NCBI GenBank assembly: GCA_026075535.2
Contig: AP026539.1
Coordinates: 3,782,001-3,846,000 of the forward strand
From: Tricholoma matsutake
Lineage: Eukaryota; Basidiomycota; Agaricomycetes; Agaricales; Tricholomataceae
Reading direction: 5' to 3'
DNA: 64,000 bases
Both the position numbers and the translations under genes were made by a program. Shown here piece after piece: positions 1 through 64,000 of this stretch. A model generated the notes under the pieces. That model was given only the letters and a program-made list of their open reading frames with translations, had not been told where the DNA came from and did no database searches. The first letter of the stretch is position 1; every line of letters begins with the position of its first letter.

Positions 1-900
1 AACAACCCCAGGACCCCACAACAACGATGAGGCAACAACCCCAGGACACCCAATGACGACCCCAGCACTGGCACCGGCACTGGCACCAACACACCAAACA
101 ATGCCCCGCAGGCCCCAGCACTACCCACCCAAGGCACTGGGTTCCAAATGACACACCACCCATTTCCAGGCCCATGAGCAACTGCTCATGGGGTGGATCA
201 CGGGTGGCATACTGGCTACGAGAGGAATGACAAACAGAGCCAAGACAACACTCGCTGCACCTGCAAGCATGACCACAGCAGCATCCCAACCCACCACTGT
301 AAATGACTGCTGGGAATGGGGCAGGGACGACAACAATAATGACAACCATGACCACAACTACGACGGGAACAGCGAGGCGGGCAGGGTCCACAGGGATGAC
401 ACAAGATGAGAGGGAAACAAAGGGGAGCAGGAATGAGGCCCAGGAGATCTCGATGTCTCCTGGGCCATAAGTAAGTTTTTTTTTTGTTTTCTTTTTGTCC
501 CTGTGACAGATGACCGGTGATGACAGCGACCCAGCACCACCCCCAGATGACAATGCCCATGGCACCAGACCCCTCCACTATGAGCAACTGCTTGTAGGGG
601 GCAAGGCTGGTGCATATGAGCCAACGGCGGTGGGGAAGGGGAATGACGCCGAGAAACGACATGATGAAACAGCCCAAATGACATGCATCATTGTTTGGGC
701 CATAGATATTTTTTTCTTCTTTCTTTTTGTGTTTCATTTTACTAACTTTTTGGCCCTTCTCCCTCCTCTCCCTCTCCTGCCCCCCCTCTTCCCTTCTCTG
801 CCTTCCCCTCACTCTCTCCTCTCTCCTCTCTCCCCTCCTCTCTCCCCTCCCCCTTACTCCCTTTCACTTCATGCCTCACTCCCCTCTCCCTCACTCCCTT
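1..900 (+). repeat. Fragment of hairpin-rich composite repeat
   Basis: Low-complexity CCAGCACC-type sequence grades into the palindromic parts found in the composite elements further right. A TGAGCAACTGCTCA palindrome followed by TGGGGTGGATC lies near 178-198, and a diverged copy near 579-597. A perfect 11-bp inverted repeat, GGCCCAGGAGA / TCTCCTGGGCC, lies at 437-466 and is followed at 471 by the donor-like GTAAGT, a T-rich tract and a possible acceptor at 507-509. A second palindrome, GCCCAAA / TTTGGGC, lies at 672-700 and is followed by a T-rich tract and ACTAACT. A CT-rich tract fills about 760-900. I find no terminal repeat on the right, and the left end lies outside the window. No convincing protein is encoded; long frames here come from compositional bias. 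Confidence 0.6.
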
Positions 901-1722
901 TTATACTCATTATTTACACTGTATATAATTTCAAATATAATGTCACTTTGAAATTCTCAGAGGATTGTTATGCTTTTTGCTAGTGATTGTAATGTTGGTC
1001 ATTAATACTAAGTGTTAGTTGATGGAAATACCAGTTAAGACACAGGCACTACCTCCCTTTTGTACATGAACAGTCTAATTCCAGATGAAACTGATCACTT
1101 GTTGGTAGTATTTACTGTGAAGATATCATGTTCAAGACAATATTGGATATTTTAGATATTTGTTATTCTTTTGTCATTCTTTCATCATCTCTCTTTAGTA
1201 GTAGTTACATTTGATTTGCTTAGTTTACTTCACCTGGCACCAAGGTAAGCCTACAACCTATGCACACACATATATAAGTAGATCTTAGAGGACTCATTCA
1301 TGCCAGGCTTTACCCATGGTCCAATTGGACAAGTATTGATTATAAGAATTGTATGTAGGCTATTTCTGGGTTGTAATGGGCTATACTGAATACTTGAAAT
1401 GGTCTTCTAATGACAGGTAAGGTGTGTGCTCCATAGTGAGTCATTCTTGGATCTGTTGATGGGAGATTCATGCCCCAGTAAGCCAGGAGCTTACACCTAT
1501 GCCATGACCTATACTAACCTTCATTCTACTTTACCATTAGGCCTATAAATTGAAAAAAAAAAGTGAACACTTTGCTGCCACGGATCTCACAGGGTATGTA
1601 CATCTCCTCCTGAATCTTTGGAGTGTGCCTCATTAGTCCTGCAAATGGACAAGAAGTCTGAAGGGGAAAAATGAGACTACACCATGAAGGAGCACAGCTC
1701 ACAACAGCCAAGTCTCTTCAGA
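901..1722. other. No recognisable feature
   Basis: AT-rich sequence between the hairpin-rich repeat and the recombinase remnant. I see no coding potential, tRNA-like signal or repeat shared with the rest of the window. It may hold the 3' untranslated part or terminal repeat of the retroelement that follows, but nothing shows this directly. Confidence 0.4.
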
Positions 1723-3294
1723 CTAGCACCCCAAACTGGAGCTGAGTGAGGAAACATATAATTGTGTCATCAGGGCAGTTGACAAACATAATAAGTGTAG
1801 TGAGTGAGGTACTAGGCCATGGGCACAGTGAGAATCAGCAGCATTGGATATGAAAAGAGGAAGTATGGATTTGATATAATGCCAATATTCAAGACAACCA
1901 GAAGTAGAACTGGTCCAGAACCCCTGTGTTGCAACCACACTGGGAGCAATACCTGGCAAGAGGAGTTCTGTGGCACCACCTATGCAAAAGGCATGACCTG
2001 GCATCTGGGGAAGACCAGCTGCAACCCACATGGCATTACAGTGGTTCATGAACCAAGACTTGGTCATGGGTGCCCAGCCACCATCAACTGTCTCATAAGC
2101 AAAGAGGGTGCAGAACTGGGAATAAGAGCATTGGTGCAAAGGTGATGTCTGAGGGCAAGTGGAGTGATTGTGAGCTGTGACAGAAACATCAGCACCCGCT
2201 TCAGCTGTGGTCTTAGTCCATGGAATACAGAAGGAGGTGTGTTCTGTACTGTTAGAAAGATGAGAGAACTGAATGGGGAGAATGCTATGAGAAACATGTT
2301 TTGACGGGTTGAAACAATTTTGGCTGGGAATGATGAGCTTGCCTAGCCTGAAAAGAGAATGAATAAAGAGCAAATGAAGGGAGAAAGGAACATCCTGACA
2401 ACAGGACCAGAAAGCAACAGCCCATACTGATGCATCAAAGGCATTGGAGAGATTGAGTCCCAACCTCAAAGTGGTCAGGGCCACAATGGTGACTGGGGGA
2501 TGCTTTGCTTGCTTGGAGCTGGGGGGACAAGTTTTGAGAAACCACAGCAAACATGGTGGAGCATGTTGGAGCCATGCCACGCTGCACCATTGACAACATG
2601 CCAATACTGCAAGCTGGCCCAGTTGTTGAGAGCACTCTTGGACACAGATACAGCTGTGGAAGCAGCAAAGGAAGAGAGTAGGATTTCAGATGCCAGCATC
2701 TGACTATGTTCTGGGATGCTATGGGAGTCACAGTACTGAGTAAAATGAAGCAAACCTGTGCCATAATTACTGCATGTGCTCTCATCCAAGGAGAACAGTA
2801 TGACCTTGAATAACTTTAAAATGGCTGAAGGGGGGAGCTGAGAGTCAAGAGAGGATTGGAAGATGTCAGAGTGAGGGGTTGTCCAGTGGAGAACCTGCTT
2901 CCTGGCAAGAACATTGGGACAATGCAAAGAGGGGACAATGTGTCCATCTTTACACATACTTGGTAGACAAATGTGGCCATGGGGGGGAAGAGATGCAGTG
3001 TGACAAACATTGAGAGGGGGATTGATGTAGAATGTGGTGGCCTGCACTGGAATGTCCACACCTTCAAGAAAGGAGGAGAGATGGTCAGAGAGTGGCATGA
3101 ACAATGAACAGAATGAGAGCAGAGGGAAGGCTTTGGAGGCTGGAGGGAGAAAGCCATGAGAGATGGGGTCTGCAAGATTGTTGATGGTGTTCACATAAGT
3201 AAGTGTGACAGAGATGTCCATCTCCTTGCATACCTCATCAGAGTGACAAATGGAGATATTTGTCATGAAATTGGAACACTGGCCCTTCAAAAAG
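1723..3294 (-). pseudogene. Tyrosine recombinase (and RNase H tail) of a DIRS-like retroelement, decayed
   Basis: Read leftwards from 3294, the first residues are the end of an RNase H domain: HSDEVCKEMD, then NLADPISHG, the usual RNase H-to-recombinase junction. A catalytic-core-like region follows, with FRLGKLIIPS (box I Arg retained), WTKTT (active-site Lys region), GHAFCIGGATELLL and then CLEYW carrying the probable nucleophilic Tyr. In the family the third motif reads HxxR; here the Arg is Cys, which one C-to-T change at a CpG would produce. A frameshift lies near 2505, because the upstream frame stops at 2475 while the downstream frame is already open at 2604. The upstream half lies at 5168-5531 and 7047-7330, separated by two insertions. 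The copy is certainly non-functional. A Crypton is less likely because an RNase H precedes the recombinase. Confidence 0.75.
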
Positions 3295-3565
3295 GAGTAC
3301 ATTACACTCCTCCACCTATTCCAGTCGGATTCCAGTTGGAATGCCCATTGTGGTCAGAATTTCCAGAATTCTGGGGAATTCCATTTACATATATTTTTCT
3401 CACAATTCATAATTCTGATCAGACTGGAGGGTCAATTTTACCTCTGGAATCCCCGGAATCTACCTGGACTCATTTCTATTTGGAACAGTCGGATCAACTG
3501 GATGCATGGCACTAGCATAAGCAGAATAACTGGAATGCATGTGCTTTCCCAAATAAAATTTCGAT

Positions 3566-3642
3566 GTGCAACAAGAATTGAACACTTGACCTTGGGTCTG
3601 CACACATAACAGCACACTTAACCACTGAGCTACCAAGTCATT
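3566..3642 (-). repeat. tRNA-like segment, outward facing (left arm of element 1)
   Basis: On the minus strand the segment carries a box A-like TAGCTCAGTGG and, about 45 bases later, a box B-like GTGTTCAATTC, in tRNA order and spacing. This is the internal RNA polymerase III promoter layout of tRNA genes and tRNA-derived SINEs. I could not draw a clean acceptor stem or anticodon arm, so I do not call a functional tRNA. It points towards the nearer terminus, as do its counterparts in two sister elements. Confidence 0.6.
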
Positions 3643-3900
3643 ATTCACCTACATACATCTAATACTTTTATTACCCAACCAAGGTGCATAGTTACAGCCA
3701 TTAATGGAATATGCACACATGCATATTGCATGACACGTGACATGTGACTGCCAGCTCACAACCACCACCACCATCGTCAATGCCACCTCCTCCTCCTGTC
3801 CACTCTACCACAACCACTGTGTGCACACCTGCCACCACCATTCCCATGCCCACTGCCACTATCACCACCACCTTCAAATGAGCCAACTGGATGGAACACA

Positions 3901-4000
3901 GGCCCAAATGACAGCAATTGTCATTTGGGCCATAGATAAGTTTTTTTCTTTTTTCTTTTTCTTTTTATCAATCAACTAATTTTAATTTATTGCTTTTTAG
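3901..4000 (+). repeat. 13-bp palindrome followed by intron-like tract
   Basis: GGCCCAAATGACA (3901-3913) and TGTCATTTGGGCC (3919-3931) form a perfect inverted repeat with a 5-base loop. Directly after it comes CATAGATAAGT, a donor-like sequence whose GT has become AT, then a T/C-rich tract, CAACTAAT as a possible branch site and TTTTTAG ending at 4000. Equivalent copies elsewhere in the window keep GTAAGT or GTGAGT at this place. Confidence 0.65.
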
Positions 4001-4314
4001 GCTATATACTACTGGGGACAACCTGCTGCAATGGAAAACATGCAATGGAAAAATGCACAATGGAAAAATGTGCAATGGATGCCCACAGCCACCCAATCCC
4101 CTCCTCCCCTTTCAAATGGGATGTGAGGCTGTCAACACAGGCTAGGTGGGTGCAGAGGGATGCCAGGAGACCCCAGAAGGGGGATACCTGCCTAGTAAGC
4201 ACCCACCAACCCCTGTACATACACCCAAACCCCTCTCCCCCCCCCCAAAAAAAAAAAGAAAAAGACAGAAATCCAAACGGGGATGATGGTGACAAACAAC
4301 AACAAGCCACCCAC

Positions 4315-4520
4315 CTCCAGCCTCACAAGCAACTGCTCATGGGGTGGAGCATGGGTCGAATGATGCCCAGGCACAGGGACAGGAGACAACAATGACACAC
4401 CACCTGCCCCCAGCCTCACGAGCAACTGCTCATGGGGTGGATCGTGGGTGGAACGACAATGACGACAAGCCACCTACCCCCAGCCTCACAAGCAACTGCT
4501 CGTGGGGTGGATCATTGGTG
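4315..4520 (+). repeat. Three ACTGCTC palindrome modules
   Basis: Three copies of a module of roughly 90 bases lie in a row: GAGCAACTGCTC-type palindrome, then TGGGGTGGA, then a degenerate GGGTGGAACGA. They are centred near 4332, 4425 and 4500. Flanking arm bases differ between copies (CAAGCA / TGCTCAT, CGAGCA / TGCTCAT, CAAGCA / TGCTCGT). The same module recurs in the other composite elements and near 23.0-24.8 kb. Confidence 0.65.
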
Positions 4521-4554
4521 GAAGGACAGACAACAGCAGGGTCACATCCCCTCC

Positions 4555-4815
4555 CCCTCCCCTGCACTTCATGTGGGGAGGGATTTTTTTTGTACTTTTA
4601 ATTATTTATTAGTATTGTGCCCCCCCTCCCCTGTTTTGCATGGGAGAGGGATTTTTTTCATCATGTTTTTACCTCCCCCCTCGCATTTGGCGCGAGGGGT
4701 TAGCTTTTTATGTATATAAATAAAACTCCCTCTCACATCTTGTGAGAGGGAGGATTTTTTGTTTATGTATATAATCACAATCATGCCCACTCCCTTGCAT
4801 TCAATGTGAGGGATG
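4555..4815 (+). repeat. Series of five GC-rich hairpins, several followed by T runs
   Basis: Five consecutive inverted repeats have the same layout but different sequences: CCCTCCCC / GGGGAGGG at 4555-4582; a CCCTCCCC-type hairpin at 4621-4650; CCCCTCGC / GCGAGGGG at 4677-4699; a perfect 12-bp CTCCCTCTCACA / TGTGAGAGGGAG at 4726-4752; and a weaker one at about 4791-4812. The first, second and fourth are followed by six or more T residues. They resemble bacterial intrinsic terminators, but the setting is eukaryotic, where T runs can end RNA polymerase III transcription. Confidence 0.65.
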
Positions 4816-4901
4816 TGGTTAATTAAAAAAATTTGATCTTAACTACTTCGAAAAAAATTAGAGTGTCATGAATAAACATTATATTACTAACTAATAATTC
4901 T

Positions 4902-4990
4902 CCTGTGGCTCAACTGGTTAATCACACATGTTTGGTTTGTCATGTGATCACTCTAATCAAGATGTCTTGAGTTCAATTCTTACTCTGCAC
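4902..4990 (+). repeat. tRNA-like segment, outward facing (right arm of element 1)
   Basis: A box A-like TGGCTCAACTGG and a box B-like GAGTTCAATTC occur in tRNA order. Between them CACATG and CATGTG could form an anticodon-like stem, although with an enlarged loop. The spacer is long, as in class II tRNAs. Orientation is towards the right terminus, mirroring the segment at 3566-3642. Confidence 0.6.
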
Positions 4991-5167
4991 AAATATATTT
5001 TGTAGGCACTTTGACAACTTAAGACTTGAAATTTGACTATCCATTAGGGTATATACTCTAAGTTGAGCATCTGGAGTAACCAGAATCTGGTTGGAATAAC
5101 TGGAATCCACTGGACTCCGGTGAGTCCGATTGGAATAGGTGGAGGAGTCCAAATTACTGTCAAAAAG

Positions 5168-5531
5168 GCACCAATGACTCCTTTGTTATCACTTCAGATA
5201 AGAATATCTGCTGCATTGCAAATGCCCATCACCCTTGAGGCAAGGATGGTGAGTTTGACAGTGACCCCTTCAAGCCACCCAATGTTCCTGCTTGGACCCT
5301 TCCATCCATCAAGTGCCACACAGCCCAACAAGAACCCCAGAGTCATCCAATGCCCCATTTGGTGGATGCATCAATCCAGATATCATAATCATGGGTGGGA
5401 GTGGATGGAGTAAGCAACTGAGGACAGTGGACCTGTGAGAGAAGAGAGAACCACCATCAAAGATCTGAGAGTGCAGAGGAGGAAATCCCATGGGGAATGT
5501 AATTGTTGAGGAATGAAGTAAGCCATCTATA
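5168..5531 (-). pseudogene. RNase H region of the DIRS-like retroelement
   Basis: Read leftwards, the fragment begins with ANLYRWLTSFLNNYIP, typical of the linker after the reverse transcriptase, and continues through DIWIDASTKWGIG (first RNase H Asp), WAVW and later frames giving KGVIGAF, the segment around the third acidic residue. It continues across composite element 1 into the recombinase fragment. At least two frame changes and internal stops are present, including one in the first acidic block. The fragment is bounded on both sides by composite-element insertions. Confidence 0.7.
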
Positions 5532-5810
5532 CAAGTTAGCAGTACTTTGCACTCACCACCTAATCCTATAGGACTCCAAGTTGTCTGAGTGGAGTCCGAC
5601 TTTTCTGACTGGAGTCCAATCAGACTGTTATCAGACTATTATTGGACTGTCACTCCAAGATTGATGTAGGAGATTTCTGAGAGTATTCCAAGTAAATTCC
5701 ATTCTGAGTAGAGTCCGAGTATAGTCTGAGGGAATCTGCACAGATTCTGAGTAGTGAATGACTTAGTAATCTTTGTGGAATAAAGTGTGATCAAAATTTG
5801 AATGTCAAAG

Positions 5811-5887
5811 AAAGGGTTTGAACTCAAGACCTCAGGATTATGGTCACATGACAAATTGGCAGTCTACCACTCAGCAAACCAGGCAGT
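5811..5887 (-). repeat. tRNA-like segment (left arm of element 2)
   Basis: The minus strand reads a box A-like GGTTTGCTGAGTGG and a box B-like GAGTTCAAACC. A TCATGTGACC motif lies between them, shared in part with the other tRNA-like segments of the window. It faces the nearer terminus. Confidence 0.58.
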
Positions 5888-6196
5888 ATTATTTTGTGTT
5901 ATTAATACTACTTATTGAGCAGTTGCTTGCAGCAGTGGGGGTGGGTGCTGGGTTGTCTTCATCATCCTGGGGGTGGGTGTTTTGGGGGATTTGGGCAGGT
6001 CAGTGCAACGTGGCACATCTATGGGTCTAGTTGAGGGCTTACCTGGTGGGTATCCCCCTTCTGGGGTCTCCTGGCATTGCTTTCCATGCTCCTGACCCTA
6101 ATTGATACCCTCACATCCCATTTAGATGGGGAGGAGGGGTTTGGGCATGCATGGGTCATGTCATGTCAGCATCCATTGTTACCACTAAAGTAAAAC

Positions 6197-6293
6197 CTAA
6201 AACATAGTAAAAAGTTAGTTAGTAATTTTATAGAACCAAGGAAGAAAAAAAAACTTACTTGTGGCCCAAACAATGATGAGCATTATTTGGGCC
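6197..6293 (-). repeat. Palindrome plus 62-nt intron-like tract
   Basis: On the minus strand a GGCCCAAATAATG / CATTGTTTGGGCC inverted repeat (6263-6293) is followed by GTAAGT (6253-6258), a T-rich tract, TTACTAACTAAC as a branch-site match and TTTTAG ending at 6197. The 62-nt length from GT to AG is normal for a fungal intron. Confidence 0.65.
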
Positions 6294-6371
6294 TGTTGTG
6301 TTGGTGCATGGACGTGTGTGCATGCATTGGGGATTTTTCATTGTTGCCTGTCATTACCAGTAGTATACAAC

Positions 6372-6471
6372 CTAAAAATCAATAGAATACAATTAGTTAG
6401 TTGATAAAAACAAAAAAGAAAAAGAAAAAAACTTATCTATGGCCCAAATGATAGTTGCCATTGTTTGGGCC
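6372..6471 (-). repeat. Second palindrome/intron-like module of element 2
   Basis: On the minus strand, GGCCCAAACAATG / CATTTGGGCC arms lie at 6441-6471, followed by ATAAGT in place of a canonical donor, a T-rich tract, CAACTAACTAAT and TTTTTAG ending at 6372. The lost GT matches the copy at 3901-4000. Confidence 0.6.
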
Positions 6472-6707
6472 TGCATTGCATTGACTCAGCTCATTTGCAG
6501 TGGTTCAGACTCATAAAATGGGCTGGGAGGTGTGGGTACAATGGCGATGGTGGTGGTGGTATAGAGGAAAGGAGGGAGAGAGAGCAGCTGTCATTGTTGA
6601 TGGTGGTGGTGAGGGGAAGAATGATGAGCTGGCAATGATGCAGCTGTGTGCTTTGTCATACATAGCTGCAGGAATGGTATGTGGATAACAAAATGTCATC
6701 AGATGCC

Positions 6708-6761
6708 ACAAACCTGTAGCTTAGTGGTTCAGGGTTGATGGTTCAACTCCATTGCATGAAA
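6708..6761 (+). repeat. Shortened tRNA-like segment (right arm of element 2)
   Basis: TAGCTTAGTGG (box A-like) and GGTTCAACTCC (box B-like) are separated by only about ten bases, so the anticodon and variable regions appear deleted. Orientation is outward. Confidence 0.55.
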
Positions 6762-7046
6762 TTGTTTTTAATTATATTCTAATAAGTATTCCAAATGTAG
6801 TCCAAGTGGGTTCCTAGTAGACTGATAGTCCAGTGGACTCCCTGTGTCCTTGTATAGTCTGGGCAGAGTGCACCCAGACTGGACTTGGACTGGACTTGGA
6901 CAAAAATTGCTTGGACCTGCCATATCAGCACTGTTTGACTGCATAGGCAGTCCATGAGTTGTCCTACTCAGACTATACAGAGTACATGGACTCCATGTGG
7001 CGTCCTATTAGGATTAGGTGGGGGAGTGTGAAGACCTCCAAGTTAG

Positions 7047-7330
7047 ACATGGAGAAATGTCCATGACAGTGAACAAAAGTAATGTGAGAGAGAACACCAA
7101 TGACACTCTCAGCCTGAGGTTTGAATACCTGTGCTGACTCGCATGCAAAAATGAGAGAGGAGACCTTGCACAGATACTTTTCATGTTTGTGATTGAGGAG
7201 AGAGTCAGTCTTCTTGGGAAGATCCCAGTGAAAACTGAGATAAGAAAAGGTGTCAGCAAATTCTTGGCCCTTGTCCTTTGTAAGAGTAATGGTACTCTTA
7301 CCTCACAGCTTAGTAATACATACAATCAGC
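7047..7330 (-). pseudogene. Reverse-transcriptase C-terminal part of the DIRS-like retroelement
   Basis: The minus strand reads FHWDLPKKTDSLLNHKHEKYL and later HITFVHCHGHFSMSNL, matching the stretch between the RT catalytic core and RNase H in DIRS-like elements of mushrooms (GFxWDLxxxTVSLPxxKxxKY, then xHxxFVxxxGRxxLxxL). It joins the fragment at 5168-5531 once the composite element is removed. I could not identify the catalytic RT motifs upstream; a third insertion begins at 7428. Confidence 0.6.
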
Positions 7331-7725
7331 TGACCTAGGATACATATACAAATGACTTTACTTGTGTCAAATCTAATCTTGCATCCCCCAAGAAATATAA
7401 CTTGTTCCACTTTAGTTCTCATGCTACCAGTTCTTTGAGGTCCAGTCTGGTCCAGTTCTTATATTTCGAAAACAATAAAAAAACTGGACTGGACTTTACA
7501 GGACTGGTCCACTATGGTTACAAGTGGTTTCGAGACTGGTTCTAACCACTCCAGACCTTACATCAGTCCTGACCAGTCCTGTGACTAGTCAGGACCAGTT
7601 ATCTACTGACTACCATGTACTTATGGACCGAGTACTTACACATAATTAAATGAAAACAAAAAAAGAGATAAAATAAAGAATTACCTCACAATCCCCCCTG
7701 TGATCAGTGACTCGCGAGGCTGGAT

Positions 7726-8335
7726 GTGGGTGCTTGGTATCGGCATTAGCCCTGTCATCATCATCAGCATTGGCCCCATCTTTGTTGTTGGCATTGGCCC
7801 TGTCTTTGTTGTTGTTGTTGGCCCCATCTTCATTGTTGTTGTTGGCCCTGTTGTTGTTAGTCTTCATGTTGGCCCTTTCATCATTGTCGTCAGTGGTGGT
7901 GTTGGCCCTGTCATTGTTGGTGTTGGTATTGGCTCTTTTGTTGTTGTCATTGTTGTTGTTGTTGTTGGTGTTGGCCCATCTTGTGTGTTGGCATTGGCCC
8001 TTTTATCGTTGTTGTTGGTGTTGGTGTTGGCCCTGTTGTTGTTGGTGTTGGCATTGGCTCTTTTGTTGTCATTGTTGTCATTGTTGGCATTGGCCCCATC
8101 TCATGTGTTGGCATTGGCCCCATCTCCTGTGTTGGTGTTGGCCCCATCTCATGTGTTGGTGTTAGCCCCATCTTGAGTGTTGGCATTGGCCCATTTTTGT
8201 CTGTTGGTGTTGGCCCATTTTTGTTTTTGTTAGCATTCACCCTGTTGTCATCGGCATTGGTGTTGGTGTTGGTGTTGGCCCCATCGTTGTTGTTGTTGGC
8301 CCTGTTATTGTTGTCATTGGCCCATCATCACCATC
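7726..8335. repeat. GTTGTTGGCCC / GTTGGCATTGGCCC minisatellite
   Basis: Irregular repeats of GTTGTTGTTGGCCCTGTC and TGTTGGCATTGGCCCCATC fill about 600 bases. All frames stay open for long stretches because of composition: the plus strand gives Val/Leu/Gly-rich peptides and the minus strand repeats MGPMPT-like units. I read these as artefacts of the repeat, not as a gene. Confidence 0.75.
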
Positions 8336-8408
8336 CCACCCACCCTATGAGCTCAGAGGGCTTGTAGCAGCAGTGGGGTGGTGGTTCCTGTTATCATGAA
8401 GCAAGAAC

Positions 8409-8499
8409 CTAATAAACAGATTTAAGATGTCAGTGAGTCTTCAAAGAACATGATGGAAAAGACTTACCGGGGCCCAAACAACATCTTGTCATTTGGACC
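8409..8499 (-). repeat. Palindrome plus 59-nt intron-like tract
   Basis: On the minus strand GGTCCAAATGACAA and TTGTTTGGGCC form an imperfect inverted repeat (8471-8499), followed by GTAAGT (8462-8467), a TC-rich tract, CACTGACAT as a branch-site match and TTAG ending at 8409. Confidence 0.6.
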
Positions 8500-9049
8500 C
8501 CATTCCCCTTTGTTGAGGCTTGAGGTGGTGGCAATGGAAGGATTGCACAGTATTGTGGCTTGTGGCAATACAGTACAAATAGATATAAACATATGAACAA
8601 AACATGTAAACATGTCAAAAACTTGTAAATGAAAGCATGTGACCATGCAAATAGGGACAAATGGTCTGTGCTCATGTTGCAGTATTTAAACAGCTCACTT
8701 TTTTCTCTTTTCATTTGGGTATGCCCCATCTTTTAAGTACACAATAATGTAAATTATATTGGATTATTGTATAGACATATATATAATTGTTATCTGTTAG
8801 CTCGGACCATAAGTTCGGTTGAGAACTGGTCTAGACTGGCTCTCGACGGTTCTAGTAAGTGTTGAGGAGAATGAGGACCAAGAACCAGACCATTTCAAGA
8901 CCTGATTGAACTGGGACTGATGGTCCTATAGGACTGGTTACAAATGTCAGTTTGGTTTGGTCTGGTCCTTGGTTCTTGGGACCAGACCTCAAAGCACTAC
9001 GTGCTACCTCAGTGTTGGATTTTCATACATCCTTCCACTTTTTTTTTAA

Positions 9050-10480
9050 GGTTGAATGAGCCACCCTCAGCAACTCCCTCCCATTCTTACTGTGTTATTG
9101 CCTACACTGCTACATGGTTCCCACATTATCACCAACACCCTTATTGCACCCAAACCAAGCCTACCCAAACATGTAACTGGTTGGGGACACCATAAATTCA
9201 TTTCACTGCCTGCCCATCACACTTCCAAACTTCTATCTGCCCCAATGCCCAGCTTCCCAAGCTTCTACCCACCCTGCCAAACATTCATTAAAGAACCATG
9301 GTGCTTTATACAGGCAACACATACACAAACACCCTCCCAAAGATATAACACCACACTGTGAAACACCCCAAGAACTAAACTCCCTAGTAACACTGGATTA
9401 CTCATCCAGCACCCCACCATCATCACTGCTACCTTCTCTGGCACCTTCACCCACATCAAGCCCTCACCTAATACAGATAAATCCACCCCACACTTGCCAT
9501 CCTCACTCCTACTTGTCTGACTCTGACTCTGCTCCCTGTTTCATGCTGTCCAACATGGCACCTGTCAACCCTGTAATAGCAAACATGCCATATTCCCCTG
9601 CTACTGTTCTCCAGACTTCCACTAGCCAACCCCCCCTCCTATCAGCCAGATCTATTACTGTTACCAACCTTTGCAAATTTGACTATGCTTGTAAACATTT
9701 CTTCACATACAGAGAGATTCCCCCTGAGGACCAAGTTGGATGCATCATCTACTTGTTCAAGTCAGAGTTTATGCAGTCCTGGATTGAGTCTGACAGTGAT
9801 AGACTGATATGCTCACCTTTGCTCAGTTCATGCTGGAGGTTAAACACAAATGGCTGCCTTTGGACTGGGAAGACGAGTTGATTCAGAAGCTCATTGCCCC
9901 TCAGGGTTACTGTGAATTCTATGAATGGTCTGTCTCTGTTCACAAGGCTAACAATAAGCTTGAAGTGGCAGACTCTTTACAACACATCCCTACCAAACAT
10001 TTCCATGCAACATCTCATTGTGCATCTCAACCCTGTGCTTTGCCTGGCTTATCATGGAGCAAAGAAGGAATTGGATGCCATCAAAGACATTGAGTCCTGG
10101 ATCCACTGCATCATCATCCTTGACATCCAACTTGCCACCCACCAAAAGCAAATCAGCACCAGCATGGCACATGCAGTGAAGAACACCGCCAAGCTGGCTC
10201 ACATGGCTAACCGCCCTGCCAATGCACACCCCATTTCTTCCACTGTAACCACAGCAAACACTTCCACAAATGCTGCCTTGAACACTTCTGCCTCTCTTGT
10301 TGGCTTTGTCGCCTCACCCAAGCTCACTGTTAAGCTCTGAGCTGGAGGAAGGAAGTCATCAGATTTCCAGTGGTACCTGGATGGTAGAAATTGATAAGGA
10401 TGGATCAAGCGGGGAAGGGAAACTGACAGGATTCTGGGGCAAGGTTTACTTGATGTGCCATACCAAGTGTGGGGACAGAA
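9050..10480 (+). pseudogene. Retrotransposon gag remnant
   Basis: Three overlapping frames together read as a fungal Gypsy-type gag. Around 9650-9800 comes KFDYACKHFFTYREIPPEDQ followed by WIESDSDRL; the next frame (9809-9990) gives FMLEVKHKWLPLDWEDELIQ; the third (to 10340) gives AIKDIESWI and a Ser/Thr/Ala-rich tail. The order and spacing match gag proteins with a helical capsid core (...FFxxxEIPxEDQ...WIxxDxDRL...FxPxDWED). At least two frameshifts are needed and I find no zinc knuckle. The sequence runs into composite element 4 at 10481 and resumes at 12622. The strand is opposite to both the recombinase element and the chromovirus, so this is a separate copy. Confidence 0.6.
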
Positions 10481-10756
10481 GAGGTCTTTACACTCCCTGC
10501 CCCAATCCAATCGGACACTTGGACAGTCCTAGGACTGTCCAAGTACTGTCTGAGGACTTTGCTTGGACTTTGCTCGGACTTTGCTCAGACTTCTTTGGCT
10601 GAAAGTCCTGCCAAACTAAATGTCCAGTCTGAGCTGAGTCCGAGCTGAGTCCTCAGACTGTCCTAGGACTGTCCAAGCATCCGAGTGGAGTCCAAGTGGA
10701 CCAGCACTTGTACAGTCCTAGGACTGTCCAAGTTGCTTATATAACTGACTGAAAAA

Positions 10757-10849
10757 TCAGTGGCTACCACAGGGATTGAACCCTTGTAGTCACATGATAA
10801 AGTACATTTAAGGCAACAATATAACTGTTAGACTAAAGTATCATTACAG
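10757..10849 (-). repeat. tRNA-like segment (left arm of element 4)
   Basis: The minus strand reads a box A-like TTTAGTCTAACAGT and a good box B, GGGTTCAATCCC, with TCATGTGACTAC between them. It faces the left terminus. Its sequence differs from the right-arm copy, so the two arms are not a recent simple duplication. Confidence 0.58.
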
Positions 10850-11062
10850 GTGGATAGTTTTATCTCTCTATGTACCACCCCGGCTGTGATGACAAATCAA
10901 CACAGCCATGTCACCAACGATGATGCCAGCTCATCATCGATCATCACCAACCACCACCACCACCACCACTCGACAACGACGCCTCCCTCCTGCATCCTGC
11001 CGCTGCCACTGCCCCCCTGAACACCCCACAGCCATGGGCCCCATGCCAGCACACAATGAAAT

Positions 11063-11163
11063 GGGCCCAAATGACTCTATCATTGTTTGGGCCCCAGGTG
11101 AGTTTTTTCTTTTTTCTTTTCTCATGTTTTCTTTAAGCTAACACATTTTTTCATTAATTATAG
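11063..11163 (+). repeat. Palindrome plus 66-nt intron-like tract
   Basis: GGGCCCAAATGA pairs imperfectly with TCATTGTTTGGGCCC (11063-11095). GTGAGT at 11098, a TC-rich tract, GCTAACAC at about 11138 and TAG at 11161-11163 follow, giving a 66-nt GT-AG segment with a good branch-site match. Confidence 0.67.
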
Positions 11164-11344
11164 GTTATATCTATACTGTAGCAGCAAAATGACCCAAAAC
11201 CACCAAATGAGGAACAATGACAAGACCACGACCCAGCACCCACCCCCACCAGTGCGAGCAACTGCTCGCATGGGGGAGAGCAGCTGCTAACGATGACAAC
11301 AACGACAGGGAATGATGACACCACCCACCCCAGCCCTACAAGCC

Positions 11345-11452
11345 ACTGCTCGTAGGGTGGATGATGGGTGGACTGCTCGTAGGGTGGATGATGGGTGGAC
11401 TGCTCGTAGGGTGGATGATGGGTGGACTGCTCGTAGGGTGGATGATGGGTGG
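11345..11452 (+). repeat. 27-bp tandem repeat, four copies
   Basis: ACTGCTCGTAGGGTGGATGA followed by TGGGTGG is repeated four times almost exactly. Each unit is the right half of the palindrome module found elsewhere, so this looks like local amplification of half a palindrome. Confidence 0.8.
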
Positions 11453-11471
11453 AACGACGATGATTAGGGGA

Positions 11472-11561
11472 GACCCAAGAGACATCAACGTCTCTTGGGT
11501 CCTAGGTAAGCTTTTTTTTCATTTTTCATTTCATTTTTCGATGCTAACTAACTTTTTATAG
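11472..11561 (+). repeat. 12-bp palindrome plus 56-nt intron-like tract
   Basis: GACCCAAGAGAC (11472-11483) and GTCTCTTGGGTC (11490-11501) pair perfectly although both arms differ from the GGCCCAAATGA version. GTAAGC at 11506, a T-rich tract, GCTAACTAAC at 11543 and TATAG at 11561 follow. Confidence 0.7.
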
Positions 11562-11639
11562 GTATAAACTACTACTGGCAACGACGACAACTGGGGGACA
11601 CCACCACCACCACTGCTGCGAGCCCCTGCTCGCAGGGTG

Positions 11640-11915
11640 GAAGGTGAGGGTGAAGAGACGAGGGGGAAGGGGGATGAGGGGGAAGGGAGATGAGAGGGAA
11701 TGGAGATGAGAGGGAACAGAGATGAGAGGGAACAGAGACGAGAGGGAACAGAGACGAGAGGGAATGGAGACAAGAGGGAATGGAGACAAGAGGGAACAGA
11801 GACAAGAGGGAATGGAGACGAGAGGGAATGGAGACAAGAGGGAATGGAGACAAGAGGGAACAGAGACAAGAGGGAATGGAGACGAGAGGGAACGGAGACG
11901 AGAGGGAACGGAGAT
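11640..11915 (+). repeat. GAGAGGGAACAGAGAC-type minisatellite
   Basis: About sixteen units of 18 bases alternate between GAGGGAACAGAGAC and GAGGGAATGGAGAC forms. Open frames on both strands are compositional. It lies between an ACTGCTC palindrome (about 11617) and another at about 11958. Confidence 0.8.
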
Positions 11916-12113
11916 GACGATGAGTGGGGACACCCACGACGACACCTGCCCCACGCCTATGAGCATCTGCTCATGGGGTGGTTTGGGGGGGTGAAGAATG
12001 GGGGACAGGAGAGCAAGATGGCCAGGGGACGACCCAGGGAGAGACGAACACCACCATGAGCAACAGTTGCTTGTGGTGGGTGTTTTTAATTTATTTTTAT
12101 TATGGATAGTTAT

Positions 12114-12190
12114 GGCCCCCTCCCCTCAAGCTTGCGAGGGGAGGGCCTAGTATTACACATATTAATTACCCCTCGCACAGATGCGAGGGG
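12114..12190 (+). repeat. Two GC-rich hairpins
   Basis: GGCCC(C)CTCCCCTC pairs with GAGGGGAGGGCC at 12114-12147, and CCCCTCGCA pairs with TGCGAGGGG at 12169-12190. They occupy the same position relative to the right tRNA-like segment as the hairpin series at 4555-4815 does in element 1. Confidence 0.68.
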
Positions 12191-12270
12191 GTCAATTTAA
12201 TAATCTATTCATGATATATATAAAAATTAGATTTCAGTAATAAATAGATATAATGTATGTGACTTTAAAT

Positions 12271-12361
12271 GACTACTTGGCTTAAGTGGTAGAGTGTGCA
12301 TGTTTGGTCATCATGTGACCGCTAGTCCAGAAGTCTGTTGGTTCAATTCCTACTGTGCACA
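12271..12361 (+). repeat. tRNA-like segment (right arm of element 4)
   Basis: TTGGCTTAAGTGG (box A-like) and TTGGTTCAATTCC (box B-like) are in tRNA order, with GCATGTTTGGTCATCATGTG between them. It faces the right terminus. The core matches the right-arm segment of element 1 (ATGTTTGGT, CATGTGA, GTTCAATTC). Confidence 0.6.
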
Positions 12362-12621
12362 CACCATTTTGTGAGACTTATAAGAATTTCTGTAAGTCTG
12401 GAACTTGGACAATACTTTAAAGGTGTAAGTAAATGCACAATTGATGTTGTCCAAGCAAAGTCCGAGCAAAGTCCGAGTGCAGTCCTCGGCCAGTCCGAGT
12501 GAAGTCCGAGTGTCCGAGCAGAGTCTGAGCATAGTCCGAGTGAAGTCCTTGGACAGTCCGAGTGTCCAAGTGTGTCCGAGCAGAGTCCGCTCAGACTGGG
12601 GGGGGGGAGTGTAAAGTACTG

Positions 12622-12904
12622 GGACAGAAAGGACTTGGTTTCAACTTATAAGAAGTTGTACCCTTCTCCTCATCAAGTGTCCTAATTTCAAGACAAGGGT
12701 AAAGAGGAAGATCAGAGGTCTGGGGATTTCCCAGAGAGGATGACCTAAAGTTCAAGATAGACTTAAGAGAATATTTGGAGCATAATTGGGTTGGAATTAA
12801 GTTGGTGACTTGGTTGATTTACAATACAAGACGAAAGTAGCTAGCTTAAATACTAATGCTGGAGGCGATTGGAGTTTCTGAGGCTGTGATAATTTGCAAA
12901 CCAG
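12622..12904 (-). repeat. Distal part of a chromovirus 3' LTR (probable)
   Basis: After removing the solo LTR at 12905-13924, this sequence is continuous with 13925-14077. On the minus strand it contains TATTTAAGC, a possible TATA element, and a CT-rich run. I could not fix the outer LTR end; part of this stretch may instead be the continuation of the gag remnant that ends at 10480. Confidence 0.35.
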
Positions 12905-13924
12905 TGAGGATGCTCAACTCAGAAACTCAACCAAAACCAACCAAACTGGTCTTAGGAGATATAACACACATCAGAGGAAGGGTGTGAGGTGGTACCAAAT
13001 ATCACCATGCTAACCAAAAGTCAGTAGATGTAGTGCAAAGTGTTGTGAAGTGATGTGAAGTGAGGTGAAGTCCTGCAAAGCAGTATGAGGTAGTATGAAA
13101 CACTACAAAGTGTTTCAAAGTGATATGAAAGAATTAGAGGCAGTGTGAAAGAATTTGAAGAAATTCAAAATAGTTTCGAGAGGTTTGTGAGACAATAGAC
13201 AATGTTGAATGACAATGATGATAGATGATGACGATGTGCGATGACGATGATAGACAATTGACAATAGTTTCAAGATGTGAAGTAGGGGAACGAAGAAGTC
13301 CACAGAAGACTGCAGAGCTTTGGACTAAGACTGAGCTAAGACTCAAGAGCTGAACTCTTAAATCTGGCAATATACAATAGGGGAAGATGATTTCTTGTTG
13401 ATGCAGATAGTACAGGTTATATATGTTTTAAAGAGATAGTACTAGAAAAGGAAAAAGGCCATGAGGCAAACATGAGGAAGACATAAGGTAGTAAAAAGGG
13501 TGTCCAAATCACGAAGTAAATGAGAAATAATGAGGAAGAAAATGTGCAAAGTCATAATATATCAAAGCCCTTTGTGTTGTTATTGCAGCAAATCACAGAT
13601 ATATCAAAAAATGTCGCAATGCATCCTAAAAAGCTCAGTTTCTTGTTTCCTCATGCCTGGTGTGCTCAATGTGCGACTCGCCAGCATGTGAAATGTGTGC
13701 TGCACATGTCCAAAGTGTGGTGCAATAGGAATATGGTGGCCAGGGGCATGCAATGTACTGCAAAGTGGTGCAAAGATGTTCAGAGCATCACAAAGTGTTT
13801 CATAGGTGTTTCGTGCATTCATAGAAGTTCATTTACATTTGTAGAACAATGGGTTGTGAAAGGGGAAGTGTCAGAGTGTGTGAGCCCATTTTCAGAGCTT
13901 GGAAAACAAGGTAGACCTATCACC
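12905..13924 (-). repeat. Solo LTR related to the 18.4-32.7 kb Gypsy element
   Basis: On the minus strand it begins TGATAGGTCTACC and ends ...GAGCATCCTCA, close to the LTR termini at 18400 and 32677. Internal blocks are shared with that LTR, for example GGTGGTACCAAATATCAC and the CTCATGCCTGGTGTGCTC region. It is flanked by CCAG on both sides (12901-12904, 13925-13928), the same tetramer as the full-length element. No internal region remains, so recombination between two LTRs is the usual explanation. Confidence 0.7.
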
Positions 13925-14077
13925 AGCCTCTGAGGCAAATATCCTGAAACCGTTTCATCAAACTGGAATGAGAGAAACTCTAGGCAGTGCTGCTGATAGG
14001 AGGTGGGCTGTGATGCAAGGTGGCCAGGAAGGGTGGCAGAGAACAATCAGAATTCTGGTTGGGAAAATTGGTCTTGA
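13925..14077 (-). repeat. Proximal part of a chromovirus 3' LTR
   Basis: On the minus strand a purine-rich CACTAAGGGGAAAA, a likely polypurine tract, is followed by TGTCAAGACCAATTTTCCC, a plausible LTR start. This is the expected layout downstream of the minus-strand integrase at 15128-16565. The solo LTR interrupts it at 13924. Confidence 0.55.
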
Positions 14078-14220
14078 CAGATTTTCCCCTTAGTGCTGAG
14101 CCTACGAGGCACATGAATGTTCAAATCCAAATTGGGAAATTGTTTTTTTGTTGATTTTGATGGGGTTTCCAGGTCTTCCTACAACCACCACCACCACTAC
14201 CCACAATCCCATCGATAAGC

Positions 14221-15039
14221 ATGTCCTCCATCCCTTCACACCCAGAAAAGATAGCAGCCCTCAAGGCCCAACAAGAAAAGCTGATGGAGGAGCTTTGGCT
14301 CAAAGAGGAGGTGAGGGAGGCAGAGGAGCACTGGGTTGCAGAGGAGGCTGCAAGAGTGGAGGTGGCAAGACTAGAGGCAGAGAAAAAGGCTGCGGAAGAG
14401 GAGCAGAAAAAAGTGGCTGCTGCCAAGAGGGCAGAGAAGAAGTGGAAGGCTGGGGAGGTGGACTTGGAAGAGGCTGAGGGGAGCGCCTCCCCCAAGAAGA
14501 AGGTGAAGGGAAAAGCATGGGCAGAGGGGCCTGATAATGAAGCTCTTGTGTGGCTACAAGCTGCTATTCCTTGTGAAAGGTGAGTTCCTTCTTATTCTTG
14601 TTGCAATTCAAAGCTGACTTCTACTAGATGTTCAAGTCAAAAGTTGTTGTGTTTCCAGATGGGAACCCAGGGTTGCACATGTGAGCCCTGCATGAAGGCA
14701 AAACACAAGTGTGAGGAGGTGGTGTGGGAGGGGCAGGAGTTGCCAGGAGGATCCAGACTGGGGAACAATGAAGGAGTGATGGAACTGCTTAGGGAGTTGG
14801 TGGGGGTGGTGAGGGGAGTGAAGAGGGAACTCTGGGAGCTCTGGAAGCTCCACATTATTGACAAGGGTATATTGGCCCTCCAGGATTCGATGTCAGACAT
14901 CCAGGGGGCATTGGATCCAGAGTGGAGGCAAGAGTCCAAGGAGGATGAGGATGAGGAGGATGAAGAGGATGAAGAGGTGCAGGGGGAGCTGCCAGGACTG
15001 GCAGAGGAAGCAGAGGGTGAGGAAGTGAGGGAGGAATAG
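14221..15039 (+). pseudogene. Antisense coiled-coil / Cys-cluster accessory gene of the chromovirus
   Basis: Exon 1 (14221-14579) encodes a protein starting MSSIPSHPEK and continuing as a long Lys/Glu/Ala coiled coil, then SPKKKVKGK and IPCER. A GTGAGT donor at 14580 and a TTTCCAG acceptor at 14658 bound an intron. The second part begins GTQGCTCEPCMKAKHKC, a Cys cluster, followed by a Leu/Glu-rich helix and a very acidic DEDEEDEEDEE tail. Joining the exons needs a one-base shift, so this copy is probably broken or I have the wrong splice site. The gene lies on the strand opposite to pol, between integrase and 3' LTR. A gene of the same layout sits in the same place in the other Gypsy element (30313-31614). 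Its role is unknown. Confidence 0.65.
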
Positions 15040-15127
15040 GGATCTGGTGGGGATCCAACAATAATTAGATTTCCTTTTGCTTTTTATTTTGTGAATGAAT
15101 GTGGATTGGTCTTGAAGTGAAGGAATA

Positions 15128-16565
15128 TTAAGTGGAAAGAGGTCCAGCTTTTCCTGGGTAATGAGTATGAAAGTCTGTAATGAGTTCCTGGGTGTGATTA
15201 AGTCCTGTAGCTGGAAGCCAGGAGGTTTCTTCATCGGTTCCTTGATAACCTTCCCACCACATAAAATAGAGTAACTTGCATCGGTGATGGTTGTCAATTT
15301 TTGAATCAAGGATTTCTGCAATCTTGTACTCCAGTTCATTGTCTATGATGACTGGAGGAGGTGGGGGTTGGATACAATTAGGAATTGTGTTGGGGGTGTC
15401 TTCTTCCAGTTGGGAGAGGTGGAACACAGGATGGACAGCCCAGAGGTGGTCTGGAAGTTGAAGGGTAACCAAGTGAGTACCTGGACGGGCAATGATCTCG
15501 AAAGGTCTCTGAGAGCTTCTTAGAGGGTCAAGTAGTGTGTAAGTGTTCACCTTTGACAAAAGCATAGTCACCGATATTGAAGTCAGGAGTGGGAGCCCGG
15601 CATTTGTCCACAGGACCTTGATAGCACTTCTGTGCTTCTGTGAGTTGTTTATGGAGTTCCTGGCGGAGGCCATCAAGGTCCACCACAAAATGGCGCACAT
15701 GTTGCAAGGCTAGTTCGTACTCCAGGAAAACTGTGATGTTTGGGTGGTAACCCTTGTTGGCAAAGAAGGGTGAAACTCCAGTGGAAGCTGAGGGAGCATT
15801 GTTGTAAACGAAGTCCCCCAAAGGTAGTAGCTGGGACCAGTTATCCTGTTGGTAGTTGCAGATAATCTGCAAGTACTGTTTGAGGGTCTGGTTGAGGTGT
15901 TCAGTCTGTCCACTACCTTCTGGATGGTAACCTGAAGTGAAGTGGATTTTCATGTCCAGGGCCTGTCCAAGAGAGCGGAAGAAATGGGAAATGAACTCGG
16001 AACCCTGGTCACAGGTGACATGAGATGGAACACCATGTTCAGAGAAGACATGCATGACAAATAGATTGGCAAGTTCTTGAGCCATGATTTTGTTTATTGT
16101 GGGGATGAAGATGCCCTGTTTGGAGAGTCAGTCTATGATGACTAGAATGGCAGTGTGTCCATTGGAATCTGGTAACTGTTTGATAAAGTCCATTGAGATC
16201 GAGTTCCAAGGCCTTTCCAGGACTGGAAGTTGTTTCAAAAACCCATAAGGCTTGTGTCAGGGTGATTTGGAGCATTTGCATGTAGTACAAGACTTGCAAA
16301 AGTCCTGCACAAAGGTGCAGAGGTTGGGCCAAACATAATTGCATTGGATGAGTTGAAGGGTCTTGTTTTGTCTGTAGTGACCTGAGAGAATATGGTTGTG
16401 CTTGTATTGTAAGACTTTAAGACAGAGGTCTGCAACATCTGGGACATAAATCCCAGTCAAAATTGGTCTGGAGCTGAGTGAGATCAACAGAGACATAGTG
16501 ATTTCGTCCCTTTTTACTGGTATGGTCCAATCAGCCACGAGCAAAAGGGAAATTTGACACGCTTT
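15128..16565 (-). pseudogene. Chromovirus (Ty3/Gypsy) integrase with chromodomain
   Basis: Read leftwards from about 16560: an H-H-C-C zinc-binding region (HNHILSGH, then CTTCKCSKS), the core with a first catalytic Asp at about 16200 (in a [13 protein letters not shown] context), CDQGSEFISHFF (second Asp) and PEGSGQTEHLNQTL (catalytic Glu), then a GPY-like segment and a chromodomain (EYKIAEILDSK, YFMWWEGYQ, TSWLP) ending at 15128. Integrase inserts the cDNA copy; the chromodomain is thought to steer it to modified histones. Frameshifts occur near 16250 and 15550, and one TGA lies near 16127 where Arg is expected. RNase H is missing at the upstream edge; a chromovirus RT ending in an insertion lies at 37.1 kb. 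Confidence 0.85.
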
Positions 16566-17055
16566 ACAACATTCTCATCTGGTGCAATCAGTACACCTCA
16601 AGACCTCATGAGATCTTGTGTGATACTTTGTTTGTCATAGCATTTCTCAACCACATTAGAATTTCAATATCAAGATTAGTCAATAGAATTTAGAATGCAA
16701 TTGGATTTCAGAAACATCTATATCTGTATCTATATATATGTAATCAATGGGGAGTGAGACACTGCAATATTTGTTGACATTGTCTATTCATCCTTTCCTG
16801 CCACTTTCTGTTATATCTATCAATTATCCAATGATTGGTCCAAGAAACAAATTATGTTATGCACCCTTTTCTCTGTGAGATCCTGATATGTCTAATGTCG
16901 AACAGGATTAGAGATGTACGTGGAACTAGAAATCACATGCAAACATACCTTCAACTTGAAGAGTGGCAGGTTATCAAAATAGTTTTTGAATTCTGCAGTT
17001 GTGCCATTTGGTTTTTTTGACACCAGTCTTTAGCACACAGGTTTCTGAAAGAGTC
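16566..17055. other. No recognisable feature
   Basis: AT-rich sequence between the truncated chromovirus and the hypothetical gene. The break in the chromovirus falls close to 16566, so an insertion boundary is likely here, but I see no terminal repeat. Confidence 0.35.
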
Positions 17056-18270
17056 TCACTGAGCAAAGACTAAACACAAAAATAAAAGTGATCTGAACCT
17101 AGGAGTCTTTGAAGCACCAGGCCGCAATTTTGCAGACTTCTTTGCAGGTACTACAGGAGGGGCTACAGGCATGGCGGTGACTTTGTCTGCGATAGTGGAG
17201 GCAGGTGGAGTGTTCTGGATTGTGAGCATAGCTGAGGCTGCAGCCACAGCAGGAGGGACAGTGGGATCTGTAGAGCTGGTAGAGAGAATGACAGGGGTGG
17301 TAGGCACTATATGGACATCAGCAATAGAAGGACCATCTGTAGAAGTGATTCTACCATCAAAACTGGTCATAGAGCCTGTGGAATCTGGAAACAACATCCT
17401 AACTAACATTGGACAATGGCCAAAAACATTGTGAATATGGTTACCTGAGTATACTCATGTTCTCCTGGACTCTGTAAGGTCTCAGCCAACCATGGTCGTT
17501 GACATTGGGGGGACAACTAAGGATTCTCCTGGGATGACACCAAATTTGGAGCTAGAACCATCCCCACCTCTGCAATTGTCAGCAGCCAAAAGCCCACAAA
17601 CCAATAAATAAACAGACCTGAGCATTGCCTTCAATCATTGCCCCATCATCTATGACTGATTTCACCACTGTAATGTCTTCCACTTTCTTCCTTTTCAAAC
17701 TGAGCTTCATTGATTCGCAATGAAGATGCTTGGCCTGTCCATTGGAATCGGGGACTGTGGAGTTCGAGTTCTTCTCTTGTTGCTTGGCCCAGGTTGCCCA
17801 CCATGAAGGGTAGTTGTCCATTGCAATCTGCTCCACTTTCCAGTCAAGGTCGCAAAGGCTAAGTTCCTCGAAAAGGTCATGCATTGCCTCATAGTATCCT
17901 TCCTTGGTCTTGATATTGGCACTTCCCCATGTTGCTGGTGGGATTTTGTTCTGGTTTGCAATCAAGACCCAGATAGAATGTGCAAATTGCCAAATGTCAG
18001 ACACCTGATTGCCATCAATAATCTCACTGGAGGCAGTTTCTACATACCACATCAATATGTTGACTCCTTTGATCTTGCCATGTGGAACATCCACATCCAT
18101 GCTGTGTTCATTTAAGAAATCATTCCGTTCGTGCTTGAACCAGAACTTGACACTTGGATAGTCCTCCTTCCTCTTGGTAGCAGGGGATGTTAGAGCCTTG
18201 TTCAGGAATATGCCATTAGCTTCTGCTTTTGCAGACGGAGTGTGCTGGAGGAGAGTGTTGTATGCCTGAC
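17056..18270 (-). pseudogene. Hypothetical protein of an Agaricomycete repeat-associated family, decayed
   Basis: The main exon runs from about 18270 to 17620 and includes SQAYNTLLQHTPSAKAEANG, FWFKHERNDFLNEHSM, ISWYVET-like and LCDLDWKVEQIAMDNYPSWW, ending GNAQ. A 49-nt intron candidate (GTCTGT...GCTGAC...TTGCAG) ends at about 17571. Downstream frames read GGDGSSSKFGVIPGESLVVPP and a Pro/Thr/Ala-rich tail (17056-17409), but they are separated by TGA codons. I recognise the Trp-rich LDWKxxQIAxDxYPSWW pattern from multi-copy hypothetical proteins of mushrooms; no function is known to me. The start codon is uncertain. Confidence 0.5.
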
Positions 18271-18399
18271 TAAGATTTCAGTAGATAATGATTAAACATT
18301 TATGACTACATGGGAATATGAGCTGGTCATTGTTTTTAACAGTGACTGCTATTAGTCTTGTTCTCCTGGGCTTCAAGGATCCTGGCGAGGTGAGTCCAG
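18271..18399. other. Sequence left of the full-length Gypsy element
   Basis: No coding signal. It ends with the tetramer CCAG (18396-18399), repeated directly after the right LTR at 32678-32681, so this stretch and 32682 onward were adjacent before the insertion. Confidence 0.5.
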
Positions 18400-19314
18400 T
18401 GATAGGTCCACTGTGCGCACTAAGCTCTGGGAACGTCTCCAAAGGCATCAACACATCAACACACACGTTCCCAACCCTTACAAACCCCTACAAACCCCAT
18501 GAGACTGCTCTGAAACTACTTCAAATGATTTCGAACAACTTCGAACAACTTTGCAGCACCTCAAAAGTCTTTGGCTGCCATATACCTATTGCACTGCCCT
18601 TCGGATACATGCAGCACACCTTGTAAGAGTTAGTGCGTCGCATATCGAGCACCACCAGACATGAGGAGACACAACGATGGGATTTTAGGACACAATTGTG
18701 GCACTTTGACATCTTGATGATATATTGGATCAATGGGGACAGGTACCCATGATAAATTGTGACTCTATACATTTCCCTTCTCATCTTCTTTCATTTATTC
18801 TATGATTTGCAAAGATTCTCTATTGTTTTATATCTTGTCTCATGTATTCCTCATGTTTATTTCCTTTTTAGTATCACCTCTCCCAAACATATATAGCCTT
18901 GTACTAGCTACTTAGAAAGACAGAATAGATTGTCCTCTCACACCAATCATCTGATTTAAGAGCCATTCTCTTGAGTCCAAGCATCTCGACTTAGTCTCAA
19001 AGTTCAGTGTTTTACGCCAAACTTCCTTGAACTTCTCATACTAGCTTCTCAAAACTATTGCATATCACCTATCCCCTCTCGACACCTTCCTACATTCTTT
19101 TAGTCTATCCTCAGCCTTCATTGAAATCGTCCTCGTCCTCTAGAAGTCTCTCAAACTTCTTTGAACTTCATTGGACACCCTCTAGAGTTGTTTTCCTAGC
19201 CTTGGGTAACAGCAGTGATATTTAGTACCACCTTGCAACCTTCCTCTAACTAGCATTATGCCATTTGAGCCCTTATTGTGGGTTTTGTTTGGGTTTCCTG
19301 GTCGAGTATCATCA
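18400..19314 (+). repeat. 5' LTR
   Basis: Starts TGATAGGTCCACTGTGCGC and ends GAGTATCATCA. TATATAGCC near 18890 is a possible TATA element. The right LTR has the same length. Confidence 0.88.
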
Positions 19315-19649
19315 TTTTGGAGCCCACCATGAGGGGTTTCTAAATCATTTCATCACCTAATCCATCTCGAATCTCCCAGCGGAGGCCAACACAAGCTAGA
19401 AACCTACAAATCGACACTTGCCACGCCTTCAAATCTCTCGAACAATCAGGAGATATTCTAATCCCTGTTTCTGAAGCAGAATCGACTCATCGTCAACTAT
19501 TCCCTTCACCAATCTTACTGCCCTCAACATCATCCTCTACTTCTTCATCTTCATCATCTACATTTTTATTCATCCTTCCAACAACTTTGACTCCTCTACC
19601 ATCATTCACACAAGTTTTAACCCCTACCCCTAAAAACATCACATTCATG

Positions 19650-20580
19650 ACTACCCAAGCAATGATGCCAGCTTGTGGTCATTCCATGGCTCCAAAATTT
19701 GACCCTACCCAGCTGTGAGAACTTTGCCAATATTTTAACAAGCTCAAATTGCTTTTCTCAGTGTGCAATGTCATGAACTCAGAAGAAATGAAGAAACATG
19801 CTTGTTGCTACCTTGATATTGACAGTTCCAAACTCTGGGAATCAATTCCAGAATACAACGCCAGCATTTCATTCCAGAACTTTTGCATCGCTATTCACCA
19901 ACTGTACCCTGGTTCCGAAGATGATCAGAAATGGTCAATTTCGGTCATGGACAAACTCATTGGCGAACAACTTCGCATAGGTATTTACAATGTGAGTGAT
20001 TTGGGATTATACTTTCAGTCATTCTATAACATTACAAAGTTTCTATCTACTAAAGGCAGGATTTCCAATGCTGAACAAAGCAGAGCCTTCATCTGGGGTT
20101 TCCAACCAGGTTTATGGGCTAGAATCGCTCGATGACTCAAACTAAAATTTCCCAATCACTACCCTGACAACCCCTACCCACTTGATGATATTCATGCAGC
20201 AGCAAAATTCGTTTTAGCAGGATCTATCGGCTTGGATTCAACATCGCTACTCAGTTTTCATTCTTCAGCACCTTTGGCAATTCCAACAACCTCGACATCT
20301 TTGCCTCAAATTAAATCAGAAGATCTTATGGCAATCCTTGAGAAATTTGCAGCCACTCTCGTAACAGCTTTAGCACGTAACAGCTTTAGCAGGTTCAAAG
20401 ACCATGAACACTACTCGACCTAACAGTGGATTTCATTCAGACCAGCTTGAAACTTTGGTTTGCATCTTTTGTGGGCCTACAGGGCATTTCATTAGTGATT
20501 GCTTGGTTTGCCAGTCATATATCAATGAAGGAAAGTGTAAGAAGAACACTGAAGGCAAAATCGTTCTCCCAAATGGTCAA
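19650..20580 (+). pseudogene. gag (first part)
   Basis: The frame begins MTTQAMMPACGHSMAPKFDP and continues through a helical capsid region (YFNKLKLLFSVCNV, LDIDSSKLWESIPEY, YNITKFLSTKGRIS) to a CCHC zinc knuckle, CIFCGPTGHFISDC, near 20461-20502. The zinc knuckle suggests RNA binding and packaging. TGA codons at about 19716 and 20133 fall at places where Arg is expected, and a frameshift lies near 20410. The gene is cut at 20580 by the inverted-repeat element and continues at 25262; rejoining at AA gives an in-frame NGQFTPRSISG reading. Confidence 0.75.
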
Positions 20581-20829
20581 CATCAGGAAAATTGCTTTCA
20601 TCCCCAGGGTGTCCTGGGTTACCCTAGGATGCCTTGGGACATGCCAGGGCATCCAAGGCTATTGTCTACCCTGGGCACTTTGTAGGTAAAGTGCCATTAT
20701 TTGCCAGTCTTCAGGGTAGTGAATTTCAGTCCGAAGTGCTCCAGGACACCTCAGGAATGTATGATTCATATGCTTCCTGGATAGCCTCATCAGAAATATC
20801 CCATGCACAAAGGCCTGCCCTAAAGATGC

Positions 20830-21480
20830 CACTAACATCATTACAAATTTCTTTACCAACTTCATTATAATTGTTACAAATATGTTACTAACTTCAATAC
20901 AAACCATTACTACTTATGAACTTGATGAGTTCTTCATCAGTCACTACAGGACTTGAGAAAATCCATGAGTTTAAGTAGTAATAGCTTGTTAATACACAGA
21001 CAGAATTAGGCTGCAAATATAACATTAATTGAAACTGTAAATGCATTGACTAACAAAGGACTTACAAAGTTAGTGTAGCGCAGTAGCAGCTTGTTGATGC
21101 AGCTACTAAGATTATTATATTAGACTATAAGTATAGCATAAAGGGGGTCCCTGGGTTCATGAGTAATGGTTTGTATTGAACAAGTTTGTGATTGAAGTCA
21201 GTAATCTGTTAGTATTAGTTTGTATTGAAGTTGGTAATTGCTTGTAATAGTTTGTATTGAAGTCAGTAACCTGTTTGTAGTTTGTATTGAGGCAGTTAGT
21301 AATTGTTTGTAATAAGTTTGTATTGAGACAGTCACAGTTAGTAATTGTTTGTATTGAAGTCAGTAAACAACTTTGTAGTGCAGCATTGGAAGCTTGTTGA
21401 TACTGCCAGCCTGTAAATATGACATTTGTTACCCACTGTCAATACATTTACTAACAAAAGACTTACAAAATGACAAGTAG
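20830..21480. repeat. Subterminal minisatellite, left side
   Basis: Repeats of TTTGTATTGAAGTCAGTAA with AATTGCTTGTAATAG spacers fill 21170-21370, with related inverted words near 20840-20910. A longer block around 20960-21070 (GGACTTACAAAGTTAG...) recurs, diverged, at 21410-21470. Confidence 0.65.
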
Positions 21481-21659
21481 TAAAGAGGAAGTCATTACTT
21501 CTCTTGTAGAAGGCAAGGGGTTTTGTTTGGTTGTATTATGGCTGGATACCACGAGGCGTGAAACTAGGTGTCCACTATATAACGTCAGGCTTTTTTCATG
21601 CGCAAAGTCCCTACAACTACAAAAATTGTTACTGACTCCATTACAAAAGTGTTACTGAA

Positions 21660-22115
21660 TTCATTGCAAATGGTAATTGACAAGTTACTAGCCTCAATAC
21701 CAATTGTTTACTTACTTTATTACAAACTTACCTGTTTACAAATTGTTTACTTACTTCATTACAAACTGTAATTGACTTGTTACTAACCCCATTACAATTA
21801 TTACTTACTTCATTACAAACTGTTATTGACTTGTTACTAACCTCATTACAATTATTTACTTACTTCATTACAAACTGTAATTGACTTGTTACTAACCCCA
21901 TTACAATTATTACTTACTTCATTACAAACTGTTATTGACTTGTTACTAACCTCATTACAATTGCTTACTTACTTCATTACAAACTGTTATTGACCTGTTC
22001 CTAACCTCATTACAAATTGTTTACTTACTTCATTACAAACTGTAATTGACTTGTTACTAACCTCATTACAATTATTTACTTACTTCATTACAATTGTTTA
22101 CTTACTTCATTACTA
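21660..22115. repeat. Subterminal minisatellite, right-hand array
   Basis: About seven to eight units of 50-60 bases contain TTACTTACTTCATTACAAAC, TGTAATTGACTTGTTACTAA and CCTCATTACAATTA. The unit is the reverse complement of the repeat at 21170-21370 (TACAAACTTAC against TTTGTATTGAAG-type words), so the two arrays face each other. Confidence 0.72.
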
Positions 22116-22364
22116 TTGTTGGCATACTAGTTTTTTGGGTCTTTACCACTTATCTACTGAGTTTGAGTAATTAGGGTTTATATGTTCTTTCATATGGTAT
22201 GTACAAAATAACTACAAAAGAAAAAACTAATATGTACAGAAAGTCCCTGGGGCCTCCTCATCATCCATGTCATCTCATCCCCATCATCCCATCATCCCCA
22301 TTGTCTCAGTCATGGGTGTATGATAGTATCATGTCAGCACATGTCTCTGGCAGTAGTATACTTC

Positions 22365-22460
22365 CTAAAAATGAACAAAATACATTATTTAGTTGAAAAG
22401 AACAAGGAACAGAGAAATGAACTTACCTAGGGCCCAAATGATGCAATCATCATTTGGGCC
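22365..22460 (-). repeat. 13-bp palindrome plus 62-nt intron-like tract
   Basis: GGCCCAAATGATG (22431-22443) and CATCATTTGGGCC (22448-22460) pair perfectly. On the minus strand GTAAGT (22421-22426), a TC-rich tract, CAACTAAAT and TTTTTAG ending at 22365 follow. Confidence 0.68.
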
Positions 22461-22704
22461 TGCATTGCACCCAAGAGGGTTCATTGGTGGCCATTGGTGG
22501 CTCTTGCTAGCATGAGAATGTGCATGGGAGTCATGGTGGTGGATGTTGATGGAGTGGAAAGGTGGTAATAGTGAGGTGAAAGGGACGATGGCAGCATCGT
22601 TGAAGGTGGTTATTATTCTAAGTTAATTCACTTGTATAGAATAAGTCACGTGAGTGCCCCATGGGGCACTCTATTCTCACAGTATTTTAATTCACTTAAA
22701 CATC

Positions 22705-22784
22705 GTCATTTGGGCTGCTTGTAAGTTTTTATCTTCACTTCTTGTTCTTTTACTTCAACTAAATTAAGTTTTATTAATTTACAG
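22705..22784 (+). repeat. Half palindrome plus 64-nt intron-like tract
   Basis: GTCATTTGGGCT is followed by GTAAGT (22721), a TC-rich tract, CAACTAAAT and TTTACAG at 22784. The left palindrome arm is not recognisable. Confidence 0.58.
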
Positions 22785-23049
22785 GTTTTGAGGGCTTCAA
22801 AGGCAACTAGTGTATGGCAGGGGTATGCCAACCCATGTGGGTATGGACCAAGGGTAGGCGCGGGTAGGGGTATGGGTATGCAAGATGCGACCCTCAATGT
22901 AAATGGCATGTCACATTGTTTAAGATGTTCTTTGTTGTTTTGTTTAAACTGACTCTTTTTTTCATTTCAGTTCTATCTATGGTACAATGACACCCCAACA
23001 CCAAAACCACAATGATGGCCAACACAGCCACCACACAAGAGACCCAGAA

Positions 23050-23740
23050 CTACTGCCACGAGCAACTTCTTGTGGGGTGGGAACAGGAATGGCAACATGC
23101 ACCAGATGAAATGGAATGACAACAAATGGAATGAGATGGAACAACAACATAACAATGAGATGATGGGAAACAAGGGGGAGGAGGTAAACCAAATGAAAAA
23201 AAGGTGGAAGAGATGTCATCTTGGGCAACCGGTAAGTTTTTTTTTTCTTTGCTTGTTTCATGTTCTTTTTACTAACAGGTTTTTAGTTACAAAGCTTTAC
23301 TATGGGGAGGATCAGGGGAAAGAGAAGGGACACAACGACAAGAGGGGGAGGACAAGGATGATGACCAATGTCAGAGCACCCCCAACCACAGCCATGAGCA
23401 ACTGCTCATGGGGAGCAAGGTGACAGGAAACGAGAGACGAGAGACAAGAATGAAGATGGGGGAACAACAACAACAATGACCAGACAACTATAACAACACG
23501 GGGATGAGGAGGAGGGGAAGGACAAGGGAACAATGAGAGCAAGAACAAGGACCAGACAACACAAATGACAACAGAAGGGGCACAATGATGGGAGGGGGAG
23601 GGGAAAGGAGAGGGATGATGATGAGACCACGACCCAGCACCCGCCCCTGCCACTGTGAGCCACTGCTTGTCAGGGTGTTAAGTTTTTTTTTTAACTTTTG
23701 GTTGTTATTCGGCTAACTGCACCTTTTTACTCTTCTTTAG
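23050..23740 (+). repeat. Hairpin-rich block with two intron-like tracts
   Basis: An ACGAGCAACTTCTTGTGGGG palindrome lies at about 23057. A GTAAGT at 23232 follows ATCTTGGGCAACCG, with ACTAACAG and TTTTTAG ending at 23286. Further ACTGCTC palindromes lie at about 23393 and 23657, the last followed by GTTAAGT, a T-rich tract, GGCTAACTG and CTTTAG at 23740. Purine-rich frames here are compositional. Confidence 0.55.
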
Positions 23741-23823
23741 GACTTTTTGACAACGAAGGCTGTCCCAGCCTACCCGTGCTCTCCTCCCCTTGCACATGGG
23801 ATGTGAGATTGAATAGGAGGTAT

Positions 23824-24267
23824 CAGTGTTTGAAGGTCCAGTCCATGGTTATGTAACAGTCTTTTGGAATTTTGAGATATAATCTGCTTGTTAAAGCCTT
23901 ACAACTTATCCTTGCATTTCAGGACTTTTTGTACACAATGTCAATATAGGACCAAAAATGTTTTGTCATTATGCCTCAGTGGTTTTTACAGAATGAAACA
24001 TATTAAACACAAAACAACTTTTCCAGTTCATACATTTTTCTCAAAACCTCGGAAAATGTATAGACTGGAAAAATTGTTTTATGTTTAGTATGTTTAATTC
24101 TGTAAAAACCCTTGAGGCATAATGACAAAACCTTTTCAATCATATATTGACATTGTGTACAAAAAGTCCTGAGATGCCAGGATAAGTTGTAAGGCTTTAA
24201 CAAGCAGATTACATCTTAAAATTCCAAAAGACTGTTACATAACCATGGACTGGACCTTCAAGCACTA
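23824..24267. mobile_element. Fold-back (MITE-like) hAT-type element
   Basis: The whole 444-bp element is one inverted repeat: two arms of about 205 bases meet near 24050 with few mismatches. The ends are CAGTGTTTGAAGGTCC and the complement of TAGTGCTTGAAGGTCC. A perfect 8-bp duplication GGAGGTAT lies at 23816-23823 and 24268-24275. The CAGTG / TAGTG termini and 8-bp duplication fit hAT and resemble the ends of composite element 3 (CAGTTCTTTGAGGTCC). It could not move without a transposase supplied in trans. Confidence 0.88.
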
Positions 24268-24359
24268 GGAGGTATCAGAGAGCCAAGTTAGTGGGATAAC
24301 TAACCACAAGGTAGGTACCTCCTGCCATGTTGCAACCTCCCCAGCTGACGAAACATGAG

Positions 24360-24830
24360 TGACGAGACAGCAATCTCCTATGCCTACACCGCTGCGAGCC
24401 TCTGCTTGCAGGGTGGACAACAGGATGAAGAACAGCAGGACGAGCTGATACCATGACACAATCTCCAATCGTGGGGTGGAAATGGGGAGCATGATGGGAA
24501 TGAGGGGGAGAAATAATGACCCCACTGCCACTTCTCGCCTGTTCATGGGGTGGATCACTGGTGGAAGAACAGGACAACAATGGCCAATCACTGCTGCGAG
24601 GAACTCCTTGTGGGGGGAGTAAACATGCAAACCAACAATGACACCAACAATGGGGAGGGGGATGATACCAGAATGATGGGCATGACCCAGCAGCCCCAAC
24701 TCTCCAACAACTATGATGATGAGAGGAAGACCAGCATGAGGATGGCCACCATCATCACCACCACCACCTTTACAGCACCCCCAACCACCGCCACAAGCAA
24801 CTGCTCACAGGGTGCAAATGGGGAGCGGTA
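24360..24830 (+). repeat. Further ACTGCTC-type palindromes
   Basis: Diverged copies lie near 24393 (GCGAGCCTCTGCTTGC), 24540, 24597 (GCGAGGAACTCCTTGT) and 24793 (ACAAGCAACTGCTCAC), each followed by a GGGGTGGA-like tail. Arm changes are often matched on both sides of the palindrome. Confidence 0.55.
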
Positions 24831-24930
24831 AGGCCAGGGACAACAGAGAGGTAGTGGGCATGATGAGGATGACAGGCATGGGGAAATGGCAACAAGGAGA
24901 CAACAGTGTCGATGCATGATCGGATGACCC

Positions 24931-24968
24931 TTGCCCCATGCAAAGCATGGGGGCAGGATTTTTTTTCT
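24931..24968 (+). repeat. GC-rich hairpin with T run
   Basis: TTGCCCCATGC pairs with GCATGGGGGCA (24931-24955) and is followed by GGA and ten T residues. The layout matches the hairpin series at 4555-4815. Confidence 0.65.
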
Positions 24969-25261
24969 TTTCAGTTTACTTGTACTAGTCTGTACCAGGA
25001 TATTGGGGGTATTAGATTTAGTGCTTTAGCAACTATACAACACAAATACACTATGTAACAATAGAGAATGTGAAAAGGAAGGCAAAAATTGAGTAAAAAC
25101 CACAGTGAATATACATGGTGTTGCACCTGTCATATTTCATGAACCCTGATGTGTCACAGTGCATCACAGGCTATCACAGGGCATCACAGGGTGATTCAGT
25201 GTGCCCTGGGAAATAGCCTTAACCCTGGGAAAGTCTGGGTCAGAAAGTAATTTTCCTGATG

Positions 25262-25869
25262 AATTCACTCCTCGAAGCATCTCCGGTCATTTTATCAAGG
25301 ACAAGATTGACAAATGGACTCGATGAAACCCTCCATCTAACATTACCCCTCGCTAATGTATAATATTGCACCTTTGGCAGTTTCTTCGACGCCATCCAGA
25401 GGTGTCTACCAAATTACCAACTTATCCACAAAGGCCAAAGATTGTATCGCACAACTCAAACAAGAGATATATGCTTTGTGAAGTGGTGGACCTTTTGCAC
25501 AAACTGATTTGAATGTGCCAACAGTTCCTACCTCACGGCCTTCAATCCCTTTGGTCCCTGCACCGGTTGAACAGCTCATCCCACAACTACCTGCACTGTC
25601 GATATCGTCCACAGCAACCAACCCACCTCCTTCAAATTCAGCACCATCTTTGACCTCTGAGAAACCATCACAACTGGTAATACATCCCTACAATGGCACT
25701 AAAGAAAATTTGTACCTACCTCCCCATGAATGCAACTTTGCATCGACAGGAAAAGCAAAAGACGGCCCATTGTACCATACCCAAGCCCCCATTCAAAAGG
25801 ACAAAATCACCAAAGACGTCTTCACTTGATCAATGAAAACACTGATTATCACTCTAACCCCCTAAGAAT
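25262..25869 (+). pseudogene. gag remainder and linker to protease
   Basis: Continues the gag frame with FTPRSISGHFIKDKIDKW, then a TGA at about 25334 where Arg is expected. After frame changes a Pro/Ser/Thr-rich stretch (25509-25700) reads NVPTVPTSRPSIPLVPAP. This corresponds to the gag-pol linker. No catalytic motif is present here. Confidence 0.6.
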
Positions 25870-26505
25870 TACTTTTGCTATTGCCCAAAGTTCATATGAA
25901 ATGGAAGGAACAGGTCACTGTGCATCGTATCCAGCAACCTGAAGGAAATAATGCTATGAATCTCCTTAATGATGACATTTTCATAATTGACAATCCTTAC
26001 GAAACATATATTAGCAGTCTTTGCCCTGGAGAAATACCCGAACCTTTTATCACAGTGAAGGAATCACACTCTATTAGATTGGTTATTATGAATGTCAACA
26101 GCAGAAATCCAGTCGAAAGTGTAGTCAATCTGGGTTCATCAATCATCGCAATGTTGGAAGAAGTCTGTCATGAACTTGGTCTCACATATGATCCTTCGAT
26201 ACACATCCCTCTACAATTGGCTAATGGTGGTATTGACCAGAGTCTAGGTTTAGCATGGAACATACCTTGCGAAGTCAGTAGCATCACCCTCTACATGCAA
26301 ATACACATTATCTGCAATCCAGCCTATGACATTCTGCTCAGACGACCATTCAACGTTCTCACAGAGAGTACAGTAAAGAATTATCAAAACGAAGCACAAA
26401 CAATAACTATTTTCGATCTGAACTCGACACGATCCTGCACTATTCCAACTATCCCCAGATCTAATCATCAAAGAAGAGTAGTTTGCAAGGATTTTTGCAA
26501 CTAGA
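25870..26505 (+). pseudogene. pol: aspartic protease region
   Basis: The frame includes EPFITVKESHSIRL, then VESVVNLGSSIIAMLEEVCHELGL and NPAYDILLRRPFNVLTES. In retroviral-type proteases the motif is DSGSS or DTGSS; here the catalytic Asp is Asn (NLGSS), which a G-to-A change would give and which would abolish activity. The downstream ILLRRPF matches the usual ILLGRPF block. Confidence 0.72.
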
Positions 26506-26819
26506 GGATAAAATCTCAGAGAATAACCAGTACGCCCTCATTATTTCTTTCAACCATTCCAATTCCTCTCTAACTATCAAGTACACTGCGATTATTCCCG
26601 ATATTGACTCCTCGAACTCTTTGAACACCCTTTCCTCTTCCTTGATTCTTGCAAATTTATATTTAATGGCTAGCCACCAGTATGCAACTTTCTTATTGGC
26701 CTCGATGGCCACCTCTATGCATGACTCTGCTATCATTTCCTCTCCCCACGTCTCGTCAACCAACTCTAGATACCCAATCTTCATAGCCTCCAAGAAGAAA
26801 TACAAACCAGTCACACAGA

Positions 26820-28530
26820 AGGTTCGACCAGTTATTACTGAACTACCTGATCAATTTCACATTATTCGAACAATCACTGGTGACCCCCTCGAGAAAATGC
26901 CAGAACTCAATCCTCACCCCCCATTGTTTGTCCCTTCTCCCTGCTATACACTCGAGTGCAAAGCTATTATCGACAAGCACCATCCTGGCAATTTCATGTG
27001 GCCAGAAGAATGAAAGCTTATGCACGACTATCTGAAATCACAAAACGGGTTTCACATGGACTGAACAAGAATGAGGAAGCTTTCTCCCCAACTTCTTTCC
27101 TCCTATCGAATTCCCTGTTATTCCTCACACTCCATGGGTCAAATGTAATATCCCTATACCTCCTGGTCTGTACAAACAGATCTGTGAAATGCTGAAGAAG
27201 AAGATAGAAGCAGGAGTTTACGAGTCATCGAACTCATCATATTGATTGCGATGGTTTTGTGTTGCAAAGAAAGACGTGAAATCACTTTGAATTGTCCACA
27301 GTCTCGAACCTCTTAATCAAGTAATGATTCAGCACTCTGGCATCATCCCAATCCCTGAGCATCTAGCTGAACAATTTAGCGGATGCACTTGCAGTGGAAT
27401 GTTGGACCTATATGTCACATTCGACGAAAGGAAAGTCACAGAATCATCTCGAGATCTAACAACATTTCAGACACCTTTCAGAGCACTTTGAATCATCACC
27501 CTACCAATGGGTTGGATGAACTCGGTTCCAATCTTACACGACGATGTAACATTCATCCTACAACCCGAAATCCCTCATATCACCATCCCTTACATCGACG
27601 ACACACCATTTAAGGGTCCAAAATCAGAATATCAAACTATTGGAGGATCTTACAAAATGATTGTCGATAATCCAGGCATTTGACACTTCGTTTGGGAACA
27701 TTTTGGGAATCTAAATTGTATAGTCCCACGCATGAAGTATTGCGGAGGAACATTTTCTGGTCCAAAACTTTACCTTTGCATCCCTGAAATAATCATTCTA
27801 GGTCATCGATGCAATATTGAAGGTTGTATGGCCAATCTCACTCACATCGCAGCGGTTAGCAAATGGGGGCCTTGTCGAAGCCTTACTGAAGTCAAGGCAT
27901 TTCTAGGAACTATTGGAGTTTGTTGTATCCTTATTCAAAACTTTGCTCCACGTGCTACAGCTCTAATACACCTTACATGAAAAGATGTCCCTTTTGAATT
28001 TGGACCAAAACAAATTTCAGCACAGGAAGAACTGAAGCAAGCACTCATCAATTCCCTAGCAATTTGCACTATCAACTACTCATCCGATGCCCCAGTTATC
28101 CTATCAGTCAATACTTCATACATCGCTATTGGTTTCTTTCTCGTGCAATGTGATCCCGACAACCCTCAAAAACAATATTACAGTTGATTCAGCTCGATCA
28201 CACTTAACAACTGCAAATCCCGGTTTTCACAAGCAAAAATCGAACTCTATGGTCTATATTGCGCTCTCGGAGCACTTTTATTGTACCTAATAGGGGTCCA
28301 AAACCTCATCATCGAAGTCGACACAAGGTATATCAAAGGCATTCTCTTGAACCCTGATATCGCACCTAGTGCTAGCATCAATTGATGGATCGTCTCGATC
28401 CTCACTTTTCACTTCATGTTAGTTCATGTTGCAGGTACACATCATGGTGCAGACGGACTTTTGAGATGTCCTCCACAAGACAAAGATGACCAGTTCAATA
28501 ACAAAAGCGATTTCGGAGACTGGATCGACC
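26820..28530 (+). pseudogene. pol: reverse transcriptase and RNase H
   Basis: After VRPVITELPDQFHIIRTITGD the RT fingers begin near 27130 (IPPGLYKQICEMLKKKIEAGVYE), followed by RWFCVAKKD, HSLEPLNQVMIQHSGIIPIPEHLAEQF, LDLYVTFDER, TLPMGWMNSVPI and PYIDDTPF, which holds the YxDD active-site pair. RNase H follows (YSSDAPVILSVNTSYIAIG; AKIELYGLYCAL; IEVDTRYIKGIL). TGA stops at about 27243, 27288, 27489, 27681, 27978, 28185 and 28383 fall where Arg is expected. Few frameshifts are needed, so point mutation dominates the decay. Confidence 0.85.
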
Positions 28531-28679
28531 GTCTTCACAGTTATGTACACCAAATCAATCCCATTACAACTCGACCCTTCACTTCCTATTGAGTTTTGAC
28601 ACTCTTCCTCTCTTCAGATCTCAGTAAGGGGGAGGATCTGACCTACGACGATGTCCCATGAATGAACAATGCGAAAAAG

Positions 28680-30048
28680 GAAGACAAATGATTAATTTGC
28701 ATTCGAAAATGGTTAGAGGATTTGGTACGACCTCCAGATTTATCAGATTCCAAATATGCTACCTTCGTTCGATATGGCACTGAATTCTTCTTAGATTGCA
28801 GCAAACTTTGGAGGAAGGATTCTCATGGAGCTCACAAAATCATTGCAATTCCCGAGCGTTGTCTTGAAGTTATTTGTGCAGCTCACGACGATATCGGACA
28901 CAAAATGGTCTTCGTGATGAAAGCCATTATTTCCCTATGATTCTGGTGGCCTGACATGAAAGCAGACATTGCATGGTATATTTGCACTTGCCACCTGTGC
29001 CAAGTATGACAAACTCGAAATCTCCTTATCCCACCTACAGTCGCCACACCTGCACCTTTATTTGGCAAAGTCTACATTGATACTATGCAAATGCCTCCCT
29101 CGAGTGGATTCAAGTATATTGTACAAGGTCGATGTTCACTAATGACTTATCCCGAGTGGCGAAACCTTCGACGAGAAAATGCCATGACCCTCGGGGACTG
29201 GATCTTCGAGGATATCATTTGTAGATGGGGTTTGCTATACAAAATTGTGAGCGATAACAGATCAGCATTCATCACAGTGTTGGAGTACCTTTCGAAACGA
29301 TATCATATTAACCATATTCGAATTAGTGGCTACAATTCTCATGCAAATGGGATCGTCGAACGAGCTCACTTTGATATTCAACAATTGTTATTCAAAGCAG
29401 TCAATGGAGATCAGAGCAAATGGTCAGCTGGAGCACACTCGGTGTTTTGGGCAGAACGAGTTACAGTTCATAGATACATGGGTTGCTCTCCTTACTTCAC
29501 AATTACAGGATCACATCCCCTAACCCTGCTCGACATCTCCAAAGCAACATACTTGCAACCCCCTCCCAATTCTATCTTATTGACAACCAATCTCATCGCT
29601 CAAAGAGCAATAGCACTACAGAAATGATCATCCAACCTCGAAATTCTCTATTTGAAAGTCTATACTGCTTGACTCAAAGCTGCGAAACATTTCAAACTCA
29701 TTCATAAACAAACAATGCATGACTACAACTTCGAAAAAGGTGACCTGATCCTACTTTGCAACACGCAAATCTCTCAATCTCTCAATCGCAAGATGTGACC
29801 TCGATATTTAGGTCCCCTCATTGTCATCAATCAAAACTATGGAGGAGCCTACATCATCTGCAAACTCGATGGATCAGTATTTCATTGACCAGTCACAGCC
29901 TTCTGACTTCTTCCCTATTTTGCACAAAAATCAATTCCCCTGCTGCCAAACTTCCTCAATATCAACTCCACACGTCTCGAAAAACTTCGAAACACTTCGA
30001 ATGTCGATGAAGATATTCCCGAAGACCTTCCAGACTTTGATGATGAAT
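28680..30048 (+). pseudogene. pol: integrase
   Basis: A zinc-binding H-H-C-C region (AHDDIGHK, then ICTCHLCQV) precedes the core with YIDTMQMP (first Asp), IVSDNRSAF (second Asp) and GIVERAHFDIQQLL (catalytic Glu). The C-terminal region contains YNFEKGDLILL and RYLGPLIVINQNYGGAYIICKLDGSVFH. No chromodomain is visible. TGA codons at about 28938, 29007 and 29625 again fall where Arg is plausible. The frame ends PEDLPDFDDE near 30048. Confidence 0.83.
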
Positions 30049-30312
30049 AATTATTCCCTTTCTTTGTTCACAATCACTTATCTATGGCCTCAATTTCTTT
30101 TAGTGTACAATACAAGTCGCAATATCGCATTATAGTGTGGTCATGCAAACTCCAAAAGGGTTTTTCGGCCATGATGATCTACTGAGCATTTCCCTTATTC
30201 TCTTTATTCTTCTTTCTTTTTCTTCTGCTTTTATTTGCTACTTTTTTGAGACTCACAAGATTTAAATTGAAAACAAAACCAAAAATACAAAAATACAATG
30301 AAGTCCTTTTTT

Positions 30313-31614
30313 TTACTCCTCTATCATAACTTCTAAAAGTTCTATCTCCCTACCCAGAACCTCCATCTCCACCTTCTTCTGTACCAATTTGGCTGCAAGC
30401 ATCTTCCATCGAACAACCCATTTGTCCCTAACAACCTCAATATTGTTATTCGATGATACCTCCTTCGCTTTGCCTTTCCCTTTTGACCACTTTTTGTGCT
30501 TCAATTTTGGTGTAGATGGTTTCGATGATCCCACAACCATCTCCTCTGGCTCGACCAGCCCAACAACTCGAATGCAAAGAGCTAAAATAATCCAATCAGA
30601 AAGTTAGAAAAGTTTGCAACAAGTCCGAACAAGAAATGCACCTGGCTTTGACTGCGAAACATCTTTTGCAGCCCTGAATTTCCTCCCCTTGCCTTTTTGA
30701 AGGCCTTTCCTCAACACCCCCTCCCAATAACAGCCCTGCAGCATGTTGGTGCACTTGATGCACTTTGGGGCTTCTTCAACCATACAGTGCAGCTGGGATC
30801 TCATCCCAGCACATTGATCGCACTACAACACAATTAGCACTCCAAAAAACCTTTGAAGCCAAAACAAAAACTCACAGGACCCTTGAAATCAAGCAGTCCG
30901 CTCATTGCTCACTTTGCTCACTTTGACTCCATGGAGTCCTCGACTTTGTCCTCCCCATCTTCCCCTTCCTCAATCTCCACTACTTTTCATTTTGTCACCT
31001 GCACCATGGGTAGCTCCTCCTCGGCCTCCTCGATCGATTTAGCTTTGGCTGCTAGTTGCTCATTTCATTGCAACAACTCAGCCTTTGAAAGGGTCTTGGC
31101 ACAAAATTCACCCAGTGCCATTTTGCAAGCCTCGACAAGAGTGGCCCTCCAATCGTCCAGTTTCACCTTCTTAGCAGCAGCTGCTGCCTCTTGAGCTAGT
31201 TCCTCCTCCTCCCAAATGCACCTCGCCTCTTCCTTGGCCTCCGCCCATGCTTTTGCCTCAGCAGCTTCTCAATCTTTGCATTACACCTCTTCACACAACT
31301 CCGAAAATAATAGCTCAGCACCCCATGAAAGCCATTTGCGCTGGGCCAATGGTTGATACAGCTCAAAAACTTCATCAATGACCTTTTGAACGGCCAGATC
31401 ATGCTCTTTGCCCAGATCGTCAGCAAGCTCATCATATTCAGCCTAAGACCAAACATTTTATCCACCCATACAACAAAACAAATGCAGGAACATACCATTC
31501 TGTTGCAAAAACCCTTCCCCACACTTCAAAGTCCAAATCTTCAGCGGCATTGCGCTCGGGCATCAATTTGGCATAGTCGAAGATGTTGGTCTTGCGTTTG
31601 GCAAGGAGAGACAT
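30313..31614 (-). pseudogene. Antisense coiled-coil / Cys-cluster accessory gene of the Gypsy element
   Basis: Four exons on the minus strand can be proposed: 31614-31496 (MSLLAKRKTNIFDYAKLMP), 31442-30876 (EYDELADDLGKEHDLAVQKV, then long Ala/Glu/Lys coiled coil), 30832-30643 (CDQCAGMRSQLHCM, CIKCTNMLQGCYWEG) and 30581-30313 (basic KLKHKKWSKGKGKAKEV, then a Leu/Glu helix). The introns are 53, 43 and 60 nt with GT-AG ends; GTGCTAATTG and TTCTAACTTT are branch-site matches. Exons 3 and 4 join in frame. Four TGA codons lie inside exon 2. The gene is antisense to pol, between integrase and 3' LTR. Function unknown; the Cys cluster could bind metal or nucleic acid. Confidence 0.68.
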
Positions 31615-31762
31615 TATGAAACGCTAGTATCGAGGGTGTAGGTTGATGAAGGAGAACAAGAAGTTTTTTTGAGTTTTGTTTACAGCTTCAACACAATCAC
31701 ACATTTTGCACGTGACTCTGATCAGCTGACTGGGACAGTCAGGATTTCAGTAAGGGGGAGGA

Positions 31763-32677
31763 TGATAGGTCCACCATGCGCACTAAGCTCTGGGAACGTC
31801 TCCAAAGGCATCAACACATCAACACACATGTTCCCAACCCCTACAAACCCCTACAAACCCTGTGAGACTGCTCCGAAACTACTTCGAATGATTTCAAACA
31901 ACTTTGAACAACTTCACAGCACTTTGAACATCTTCAGCTGCCATATACCTATCGCACCGCCCTTTGGATACATGCAGCACACCTTAAGAGTTAGTGCATT
32001 GCATATTGAGCACCACCGGACACAAGAAGACACAATGACGGGATTTTAGGACATGATTGTGGTGCTTTGACATCTTGATGATATATTGGATCAATGGGGA
32101 CAGGTACCCATGATAAATTGTGACTCTATACATTTCCCTTCTCATCTTCTTTCATTTATTCTATGATTTGCAAAGATTCTCTATTGTTTTATATCTTGCC
32201 TCATGTATTCCTCATGTTTTATTTCCTTTTTAGTATCACCTCTCCCAAACATATATAGCCTTGTACTAGCTACTTAGAAAGACAGAATAGATCATCCTCT
32301 CACACCAATCATCTGATTTAAGAGCCATTCTCTTGAGTCCAAGCATCTTGACTTAGTCTCGAAGTTCAGTGTTTTATGCCAAACTTCCTTGAACTTCTCA
32401 TACTAGCTTCTCGAAACTATTGCATATTGCCTATCCCCTCTCGATGCCTTCCTACATTCTTATAGTCTATCCTCAGCCTTCGTTGAAATCATCCTCATCC
32501 TCTAGAAGTCTCTTGAACCTCTTTGAACTTCATTGGACACCCCTCTAGAGTCATTTTCCTAGCCTTGGGTAACAGCAGTGATATTTAGTACCACCTTGCA
32601 ACCTTCCTCTAACTAGTGTTATACCATTTGAGCCCTTATTGTGGGTTTTGTTTGGGTTTCCTGGTTGAGTATCATCA
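31763..32677 (+). repeat. 3' LTR
   Basis: Starts TGATAGGTCCACCATGCGC directly after the purine-rich GTAAGGGGGAGGA, ends GAGTATCATCA, and is followed by the duplicated CCAG. It has the same length as the 5' LTR. Most differences from the 5' copy are C/T or G/A, several at CpG (for example TCGAACA against TTGAACA). Confidence 0.88.
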
Positions 32678-32681
32678 CCAG

Positions 32682-33638
32682 TTAACAAGAGAGTAGTCTG
32701 GGTCCCTATGGGGGCTTAGAGTGGGTGTGGGATGCCTACTTCAATGCTCGCCCACGTCGGTGTGCTCATCCAGCTGGGGGAGGTCTGGCTTGGGAGAGAG
32801 ACACTTACACTGGACTGTTGGTCGGCCTGGGTGCCACCAACCTCCTTGTTCTGTGAGTCTCTGCTACTAGGGACATGCTACACTGACTACCTATCCAGAA
32901 TACACCATCGTTAAAAGGGGCCAGGTGACGGTGCCCCCTGGTGGCTAGGTCAACACCTAGGTGGCCACTCCTCACCACCTACTCTCTACCTCTGGCATGC
33001 ACTCCCCTGGAGTGTCCAGAACTGGGTTCAGTCTTCTCCCACTATCTTCTCCCACTAGGTAGCAGGATGTGCAGCCTGCTTGCCCACTCAGAGCAGTTGG
33101 AGGTGAAGTCAGGTGGGCCCAGAACTGATGTCTGGGCCTGGCTGGTGTCAACCACACACTGCGTATTTTGATTGCTACCATCATATATGTACCAGTACTA
33201 ACTTGCTCTCAATGCCTAAATGGCCAACCAGAGACCTTCCAATGATCTTATGCTCTGGCAGCTCTCTGAGCTTCCTATGCAGCGATGCAAACGGCTCCAG
33301 TAGAGCTTCAATCTTGGGAACCCTCATCCCCAGTACAGTGCCATCATCATCCCAGATGGCCATGCTGCTACTAGTGTGGGGCATTCTGCTCCACACCCAT
33401 CACCATCAGTCCACTGGCTGCTGTCAAGTTGGTGACAAGTGTCGCCACCCTTTACCTTCTCCCCACTGTGGGGGGGACATTGTCATCAAGTGCATGTGCC
33501 TGGAGCGCATTTACTCAAGGGGGGCCACAGTCTCCTGCCTATGGCGGTTCTGGTGAGTAACCAACTGCCCCGCTACTGTCATGTGTGCTGAGATGTGGTG
33601 ATGGTCCATCTCATTCACCTGAGGTGGTCAACGCTCAC
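32682..33638. other. Unassigned GC-balanced sequence
   Basis: This stretch is less AT-rich than its surroundings and was adjacent to 18395 before the Gypsy insertion. It continues beyond the hAT element at 35634. No reading frame gives a recognisable protein. It could be an older non-coding repeat or an untranslated region of an unidentified element. Confidence 0.4.
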
Positions 33639-35633
33639 TAGGGACTACCATGGATGGCCATCATCCAGATGACCATCCGTGGATATGATATATGGATGGA
33701 TGGATATGGATATGGATATTGCATGGGTGATATCCATGGATGAATGAATGGTTACTATTAAATTTAAATAAATGAGTAATATAGTCTTGGTAAGGAATGA
33801 CATGGGTATGGGTATGGTAAAATCCATGGTGTTCAGGTCACGGGTTCTGCACGGTTACTATGGTATTAGAATTGCTGACCCATTGATTACCAAGACCCTT
33901 CACATGGTGTGTTGGTGGTCAACACAACCATTGCCACACCACTGATGATCAATATCGCCACAAGGGATCTGCATGCAACCACCACCAGCACCTGACTTTC
34001 CCACAATACAAGCCTAAGAATAGTGAGGCATCCTGTGTCTGCCTCACTATTCCTAGACTTGATTGCATCAAAACCCTACCACCAGTTCTCATGCCAATCA
34101 CCACCCAATCACCACCTCCCACAGTTGATCAACATGTGCCACAGCCTTGGCTAGTGTTGTGCTCATCATCCCCACATGCTATTCCACTCATTCCTGGCCC
34201 TTTTCCCTTTGCTTTTTTTTGGTAGGTTTACAAGTCCTTAATGGAGTCGAGACTCATTCTTCAAAACTGGAATCAATGAAAAATTCAGTGTGACCATTTT
34301 TCCATGTCTGTTTTCCCCATGGTCAGTAATTTTCAGCAACCATTACAAAAATTACTGACTTTACTAACTGTGGGAGTCAAAAATTTATAGTGATGTTATA
34401 CATCATTCTAACCGGTTTTTTGAGCTGAGTTCCAAAATGACATGTACATAGTGATGGAACCATCCATATATGGAATATAGTGATGTTATATACCATTCTG
34501 ATCAAATTTTTGAGCTGAGTTCAAAAATGACATCAGGAGAGTCATGTGACTTACCATAAATGGAATATAGTGATGTTATATATACCATTCTGATCAGTTT
34601 GTTGAGGAGAGCAAAAATGACACTGGGAGAGTCATGTGACTGACCATAAATGGAATATAGTGATGTTATATACCATTCTGATCAGTTTTTTGAGCTGAGT
34701 TCAAAAATGAGGAGTCATGTGACTTACCATAAATGGAATATAGTGATGTTGTATACCATTCTAACCAGGATTTTGAGCTGAGTTTGAAAATGACATCTAC
34801 ATAGTGATGTGATTTACCATCCATGGAATATAGTCATGTTATATACTTGGGGGTGAGGGCCAATTCTGGCAAGTATGAGTTCTTATGTTATTTTATTATA
34901 TTATTAAACTGTATATGAACACATCACTATGCAGATGTCATTTTCAAACTCAGCTCAAAATCCTGGTTAGAATGGTATATAACATCACTATATTCCATTT
35001 ATGGTAAGTCACATGACTCTCTCATTGTCATTTTTGAACTCAGCTCAAAAAACCCGTTAGAATGATGTATAACATCACTATAAATTTTTGACTCCCACAG
35101 TTAGTAAAGTCAGTAATTTTTGTAATGGTTGCTGAAAATTACATACCATGGGGAAAACAGACATGGAAAAATGGTCACACTGAATTTTTCATTGATTCCA
35201 GGTTTGAAGAACAAGTCTTAACTTCATTAAGGACTCATAACATTGAGATATAGAAGTTCTATTGGCCATTGGCTCATGGCAAGTGGCTAAATTAAAATTG
35301 CTTACCAATAACTGATGGGATCAACCAATGTTTGCAGAAGACCCTCCAGCTTTTGAGGTCCTGTCAAATATTTTGAGACATTTACCTATTTTATTTGCGA
35401 TGCTATAGCCAGATTATTGAAAACAAGTGGCTTAGCTAGTGGCAACACTATGTGTGCCAGCAAGGCACTCCAACAGGTAATTGACCTTGCTAAACCATTT
35501 TAATAGACTATGGTACATATATTAGAGCATTTGAGAGCATAAAAAATAGTAGTATTCATATGGATACCCATGGATGATCCATGGATGCCACCCATATCCA
35601 TGGACTTTAGTACACCATCCATGGTAGTCCCTA
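33639..35633. mobile_element. 2-kb non-autonomous hAT-type element
   Basis: Inverted ends TAGGGACTACCATGGATGG and CCATCCATGGTAGTCCCTA are exact complements over 19 bases. The flanking octamers ACGCTCAC (33631-33638) and ACCCTCAC (35634-35641) differ at one position. TAGGG/CAGGG termini with 8-bp duplications are typical of hAT. Subterminal GGATATGGATGGATA and CCATGGATG words are enriched at both ends (33650-33740, 35560-35620). No transposase frame is present. A second, larger fold-back structure occupies its centre. Confidence 0.82.
34233..35235. repeat. Nested fold-back with unequal internal repeats
   Basis: The left arm starts AGTCCTTAATGGAGT and the right arm ends in ACTTCATTAAGGACT. The outer 170 bases of both arms match closely in inverted orientation. 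The left arm contains five roughly 90-bp repeats, recognised by TAGTGATGTTATA at about 34388, 34478, 34568, 34658 and 34741. The right arm contains about two. I could not find a convincing target duplication. Confidence 0.75.
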
Positions 35634-36224
35634 ACCCTCACTGGGTGGGAAAGTGAATATGGTTATTCTTCCTCCCTTGGGGGGAGGATCTACCTTGAAT
35701 TGACACTGCTCGGCAACTGCTCTGACTTTGGTTGGATAAGTGGCTGGGGGGACTGGGCTAGCACCAGCTGGCGATCTAATGGCTAGCTTCTACGGGGGGG
35801 GGCTCTAGATTATTGCCTTTCCTGTCTGAGAGGACAACATTAGTGGCCCGCCTGCCTAAAGTGGCTAAAACGAGGACCTGGGATGGGAGAAGGGCAAGGG
35901 GAACACATAGCTAGAGTAGTACCTGAGTTTGTACCCTGACCCGCAGATTGCGATTGAGTCCCATGTTATAAATTGTTGACCCAAAAGAGAAAAAAATGGG
36001 AATATGAGGGACTTACACGAGGGTGTTGTACTGTCCTTCAAGGATCATTTGCTTGTCGAGCTTTTGCAATGTTGCTTCTCCTGCCAATTGCATGATCTGA
36101 GTTTTGATTGTCACGATGAGAAGAAAGATGATGAGGGAAAGTATTTGAGTGACATGACTCTTTACTGATGAGAGGTTAGAGACAGTACAATGAATTTTGA
36201 AGAAGTTCATGATGATTCGCAGAA
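35634..36224. other. No recognised gene; short minus-strand frame at 36013-36210
   Basis: The first part continues the unassigned sequence of 32682-33638. A 65-codon minus-strand frame (36013-36210) ending QLAGEATLQKLDKQMILEGQ is amphipathic and might be an exon or gag piece, but I cannot place it. Confidence 0.3.
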
Positions 36225-37108
36225 CTTTAGAGCTAAGATGAGGTGCTGGAACTCAAGAGGGAAACTCCTGAGTCAGACTAATACAATATATGAGGGAATG
36301 ATGTGACAATGTATTCTATTTCTTGTTGTATAGTAGTACAAGACTATATAAGTTTTGGGGAAATAGTACTAAAAAGGAAATAAGGCCATGAGGCTCCCAT
36401 GAGGCAAGAAATAAGACAATAAAGAAGTATCCAAATCACAAAATAAATGAGAAATGAAGTGAGAGGAAATGTGTAGAAGCATAATATATCAAAGGTACTT
36501 GTCCTATCATTCCAATATATCTGTGAGTCTACCTCCAATATGAAGGTAGACAAGCACTATGAGAAAAGGAATGAGAATATGGAGACTTACTTCTAATCAC
36601 ATGAGATGATAAGATAGGGCATGGTATTCTGAAGACTAAAGCTAGCGTAGTACAAGTGATGGTTCGAGGTAGGAAGTGAGTCCATAATTAGTCTCATGAT
36701 AGCAAGGAGGTAATGCATAAGTAAACAAATTATAACAGGTTTACAATATCATGGAAATGTCAAAAACACTGCAATGTGTCCTAAAAAGCGAAATGTCTTG
36801 TCTCCTCATGTCTGGTGTGCTCAGAATGCGATGTGGCAATGTGTAGCAAGTGTGGAATGTGTGTCCAAAGGTCGGGGGAATTGTATTATGGTGACCAAAG
36901 GTGTATGAAGAATTTTGAAGCATTGCAATGAATTTCAAAGTGATGCAAAGAATTTTGAGGCATTTTCATGACTTTGTAGAGGTTCATAGAACTTCGGAGG
37001 GGTTTGTATGGGTTTGTAGAGCTTTGTAGAGGTCTGTAGAGACTCATAGAGCTTTGACAACAATCATAGATGTGTACTCCAAGCTTGAACGACAAGGTGG
37101 ACCTATCA
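36225..37108 (-). repeat. LTR related to the 18.4-kb family, inserted in the chromovirus RNase H
   Basis: On the minus strand it starts TGATAGGTCCACCTTGTC at 37108. Blocks such as GTATCCAAATCACAAAATAA (36431-36450) and TGTCTCCTCATGTCTGGTG (minus-strand homologue of the solo LTR at 12905-13924) show the family. It interrupts the chromovirus coding sequence right after DSSDFATGA. The distal end could not be fixed; about 36225 is where similarity to the other LTR fades. A stretch at about 36500-36720 has no counterpart and may be a smaller insertion. Confidence 0.58.
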
Positions 37109-38960
37109 ATGGCGCCCGTCGCAAAGTCAGAACTGTCAGCTTCTACACAAAAAGGACGTGAATCATCAGCAAAGGTAAGAATGGGAGTGGAAGTGACCAT
37201 CTCCTTAGGCTTTTTGAATGCCTCCTGTTGTGCATTATCCCACCTCCATGCCTCCTTTCCTGTCAAGTTGAACAGTGGTCATGCATGATGTGAGAAATCC
37301 TTGATAAAACACTGATAGAATTGATGAAGCCCAGGAAAGACTGCACCTCTTTCTTGTTCGTGGGCATTGGCCAAGCCGTGACCCCATTCACCTTGATAGA
37401 ATCCATCTCTACCTGACCCTCCAAGATAATCAGGCCGAGGTATTCAATCTTGGTCTTCTCAAACTCGCACTTGTCCTGACAAAGGTAGAGTTTGTACCAT
37501 TGAAGCTGTTCTAGGATGAGGCATGTGATGTGATGGTGCTCTTCAACTGTGCAAGTGAAGATGAGGATGTCATCGAGATAGATACAAACAACACCTTCGA
37601 GGATGAGGTCATGGAAGATGTCATTCATCATGGTCTGAAAGGTGGCAGGACTATTAATAAGGCCAAAGAACATGACACGTGGTTCAAAAAGACCATGGTT
37701 GGTATGAAAGGCTGCCTTCCACTCATCTCCCTCCTTTATCCTCACATTATTGTAGCCCCAACGGATGTCGAGCTTGGTGAAGTATCGGGCTCCATGGAGC
37801 TGGGTCACGAATTCAGAGGTGAGAGGTAATGAGTAGTGATTTTTGACCATGATGTCATTGAGCCTTCTGTAGTCTTGAACTGGTCAAAGTGAGCCATCCT
37901 TCTTCTTGACAAAGAAAAAGGGAGAGGCCATGGGTGACTTTGATGGTTGAATACATCCAGAGGCCAGGTGCTTGTCGATGAACTGGTCAAGCTGTCGCTG
38001 TTCTTCAGGAGAGAGAGGATAGACCTTGCAGGATGAAGGGGTTGCACTGGGGGTGAGTTCAATTGCGTGATCCCATGGGTTGTGCACAGGGAGAGAGTTG
38101 AACGATTCCTTGGAGAACATGTCCCTGAACTCATGGAGATGAGGAAGCGAGGAATTAGTAGAGGATTTAGCAGCATTGTTTTTGTGGAAGGCCTCGGCAA
38201 GGCGTTGGGATATGTTCGATGTAGCACACACCTCATGCGATGGACAAATCTCAGTGTAGAAGATCCAATCACCTTCCTCCACTTCCTCTGGCTCCTCATC
38301 ATCATCATCATCATTTGAGTACAGCATCAGATCACTTCAGGTATAGGCAGGGGTCCAGCACAACACTTCTGAGTACATTGTGTTGCGGCCCTTTGTCCAC
38401 AACATTCTTGCCTGGCTTCTGTAAAACAAGTACGACAGTGGGATGGACATCAGCTCATGGTAGCCTCCCCGGTATGCCAGTCGACCTCTGGGTTATGGTC
38501 TCAAAGCCATGGATAGCCCAAAATCACCTTCTGCTTTCCTAATTGAGTGACAGCAAAAAGGGCATGCTCACTATGATCTTTGTAATGGAGGACCAGGTGT
38601 ACAACCTCTTGGATGGCACCAGCTTCATTTGGGGACCCATCCACATTATAAACAGGTATCGGATGCAAGAGTGAGCAAGTATTCAGGCAATGTTGTTGTG
38701 CAAGATGGGCATCAATGAAGAGACAGGTCACGCCAGAGTCCAGGAGCGCAGAGACACTGAGTATCTGTCCAGTGTCGGTAGTCTGTAGTTTGATTGCTAG
38801 GTTCAAGGAATGTGTAGAGGGAGTGGATGCAACAATATATTTGCATGGTAGTTTACATTCCCATGATTTAATTTTGGGGTGTGGAGCAGAGGGAGAGATG
38901 GGAAGAGCAGGTATGTCTTCAGCCAACTTTGAAGGGTCAGAGAGGGGAACAGTCATATTA
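37109..38960 (-). pseudogene. Chromovirus (Ty3/Gypsy) protease and reverse transcriptase
   Basis: Read leftwards from 38956: a protease with SALLDSGVTCLFID (active-site DSG intact), KQKVILGYPWL, then an acidic DDDDDEEPEEVEEGD linker, HEFRDMFSKES, ELTPSATPSS, FFFVKKKDGSL and the RT core: YFTKLDIRWGYNNVRIKEGD (first catalytic Asp), INSPATFQTMMNDIF, CIYLDDILIF (YLDD active site) and VQSFLGFINSI, then WDNAQQEAFKKPKE and FCVEADSSDFATGA where RNase H begins. A TGA near 37884 stands where Arg is expected, a frameshift lies near 37290 and another near 38500. This is the half missing from the integrase fragment at 15.1-16.6 kb. Confidence 0.86.
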
Positions 38961-39073
38961 TAGATTCATTCTCTGGGGATTCAACTGACAAAACTTCAAA
39001 GTGGTTATGGACAGGCAGTGAGGGTGTACAATTCACTTGCTGCAAATAGAAAAATCCAGCTCCTCTACTAAGG

Positions 39074-39179
39074 CAGGGGTAGGGGTATACCCTTGTGTTT
39101 TTGGGCTAAGGGTATGAGGGGTAAGGGTAGGGGTTTGGAAGTTCATACCCTTGCACACTTCAGGCAACCCCTGACTCCC
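39074..39179. mobile_element. Possible small MITE
   Basis: A segment of about 105 bases starts CAGGGGTAGGGGTATACCC and ends near CAACCCCTGACTCCC, giving short inverted ends CAGGGGT / ACCCCTG. TACTAAGG on the left resembles TACTTAAGG on the right. A similar GGCAGGGGTATGCC start with repeated GGGTATGG words lies at about 22813. The boundaries are tentative. Confidence 0.4.
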
Positions 39180-39919
39180 TACTTAAGGTAGATTGTCCCA
39201 CCAAGAAAGACTACCCTAAGTAGGCCTAAGACCAGGGGATAGTTCCAAGCTCCATGGTCCTCCCCATGCTTAGGCCTGGGAATCCCAATGGGAAGCCCCA
39301 AAAGGCAGTTTGGTCTGCCCCACAGAACTATATTTGGACCAAGTATACCTCGGGGAGGTCCAACTGCTGTGGGCAGCCCCATGTTACATTTGGGCCAGTC
39401 CCAATAATGTGGGATTCCCCTGCCCTGTCACATCACATATACTTGGGAGTCCCAGAGGTGATGTGACAATTAACTAATATAGCTTCATTTAAACAAGAGA
39501 TCCAAGTCTTTACATGTTATATGTGTAACTTATGTTTGAATAGCCAGATACTCTACTGTAACCTACAGGTATGAGAAGCCAGGTGAAGATAGAAGGTGAT
39601 ACAATTGAATGAGGTATTTTACTTTTTGTGACATGTGACAATTCTTTTTACAGAAAAATCAAAAGCTCTACAGCAGGTATTACAAAGAGACTCTGATACA
39701 CACCTTTTTTAATGTATATTATTTCTTTGTAGGATGTACCCCAGTGGTGTATCCCCTGCCTACTGAGGCCATAACTTTCCCCTTCTGGTGTATTGCTTGT
39801 ACAAGTTTATGATAGGCCAGTGTGTGACCATTTCACCTCACCTAACCTTCCCACAGTATGTCACATATTAGTTGACATGATCCTATCACGTCACGGCTAC
39901 TGATCTGTAGTAACTTAGG
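39180..39919. other. No recognisable gene
   Basis: Intergenic or repeat sequence between the chromovirus and the inverted repeat that precedes the Helitron. Short inverted words around 39190-39440 (CCTACTTAAGG, GGGCAGCCCCATG) suggest another small repeat, but I cannot define it. Confidence 0.35.
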
Positions 39920-40040
39920 GTCTGGTTGGCAACCAAACCTGGGTTGAGGTTGAGGTTATGGTTAGAGTATGTAAGCATCAAAATGTGATATAAGTCACGT
40001 GTCATCCATCATCCTTGGGAGATGCTGTTTTTTTTGCCAT
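39920..40040 (+). repeat. Left copy of a long-range inverted repeat
   Basis: GTCTGGTTGGCAACCAAACC, then TGGGTTGAGGTTGAGG, TTATGGTTAGAGTATG and GTCATCCATCATCC, match the minus strand of 52942-53038 and 54054-54086 over about 120 bases with few changes. Confidence 0.75.
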
Positions 40041-40176
40041 GCTTCACATGTGCTAGTAGGCCATTGCTTCACATGGCAAGTCCAAGTTCTCTGTGGGTTA
40101 GGTTACTGTTTTCACACACAGGGAAGCAACAATGAGGTGGGTGGACATCCCTTTGGTGAGGAGGGTTAGGGCAAGT

Positions 40177-41024
40177 CTACAGAGTGGGTAGTTGCCTGTA
40201 AATTGCACAGATTGCTCTGTTTAATTGATGCTCTTGCACTGTTTGCCTTGTTAGCCTGCGGCCTGTTACCATCCCGTCATGAAACCATGTTCCAGAATTG
40301 AGTATTATGTGCACTGTAAAATGATTGTGTTCATAGTAGATAAGGCCTATCAATGTGAACCTGCACTCTTCATTGTTTGTTGAGACTCGAATGATGTTGG
40401 TCAATGTTGGTGCCTCCCCCCCTGGCCACTCAAATGCCAGCAAAGGGGGTAAGTACTGAAAGGTGGTTTTCCTTTGTTGTGGACGGTCACAAATTTCACA
40501 GTGTGGTATCAATTCCTGGTGGAAGTCATCCAGGTGTTGTTGTAAAGTGATGCTGGCCTCAGGAAAAGTTGTCACTAGGCATGTTTTGTTCACCCTCTCT
40601 TGCATTGATGGGTGGGTGCTCACGGTACACCTCCTCACACATGTCGTAATAGTCTTGTTGTGTTGCAAAACATGCTGGAGGACAGATGGGATGCTTGTGA
40701 AACCTCCCCATTGAAAATCTGCAGACAGGTGTGTTATGCCCCTTTGCATGCAGTCACAATCATCCTCCAACAAACATTGTGGCTGAGAAAGGGGCTGTCT
40801 GTTGGTGTGATTGTTGAACCCATGAATCATTTCTATCATGAGGCTGTTGTTGATCTCAGACCAGATAATGCTGTTTGTGAGTATATCTTCTTTCCAAGTG
40901 TTAAAGAGCACTGTTACAACAGCATCATAGGCACAGCTGTTGTTTGACCACTGAGTACCCTCTAGCAGTGATAGGTGCCCTTCATTGGTTTCGACCTGTG
41001 GCTCCCCTTTTGTTGTCTTTTGTC
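40177..41024 (-). pseudogene. Helitron C-terminal cysteine-peptidase (USP-like) domain
   Basis: Minus-strand reading begins around 41024 with EGTQWSNNSCAYDAVVTVLF, a Cys-box of ubiquitin-specific-peptidase type (NxxCxxxxxLQ-like). It continues through MLFNTWKEDILTNS, a Cys pair CEIC that could match the zinc-finger part, FQYLPPLLAFEWPG (the usual LPPxLxxxLxR block) and YYEHNHFTVHIILNSGTWFHDGM, where the catalytic His is expected. It ends at 40177. I recall such a domain at the C-terminus of fungal Helitron proteins; its role there is unknown to me. A TGA near 41023 separates it from the upstream frame. The Cys and the His region are present, so the domain itself may be intact. Confidence 0.65.
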
Positions 41025-41295
41025 ATTTTGTTTGTGGTTCAGACTGCAGCTGATTGTCTGTTGGTGTGCTCATGTGTTTGCCATGTGTGTTGATTGTTGT
41101 TTTACCAGATTGCATGTTGTTGGTCACAGCATCATTTTTCACTCTAATAGAAGGTTTAATGAGGTGCCAGTCCATGTCATTATGTGTCCACTCCAAATAA
41201 GGATCCCCTGGTCCCCATCACAATGCACTGTGCATAGCTTCTGGCATGTAATCTGCTCCCTTCTTTTTATGAAACCAAGAAATCAGAGCCTTTTG

Positions 41296-44200
41296 TCAGT
41301 CCCCTGCCATTTTATTTGCATTTAATTTACCATAGAATTGGAGTGCTATGATTGTGTCCAATATTTCCAATTCCTGAAACTCTTGCCTCAATGCTCCTGA
41401 CCCTCCTCCTTGGATTTTTTGAGGATGAAAACCAGAGATGATCAGAGTCCCAGCAGCTGTTGAGCCTCTGGAAAGAGCTGTGTAATAAGCTTGATGTGTT
41501 TCACTATGCCCCAGATATGAGTGGGTGGTCAGGCGCAAATGACAAAAGCCTTCCAGACTTGACAGGCTCTCTTGGCCCACTCTCATTGTCTGAGCTCTGT
41601 GGTGTATGGTCATCTGATTGATTGCCATTGTCATTGTTGCTCTTCCTCCTCTTTTCACGAGTGCAATTCATTATCCAGTCATACAAGCTCAGTGATCCTA
41701 GCTCAAGTGGTTGCCAGATGTAGTCTAAGACTGGTGATAATCCAACAACCTGTCTACCTTGCTTGAGTATAGTGACTTTTGTGACATTCTCTTCCATGTC
41801 AATAGTCTGATCGGTTGGTATGTTTGCAACCCAAGGGCTTCTGGTGGTTGTTACAAAAGCTTTCCAATAACAATTTCTAAAGTTGTGGCTGCAGTAATGG
41901 TCTGGATTATTCAACAGATACATATTGACCATAGGTGCTCCATGTTCCAGTTTGACACTCAAGGAATTAGTCATCAGCTTGCATGCAATCTGTTGTCGAC
42001 TCTCTGAGCCACCAACTATCTCTGCATTCTTCTGAAACACAGATCGGATTGTGTCAAAAATGACATGTGTTTTTAATGTTGGTTTGGTTATATAGTTTGT
42101 GACATATAACAGCACTCCCTTGATTGCAGTCCCAGACCTCAAGCTAGTGACATCAGTATTACAGTGGAACAAGTATGTTAGTAAATGAGAGAAGGTGTTG
42201 ATCCATTGTGCTTTTTTTTTGAGGTGGACGTGTCCTGTTTCCTCATCAATGTGTGTTGTTTCAACTACAGGCCTTGGAAAACGTGCTTTGCACTTTCCAA
42301 ACACATTATCTAGGCACCCAGTGAATTACTGTGATTTGTTTTTTGAGCCATCTCTATTCCGGTTTGTGGTGCATCGGTGGGTATTTGATCTGAACAAAAG
42401 GTCATCAACTGTTTGTCTAAATGTCATCCACCAGCTGTCTAAGACAGCACATTGCTCACATTTACAGGTGTTGGATGTGCATGTCATAGGTGGTGGTGTG
42501 ACAGGCAATGTTGTGGTAGGGTCTTGATAGCCTGCTTCTGTCATTTTTTTCCCCAGATACTCTTCTACTTCCTCTTGTAGCCCTGTCATGAAGTCCCCTG
42601 AATGTGCACTTTCTAAATACTCAATCAAGCTCCTTTGAAATTCAGAGTCTGGTTCTAATATTCTTTGTCGAATCTCTTCTGGTGTCAATGTTCCTCGTAT
42701 CCACACCAACATATGAAGGTGCAAAGTTAGTTGCCCTTGTTGTTCTACAGTCCCATAGTAGCCTGACATGTTTCCATAGAGACCATCATGTGCTGCACCC
42801 ACCCCTAAAACATGCTTGATAAACATTTCAACCATGAAGTGAAAAAAATGTGCCCCTGCCACTGGGTTTTCAGCAATCAGACAGTACCTGATGTCCTCTG
42901 GCAGTGGAGACACATCAAACTTTTCATTGTTGCCTGCAAAATACAAACAAATGGGATGTTTGTTGTCTGCTGGTGAAAGGGTGATGTACCATAGGGGGGC
43001 TCCAAGGTAGGCAATCAAAGACCATATCTCATTCCACATGTGTTTCTTGCTTGTGATTGAGCCATGAACATGAGTACTCACATGGTCCAAGTCTTTCATT
43101 ACTTGGAAACAAAGTTCCTCATCATGGTTTGCTGGTTTAACTGTTTCCCCAGATGCCATGTGTTTTGCAATGTCAGCCAAAGCATCTTGATTTACATTCA
43201 GCAAGCGTTCTGCCACATCCTTGAACTTGCTTGTGTTTGCGACCAAAAAAGAGCCTGTTGTTGTTGCCTTGATTTGCTCATGGCTGAATGCTACAAATGA
43301 AAAGGCTGCATCCTTCTGAAACCGTTTGTCATGGTACATCAACAAAAAGATTTTATGTGCTTTGTCTGACAGTTTAGTAGTGCCTATCCATATGGAAATA
43401 GCCATGGGAATATTTGGGGATACAAATTGGGATTGCTGTAAATTGATTGTGCCTCTGCACTCTGTCCCACAGACAGTGCAGCCCCATGGCTGTTCCGATG
43501 CTGTAACGCAATGCCTTTCAGGGCTGCCACTGTCTTTGTGGATAGTTGTTCCCCTGAGATCCCATGCACCACAAAGGGACATTTGCCTTTGTCAACACCA
43601 TCATCTAATGTTTGGTCAAAGGTGCTGGTGCCTCAGGAACTTTGTTTGTTTGTGCCTGTTTGTATTTGACAGTGACTGGTGGCACATCTTCTGGGTACTT
43701 TGCAAGTTCATCATATGATATAGTCAAGTCAGCATAGTCTATGTGGTTCAATTTTAACCATGCCAAGGCACGGGCCACAAATTTTCTTCAAACCAAAAAA
43801 GGGGTGCATTGAAATTCTTCTCTTGTAGGGTTATTTGGGCCTGAAAACAAGATAGCCAACACCTCATCCAGGTCAGCCACAGGAGGTGGTAAAACATGGT
43901 AGACTTTAGCAATTGGTGCTTCAAATGTGATTGTGTGGGCCACCATTTTTCTCATCCCTAATGATGCGACACACACAAAACAGCCGTTGACATGCACATT
44001 TTGGATCAGCAGCTTTTCTATATATCAAAGACTTTGAAGCTCTTCTGGCACACCCCCAAGCCACAAGTCGTTAGCAAGTGCATGGCATGGAACTTTTCCC
44101 AAACATATATTTTTGTGGCAACCTCCACACACTTGGTCACACATGTGATCAATGATTGGACCAACCAGGCTTCCAATTTGTTCACTTGACTTTTGCCTTT

Positions 44201-44330
44201 CTTTTCTCACCCCTCCTTCTGACTCTAAGATGTGGAGCTGGTTAACTACTGATTTTAACTTGGTGAGTTCTGTCTTTGGAGTGAGTTGTCCACATACTGC
44301 ACAGCTGCCTTCCTCCAAGCAGTCAGGTTA
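41296..44330 (-). pseudogene. Helitron Rep/helicase protein, internally deleted
   Basis: Minus-strand order: a Cys-containing N-terminal region (CAVCGQLT, HMCDQVCGGCHKN, LANDLWLGGVPEEL), a DUF6570-like block (HVLPPPVADLDEVLAILFSGP near 43870), PNLYPQIFPWLFPYG, then the Helitron Rep domain: WYITLSPADNKHP, GTVEQQGQLTLHLHMLVW (HUH motif HLH) and KARFPRP. VLLYVTNYITKP supplies two Tyr four residues apart, the expected Y2 nucleophiles. The final piece (41296-41500) reads YYTALSRGSTAAGTLIISGF and EFQELEILDTI, the end of the Pif1-type helicase. The roughly 500 residues of helicase motifs I-V that should lie between Rep and this end are absent. Frameshifts lie near 43780, 43400, 42320 and 41500. Confidence 0.82.
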
Positions 44331-44399
44331 TGAATCTTTGAAAAATCCACTGATAATCTGATGGCTGAGTTCCAAATCCAAAGGTTTTGGTGGGAAAGG

Positions 44400-45614
44400 C
44401 TGAAAGGGCCGCACCTGAGGTAGTGTATAATCAGCACTGTCTTTTTGTGTTTGGCTAGTATGTTTCCTGGAATTTCTTAGACACTGTTGTCATTCCTTCT
44501 CTTTGACTTGTGCAACCTTTGTGATCCTAAACACAGAAGAATACAAATTGCATGCTAAGCAATCATGTTGCTCAAAGCAAGCAGGCAGCTCACTTTTGTC
44601 TGTTCTTGAGCCTAGCTTGACCTTGTGTATCTTGGCAAGCATCCACATTTTTGATACAGATAAATAGGGAGCCAAAGTGCTCAGAGGTACTTTGGCATGT
44701 ACAAACCCATTTGACACTAGGTAGTGGCCCAGGCCAATACTTTCCTTATGGTCTTCAAAAATTAGGGCAACTGTGGCGCTGTCAAGACTGTAATGGATTG
44801 CTGTCATAAATGGCTCAATAACATCCCAAGGGATGAGACAAGGTCTCCCCCCTCCAACAGGATCCCTGTGTTGCTGTACATGTTGCTGCTTGTTAGTTGA
44901 CATAAATTGATCCACCCCTAGGGGTAATTGCCTCTTTAACACTGAACCAACCTTCTGTTGATTATTATTATAAGAGTCATTAAGAGAAGTCTGGTGGCTC
45001 ACACAAGAGCAAATCTCTTGAACTAAAAATAGCCAAGCAAGCCTTCGCTGTGCCTGTTGGTCATATGACAGCATGACAGGGCACAACATGTGACACAGTT
45101 TCCATGTGAGAGGCTGGTGTCTCAATTTTTGTTGCATTCTCTTTTCCCAACGTCTGGGATTGGGATTATTTAGGAACGCAATGCCATAATCATGGCAAAG
45201 TCTGATGAATTGGCAAAGTCTGGTCTGGATGTCTAAGACCCATTGCGCTGGATTTTGACACTTAACACTATGTAGTATTCATAGCCACCGTCGCATTTTA
45301 ATGCAGCACAAATGAATCAACAGCCAGATTTTGCAAATTTTGGTTATTGCAGCCTTTGTATCAGGTCTTATTCTGTCACAGAAAGGCTGCACCAAGGCGT
45401 ATACCAAATCAATCTGGTCTTGTATCCTGTGCAGATATATGGCTGCACAATAGCCCAATGGCACTTTCCACAACAAGCAGGCTTCCTGCAAAGATTTTGC
45501 TATTAAAGGCCTCTGATGTGCACCAACAAGTACACAAGAGCTGATTGTGTTATGGTGCAATTCCACATGATATCCACCATTTGTGGATTTGTACAGTTGC
45601 CTCTGGATGGCCAC
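44400..45614 (-). pseudogene. Unrecognised minus-strand coding remnant upstream of the Helitron
   Basis: Two frames, 44490-45137 (WKLCHMLCPVMLSYDQQAQR, then PCLIPWDVIEPFMTAIHYSL, ACFEQHDCLACNLYSSVFRI) and 45279-45614 (EACLLWKVPLGYCAAIYLHR, LVQPFCDRIRPDTKAA), look protein-like in composition. I do not recognise either. Position and strand suggest the N-terminal extension of the Helitron protein or a captured gene. Confidence 0.4.
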
Positions 45615-46246
45615 CAGTGTGGGACTTAAGGTTGTTGTGGGAGAAGTTCTGCTTAATCAATTGGGCCCTGAAACGGTTGAAAAGACATAAAGACACACCT
45701 TCAGATGGGCCCCTTGGCATGAGCATTGGGTAACATTATTCTTGCATCCCCCACGCAATTGTTTGCTGACTTTTCCACACTCGAAATGCTTTGTGGGGTG
45801 TCCACCTCCACAAGTGTGGTGGTAGATATTCACACAACTCAGATTCTCCTCAGAGTCCCTTTTCTCAATAGAATGCTAGAACACCCAAGGTTAGATTGGC
45901 CCAAAGGACATCACAAACTCAGGCCTGAAAGCAAGCATGGGCTTGCAAAGTTTGTAAATTATTTTTTTCTTCTGGGCCACTGGCCTGTAATCTGACACTG
46001 CGTTCACCATCCTGTTAGTTGTACATTTTTGAAGTTTTGCAGATGCATACTTTCCAGGGCCAAAGCAATCATTTTGTGTTTTGTAGTAGAGTCCACAAAT
46101 GTGCTTGATGGTGCAGAAACCAGGCGCAATCAACAGGAGCAGCCATATGCGGAACAGGGTAAACACCATTGAGGTGTTCATCATTGTTGACAACCAGGTT
46201 TTCACGTGGCAAGACACAGACAATAGGGGTTGCCCTTTTTTACTCT
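45615..46246. other. No clear gene; possible Cys/His-rich minus-strand exon
   Basis: A minus-strand frame near 45760-45830 gives CGGGHPTKHFECGKVSKQ, which might be a short metal-binding exon. The rest has many stops and no family resemblance that I can see. Confidence 0.3.
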
Positions 46247-47756
46247 TTATATGATACTAGAGCTGTGGACTGCTATGTTTTCAGGAGGCATGACACAGGT
46301 AATAGGAGTAACCCCTGTTGTCTCCTTTTTACCATGCAAGACCCAGGGTTCAAGATGACACCAGAAAAAAGCCCCCGGCCCCTCTCTCCATGCAGATGAC
46401 AAGTGAGCAGACAAGCCCTGGCTATAGACGGTCTCATTGTTCAAACAAATAGCATTCACAAAATTCCACAGCAAAGTCTCCATGTGATCACCTAGTCTGT
46501 TACTTATCCATTACACTTGAATTTCCAACCATCCCTATCCTGACTCCTCTGGTACCGACAACATGATGACAAATAACATGTTTGCAGACAAATTAGTCTT
46601 CCCCATTCTCGACGTATACTTCGAGATAGTGTGACTGACTGTGACCACTGCTTCAAACGGAATCTCCTGTTCATTACTCTTGTACAACGGCCAAGATAAG
46701 AGGCGCCTGAAGTCTGCATCTGAAAAACTGAAAGCAGCCCAGGTTTTTGTGCCTCTGCCATCATAGATTGGGACTATTGTGTGTCGATAAGAATCAAGAT
46801 GAACTCGTTGAAACCATGTTACTTCTGTCTTCATACGTTCTTGAAGAACCATACACATCATCTGCATCCTGAGAAACCAGAGCTGATGACACCATCCTCA
46901 TGTTTGATGAATGTTGCTTTGGTGGGGTGCTGGTAACTGCAAGCACACTTCAGATGACATCAGCTAGAGACCATGAGTCGAACCTTTGTGGCTTTTGCCA
47001 CTGGGGTCCTTGGGCCGAGTAGTAAATGTGAATCCCAGTGGGCCAGAGGATGAGGCCAGAGGATGAGGCCATGACGTGAAAGTCCAATAACAAACCCCAG
47101 AATGAAGTATCCCTCCTCATGTCTTGTGTAAAAGGGGCAATTGTGATCTTGTGCACCGTCCACAGATTGAGGTTAGGGCCTGCAGTGCCTGGGGTGACCA
47201 AGAAGGATTCAGCCCAATATCCAGTCATAACGTGGATAGCGAGTTGCCAGGTGCTTGTGATCTTAAGCCGCCTGTCTTCTGCATACACGTGTTGAGGGCT
47301 GATGCATGCATGTGTTGAGGGCTGATGCATGCACATGTTGAGGGCTGATGCATGCAGTATTCAGGTACTGCCCAGAGTGCAAAAAGGCGAGTGCTTTCAG
47401 CAGTTGTCTGAGCCCTTTTGTCAGAGAGCCGCTGTCATTAGCAAGCCAAACATACCATATTTTGTCACCAGCCATCCCCTTGCAGAAAGTTGCAAAGTGA
47501 GCTCGTGCCATCTCCCTTGTGGTTTGTTTGTTGTAAGGCTTGATGTCACCCAACCGCCTGTACATAAGATCAGTAACCGACTGTGTCTGGCCTGCAAACC
47601 ACTACACATACTCAAGATGAGGCAATTATTATACAATGGCTTTAATGCAGAATCTTGAAGCTCCTCTATCATCACGGTATGCCCGTCATTGTGGAGTACT
47701 CCTTCATCATCATCGGCATTGCCTGTGCCTACTTCGGCCTTTTCTGTAATAGTCAT
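46247..47756 (-). pseudogene. Hypothetical protein of an Agaricomycete multi-copy family, decayed
   Basis: Minus-strand frames in order: 47421-47756 (start MTITEKAEVG), 47263-47565 (YNKQTTREMARAHFATFCKG, IWYVWLANDS, LRQLLKALAFLHSG), 46950-47336 (LKITSTWQLAIHVMTGYWAE, IAPFTQDMRRDTSFWGLLLD, GIHIYYSAQGPQ) and 46504-46867 (ERMKTEVTWFQRVHLDSYRH, TIVPIYDGRGTKTW, DADFRRLLSWPLY). The sequence resembles hypothetical proteins common in mushrooms that have the Trp-rich W-x-L-xIHVxTxxWAE block. Function unknown. Some of the frame changes may be introns. Confidence 0.5.
47288..47357 (+). repeat. 24-bp tandem repeat, three copies
   Basis: GTGTTGAGGGCTGATGCATG followed by CA(T/C)(G/A) is repeated three times within the hypothetical gene. 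Twenty-four bases keep the reading frame and add SPQHVHAS-like eight-residue units on the minus strand. Confidence 0.8.
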
Positions 47757-48870
47757 GTCTTCATGTGACTCTTGTTGACTGTGAGAAACAGGTCAGTATG
47801 GGCATATAAAGTAAATGCCTGCCCTTCATGTGTCATTCACATCAGCCCACATGGTGTCAGATCCCTCGGGTTGCTCTTCCAAAGGAGTCTCAGTCACGCT
47901 GGTGTTTTCTGCGATGGGTACAGCCACCCCATCCCCATCACTAACACACAGCATTTCCAAAAAAAAGAAAAAGAAAAAAAAACCTGAGCTTGTCAGCAAT
48001 ATGAACAAAAGATTAGTCACAAACTTCGAAGTGCCAGGCATTGGTCCCGCTTTTAATTGCGCGTTCTTTTTGTAAAATGCCATTAATCTGTTCGAACTCC
48101 AGAGTAAGTGTTGTCAAATGGGGGGGAGGCCTTGCCTACTCTGCAATAGATGGGAACTCATCATCAGACCCTGCTGGCGCAGGGGTCTCATCAGGTTTGC
48201 TAGGGCAGGCAGAATGTTAAAATGTTGCACATGGGCACAAACGGCATACACAAACCTTGGACCGCTTTGAGGTGTCAGCGGTGGTGTGACTGCCTTTGGT
48301 TTTTTACTGGGGTCACTAGACACATTAGAAATTTCATGTGGGCTAATAAATAAAGTGTTGCGTGCCTGTTCTTGGCAACAATTTCATCTTCATTCTCTAA
48401 AATCTTCCTGCTTTTTGTCACTGCCCACCTGGAATAGGTTGTTAGACATTAACATGAAAGCCATATATATTGTGTTCATACTTAGGCCATCCACTCTGCT
48501 TACTACACCAAACAACAATCAGGTGCCAGTCCATGAAAGTGAAAGGAATCCACACATTGCATCTCCAAACATGAGCAAGCCAGCTTCACCACCTATTTGG
48601 TGAAGCCTTTTGTCTAAAGTGGTGCTGTAGGTTTTCATAAGCCGCAAGGCGTGAACTAAACATCAAAAACATACAGCATGGAAACTGCTGGCAACATCTT
48701 GAAGTTGGCTGAATTGGGAGGAGGCTTCGCCTCTGACTGAACCTTTTTTGAAGGTGGTGCTTCTACAAACTCGCTGATTTCCTCTTGATCAAAAAAAAAA
48801 AAGGGGGGAGGGGCCAGCCTGAAAGGCAAGCACTCACATGTCTGGAGAACTTGACTTGACAATGCGGTCT
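47757..48870 (-). other. Possible short exons of an unidentified minus-strand gene
   Basis: Frames at 48114-48323 (MSSDPSKKPKAVTPPLTPQS) and 48656-48862 (QEEISEFVEAPPSKKVQSEA) are low-complexity and basic/acidic. They may be N-terminal exons of the hypothetical gene at 46247-47756 or a separate broken gene. I have no family match. Confidence 0.3.
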
Positions 48871-50246
48871 TTCCTTTTTTTAGAAACCATTGGCCTGGTC
48901 CTGGTCAGTGTCCGCACACTACAACAGAACGTTCATACACACATCTGATTGATGGACATTTCCGCTGCAACAAAGCTATTTATAATGTAGAAAATCAAAG
49001 TGTTAAAGATTTGAAGCATGCCCACTCACACCGCTAAGTCCATCTCTGCTCTACAAGACATTGGAAATCCTTTGTTTGCCACCTGTGACCTCAGGAAAGA
49101 AGGCTTACTTTTCTCTACTGGTGAGCTTCGCAACAGGTGCTTTGATGGTGATCGGACCACTAAAATGTATGATCGCATCAGTTGTAGCCCTGGAGATACC
49201 AAACCAACCATGCCTTTTGAGAGTCACAGCTGATCAAGGCATTTGGGATTCTGGGAAATGGTGGAATCAAACAGATTAGGGACAAGCATTTTTATCTCGA
49301 CACACGAAAAGGAGGATTACCATTCCGAGAGCTCAGTAAGCTCGGGAGCTCCTCAACCCCCTTAATGTGCTCAAACAATTGGCTGCGGTGGGGGGTTCAA
49401 CATCTCAAAATTAGCAATGGCACATTGTGGATCCGAGGGTGGGGCTGATTGTAATGTGAAAGATTTACGCACTGAGTATTCTGGTAACGACCTCTCATCG
49501 TCAACCTGTTGATGAGCATACGTTAGTGCCGGGCCTCACTGAGTGTGGCAAATGGTAATGATTGATAAGGTCTGAAACTGAGAGGAGGCCAGCATTGAAA
49601 AAAAGACCAACTCACGGTAAGATGGCTGGGCAGCAAACAGGGGTCAAAATACCGACCCCCTGTAATTGGGCCTAGGCTGTTACCGGCAGTGATCACTAGG
49701 TGAATGGAGGGCACCAAGGCCTACAATCGTCAAAAGAACACATGTCTGGCAATAAACATTATCAGATGTTGAGGGGTGGACCGTGGTGTCTTGGGCCAAT
49801 GGCATTTAGGTGTTGGGTACAAATGGTCCTACTAGTAGCGACTTGATTGTCGCCTCTGGGGAACAGTCCAGTGCACATTCAGACAGCTCATTTCGCACAG
49901 GCAGACTGGGGCGTTAGCGTCACTGGCAGTAACGACACACATTCAGACTGAGAAAGATGGTTGGAAGGAAGCTTGTCCTAGCGATGGATAGGAGGGTTTA
50001 TGTAGGTAAGTAGGCTGTCCACAGGCTATGCAAGGCAACACATAACTAAGTAAAAAAACACTGTTCCAGCAGTTGATGAAGTAGATAAATATGAAACACT
50101 AGAGGCCTTGGCAGCCTTATCATCATGCTTGTCGCTATCGCTACACAGACTCCTTCTGACAGCAAACAAAATACACGAAACAGTGATTTAGGCTCCAGGG
50201 CCCCATGATGAATTTCAAGGGCCCTCGCTCCAAGTTTGTTGTCATT
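48871..50246. other. No recognisable gene
   Basis: Sequence between two minus-strand hypothetical genes. Only short frames without family resemblance occur. Confidence 0.35.
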
Positions 50247-51427
50247 CAAGGTCCATGACCCTGTCAGCCTCTCTCCTCATCGCCTTCTTTTCTGCTTTGG
50301 ACATCCCGTAACCAGTGTGGTGTTTCAACATAATTTTTTTCGGCAGGGTGTCAAGGCACACCCGCATCCTGAGGGCCTGTATCAGTTGGTAAGTTTTGTG
50401 TCTGCAGAGCTGACCACTAGACATGTACGGAACTAAACTGGGTGTCAAGGAGGGCCATGGACTGTAGAACCATTAGCATTTTGTACTGCTTCCCCTTGAC
50501 TGGGTCCTCTTTGATTGGAACGACAACAAAAGATAATTGTGCTTCCACAATGTCCCCCTTTCTGAACGACTGAGGTGGACATGCCTCAAATCTGCGAGTC
50601 ATCACACGTTGTCAAGGTATACCTGCCACCCTTTACTAAATGCTCATACCTGTACCTGCCATCTGGTTCTCTAAAAGCACAGCAATATTCGACTTCGTTG
50701 TCCTCTGTATGCACACATCGAGCTCCTGGGGACACCTCCATCTTTGCAAGGACGCTGCAAGGGTCTACATTCTCTTGGAATGGCAAACTTGCCAGTGCCA
50801 ACCCCTGTCTTACAGGTGTAAAATAACGATTAGATGCCTCAATTGATGGGCCATGACAGTCCATGAGATTCCAGGAACCCAGGGCTGCGTGACTGAAGGC
50901 TCGATCAAACATCCCATGGATCTCGTTGACTGCCATCACAGCCTCGCCGAAAAAAGGGGTGTCGAGCCCACTCACAGTGATTGACTGGCGGAGGTAATGA
51001 TACTTGCCAGGTTGCATACTATGCACATGAGCCTCATCCCAAGGAGGTTGTAGGTGTGCGTACCTCGGGATTTTCTCCAAAGGGGGCAGCTGAAATTCTG
51101 TCAAAACCCCCTGGACAGTGAAGACAGCCTCTTGGACTTCACCCTCCACACCCGAGTTTTTGAACAAACACCACATTGGGAGGCTGGGATGCCACCTGGC
51201 CGCAAATGTCTCCTCCCAATGAGGCTACCTCTGCACATAGCTTGGATGACTATTCTGGTGAGTCCAGAACTCACCACAAATAATGCACCCAGCTGATCCC
51301 ATTCTTCCATGACTGCTGGATCGATTATCAATTCATTCAAGCACACACCTGCAAACATCAGCCAAGCGTGATGAGCCCTCAAGCACTTGCACTCATGGGC
51401 ATTCACAAAGTCAAAGTTGGGGTCCAT
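50247..51427 (-). CDS. Hypothetical protein, mushroom multi-copy family, multi-exon
   Basis: Exon 1 starts at 51427 (MDPNFDFVNAHECKCLRAHH) and runs to about 51263 at a GTGAGT donor. The main exon (about 51200-50630) contains WCLFKNSGVEGEVQ, PGKYHYLRQSITVSGLDTPF, GEAVMAVNEIHGMFDRAFSH, EASNRYFTPVRQGLALASLP and HTEDNEVEYC. A 53-nt intron (GTATAC...CACCTCAG) leads to SFRKGDIVEAQLSFVVVPIK and LLDTQFSS, and a 52-nt intron (GTACAT...TGATACAG) leads to the last exon, ending MRREADRVMDLE. The GDIVEVQ-x-SFVxVP and MFDRAFSHA blocks mark a hypothetical family I know from many mushroom genomes; function unknown. The junction of exons 1 and 2 does not resolve in frame, so this copy may be broken there. Confidence 0.58.
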
Positions 51428-52941
51428 TGGGTTGGCCCCTCAGAGCAAGGCCCAGGGTTTTATTGTGGGGGTAAGACAACGGCTAGGAGGTGAGCACAAT
51501 TTTTTTAATAAAAAAATAGGATCTGTTCATTAGAATAGGGGGTTAGCCGGCCAGGCTGCCCCTGGCCTGCTATGAGGGGCGGGTTTGAGTGCACCTGCAG
51601 GAAAGCCTGTGTTGATTGATCTGGCATGCTGTGCCGCCAGCAGACAGTATGAGACAGACACTTGCCTTGTACATACTGAACGGGCCTCTCACCAGCTTTG
51701 GGGGGGGGGGGGCATTTGTGTCTCTCGTGGTACACAGTAGGAACAGTTTTAAGATTACACTACATTCAAAAGTTGCATGGACTGATGGTCCAGGTGATAC
51801 ACATTCAAGGCCTGGTGAGTCGAGTTTGGGATAAGGAGCCGCAGAGCTATAGACATCACAGTAATGGAACGGAATTTTACGCCAATAAGCAAAGGCCCAT
51901 AGATAAAAAAAGACTCGGCTGTCCCATCATTTGATGTTGGGAGGCAGCAGACACGGTGGCCCATCTGAAACATGTTCAAGAAAACAAACCATGCGATGTG
52001 GAAAAACATTTCGGGCCTTCGGTCTGCTGTCCTGGGGTTGGATCACGGTTTTTAGCCAACAGTGTGAGGACCCCCCTCTGAAAGCAGAGGGGACAAGAGG
52101 GCAGAGTCGCATTCATCTGAAACAAACACACATGCCGAGGGGCCTTGTATCCATATATAGAGCATGCTGTGGTGATGATAGATCGTATGAGACACACACT
52201 GACCCCATACTGAACAGATCTCATTCTCATAAATGAGAACTCAGAATTGCTTCATGAAAGTTATTTGGTTCTTGGAATCATTCAGAAGTTTGGGGGCAAT
52301 GTTTTTGATGCCTAGTGATTGTTGGTTGATGGTGAGCAGGCAGTTCACACAGATATTTCATTACATTTGCAAAATAAGTATTTATTGTAAGTTACTAATC
52401 TACTTTTAATAACTGTTCCCAATGATGTGAGGAACTCTATGTAAGCTAGAATCTATAAACAACCTGATAGAATAACCCCTTGACATTGTTGGGAATGGTG
52501 TCAAGAGGTGGCACTCACCATGGTTCCTGGTGCTATGTTGGATTAGCAAGCTGTGCTCCATTCTGAGCACCATTCCATGAAACACTCGTATGTACCTGTA
52601 CTTCCTCATTTTGACCCCTTTTTGCCTTTGCTATACACCTAACTACTGTACCTTACGATGCAGTTAGTTGTAGTTTATAACTTTGTTACTTTTTGTAACC
52701 TCACCTCAGCTGTTGTGCTCTCGCTCTCATGCGCAAACACTGAGGTGAATACTTTTACCTTACTTTATTTATATTCTTGTACTTACATTTACCTTTTGTC
52801 TCATAACACTACATTTAGGTAAATATATTCAGCTGTTGTGCTCTCACTCTTGCATGCAAACACTGAGTCTTGTAATGCTACATTTAGCTACTCTTACAAT
52901 CGGCATATCCTGTTTCTCAGCATGGTTGATGCATCAAAGTG
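51428..52941. other. No recognisable gene
   Basis: I see no protein family here. Around 52680-52860 the block CAGCTGTTGTGCTCTC, then GCAAACACTGAG, occurs twice about 125 bases apart, with TTTACCTTACTTTATTTA between them, which may be a terminal repeat of an older element. Confidence 0.35.
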
Positions 52942-53038
52942 TGGCAAAAAACAACAACATCTTCCATGGATGATGGATGACACATGACTTATATCATGTT
53001 TTGATGCTTACATACTCTAACCATAACCTCAACCTCAT
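52942..53038 (-). repeat. Right copy of the long-range inverted repeat, part 1
   Basis: On the minus strand GAGGTTGAGGTTATGGTTAG, then AGTATGTAAGCATCAAAA and GTCATCCATCATCC, match 39945-40040. The match breaks at about 53038 and resumes at 54054. Confidence 0.75.
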
Positions 53039-54053
53039 CCCAAGGGGGTGCCAGCCTGGGAATCCTGTACTGGTGCCTGGTTAGTTAGTCCAGCCACAGG
53101 CTGTGAAAAAAAAAAAAGGACACCTCTGGAACAGGACCTCAGAACACCAAATTGAGTACATTAAAACATATTATTAGTATCCACAGACAGTATGGAGAGT
53201 GGTACAGCTTTAGGAAGGCTTCTAGCACCAGAAAGCGAGTGAAAAAACATATTCCTTGAATGTCTTTCCATATTTGGACAATTTTTTTTTTCTTGCATCA
53301 TCAGTCAATGCAAGCTACCCACCACACTCGTATTCGCTGCACCAGAAAACTATTTGATTGAAAACATGAGCACTGTTCAAGAGTCTATAGTATGTGTCAC
53401 AGATTCTAGGTATAAAAGCTGTGTGGAATTCTGAGGTAGAAGCTGTTCCAATCATATGATATTCGGAACCGTCAATCAATGACAGTGTGAGTCCTGTCAT
53501 TAGCTTTATCAGTGGAGATATACTTACTATGTTTGACAGAACAACCAACCGAGTGAAAGTAGCAATGAAAATGAAGGCAGCATGAACAATGCAAATTACA
53601 TACAGGCCGTGGCAGCAACAGAAATTGAAATTCCTGAGGAATTGGGATGGTCAAAGTGCAAAAGGGTTCCACACAAACTTGCAGATGCACCGAATGGGTG
53701 TTTATACAGGCAAGTCCTTGACAGTTCATTGAATGAGGTACTCGAGTGCAAACAAGCTGGTTGCGAGACTCAGTGGGTAAGTACAGCATATTATGAGCGC
53801 TGATGAATTTTCTGACTCACTTTATATGTCCAGTATCATCTACAATGTGTAGAACTTGAGCTAGAGCCATGGAATTGGGTGTGCGTTGCCTGTGAGGCAT
53901 CCGGGCGAGGACGTGGAGGGAAGCACCAACGACAATAAGCTCATATTACTATATATAGAAGTGTTCCTGATTAGGTAAGTTAGTTAGTCCAGCAGAATTG
54001 GCCTTAGCAAAAAAATCGACCCCGGGTCTTTTTTTTCGATGCCGGAGCACCCT
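53039..54053. mobile_element. 1-kb insertion splitting the inverted repeat, carrying a PHD-finger gene
   Basis: The insertion is inferred because the inverted repeat stops at about 53038 and resumes at about 54054. A direct repeat TTAGTTAGTCCAGC occurs near 53077 and 53983, close to both borders. Short CCTCA words flank both sides. The exact ends and element class are uncertain. Confidence 0.5.
53582..53938 (+). CDS. Small PHD-finger-like protein, two exons
   Basis: Exon 1 is 53582-53776 and exon 2 is 53834-53938, with GTAAGT at 53777, a TTCTGACTCA branch-site match and CAG at 53833. The join is in frame and gives 99 residues. The second half reads LECKQAGCETQW|YHLQCVELELEPWNWVCVAC, the Cys-His-Cys-Cys part of a PHD finger (C-x4-C, H-x2-C, W-x-C-x2-C), ending in a basic GRGRGGKHQRQ tail. 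The first Cys pair is weaker (NGCLYRQ), so the finger may be incomplete. A TTTGACAG acceptor at about 53539 suggests that the coding region may extend upstream. PHD fingers read histone tails; the family is inferred from spacing only. Confidence 0.6.
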
Positions 54054-54086
54054 TGCCTCAACCCAGGTTTGGTTGCTGAACAGACC
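54054..54086 (-). repeat. Right copy of the long-range inverted repeat, part 2
   Basis: TGCCTCAACCCAGGTTTGG followed by TTGCTGAACAGACC is the reverse complement of 39920-39949 with a few changes. Confidence 0.7.
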
Positions 54087-55347
54087 ATTAGTAAATCTGC
54101 TTATCTCCCATGCATCAATAATATTGTTGACTTCAACCTTGTAAGGTATCCCACCTAGCCCACCCAATGTAGGCCGCCCTTTGATATCATGTAAGCAATA
54201 GATAATGGACTGATAACAGGTCAAATCATAGATCAAGCTTGGCACAACAAGATCCCTGTGATGGGCAACTTGGCTACTTCCGACGTTGCCATCAACATTG
54301 CCATGCCATGTCACACTCATCATCCCCCACGACGAGCTCACTATTCCACTCATTCTGCACCCTTTCCCTTCACCTTTTTTGGTAGATAATACTTATATAT
54401 GTGCATAGAGTGTTATTAAACAATCAATTTCGCTTTTACACCCATTTTGGGCCTATAACAAACATCTTCTCTTGATAAAGAGAGGAGTAGGGGTCTCTTT
54501 TTCCATTGAGGGGCTCTACTACATGTGCATGGGTATATAATTATATTTAGAGCTATGTACACAAGTGCTATTTGTGCTGTATGAGGTAGGAAGGGAGGGA
54601 AGGGGGAGAAGTGAGAGAGTGACCAAAGAGGGTAACCTGTAATGAGCATGTACATGCTCCACAGTCACCAGGGTGTATGTAGAAGGATGGAGGTATGTAT
54701 GTAGAGGTTTGGAATGAAGTTGGGAGAGCTGGGAGTGAGGAGTTGTGTGTCAATGCAGCTGTATGGGGAGGGGGAGAGGTTATCACTTACCTACACTCCT
54801 GGGCCTTCCACTTCTAATATTGGCATTGAAAAAGAACAGGATAGTTATAGTGAATGATGTGATATGCCCCCTAAAGACTCTAGAGTGGTCAGTATAGACA
54901 GAAAAGACAATGAGGAGTGAGGAGGAGGAATGCTTACTCTGAGAGATCCGTGGAGCTAAAATGTTCGCTTTCTTCGATTCCTAGGTCTGATATAAAAGTA
55001 TAATTAAGGTGAGTAGAGGTTATGGCAGGGGGATAAAGTTCTGGTTCACTAGGGCATGGGTTACCCATCAACATAGGTGAACTTCACTCACCATGGAGCA
55101 TGCACCTTACCTGGCATCTGGATATCCTTCCAACCATTTAGTATAGTCCATTTCTTAACAATAGCCTAGATACAATCCTGAAAGTCAAAACTTCATCCTC
55201 CAATGTAGGGTTTTCACCTACTCACCTATTCTCCTTGTCACTCTATGCCAGCTTATATAGCCCATTAGTGACAGTGTAGACAGGTATACCAAGGCATTAT
55301 AAGCAATATTAACACCTCAGGACAGTCCATGAGTCTGTAAAAGAGAG
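54087..55347. other. No recognisable gene
   Basis: One segment, TATTCCACTCATTC followed by CCCTTTCCCTTCACC and TTTTTTGGTAGAT at 54331-54384, closely resembles 34180-34226 inside the hAT-type element, where it borders the nested fold-back. Otherwise I see short frames only. Confidence 0.4.
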
Positions 55348-55618
55348 GTGAACATTTTGTTGGGTCATTTTGTTGGGTCATTTTGTTGGGTCATTTTGTT
55401 GGGTCATTTGTCGGGTCATCTGGTGTCGGGTCATCTAGTGTCGGGTCGCTTTGGTCGGGTCATTTTGTTGGGTCATTGCATTGGGTCGTTTTGTCGGATC
55501 ATCTGGTCGGGTCATCTACTGTCAGGTCATTTTGTCAGGTCATTTTGTCGGGTCATTTTGTTGGGTCATTTTGTCGGGTCATTTTGTCAGGTCGTTTTGT
55601 CAGGTCGTTTGTCTATAG
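55348..55618 (+). repeat. GGGTCATTTTGT minisatellite, left array
   Basis: About twenty units of 12-13 bases alternate between TTGTTGGGTCATTT, TTGTCGGGTCATTT and GGTGTCGGGTCATC forms. Order variants such as GGGTCATTGCATTGGGTC and GGATCATCTGGTCGGGTC are shared with the array at 63298-63590, so the arrays are copies, not independent simple repeats. Confidence 0.82.
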
Positions 55619-55830
55619 TGAATGCTCAAAAATTCCAAACAAAGACCACTATGCTTGTCTGGATACTATTCTACCTTTACATTTTCCTTCCCTTTCGTTT
55701 CTTCATCTCTGCCTTCTTTGGAATTATCTTTAAATTAGACTGCTCACTTATTGGTACTGGTTTTTCAGTTGTGTTTCGAGTAGACCACCTTTGAGGGGGC
55801 TTCAAAACTGCAGGACATTTCAATTATTCA

Positions 55831-57895
55831 TCATCTTGGACAAAATAGACCAAGCTTACTCAATGACTGTGAATGAGCAGGCACATCGATAGAAACTGTT
55901 GGCTTCTTCTTCGGTGGTTCCTTTATCTTCTCAGCCAACCTCGATTTCATCACCTTTCCTTTCTGCATCATCTCTGGTTCTTGCTGATCCCCCCCATGAA
56001 TCTCATACTCATTTGTCGCAGTGTTGGCACTCTTCCCAGCATCCACGGCCCTACCAGTCTGTTTGCTTAAAGGTTGCATCGTACTCTTTCGAACAAGTTC
56101 CGTCTCCAGGCTGAGCTTCTGCTGTTTCCTAACTGGATGCATCTTGCTATTTCTGGAATTTCCTGTGATCAGAATTGGTGTCTTGCTTGGCCCGCCCTTT
56201 GGTTGTCCAGACTGCATTACATCTTCCTCTTCCGATGACTCCATCTGATCAACCTCATTTAATGTGGGAGCCCTCCATTTATGCCTTCTTGAATCTGGAA
56301 CAATATGGTCAGTCCACCTTTCCTCAGGCTTCTCCACCCTCTTTTCCCTGCCTTTACCCTCCCTCTCACTCTTCTTGGTCCTTGGGCGGCTTGGGCGGCT
56401 TGGTGTTTTGGCATCAGAATCAGCATCGGAATTGGAATTGGAATTGGAATCATCTCTTGATCTCTTCTTTCCCTTCAATTTTTTGTCCTGATAGAATTTG
56501 AAACCAAAACCATCGCTTTCCTGATCAGAGTACCAAAATGTCAAAATCTCCTTGATCTGGTGGTCCTTCATCCTCGATGGATCCATAAGCTTGAAACCAT
56601 CAGGAACCTGATCTGCCCCAAAGTACTTATCTGCATATTCAATGAACGACATCCAAGGAGGGATTGCACATTCATTACTGCAAGCCAGACCTGACAAGTC
56701 ATCTGGGGTGAGAATGAACGAATGATTGCCAACCCACTCACGATATGCTGACCCAACATATGACCTGATTAACGCTTTCTTATCCATCCCTTTGCTCGGC
56801 CAGTCAGTCAGCTCAGGAAGCAATGGATTCCCATTGGCATCCATATCCACCTGAACATATGGTTTTCGACTTGAGGTTCCAATAGGAACTTGGAACTTTG
56901 CTTCTTCAGCTGCAGCTAACAAAAAACAATTATTTTGAATCTTTCCGATGAGAAATTATCCATTTACAATACATCTCCTTTGCATGCATGTTTAGAAGCC
57001 CCATGATTGGCTTGGTATCCCAATCTTTGTTTGCTTGGAAGAAAGACTTCCCTCTGAGATCTCCCATAAATTCATGCCTACAAAGAAAAAGGTTTAACTG
57101 GCAGAAACAAATTCAGACAGTGAACAGACTTAACGTGTTCATGACAAGTACTCCATTCACTTCCTTGTGGCATGTTAATACCAAACAGTCCATTCCACAA
57201 GACTTTTTCATTTGCTTGCAGAAGGACTTCACATGCTTATGAGCCTGTTTTGCATTCCTGTTCTGCATTAGTATTGATAATACCAATATTCAACGTGAAT
57301 GACCTACCTTGCTTGCTCCTCAGCTGGGGGACCCATTCAATTCCATATATTGGCCAGGTCCTCCATCTTCCTTTTCTCTGCTTCCGATGTCTTCCCCCAA
57401 AGGTTACTCAACTCCTTCTGGTATGTGCCAAATGCCTTTTGATTGTCTGCCTTGCATGAAGTATCTTCTACCCATCCACCCATTTTTCCTTGAATCATTT
57501 CCTTTAACTCCCCTTTTGCCTGAATGCCGAGAACCCTTCTACCCATCCATTTCTTGATCCCCTTAAATTTCTCAGACAATTCTCTAGTTCTTCCATATGT
57601 ATGGAACCAAGCATATACACCCTGTTCAAAAATGCCCTGTTCAAAGGCATTGCAAAATACTTTCCAATTCATGAACTGACCTTCTTCCTCAACTCCTTAT
57701 CTTCCCTAGACCAGTGGGGATTCTTTTTCTTCATTTCATCATAAACTTTCTGACCAATTCTGTTCCGCTGTGAATGATCTCCCTCTCGCCATTGTTCCTT
57801 TCTGGCTTCTAGGATTTCCACATCTTCCCCTGTCAGCTTAAAGTGGACGAGTTCGGGAGGAACATGGGCTTCAGCTGGCATAGCGTATAGTGATG
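55831..57895 (-). CDS. Hypothetical multi-exon protein, repeat-associated
   Basis: The start at 57895 gives MPAEAHVPPELVHFKLTGED followed by EARKEQWREGDHSQRNRIGQ and KKKNPHWSREDKELRKK. The next exon (about 57670-57340) has NAFEQGIFEQGVYAWFHTYG, RVLGIQAKGELKEMIQGKMG and KAFGTYQKELSNLWGKTSEA. The long 3' exon (56922-55831) has PYVQVDMDANGNPLLPELTD, SYVGSAYREWVG, PDGFKLMDPSRMKDHQIKEI, then a Ser/Asp-rich and strongly basic low-complexity tail. Connecting exons at about 57000-57330 are unclear. The organisation, a helical Lys/Trp-rich N-terminus plus a charged tail, resembles hypothetical proteins often found beside transposases in mushroom genomes. No catalytic motif is visible. Confidence 0.5.
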
Positions 57896-57959
57896 TAATG
57901 TATGTGATGTGATGGTGGATAAGTGTATTTTTGGTGTTGTGGTATTGAAACAAGTACAA

Positions 57960-58745
57960 ATCAGGATGCAGGGGAAATCATTTCATTATGGAATCAATTA
58001 TACCGATCATGGTTGATCAATTTTGATCATTGTCGATCATTGTTGATCATTAATTAATCCATCGATCCTGAGTCTTGAAAAGCCCCTAATTGTATGAGTC
58101 CAGTCACTGATCACACATATTGACCAATATGCTCCAAGGAATGCTCAGAAATGCTCAGAAATCATATCAGTGATCATTTGGAGACCAATCTTTCAGTTTA
58201 ATCAAACCACTTGTCAACTTTCTTTTTGTCACCTAGTATGAAGTCATATATTCGAGTCAGTTGGCATCACTTCTAGATAGTTTGGTTGTAAAAAGGCATA
58301 AGAAAAAAAGCACTGTCTAAATCATAAATCCCCATAATATACATTCTTCAAAGATAAGATGAGATCATGAGGAACAAGTGTCGTTGGTTGTTTCATGGTG
58401 AGAATTTTCTGATCTAATGTAAATTGTGGTTCGTACATCACCATCTACTTAGGTTCTGAACAAAGCAAAACTTGGAGTTTTTGAGTTAAAACCTTAAATT
58501 CTTAACATGTCTAACAATGTATTCAGAACTTATGGAGTTAGAATATTGTACAAATGTCATTTGTGTGATAGACTTGATACATCATGATTGTGTAGTCATG
58601 TGATAGCCACTAAATCTCCCTACCATCTTCTTCAATACTACTTGAATACTACTACTACTACTACTAGCTTTGCATTCTTTGACCTGACATTTTGACCAGT
58701 TTTTTAATGTTTACCTGACTTTGTTGACTTGCACCTAACTATCAC
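57960..58745. other. No recognisable gene
   Basis: AT-rich sequence with tandem TTGATCATTGTCGATCATTG words around 58010-58060 and an ACTACTACT microsatellite at 58639-58661. It probably contains the left border of the Harbinger element, but I cannot identify its terminal repeat. Confidence 0.35.
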
Positions 58746-58922
58746 ATGACTGAGAAATTTCCTTTTTTACAGAGGGTAACCTGCCGGTGGGTGCCGAAAG
58801 GCTTTGTTCTCCGCCTCCCTCCTGCAATGTCTCTAGGTTTCAATTATATGCCGATTGATAATCTACATCAACACATTCTTCACTATGCAGCTGCTGCTGT
58901 ACAGATCTGTCTCCCTATCCTT

Positions 58923-60315
58923 ATGGATGTGCTCCCATCCATCAATGCTGATGATGCCACAACATCCGAAGCAGTGAAGAGTCAAGCGAAGAAGTGGTCA
59001 GATCAAGAAATTGAAGACCTCGTTGCTTTCTTGTACAACTGCCGTTCTGAAGCCAGCTCTCCAGGGAACTTCAAGCCAGTTGTCTGGACAGCAGCTAAAC
59101 TGCATCTTGACACCAAGCACCCACATTCTCCGCGAACAATAGCTGCCATCAAAGCCAAGTTTACTATGGTGCATGATATAATCATTCTACATCCCTTTCC
59201 TCCATTTTACCATTCTACTAGTATAAAGATATGTACAGGGTGGTTGAGGATTACTATGGAAGGTCGGGAATGGGTGCAATGCCTGCTGGACCAGGTATCT
59301 GGGCACAAAGGAGTGCCGAGCTTCAACATTACGAGGATTTTGAGAAGAATTTAGGGAAGGAATGGGTAAGTTTCTATTATATTGTTATTTTCATATGTAT
59401 CTAACCTTCAAATCACAGAAAAGGTACTGTCGTCAGCTCCTCAATGCATCATTTCCACAATATGCGAAAATGCAAGCAATCATGGAGAAATCTATCATGA
59501 AAGGTCAATTTGCACACAAGGGCACTGCCCAAGCCCCTCCCAACCTCTTGATTGATGGGAATGGTGAGGTTAATGAGACTGGGCATGCTGCCCCTTCGTC
59601 TTCAGCCAGGATCATCTTTCCTGCCACACAAGATGGCTTGACTTTCATGGATGTTGTTGATCCAGCCCTCCCATCAACGTTGTCATGTCCTTTACTAGGC
59701 CAACTACCTGCAACAGCCTCATCTTCACTCTCTATCCTATCAGTCCCAACAACGACTCCATCCTCAGCCCCTCTTGCTTTGGCATTCTCACAGCCCCCTT
59801 CGCATCCCCTTACATCAGCATTCTCACAGCCCCCTGCTTTGGCATCTTCGCATCCCCCTATGTCAGCATCCTCACATCCCCCTACCCTGGCATCAGCTCC
59901 TAGCATGCCCTCAGTGAAATCAAAGCCATCGGGAAAATGCAAACTGGCATCAGGGGATGATCACATGCCTGATTGGCCACCATCCAAAACTGCTTCAAAG
60001 CCACAATCAAGTGCAATGACATCGATGAAGACCAATACAAGCATCTCTGCTCTCGTTGGAGCAACTGGGGCCATCAACAATCTTAATACGACTATGCAAC
60101 AAAGCCTGTTTCAATCAGATGCACGGCGAATCGAGTTGGCAATGGAGCTGATCAAAAATGCAGACCATATTGATGATAATGAACGAGGTGCTCTTTCATT
60201 CTATTATAGCAATAATCCAAATGCTGCCGGTAGTCTCATAGCCATGTCTGATGTGCAGTGGGAAAATACATTGCGTTATGCTCTCCAAATGATCTTGAAG
60301 CCAGCTGTATCCTAA
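58923..60315 (+). CDS. Myb/SANT-like DNA-binding protein of a PIF/Harbinger element
   Basis: Three exons, 58923-59168, 59222-59365 and 59419-60315, join in frame to 428 residues with no stop. The introns are 53 nt each, GTGCAT...TACTAG and GTAAGT...TCACAG, with CTAAC in the second. The N-terminal domain contains KKWSDQEIEDLVAFLYN, PVVWTAAKLHLDTKH and IAAIKAKFTMYKDMYRVVED, the trihelix/Myb_DNA-bind_3 layout of Harbinger helper proteins. A Ser/Pro-rich middle has five AFSQPP / ASSHPP repeats, and the C-terminus (ERGALSFYYSNNPNAAGSLI) is helical. Harbinger elements need such a protein with the nuclease for import and DNA binding. The convergent nuclease fragment lies 140 bases downstream. An upstream in-frame start at 58746 is possible. 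Confidence 0.75.
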
Positions 60316-60452
60316 ATTTTTGTACACTAACTGTACTGTACACTGTATTACTCTACATCTGTATTGTACAAAAATTCATCAACATTGTCACTGGCCTCAC
60401 GTTCTCGCAAAATCGCCTGATAGCTATTCCACATTGACTGTGCAATCTCATT

Positions 60453-61037
60453 TCACCGACCCGCAACCGCCCCATTTGGGTTGTTGTCTTCTACATTGCT
60501 GGCTTGTTGCACAAAGCCATCACCAGTGTGGCCACCTTGGTTTGGGTATTCTTCACTTGCAAGTTCTTCTTTGTGATGATCATGAATGCAAATAAAATTA
60601 TGTATAGCACACAATGCTGCCGGAATTTGTGCTTGGATTGTCATGTCATATTCTGGGCCAATCAAAAGTATGCAAAAGCGCTTCTTGAGAACTCCAAAAA
60701 TGCACTCAATTACATTTCTTGCCTGAGTGTGACGCAAGTTGAAAAGCTCCTCTTTATTTTGTGGTCTGGACATTTCATGAATTTAGGCATGCCTTATACT
60801 GAAAAACACAAACATACCATAATGAGGCATGCCCCCATTCAGCAAGATGATAACGGATGCCGCGGTAGGGAACAAGAAGCTCCTTGCAATGTGGGAAGCC
60901 TGCATCGGCAAGGAGATACGATCCCTAAGGTGGTATTGGATTGGTGGTTTGTCTTTGGCATGGATTTTTTCAACCTGAGGCCACTGTTGACTTTCAAAAA
61001 GGAGAGCAGTAAGTCTCTTCCCATCACAAATCCTCAA
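60453..61037 (-). pseudogene. PIF/Harbinger DDE nuclease, C-terminal part
   Basis: Minus-strand reading gives YLLADAGFPHCKELLVPYRG and IRYHLAEWGHASLW, then a 62-nt intron (60827-60766, GTATGT...TGTCCAG), then RPQNKEELFNLRHTQARNVI and ECIFGVLKKRFCIL. The LADAGF Asp and the Glu of NVIE are the second and third catalytic residues of the DDE_Tnp_4 family. The upstream part is in another frame (61037-60930) and the N-terminal half with the first Asp is absent; KDZ sequence begins at about 61067. ECIFGV has Cys where the family usually has Arg, again a possible C-to-T change. The element is therefore non-autonomous. Confidence 0.8.
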
Positions 61038-61066
61038 TTTACAAGCCCTTTCATCTGAATTTACAG

Positions 61067-62975
61067 GCAGAACAACATCAACTATGCAATTTGTAAAGCC
61101 CTGAACAGCAAGACAATGAAGGGGATCAATCGATTGCTACTCATATACGACATCTTTTGTCAGTGGATAATCAACTTTTGCCTCCGAGTGAATCAGTCAC
61201 CCTTTCTGTCTATCCCAGAAGGTCTTAGGATCACAGGAGCGATCGGGGACTTTCATGTGGTAGGACACATTGATGATTGCCTTCCTAGATATACATTGGC
61301 GTATGTGCCAGGGAGTGGTGTAATTGATGGCAAAATTGTGGAAACTTTGTGGGCTGTCTTGAATGAAACATCCCGAAGTGCGAAGAGTGTGACTATGGCC
61401 CATTGGAATGAAATTCTGGATGACCACATGAATCACTCGAACTGGAAAAAGCTAATCGGCATGAGTAAATGTCTCATCATCCTTCCCCTACACTGAATAT
61501 TGACTGTGTTACTCAATGTAGAATCATCATTGGTTTGGAAGATGAAATGGGCAATGAATTTGTTGAAGGGGTCGGAAGAATCCTATAAGAAACTGACTGA
61601 GTCAGCGGCACCAGCAGATTTAGAAGCTTGGAGAGAGGGTGAGATGACGGCGCAACAAAATAGGGATGAAAATGTCAAGAGTATGGATTACTATGCCCTG
61701 AAATGCAAACAAGGTACTGTCCTCTTCATTTCTTATTTCCAATCTCCTGAACTCAAGCATTACCTGGATCAGCCCCAGGTAAAGCCGAGATGCAGTTACA
61801 ATTGAGCCGAGAACAGCCTTCAGGCAAAGTCTCTTCAGTGGAATTCCTTTTGGAAGGGATCTCAATTCAAGAGTCTCAGTAAGCATGTAGTAAAGCTATT
61901 GTCAGCATTTTCACTCCTTTCTTGGGATAGGCTGTCATTACAAAGTTACCTGAGACAGGTTGGTGGTGTCCCGACAATGACTGAGCAAATCAAAATTACT
62001 AAGAAACAAAGTCAGCTTCTCACAAGAATCTTGGATCATCAGAGGAAAGCAAATCACTTTCTCCGACCTGACTCATCATCAGAAAATATCAGTTCCTCCT
62101 ATGAACCCTCCAAAGTCTTCGTCACTGATGACGATGGTGAGATTGATCTAATCTCTTGCCCTGTTTCATCCAACCCATTCAATGATGTGGGATCAGGGAA
62201 CAGGCCTGAGACTTCCGTCATTGCATTGCCATCATCTCTGACTGCCAAAGCAATCAGAGAGAGAGGGCTGGTGGAGCTGGCAAAGCTTGAGACAGAACTT
62301 TGGAGTGGGCAGTGCAACAACAACCTCAAAGGGATCAGGCTCATGCTGGGAAAGAAAGCTTTCTTGTTCATTACGAAGATCCGACTCAAGGGACCTAAAA
62401 CAGGAAAAACAAAATCTTGGGATGGTATTCACTCTACCGACCAGGCCTTACGACTCTATGCTCAAAACTATCGGGCTGGTAGGGAAGCCCTGATGTCATC
62501 GGGAGCTTCAAAAGAAAGGCTAGATCGATTCCAAATCCTTGATCAGAGCCATCTAAAGACGAGTACTACATTGATAAACCCAAAGGAGTCTGGATGGAAG
62601 CATGATTCATTGCCATGGTTCTGGTATATGGATGTCGAGGGTGACAGTTTGTCATCTAATTATATGAAAGAATGTGAGTGGATGAAAGATTGACTGATGT
62701 GTAAAACTAAAGATATATATGTAGTTCACTGGGTGAACTGGCTGAGAGCAAAAGCAGCATTTGAACGAGCGACAGAGGAAAACACCCTTGTTCGGTATGA
62801 GATGAAATGGACAACAGCATACTTCAATCATCAGGCAGCAGAATGGAGGAAGAGAAAAGAGGCTGATTACTCTCATGGACATAAGATCTATGCTGCACAA
62901 CAGGAGGCGATGTGGGAGGATTTTGCTGATACAGCAAGGAAGTCATTTATTAGATTTGGGGTGAATATTGATTAG
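61067..62975 (+). pseudogene. KDZ (Kyakuja-Dileera-Zisupton) transposase, C-terminal two thirds
   Basis: An exon opens after TTTACAG at 61066 and reads NNINYAICKALNSKTMKGIN, LLLIYDIFCQWIINF (a hallmark YDIxCQWxxNF block), LRITGAIGDFHVVGHIDDCL, VDGKIVETLWAVLNETSRSA and WNEILDDHMNHSNWKKL. Further exons at about 61500-61735 and 61899-62693 follow (LGKKAFLFITKIRLKGPKTG; GREALMSSGASKERLDRFQI; WKHDSLPWFWYMDVEGD), and the frame ends VVHWVNWLRAKAAFERATEE...RFGVNID at 62975. A TGA at 62691 lies in frame where Arg is plausible. The N-terminal region with the zinc-binding cluster and the first catalytic Asp is missing. Some breaks at 61497-61899 are probably introns. Confidence 0.8.
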
Positions 62976-62994
62976 AGTAGTAGTACATAAGTGT

Positions 62995-63590
62995 CCCAAC
63001 CTGACACTAGATGACCCGACACTAGATAACCTGATAAAATGACCCAACAAAATGACCCAGCGAAATGGCCAGATAAGTATTCTGACCCAACACTAGATGA
63101 CCCGACACTAGATGACCCAATAAACGAGCCAACAAAATGACCCGACAAAATGACCTGACAAAATGACCCGACACAATGACCTGACAAAATGACCCAACAA
63201 AATGATCACCTGACAAAATGACCCGATGACCTGACAAAATGACCCAACACAATGAGCCAACACCAGATGACCCGACACTATGACCTGATAAACGACTCGT
63301 TTTGTTGGGTCATCTATGGTCGGGTCATCTGGTGTCGGGTCATTTTGTCGGGTCATTTTGTTGGGTCATTTTGTCGGATCATCTTGTTGGGTCATCTGGT
63401 GTTGGGTCATCTGGTGTTGGGTCATCTAGTGTCGGGTCGCCTTGGTTGGGTCATTTTGTCGGGTCATTGCATCGGGTCATTTTGTCGGATCATCTGGTCG
63501 GGTCATCTACTGTCGGGTCATCTGGTGTCGGGTCGGAATACTTATCTGGCCATTTTGTCAGGTCATTTTGTCAGATTGATCTCACTTTCA
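62995..63590. repeat. Palindromic GGGTCATTTTGT minisatellite (fold-back array)
   Basis: Bases 62995-63290 carry the array in complement (TGACCCAACAAAA), and 63298-63590 carry it in forward orientation. The two halves are imperfect inverted copies: GGCCAGATAAGTATTC at about 63067 pairs with GAATACTTATCTGGCC at about 63537. The forward half is collinear with the array at 55348-55618. Confidence 0.78.
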
Positions 63591-64000
63591 TTTTGCAGGG
63601 TGGTTTTATATTGTTGTAATCATTTCACATACATTGGAATATCTTTCATGGTCCAAATGTAAATAATGATTATCCAATATATAATTCCATAGGTAAGCCT
63701 CTCTCCATTATCTCAAATCATCCTGTATAGCTGCCCAAATACTAGCCACTCTTGTTTGACTCTCCAACATGTTTCGATATCCTGCCATTATAGCAGGTAG
63801 GAGTTCCCTTGGAAGTATAGGATGGTGTTGCCTGGTGGTTTCATCACCAGTGATGTTCTAAGATGATCACAATGAGCATTGTCCAGTTACATTTAAAATT
63901 AAATCCAAGATGAAGAGGATCACTCACAAATTCTCTATGTGCCTGAAGTGCTTGCTCCAGACTCATACCCCACTGGTTGTTCAAAGATATTGAGAACCAG
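63591..64000. other. No recognisable feature
   Basis: AT-rich sequence after the fold-back array up to the window end. I see no coding signal or shared repeat. Confidence 0.35.

Follow-up and report, generated by a model that had tools for sequence, protein, structure and literature searches.

Non-autonomous hAT elements (Ds-like elements and hAT MITEs) have short inverted ends, subterminal repeats and 8-bp duplications, and carry no transposase gene. hAT elements in general generate 8-bp duplications and often possess subterminal repeats; their terminal inverted repeats are of the YARNG type and their target sites are biased towards nTnnnnAn. The 8-bp duplications of hAT elements are also stated in the available excerpt of PMC12730594, which reports 8-bp duplications for Zisupton as well, and 7-bp duplications without inverted repeats for the Agaricomycete Kyakuja. 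TRIMp3 elements (Cassandra, Helenus and Ajax) are LTR retrotransposons with 4-6 bp duplications and an LTR-borne Pol III promoter originating from small RNA genes, and fungal members exist (PMC10886601, available excerpt). Introners, transposons that create new introns, have been described with TIRs and TSDs, and their ends provide splice sites or make use of existing ones (PMC9860276, available excerpt). Finally, megB1 is a dimeric Alu-like, retrotransposon-like element of Agaricomycetes that is mostly located in the rDNA spacer; the Tricholoma section concerned here also has a copy elsewhere (PMC10627285, available excerpt).

This work describes four elements, E1 to E4, in a window of 64,000 nucleotides of the Tricholoma matsutake genome (contig AP026539.1, positions 3,782,001 to 3,846,000, the whole stretch of DNA analysed). 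They resemble non-autonomous hAT elements in their ends, subterminal repeats, 8-bp duplications and missing transposase gene, but differ by an ordered interior, in which outward A/B boxes are combined with palindrome-intron cassettes and rows of hairpins, and by an autonomous partner that was not found in a partial search. We know of no described family with such an ordered interior. The literature search, which covered papers in part, returned none describing this layout, and the terms hAT, DNA transposon, MITE and SINE are absent from PMC6980582. Like TRIMp3 the elements are non-autonomous, and their A/B boxes are putative Pol III promoter sequences, but they are DNA elements with inverted ends, 8-bp duplications and two outward units. 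Like introners they are non-autonomous and linked to splice signals, but their intron-like tract lies within the element and follows a palindrome. Among the KDZ transposons (Kyakuja, Dileera, Zisupton), which are abundant in the matsutake genome, Zisupton is alike in its 8-bp duplications, whereas the 8-bp duplications and inverted ends set the elements apart from Kyakuja. megB1 is comparable as a non-coding repeat known from Tricholoma, and is set apart by its description. The elements are a known kind of element with an unusual architecture. We consider them, with a probability of about three in four, to be non-autonomous cut-and-paste hAT-type DNA transposons that are moved in trans and whose families exchange their interior. 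The four elements are:

3295..5159, + strand: E1, left GAG end, right CAG end, target duplication TCAAAAAG at 3287-3294 and 5160-5167, full-length genome copies
5540..7038, - strand: E2, left CAG end, right GAG end, target duplication CAAGTTAG at 5532-5539 and 7039-7046
7428..8999, - strand: E3, ends CAGTTC / TAGTGC, target duplication CATGCTAC / CGTGCTAC with one mismatch, layout partial only
10481..12621, + strand: E4, left GAG end, right CAG end, target duplication GGACAGAA at 10473-10480 and 12622-12629, family loci

The sequence-only reading had proposed these four pairs of ends, and genome copies of all four families uphold them. It had also assigned an 8-bp duplication to each element, which is exact for E1, E2 and E4 and carries one mismatch in E3. 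Across the window, exact 8-bp repeats flank 4 of the 465 inward-facing end pairs (E1, E2, E4 and a 444-bp element at 23824-24267) and repeats with at most one mismatch flank 5, the fifth being E3; with randomly shifted flanks (400 trials), the exact count averaged 0.010 (maximum 1) and the count with at most one mismatch 0.233 (maximum 3). Reading frames restored across the insertion sites, taken earlier as confirmation of two of them, are supportive for E2 and E4, where the joined flanks give open runs of 169 aa (93+76) and 156 aa (63+93), and weak for E1 (142 aa, 8+134) and E3 (93 aa, 31+62). Two host ORFs had no Pfam match. The proposed difference in subterminal words among the four elements was seen again by reading the sequence.

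Genome copies showed that both the ends and the 8-bp repeats recur at other sites. The end sequences GAGGTCTTTACACTCC and CAGTACTTTACACTCC occur in 1011 and 387 exact copies, respectively, and their reversed controls not at all. Exact flanking 8-bp repeats were present in 7 of 10 fetched E1-family copies (the window copy counted) and absent from two; one copy of the ten is the window insertion again, with one base changed. For the E4 family, 8 of 12 loci (the window locus counted) have exact repeats and four have none. The E2 family has exact repeats at two other copies, one of them shifted by one base at one end, and the E3 family has one further copy, with one mismatch in its repeat. Since 44 of the 46 E1-family end pairs span 1.35-3.2 kb, these are discrete non-autonomous families. 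Three GAG-GAG pairs on chromosome 1 (4.1, 4.5 and 10 kb) share common flanks and lack an 8-bp repeat. A fifth-family element of 2149 bp is inserted in an E4-family element with CTTCTTTG at both sides, and the uninterrupted counterpart of this insertion site is present in the window at 10586. An 8.2-kb pair with the exact repeat ATATTTTC, considered as an autonomous candidate, turned out to belong to the fifth family and to contain a Gypsy-type LTR element, and a 4.0-kb pair is one element nested within another.

The assignment to hAT was compared with the superfamily hallmarks and with coding elements of the genome. CAGTA / TAGTG ends match the YARNG form and GAG ends do not; the target bias at position 2 was found at 15 of 40 sites and is not significant (p 0.11, or p 0.29 with each site counted once). 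An autonomous hAT with the same ends, as looked for on the suggestion of the sequence-only reading, was not found in a partial search: no transposase with the element ends was found among 30 inspected hAT loci, taken from 449 first-look candidates, and none of 117 compared PF05699 matches lies inside the 46 E1-family pairs. Four coding hAT clusters were compared, and those whose 3' terminus was reached have ends other than those of the elements. Clusters A and D end in TTGGAGCCTTA and cluster B in TAGTGATGTACAGGGCCC read inward, the latter resembling the E3 end TAGTGCTTTGAGGTC; the terminus of cluster C lies beyond the sequence fetched, even with 2.2 kb more. A helper from another superfamily with 8-bp duplications, such as a Zisupton-type KDZ or P, would fit the lack of a hAT partner among the 30 inspected loci, the 165 KDZ domain matches in the genome and the duplication length of Zisupton, but the 7-bp duplications and missing inverted repeats of Agaricomycete Kyakuja speak against it, as does a single poor three-mismatch end match in 30 KDZ loci reaching 1.5 kb past the domain; we consider such a helper unlikely. 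In the preferred hAT-type reading, a transposase acting in trans would recognise the short ends (GAG / CAG in E1, E2 and E4) together with family-specific subterminal repeats and make the 8-bp target duplications. Families would diverge mainly in their subterminal words, probably each tracking its own transposase, and the common non-coding interior may be swapped among them by recombination or interrupted gap repair.

From the GAG end inwards, the layout consists of an outward A/B-box unit, one or more palindrome-intron cassettes, GAGCAACTGCTC-type palindromes, a hairpin row and a second outward A/B-box unit, followed by the CAG end. The full layout is present in E1, E4 and the fifth family and in worn form in E2; E3 has only the hAT-like ends and one cassette. 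The interior kit had been described as common to all four elements, which applies to E1, E4 and, worn, to E2, but not to E3, which has no credible A/B-box unit. The proposed modular non-autonomous lineage is supported by the hAT-like ends, the many copies, the 8-bp duplications, a discrete length and an order of parts common to several families, with E3 fitting only partly. The kit is not exclusive: kit-like stretches also occur elsewhere in the window, at a distance from E-type ends, and one of the kit palindromes is likewise present in a coding hAT cluster, in its 3' non-coding region. The A/B-box pairs are:

3575..3632, - strand: E1 left pair, outward-pointing, box scan
4906..4979, + strand: E1 right pair, outward-pointing, box scan
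5814..5876, - strand: E2 left A/B-box-like pair, degenerate, found by eye and missed by the box scan
6717..6750, + strand: E2 right A/B-box-like pair, short spacing, found by eye and missed by the box scan
10773..10835, - strand: E4 left pair, outward-pointing, box scan
12278..12349, + strand: E4 right pair, outward-pointing, box scan

E3 gave one box pair, with a spacing of 90 and located in the subterminal repeats, which was discarded as chance. These segments had been called tRNA-like, a description that did not hold: they are A/B-box pairs without a tRNA fold, and ARAGORN detected 0 tRNAs. The Rfam tRNA model scored 19.1 bits at one unit (cut-off 29) and had no match in 10 further loci, all Rfam matches at a relaxed threshold stayed under their cut-offs, and four A/B-box segments folded no better than shuffles. 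Within the E4 family the A/B units are highly identical, yet they do not stand out by their transversion rates, so this identity is not taken as evidence of selection.

The other interior parts are the cassettes, all six of which served as profile seeds, and the palindromes and hairpins:

3901..4013, + strand: E1 palindrome-intron cassette, donor ATAAG, not GTRAG
6359..6471, - strand: E2 palindrome-intron cassette, donor ATAAG
6185..6293, - strand: E2 second palindrome-intron cassette
8396..8500, - strand: E3 palindrome-intron cassette
11063..11173, + strand: E4 first palindrome-intron cassette, with its palindrome flipped between copies
11472..11569, + strand: E4 second palindrome-intron cassette
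4326..4509, + strand: E1 GAGCAACTGCTC-type palindromes, starts 4326, 4419 and 4489
5916..5936, - strand: E2 GAGCAACTGCTC-type palindrome
11255..11980, + strand: E4 GAGCAACTGCTC-type palindromes, starts 11255, 11339 and 11960
4549..4815, + strand: E1 G+C-rich hairpin row with T-runs, two stretches folding more stably than all or almost all shuffles (z -2.66 and -8.55)
12115..12190, + strand: E4 G+C-rich hairpin pair, fold z -5.34

Cassette polarity is fixed, with 22 of 39 cassettes sitting 100-1500 bp inside a same-strand GAG end (random mean 0.25). The intron-like tract lies inside the element, in most cases 0.4-0.8 kb from the GAG end, and is much shorter than the element itself. Both observations speak against the elements being introners, which we regard as highly improbable, even though they are non-autonomous DNA elements bearing intron-like tracts and introners with TIRs and TSDs are described.

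The interior could be a functional non-coding unit under selection. It would then yield a spliced RNA whose exons contain hairpins, and would carry paired outward Pol III or TFIIIC units transcribing or insulating the element ends. In its favour, palindrome pairs covary (score 0.324 versus 0.202 in shuffles, 0 of 500 shuffles as high), although kinship of copies inflates such shuffle tests; a donor-like GTRAG is present in 31 of 42 cassettes, but is absent from 11, among them E1 and one of E2; and outward A/B pairs lie near both ends in 9 of 12 scanned elements, compared with 9 pairs in 204 kb of control loci, but when the four window elements were re-sampled by a Markov model (mean 0.46 pairs) the observed four was reached at least once in 300, and the units have neither a fold nor a remarkable transversion rate. 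Palindrome flips also argue against selection on this unit, which we find rather unlikely.

That structure is kept while sequence drifts, as had been proposed, is true of the cassette palindromes, in which pairing is retained in 93.3% of cells despite sequence change, but palindromes also flip in place between copies, at 7 of 15 loci. Flip states are not sorted into one clade, and two flank trees conflict with low support. Because of these flips, DNA repair can account for the kept pairing without RNA selection, and we consider DNA-level repair at least as likely a cause as selection. G-U (39) and A-C (27) cells are both common, so there is no clear strand-specific RNA pairing. Together with the flips and the freely varying GA-rich tandem stretch of E4, these counts incline us slightly towards a passive interior without function, in which palindromes and simple repeats would expand and flip, and would spread from one element to another, through replication and repair. 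That several families have their parts in a fixed order and polarity, that A/B pairs are set outward near both ends and that the first E4 intron-like tract, albeit A+T-rich and CpG-poor, is nearly invariant (transversion rate 0.0014) weighs against such passivity. For the non-autonomous hAT-type elements as we read them, self-templated repair would account for at least part of the arm symmetry and would also flip the palindromes. A hAT-derived lineage multiplying a non-coding gene, whose spliced RNA would have exon hairpins 2-4 bases before the donor and be enclosed by outward TFIIIC-binding insulating or transcribing units, and whose cassette would move among transposon families served by different transposases, appears improbable.

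Unclassified repeats constitute 25.4% of the Tricholoma matsutake genome (PMC10211490, available excerpt), some of which may belong to families such as these. The elements would be an example of non-autonomous DNA transposons whose ordered non-coding interior persists in several families, and their palindrome flips would document how hairpins are processed naturally in a fungus. Binding of TFIIIC to the outward boxes, if it occurs, would make them a new instance of transposons that bring their own boundary or promoter sequences at each end.

The sequence-only reading had placed four non-coding hAT-like elements (E1 to E4) in the window, and all of their termini were borne out. E1, E2 and E4 share two opposite termini, the GAG end and the CAG end, and the ends of E3 differ. 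The 8-bp duplications described for all four are exact at E1, E2 and E4, but the flanks of E3 differ by one mismatch. When the window was scanned for inward-facing degenerate end pairs, exact 8-bp repeats flanked 4 of 465 pairs and repeats with at most one mismatch flanked 5 of 465, while a shifted-flank control (400 trials) gave means of 0.010 (maximum 1) and 0.233 (maximum 3), respectively. The scan returned one pair in addition to E1-E4, which is listed last:

3295-5159, E1
5540-7038, E2
7428-8999, E3
10481-12621, E4
23824-24267, 444-bp element that has long inverted repeats, terminates in CAGTGTTTGAAGGTC / TAGTGCTTGAAGGTC and is flanked by the exact 8-bp repeat GGAGGTAT

The termini of the 444-bp element are similar to those of E3.

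A genome-wide search for the ends (161,040,721 bases, 13 contigs) showed that they recur, and fetched copies showed exact 8-bp duplications at further sites of the E1, E2 and E4 families. Exact GAGGTCTTTACACTCC and CAGTACTTTACACTCC have 1011 and 387 genome matches, respectively, and their reversed patterns none. First-look candidates from DNA searches numbered 3815 for E1, 2816 for E2, 356 for E3 and 2348 for E4; only 40 per element were scored. Among ten E1-family copies fetched at both ends, seven, each at a different site, lie between exact 8-bp repeats; an eighth, with a changed base, belongs to a duplicated region and repeats the window insertion; and two have no 8-bp repeat. In the E4 family, 8 of 12 loci show exact repeats no more than one base away from the end motifs; these twelve include the window's own copy, and L072, whose repeat is identical, was counted as its duplicate. 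L071, L078, L079 and L080 are without an 8-bp repeat. Both further E2-family copies have exact repeats (one shifted by a base at one end), and the E2 duplicate on chromosome 10 retains the repeat of the window. For E3, one further copy has a one-mismatch repeat and the chromosome-10 duplicate two mismatches, a check that leaves out three other loci with one end outside the fetched stretch. Since E1, E2 and E3 (window 3287-9007) are found together again at C10:970-976 kb, with 95-96% identity, duplication of this region postdates the insertions. The E4 insertion with identical duplication also occurs nearby, at C10:948-950 kb.

An insertion and its 8-bp duplication can be seen directly at locus L139, where a 2149-bp element of a fifth related family lies within an E4-family element with CTTCTTTG on either side; the window's E4 represents the empty site, with uninterrupted sequence at 10586. 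Another fifth-family element, L121, has exact 8-bp repeats ATATTTTC. A Gypsy-type LTR retrotransposon lies within it (~1078-7272, boundaries by eye).

The elements form discrete non-autonomous families. Exact matches to the 27-base ends of E1 occur at 125 (GAG) and 97 (CAG) sites genome-wide. Pairing 100 of the former with 80 of the latter (contigs 1-10) gave 46 pairs within 20 kb, 44 of 1.35-3.2 kb and two of ~15 kb. None of the 117 PF05699 hits entered falls inside any of them, and no coding version of the family was seen among these pairs, an exact-end search that misses variants with mutated ends. Elsewhere in the window, a Helitron helicase-like N-terminal domain (42326-43582) and a reverse transcriptase domain (37263-37850) were observed.

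The claim of a shared interior kit holds in part. From the GAG end, the interior starts with an A/B unit, an outward-pointing pair of A and B boxes, and a second such unit lies near the CAG end. The scan detected both units in 9 of 12 elements (E1, E4, L070 and L072-L077, with L072 the duplicate of E4). In the fifth family, L139 has both by eye and L121 the right one by scan and the left by eye. The units of E2 are degenerate and visible by eye only, and E3 has no credible unit. As background, hAT and KDZ loci contain 9 pairs in 204,090 bases, and four of the five pairs in the whole window are the E1/E4 units. When the four elements of the window were re-sampled with a Markov model, the mean was 0.46 pairs in total and the observed 4, the maximum, came up at least once in 300, so that the window count alone is suggestive; the case is carried by placement and by recurrence in other families. 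No interior function is shown: in four A/B segments, folding is no stronger than in shuffles (z -1.02 to 0.98), and the A/B transversion rates (0.005 and 0.011) are near those of the neighbouring interior (0.003-0.008) and lower than those of the subterminal parts (0.04-0.08). Table 2 of PMC10211490 gives 2342 'small RNA' repeats (1.9 Mb) for matsutake, with T. bakamatsutake reported with 379; box-bearing elements might be filed among them.

Further inward are cassettes, each composed of a palindrome, 2-4 bases and an intron-like tract (GTRAGT, CTAAC, YAG), and the last shared part consists of rows of strong hairpins. The ten cassettes that seeded a profile, taken from the window and from L121, match it by construction; it also detected cassettes in all 12 E4-family loci (L069, the window's E4, included), 5 of 8 end loci (L001-L008) and L139, compared with three of the 60 control loci (L059, a weak match in L044, and L061, which also has a GAG end). 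Donor-like GTRAG is present in 31 of 42 aligned cassettes, and one exact donor form has 421 genome copies (control 0). Of the 39 sites of this form in the first 11.84 Mb of chromosome 1, 22 fall 100-1500 bp inward of an exact GAG end of the same strand (random placement: mean 0.25, maximum 3, 2000 trials); 28 are tied to a GAG or CAG end and 11 are not. GAGCAACTGCTC palindromes followed by GGGTGG, the shared part between the cassettes and the hairpin rows, have 3184 exact copies (control 0). Four profile matches in the window lie outside E1-E4, two of them seeds (672 and 22460). Kit stretches with palindromes and cassettes (near 437, 672, 22460 and 22701) occur at 140-760 and 22340-25000, around which the window scan found no E-type ends.

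That structure is kept while sequence drifts was partly upheld. In 42 aligned palindromes (41 distinct), pairing cells amount to 93.3% (shuffles 86.5%), both-sided change affects 8 of 12 pairs (5.2) and the covariation score is 0.324 (0.202), values reached by none of 500 shuffles, although kinship of copies inflates such tests. Sliding the partner by one column lowers pairing to 48.6% and 51.4%. Further pair types do not exceed shuffles (192/500), and 39 G-U and 27 A-C cells give no clear sign of one-strand pairing. Against an RNA reading weighs the first E4 cassette palindrome, which has the window orientation in 8 of 15 loci and the reverse complement in 7, with the direction of the adjoining tract constant (L069-L080, the single locus L003/L139, L005 and L007; L079 and L080 were oriented by eye, their script scores being unusable). 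Because flips and copying between arms are events at the DNA level, palindrome symmetry alone is no proof of RNA.

A link to coding hATs is offered by cluster C, seven loci with a hAT C-terminal domain, five of which have, 3' of the coding region, palindromes of the CACCCCATGAGCAGTTGCTC type. In L061 there are two, located past an inserted GAG end, and in L058 none. The rate of such palindromes per kb is 0.76 in cluster C, 0.08 in the remaining hAT loci and 0.03 among KDZ loci. As the termini of cluster C were not found, these palindromes could still be an old insertion carried along with it. Locus L122, 1.7 kb past L066, has another CAGTAATTTACACT-type end.

Literature searches found no paper describing such a layout; because they extend to neither repeat catalogues nor other fungal genomes, an entry may exist elsewhere. 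Most likely, the elements would be cut and pasted by a hAT transposase acting in trans, with families set apart by their subterminal words and interiors probably exchanged between elements. We judge them ordinary in kind and unusual in layout.
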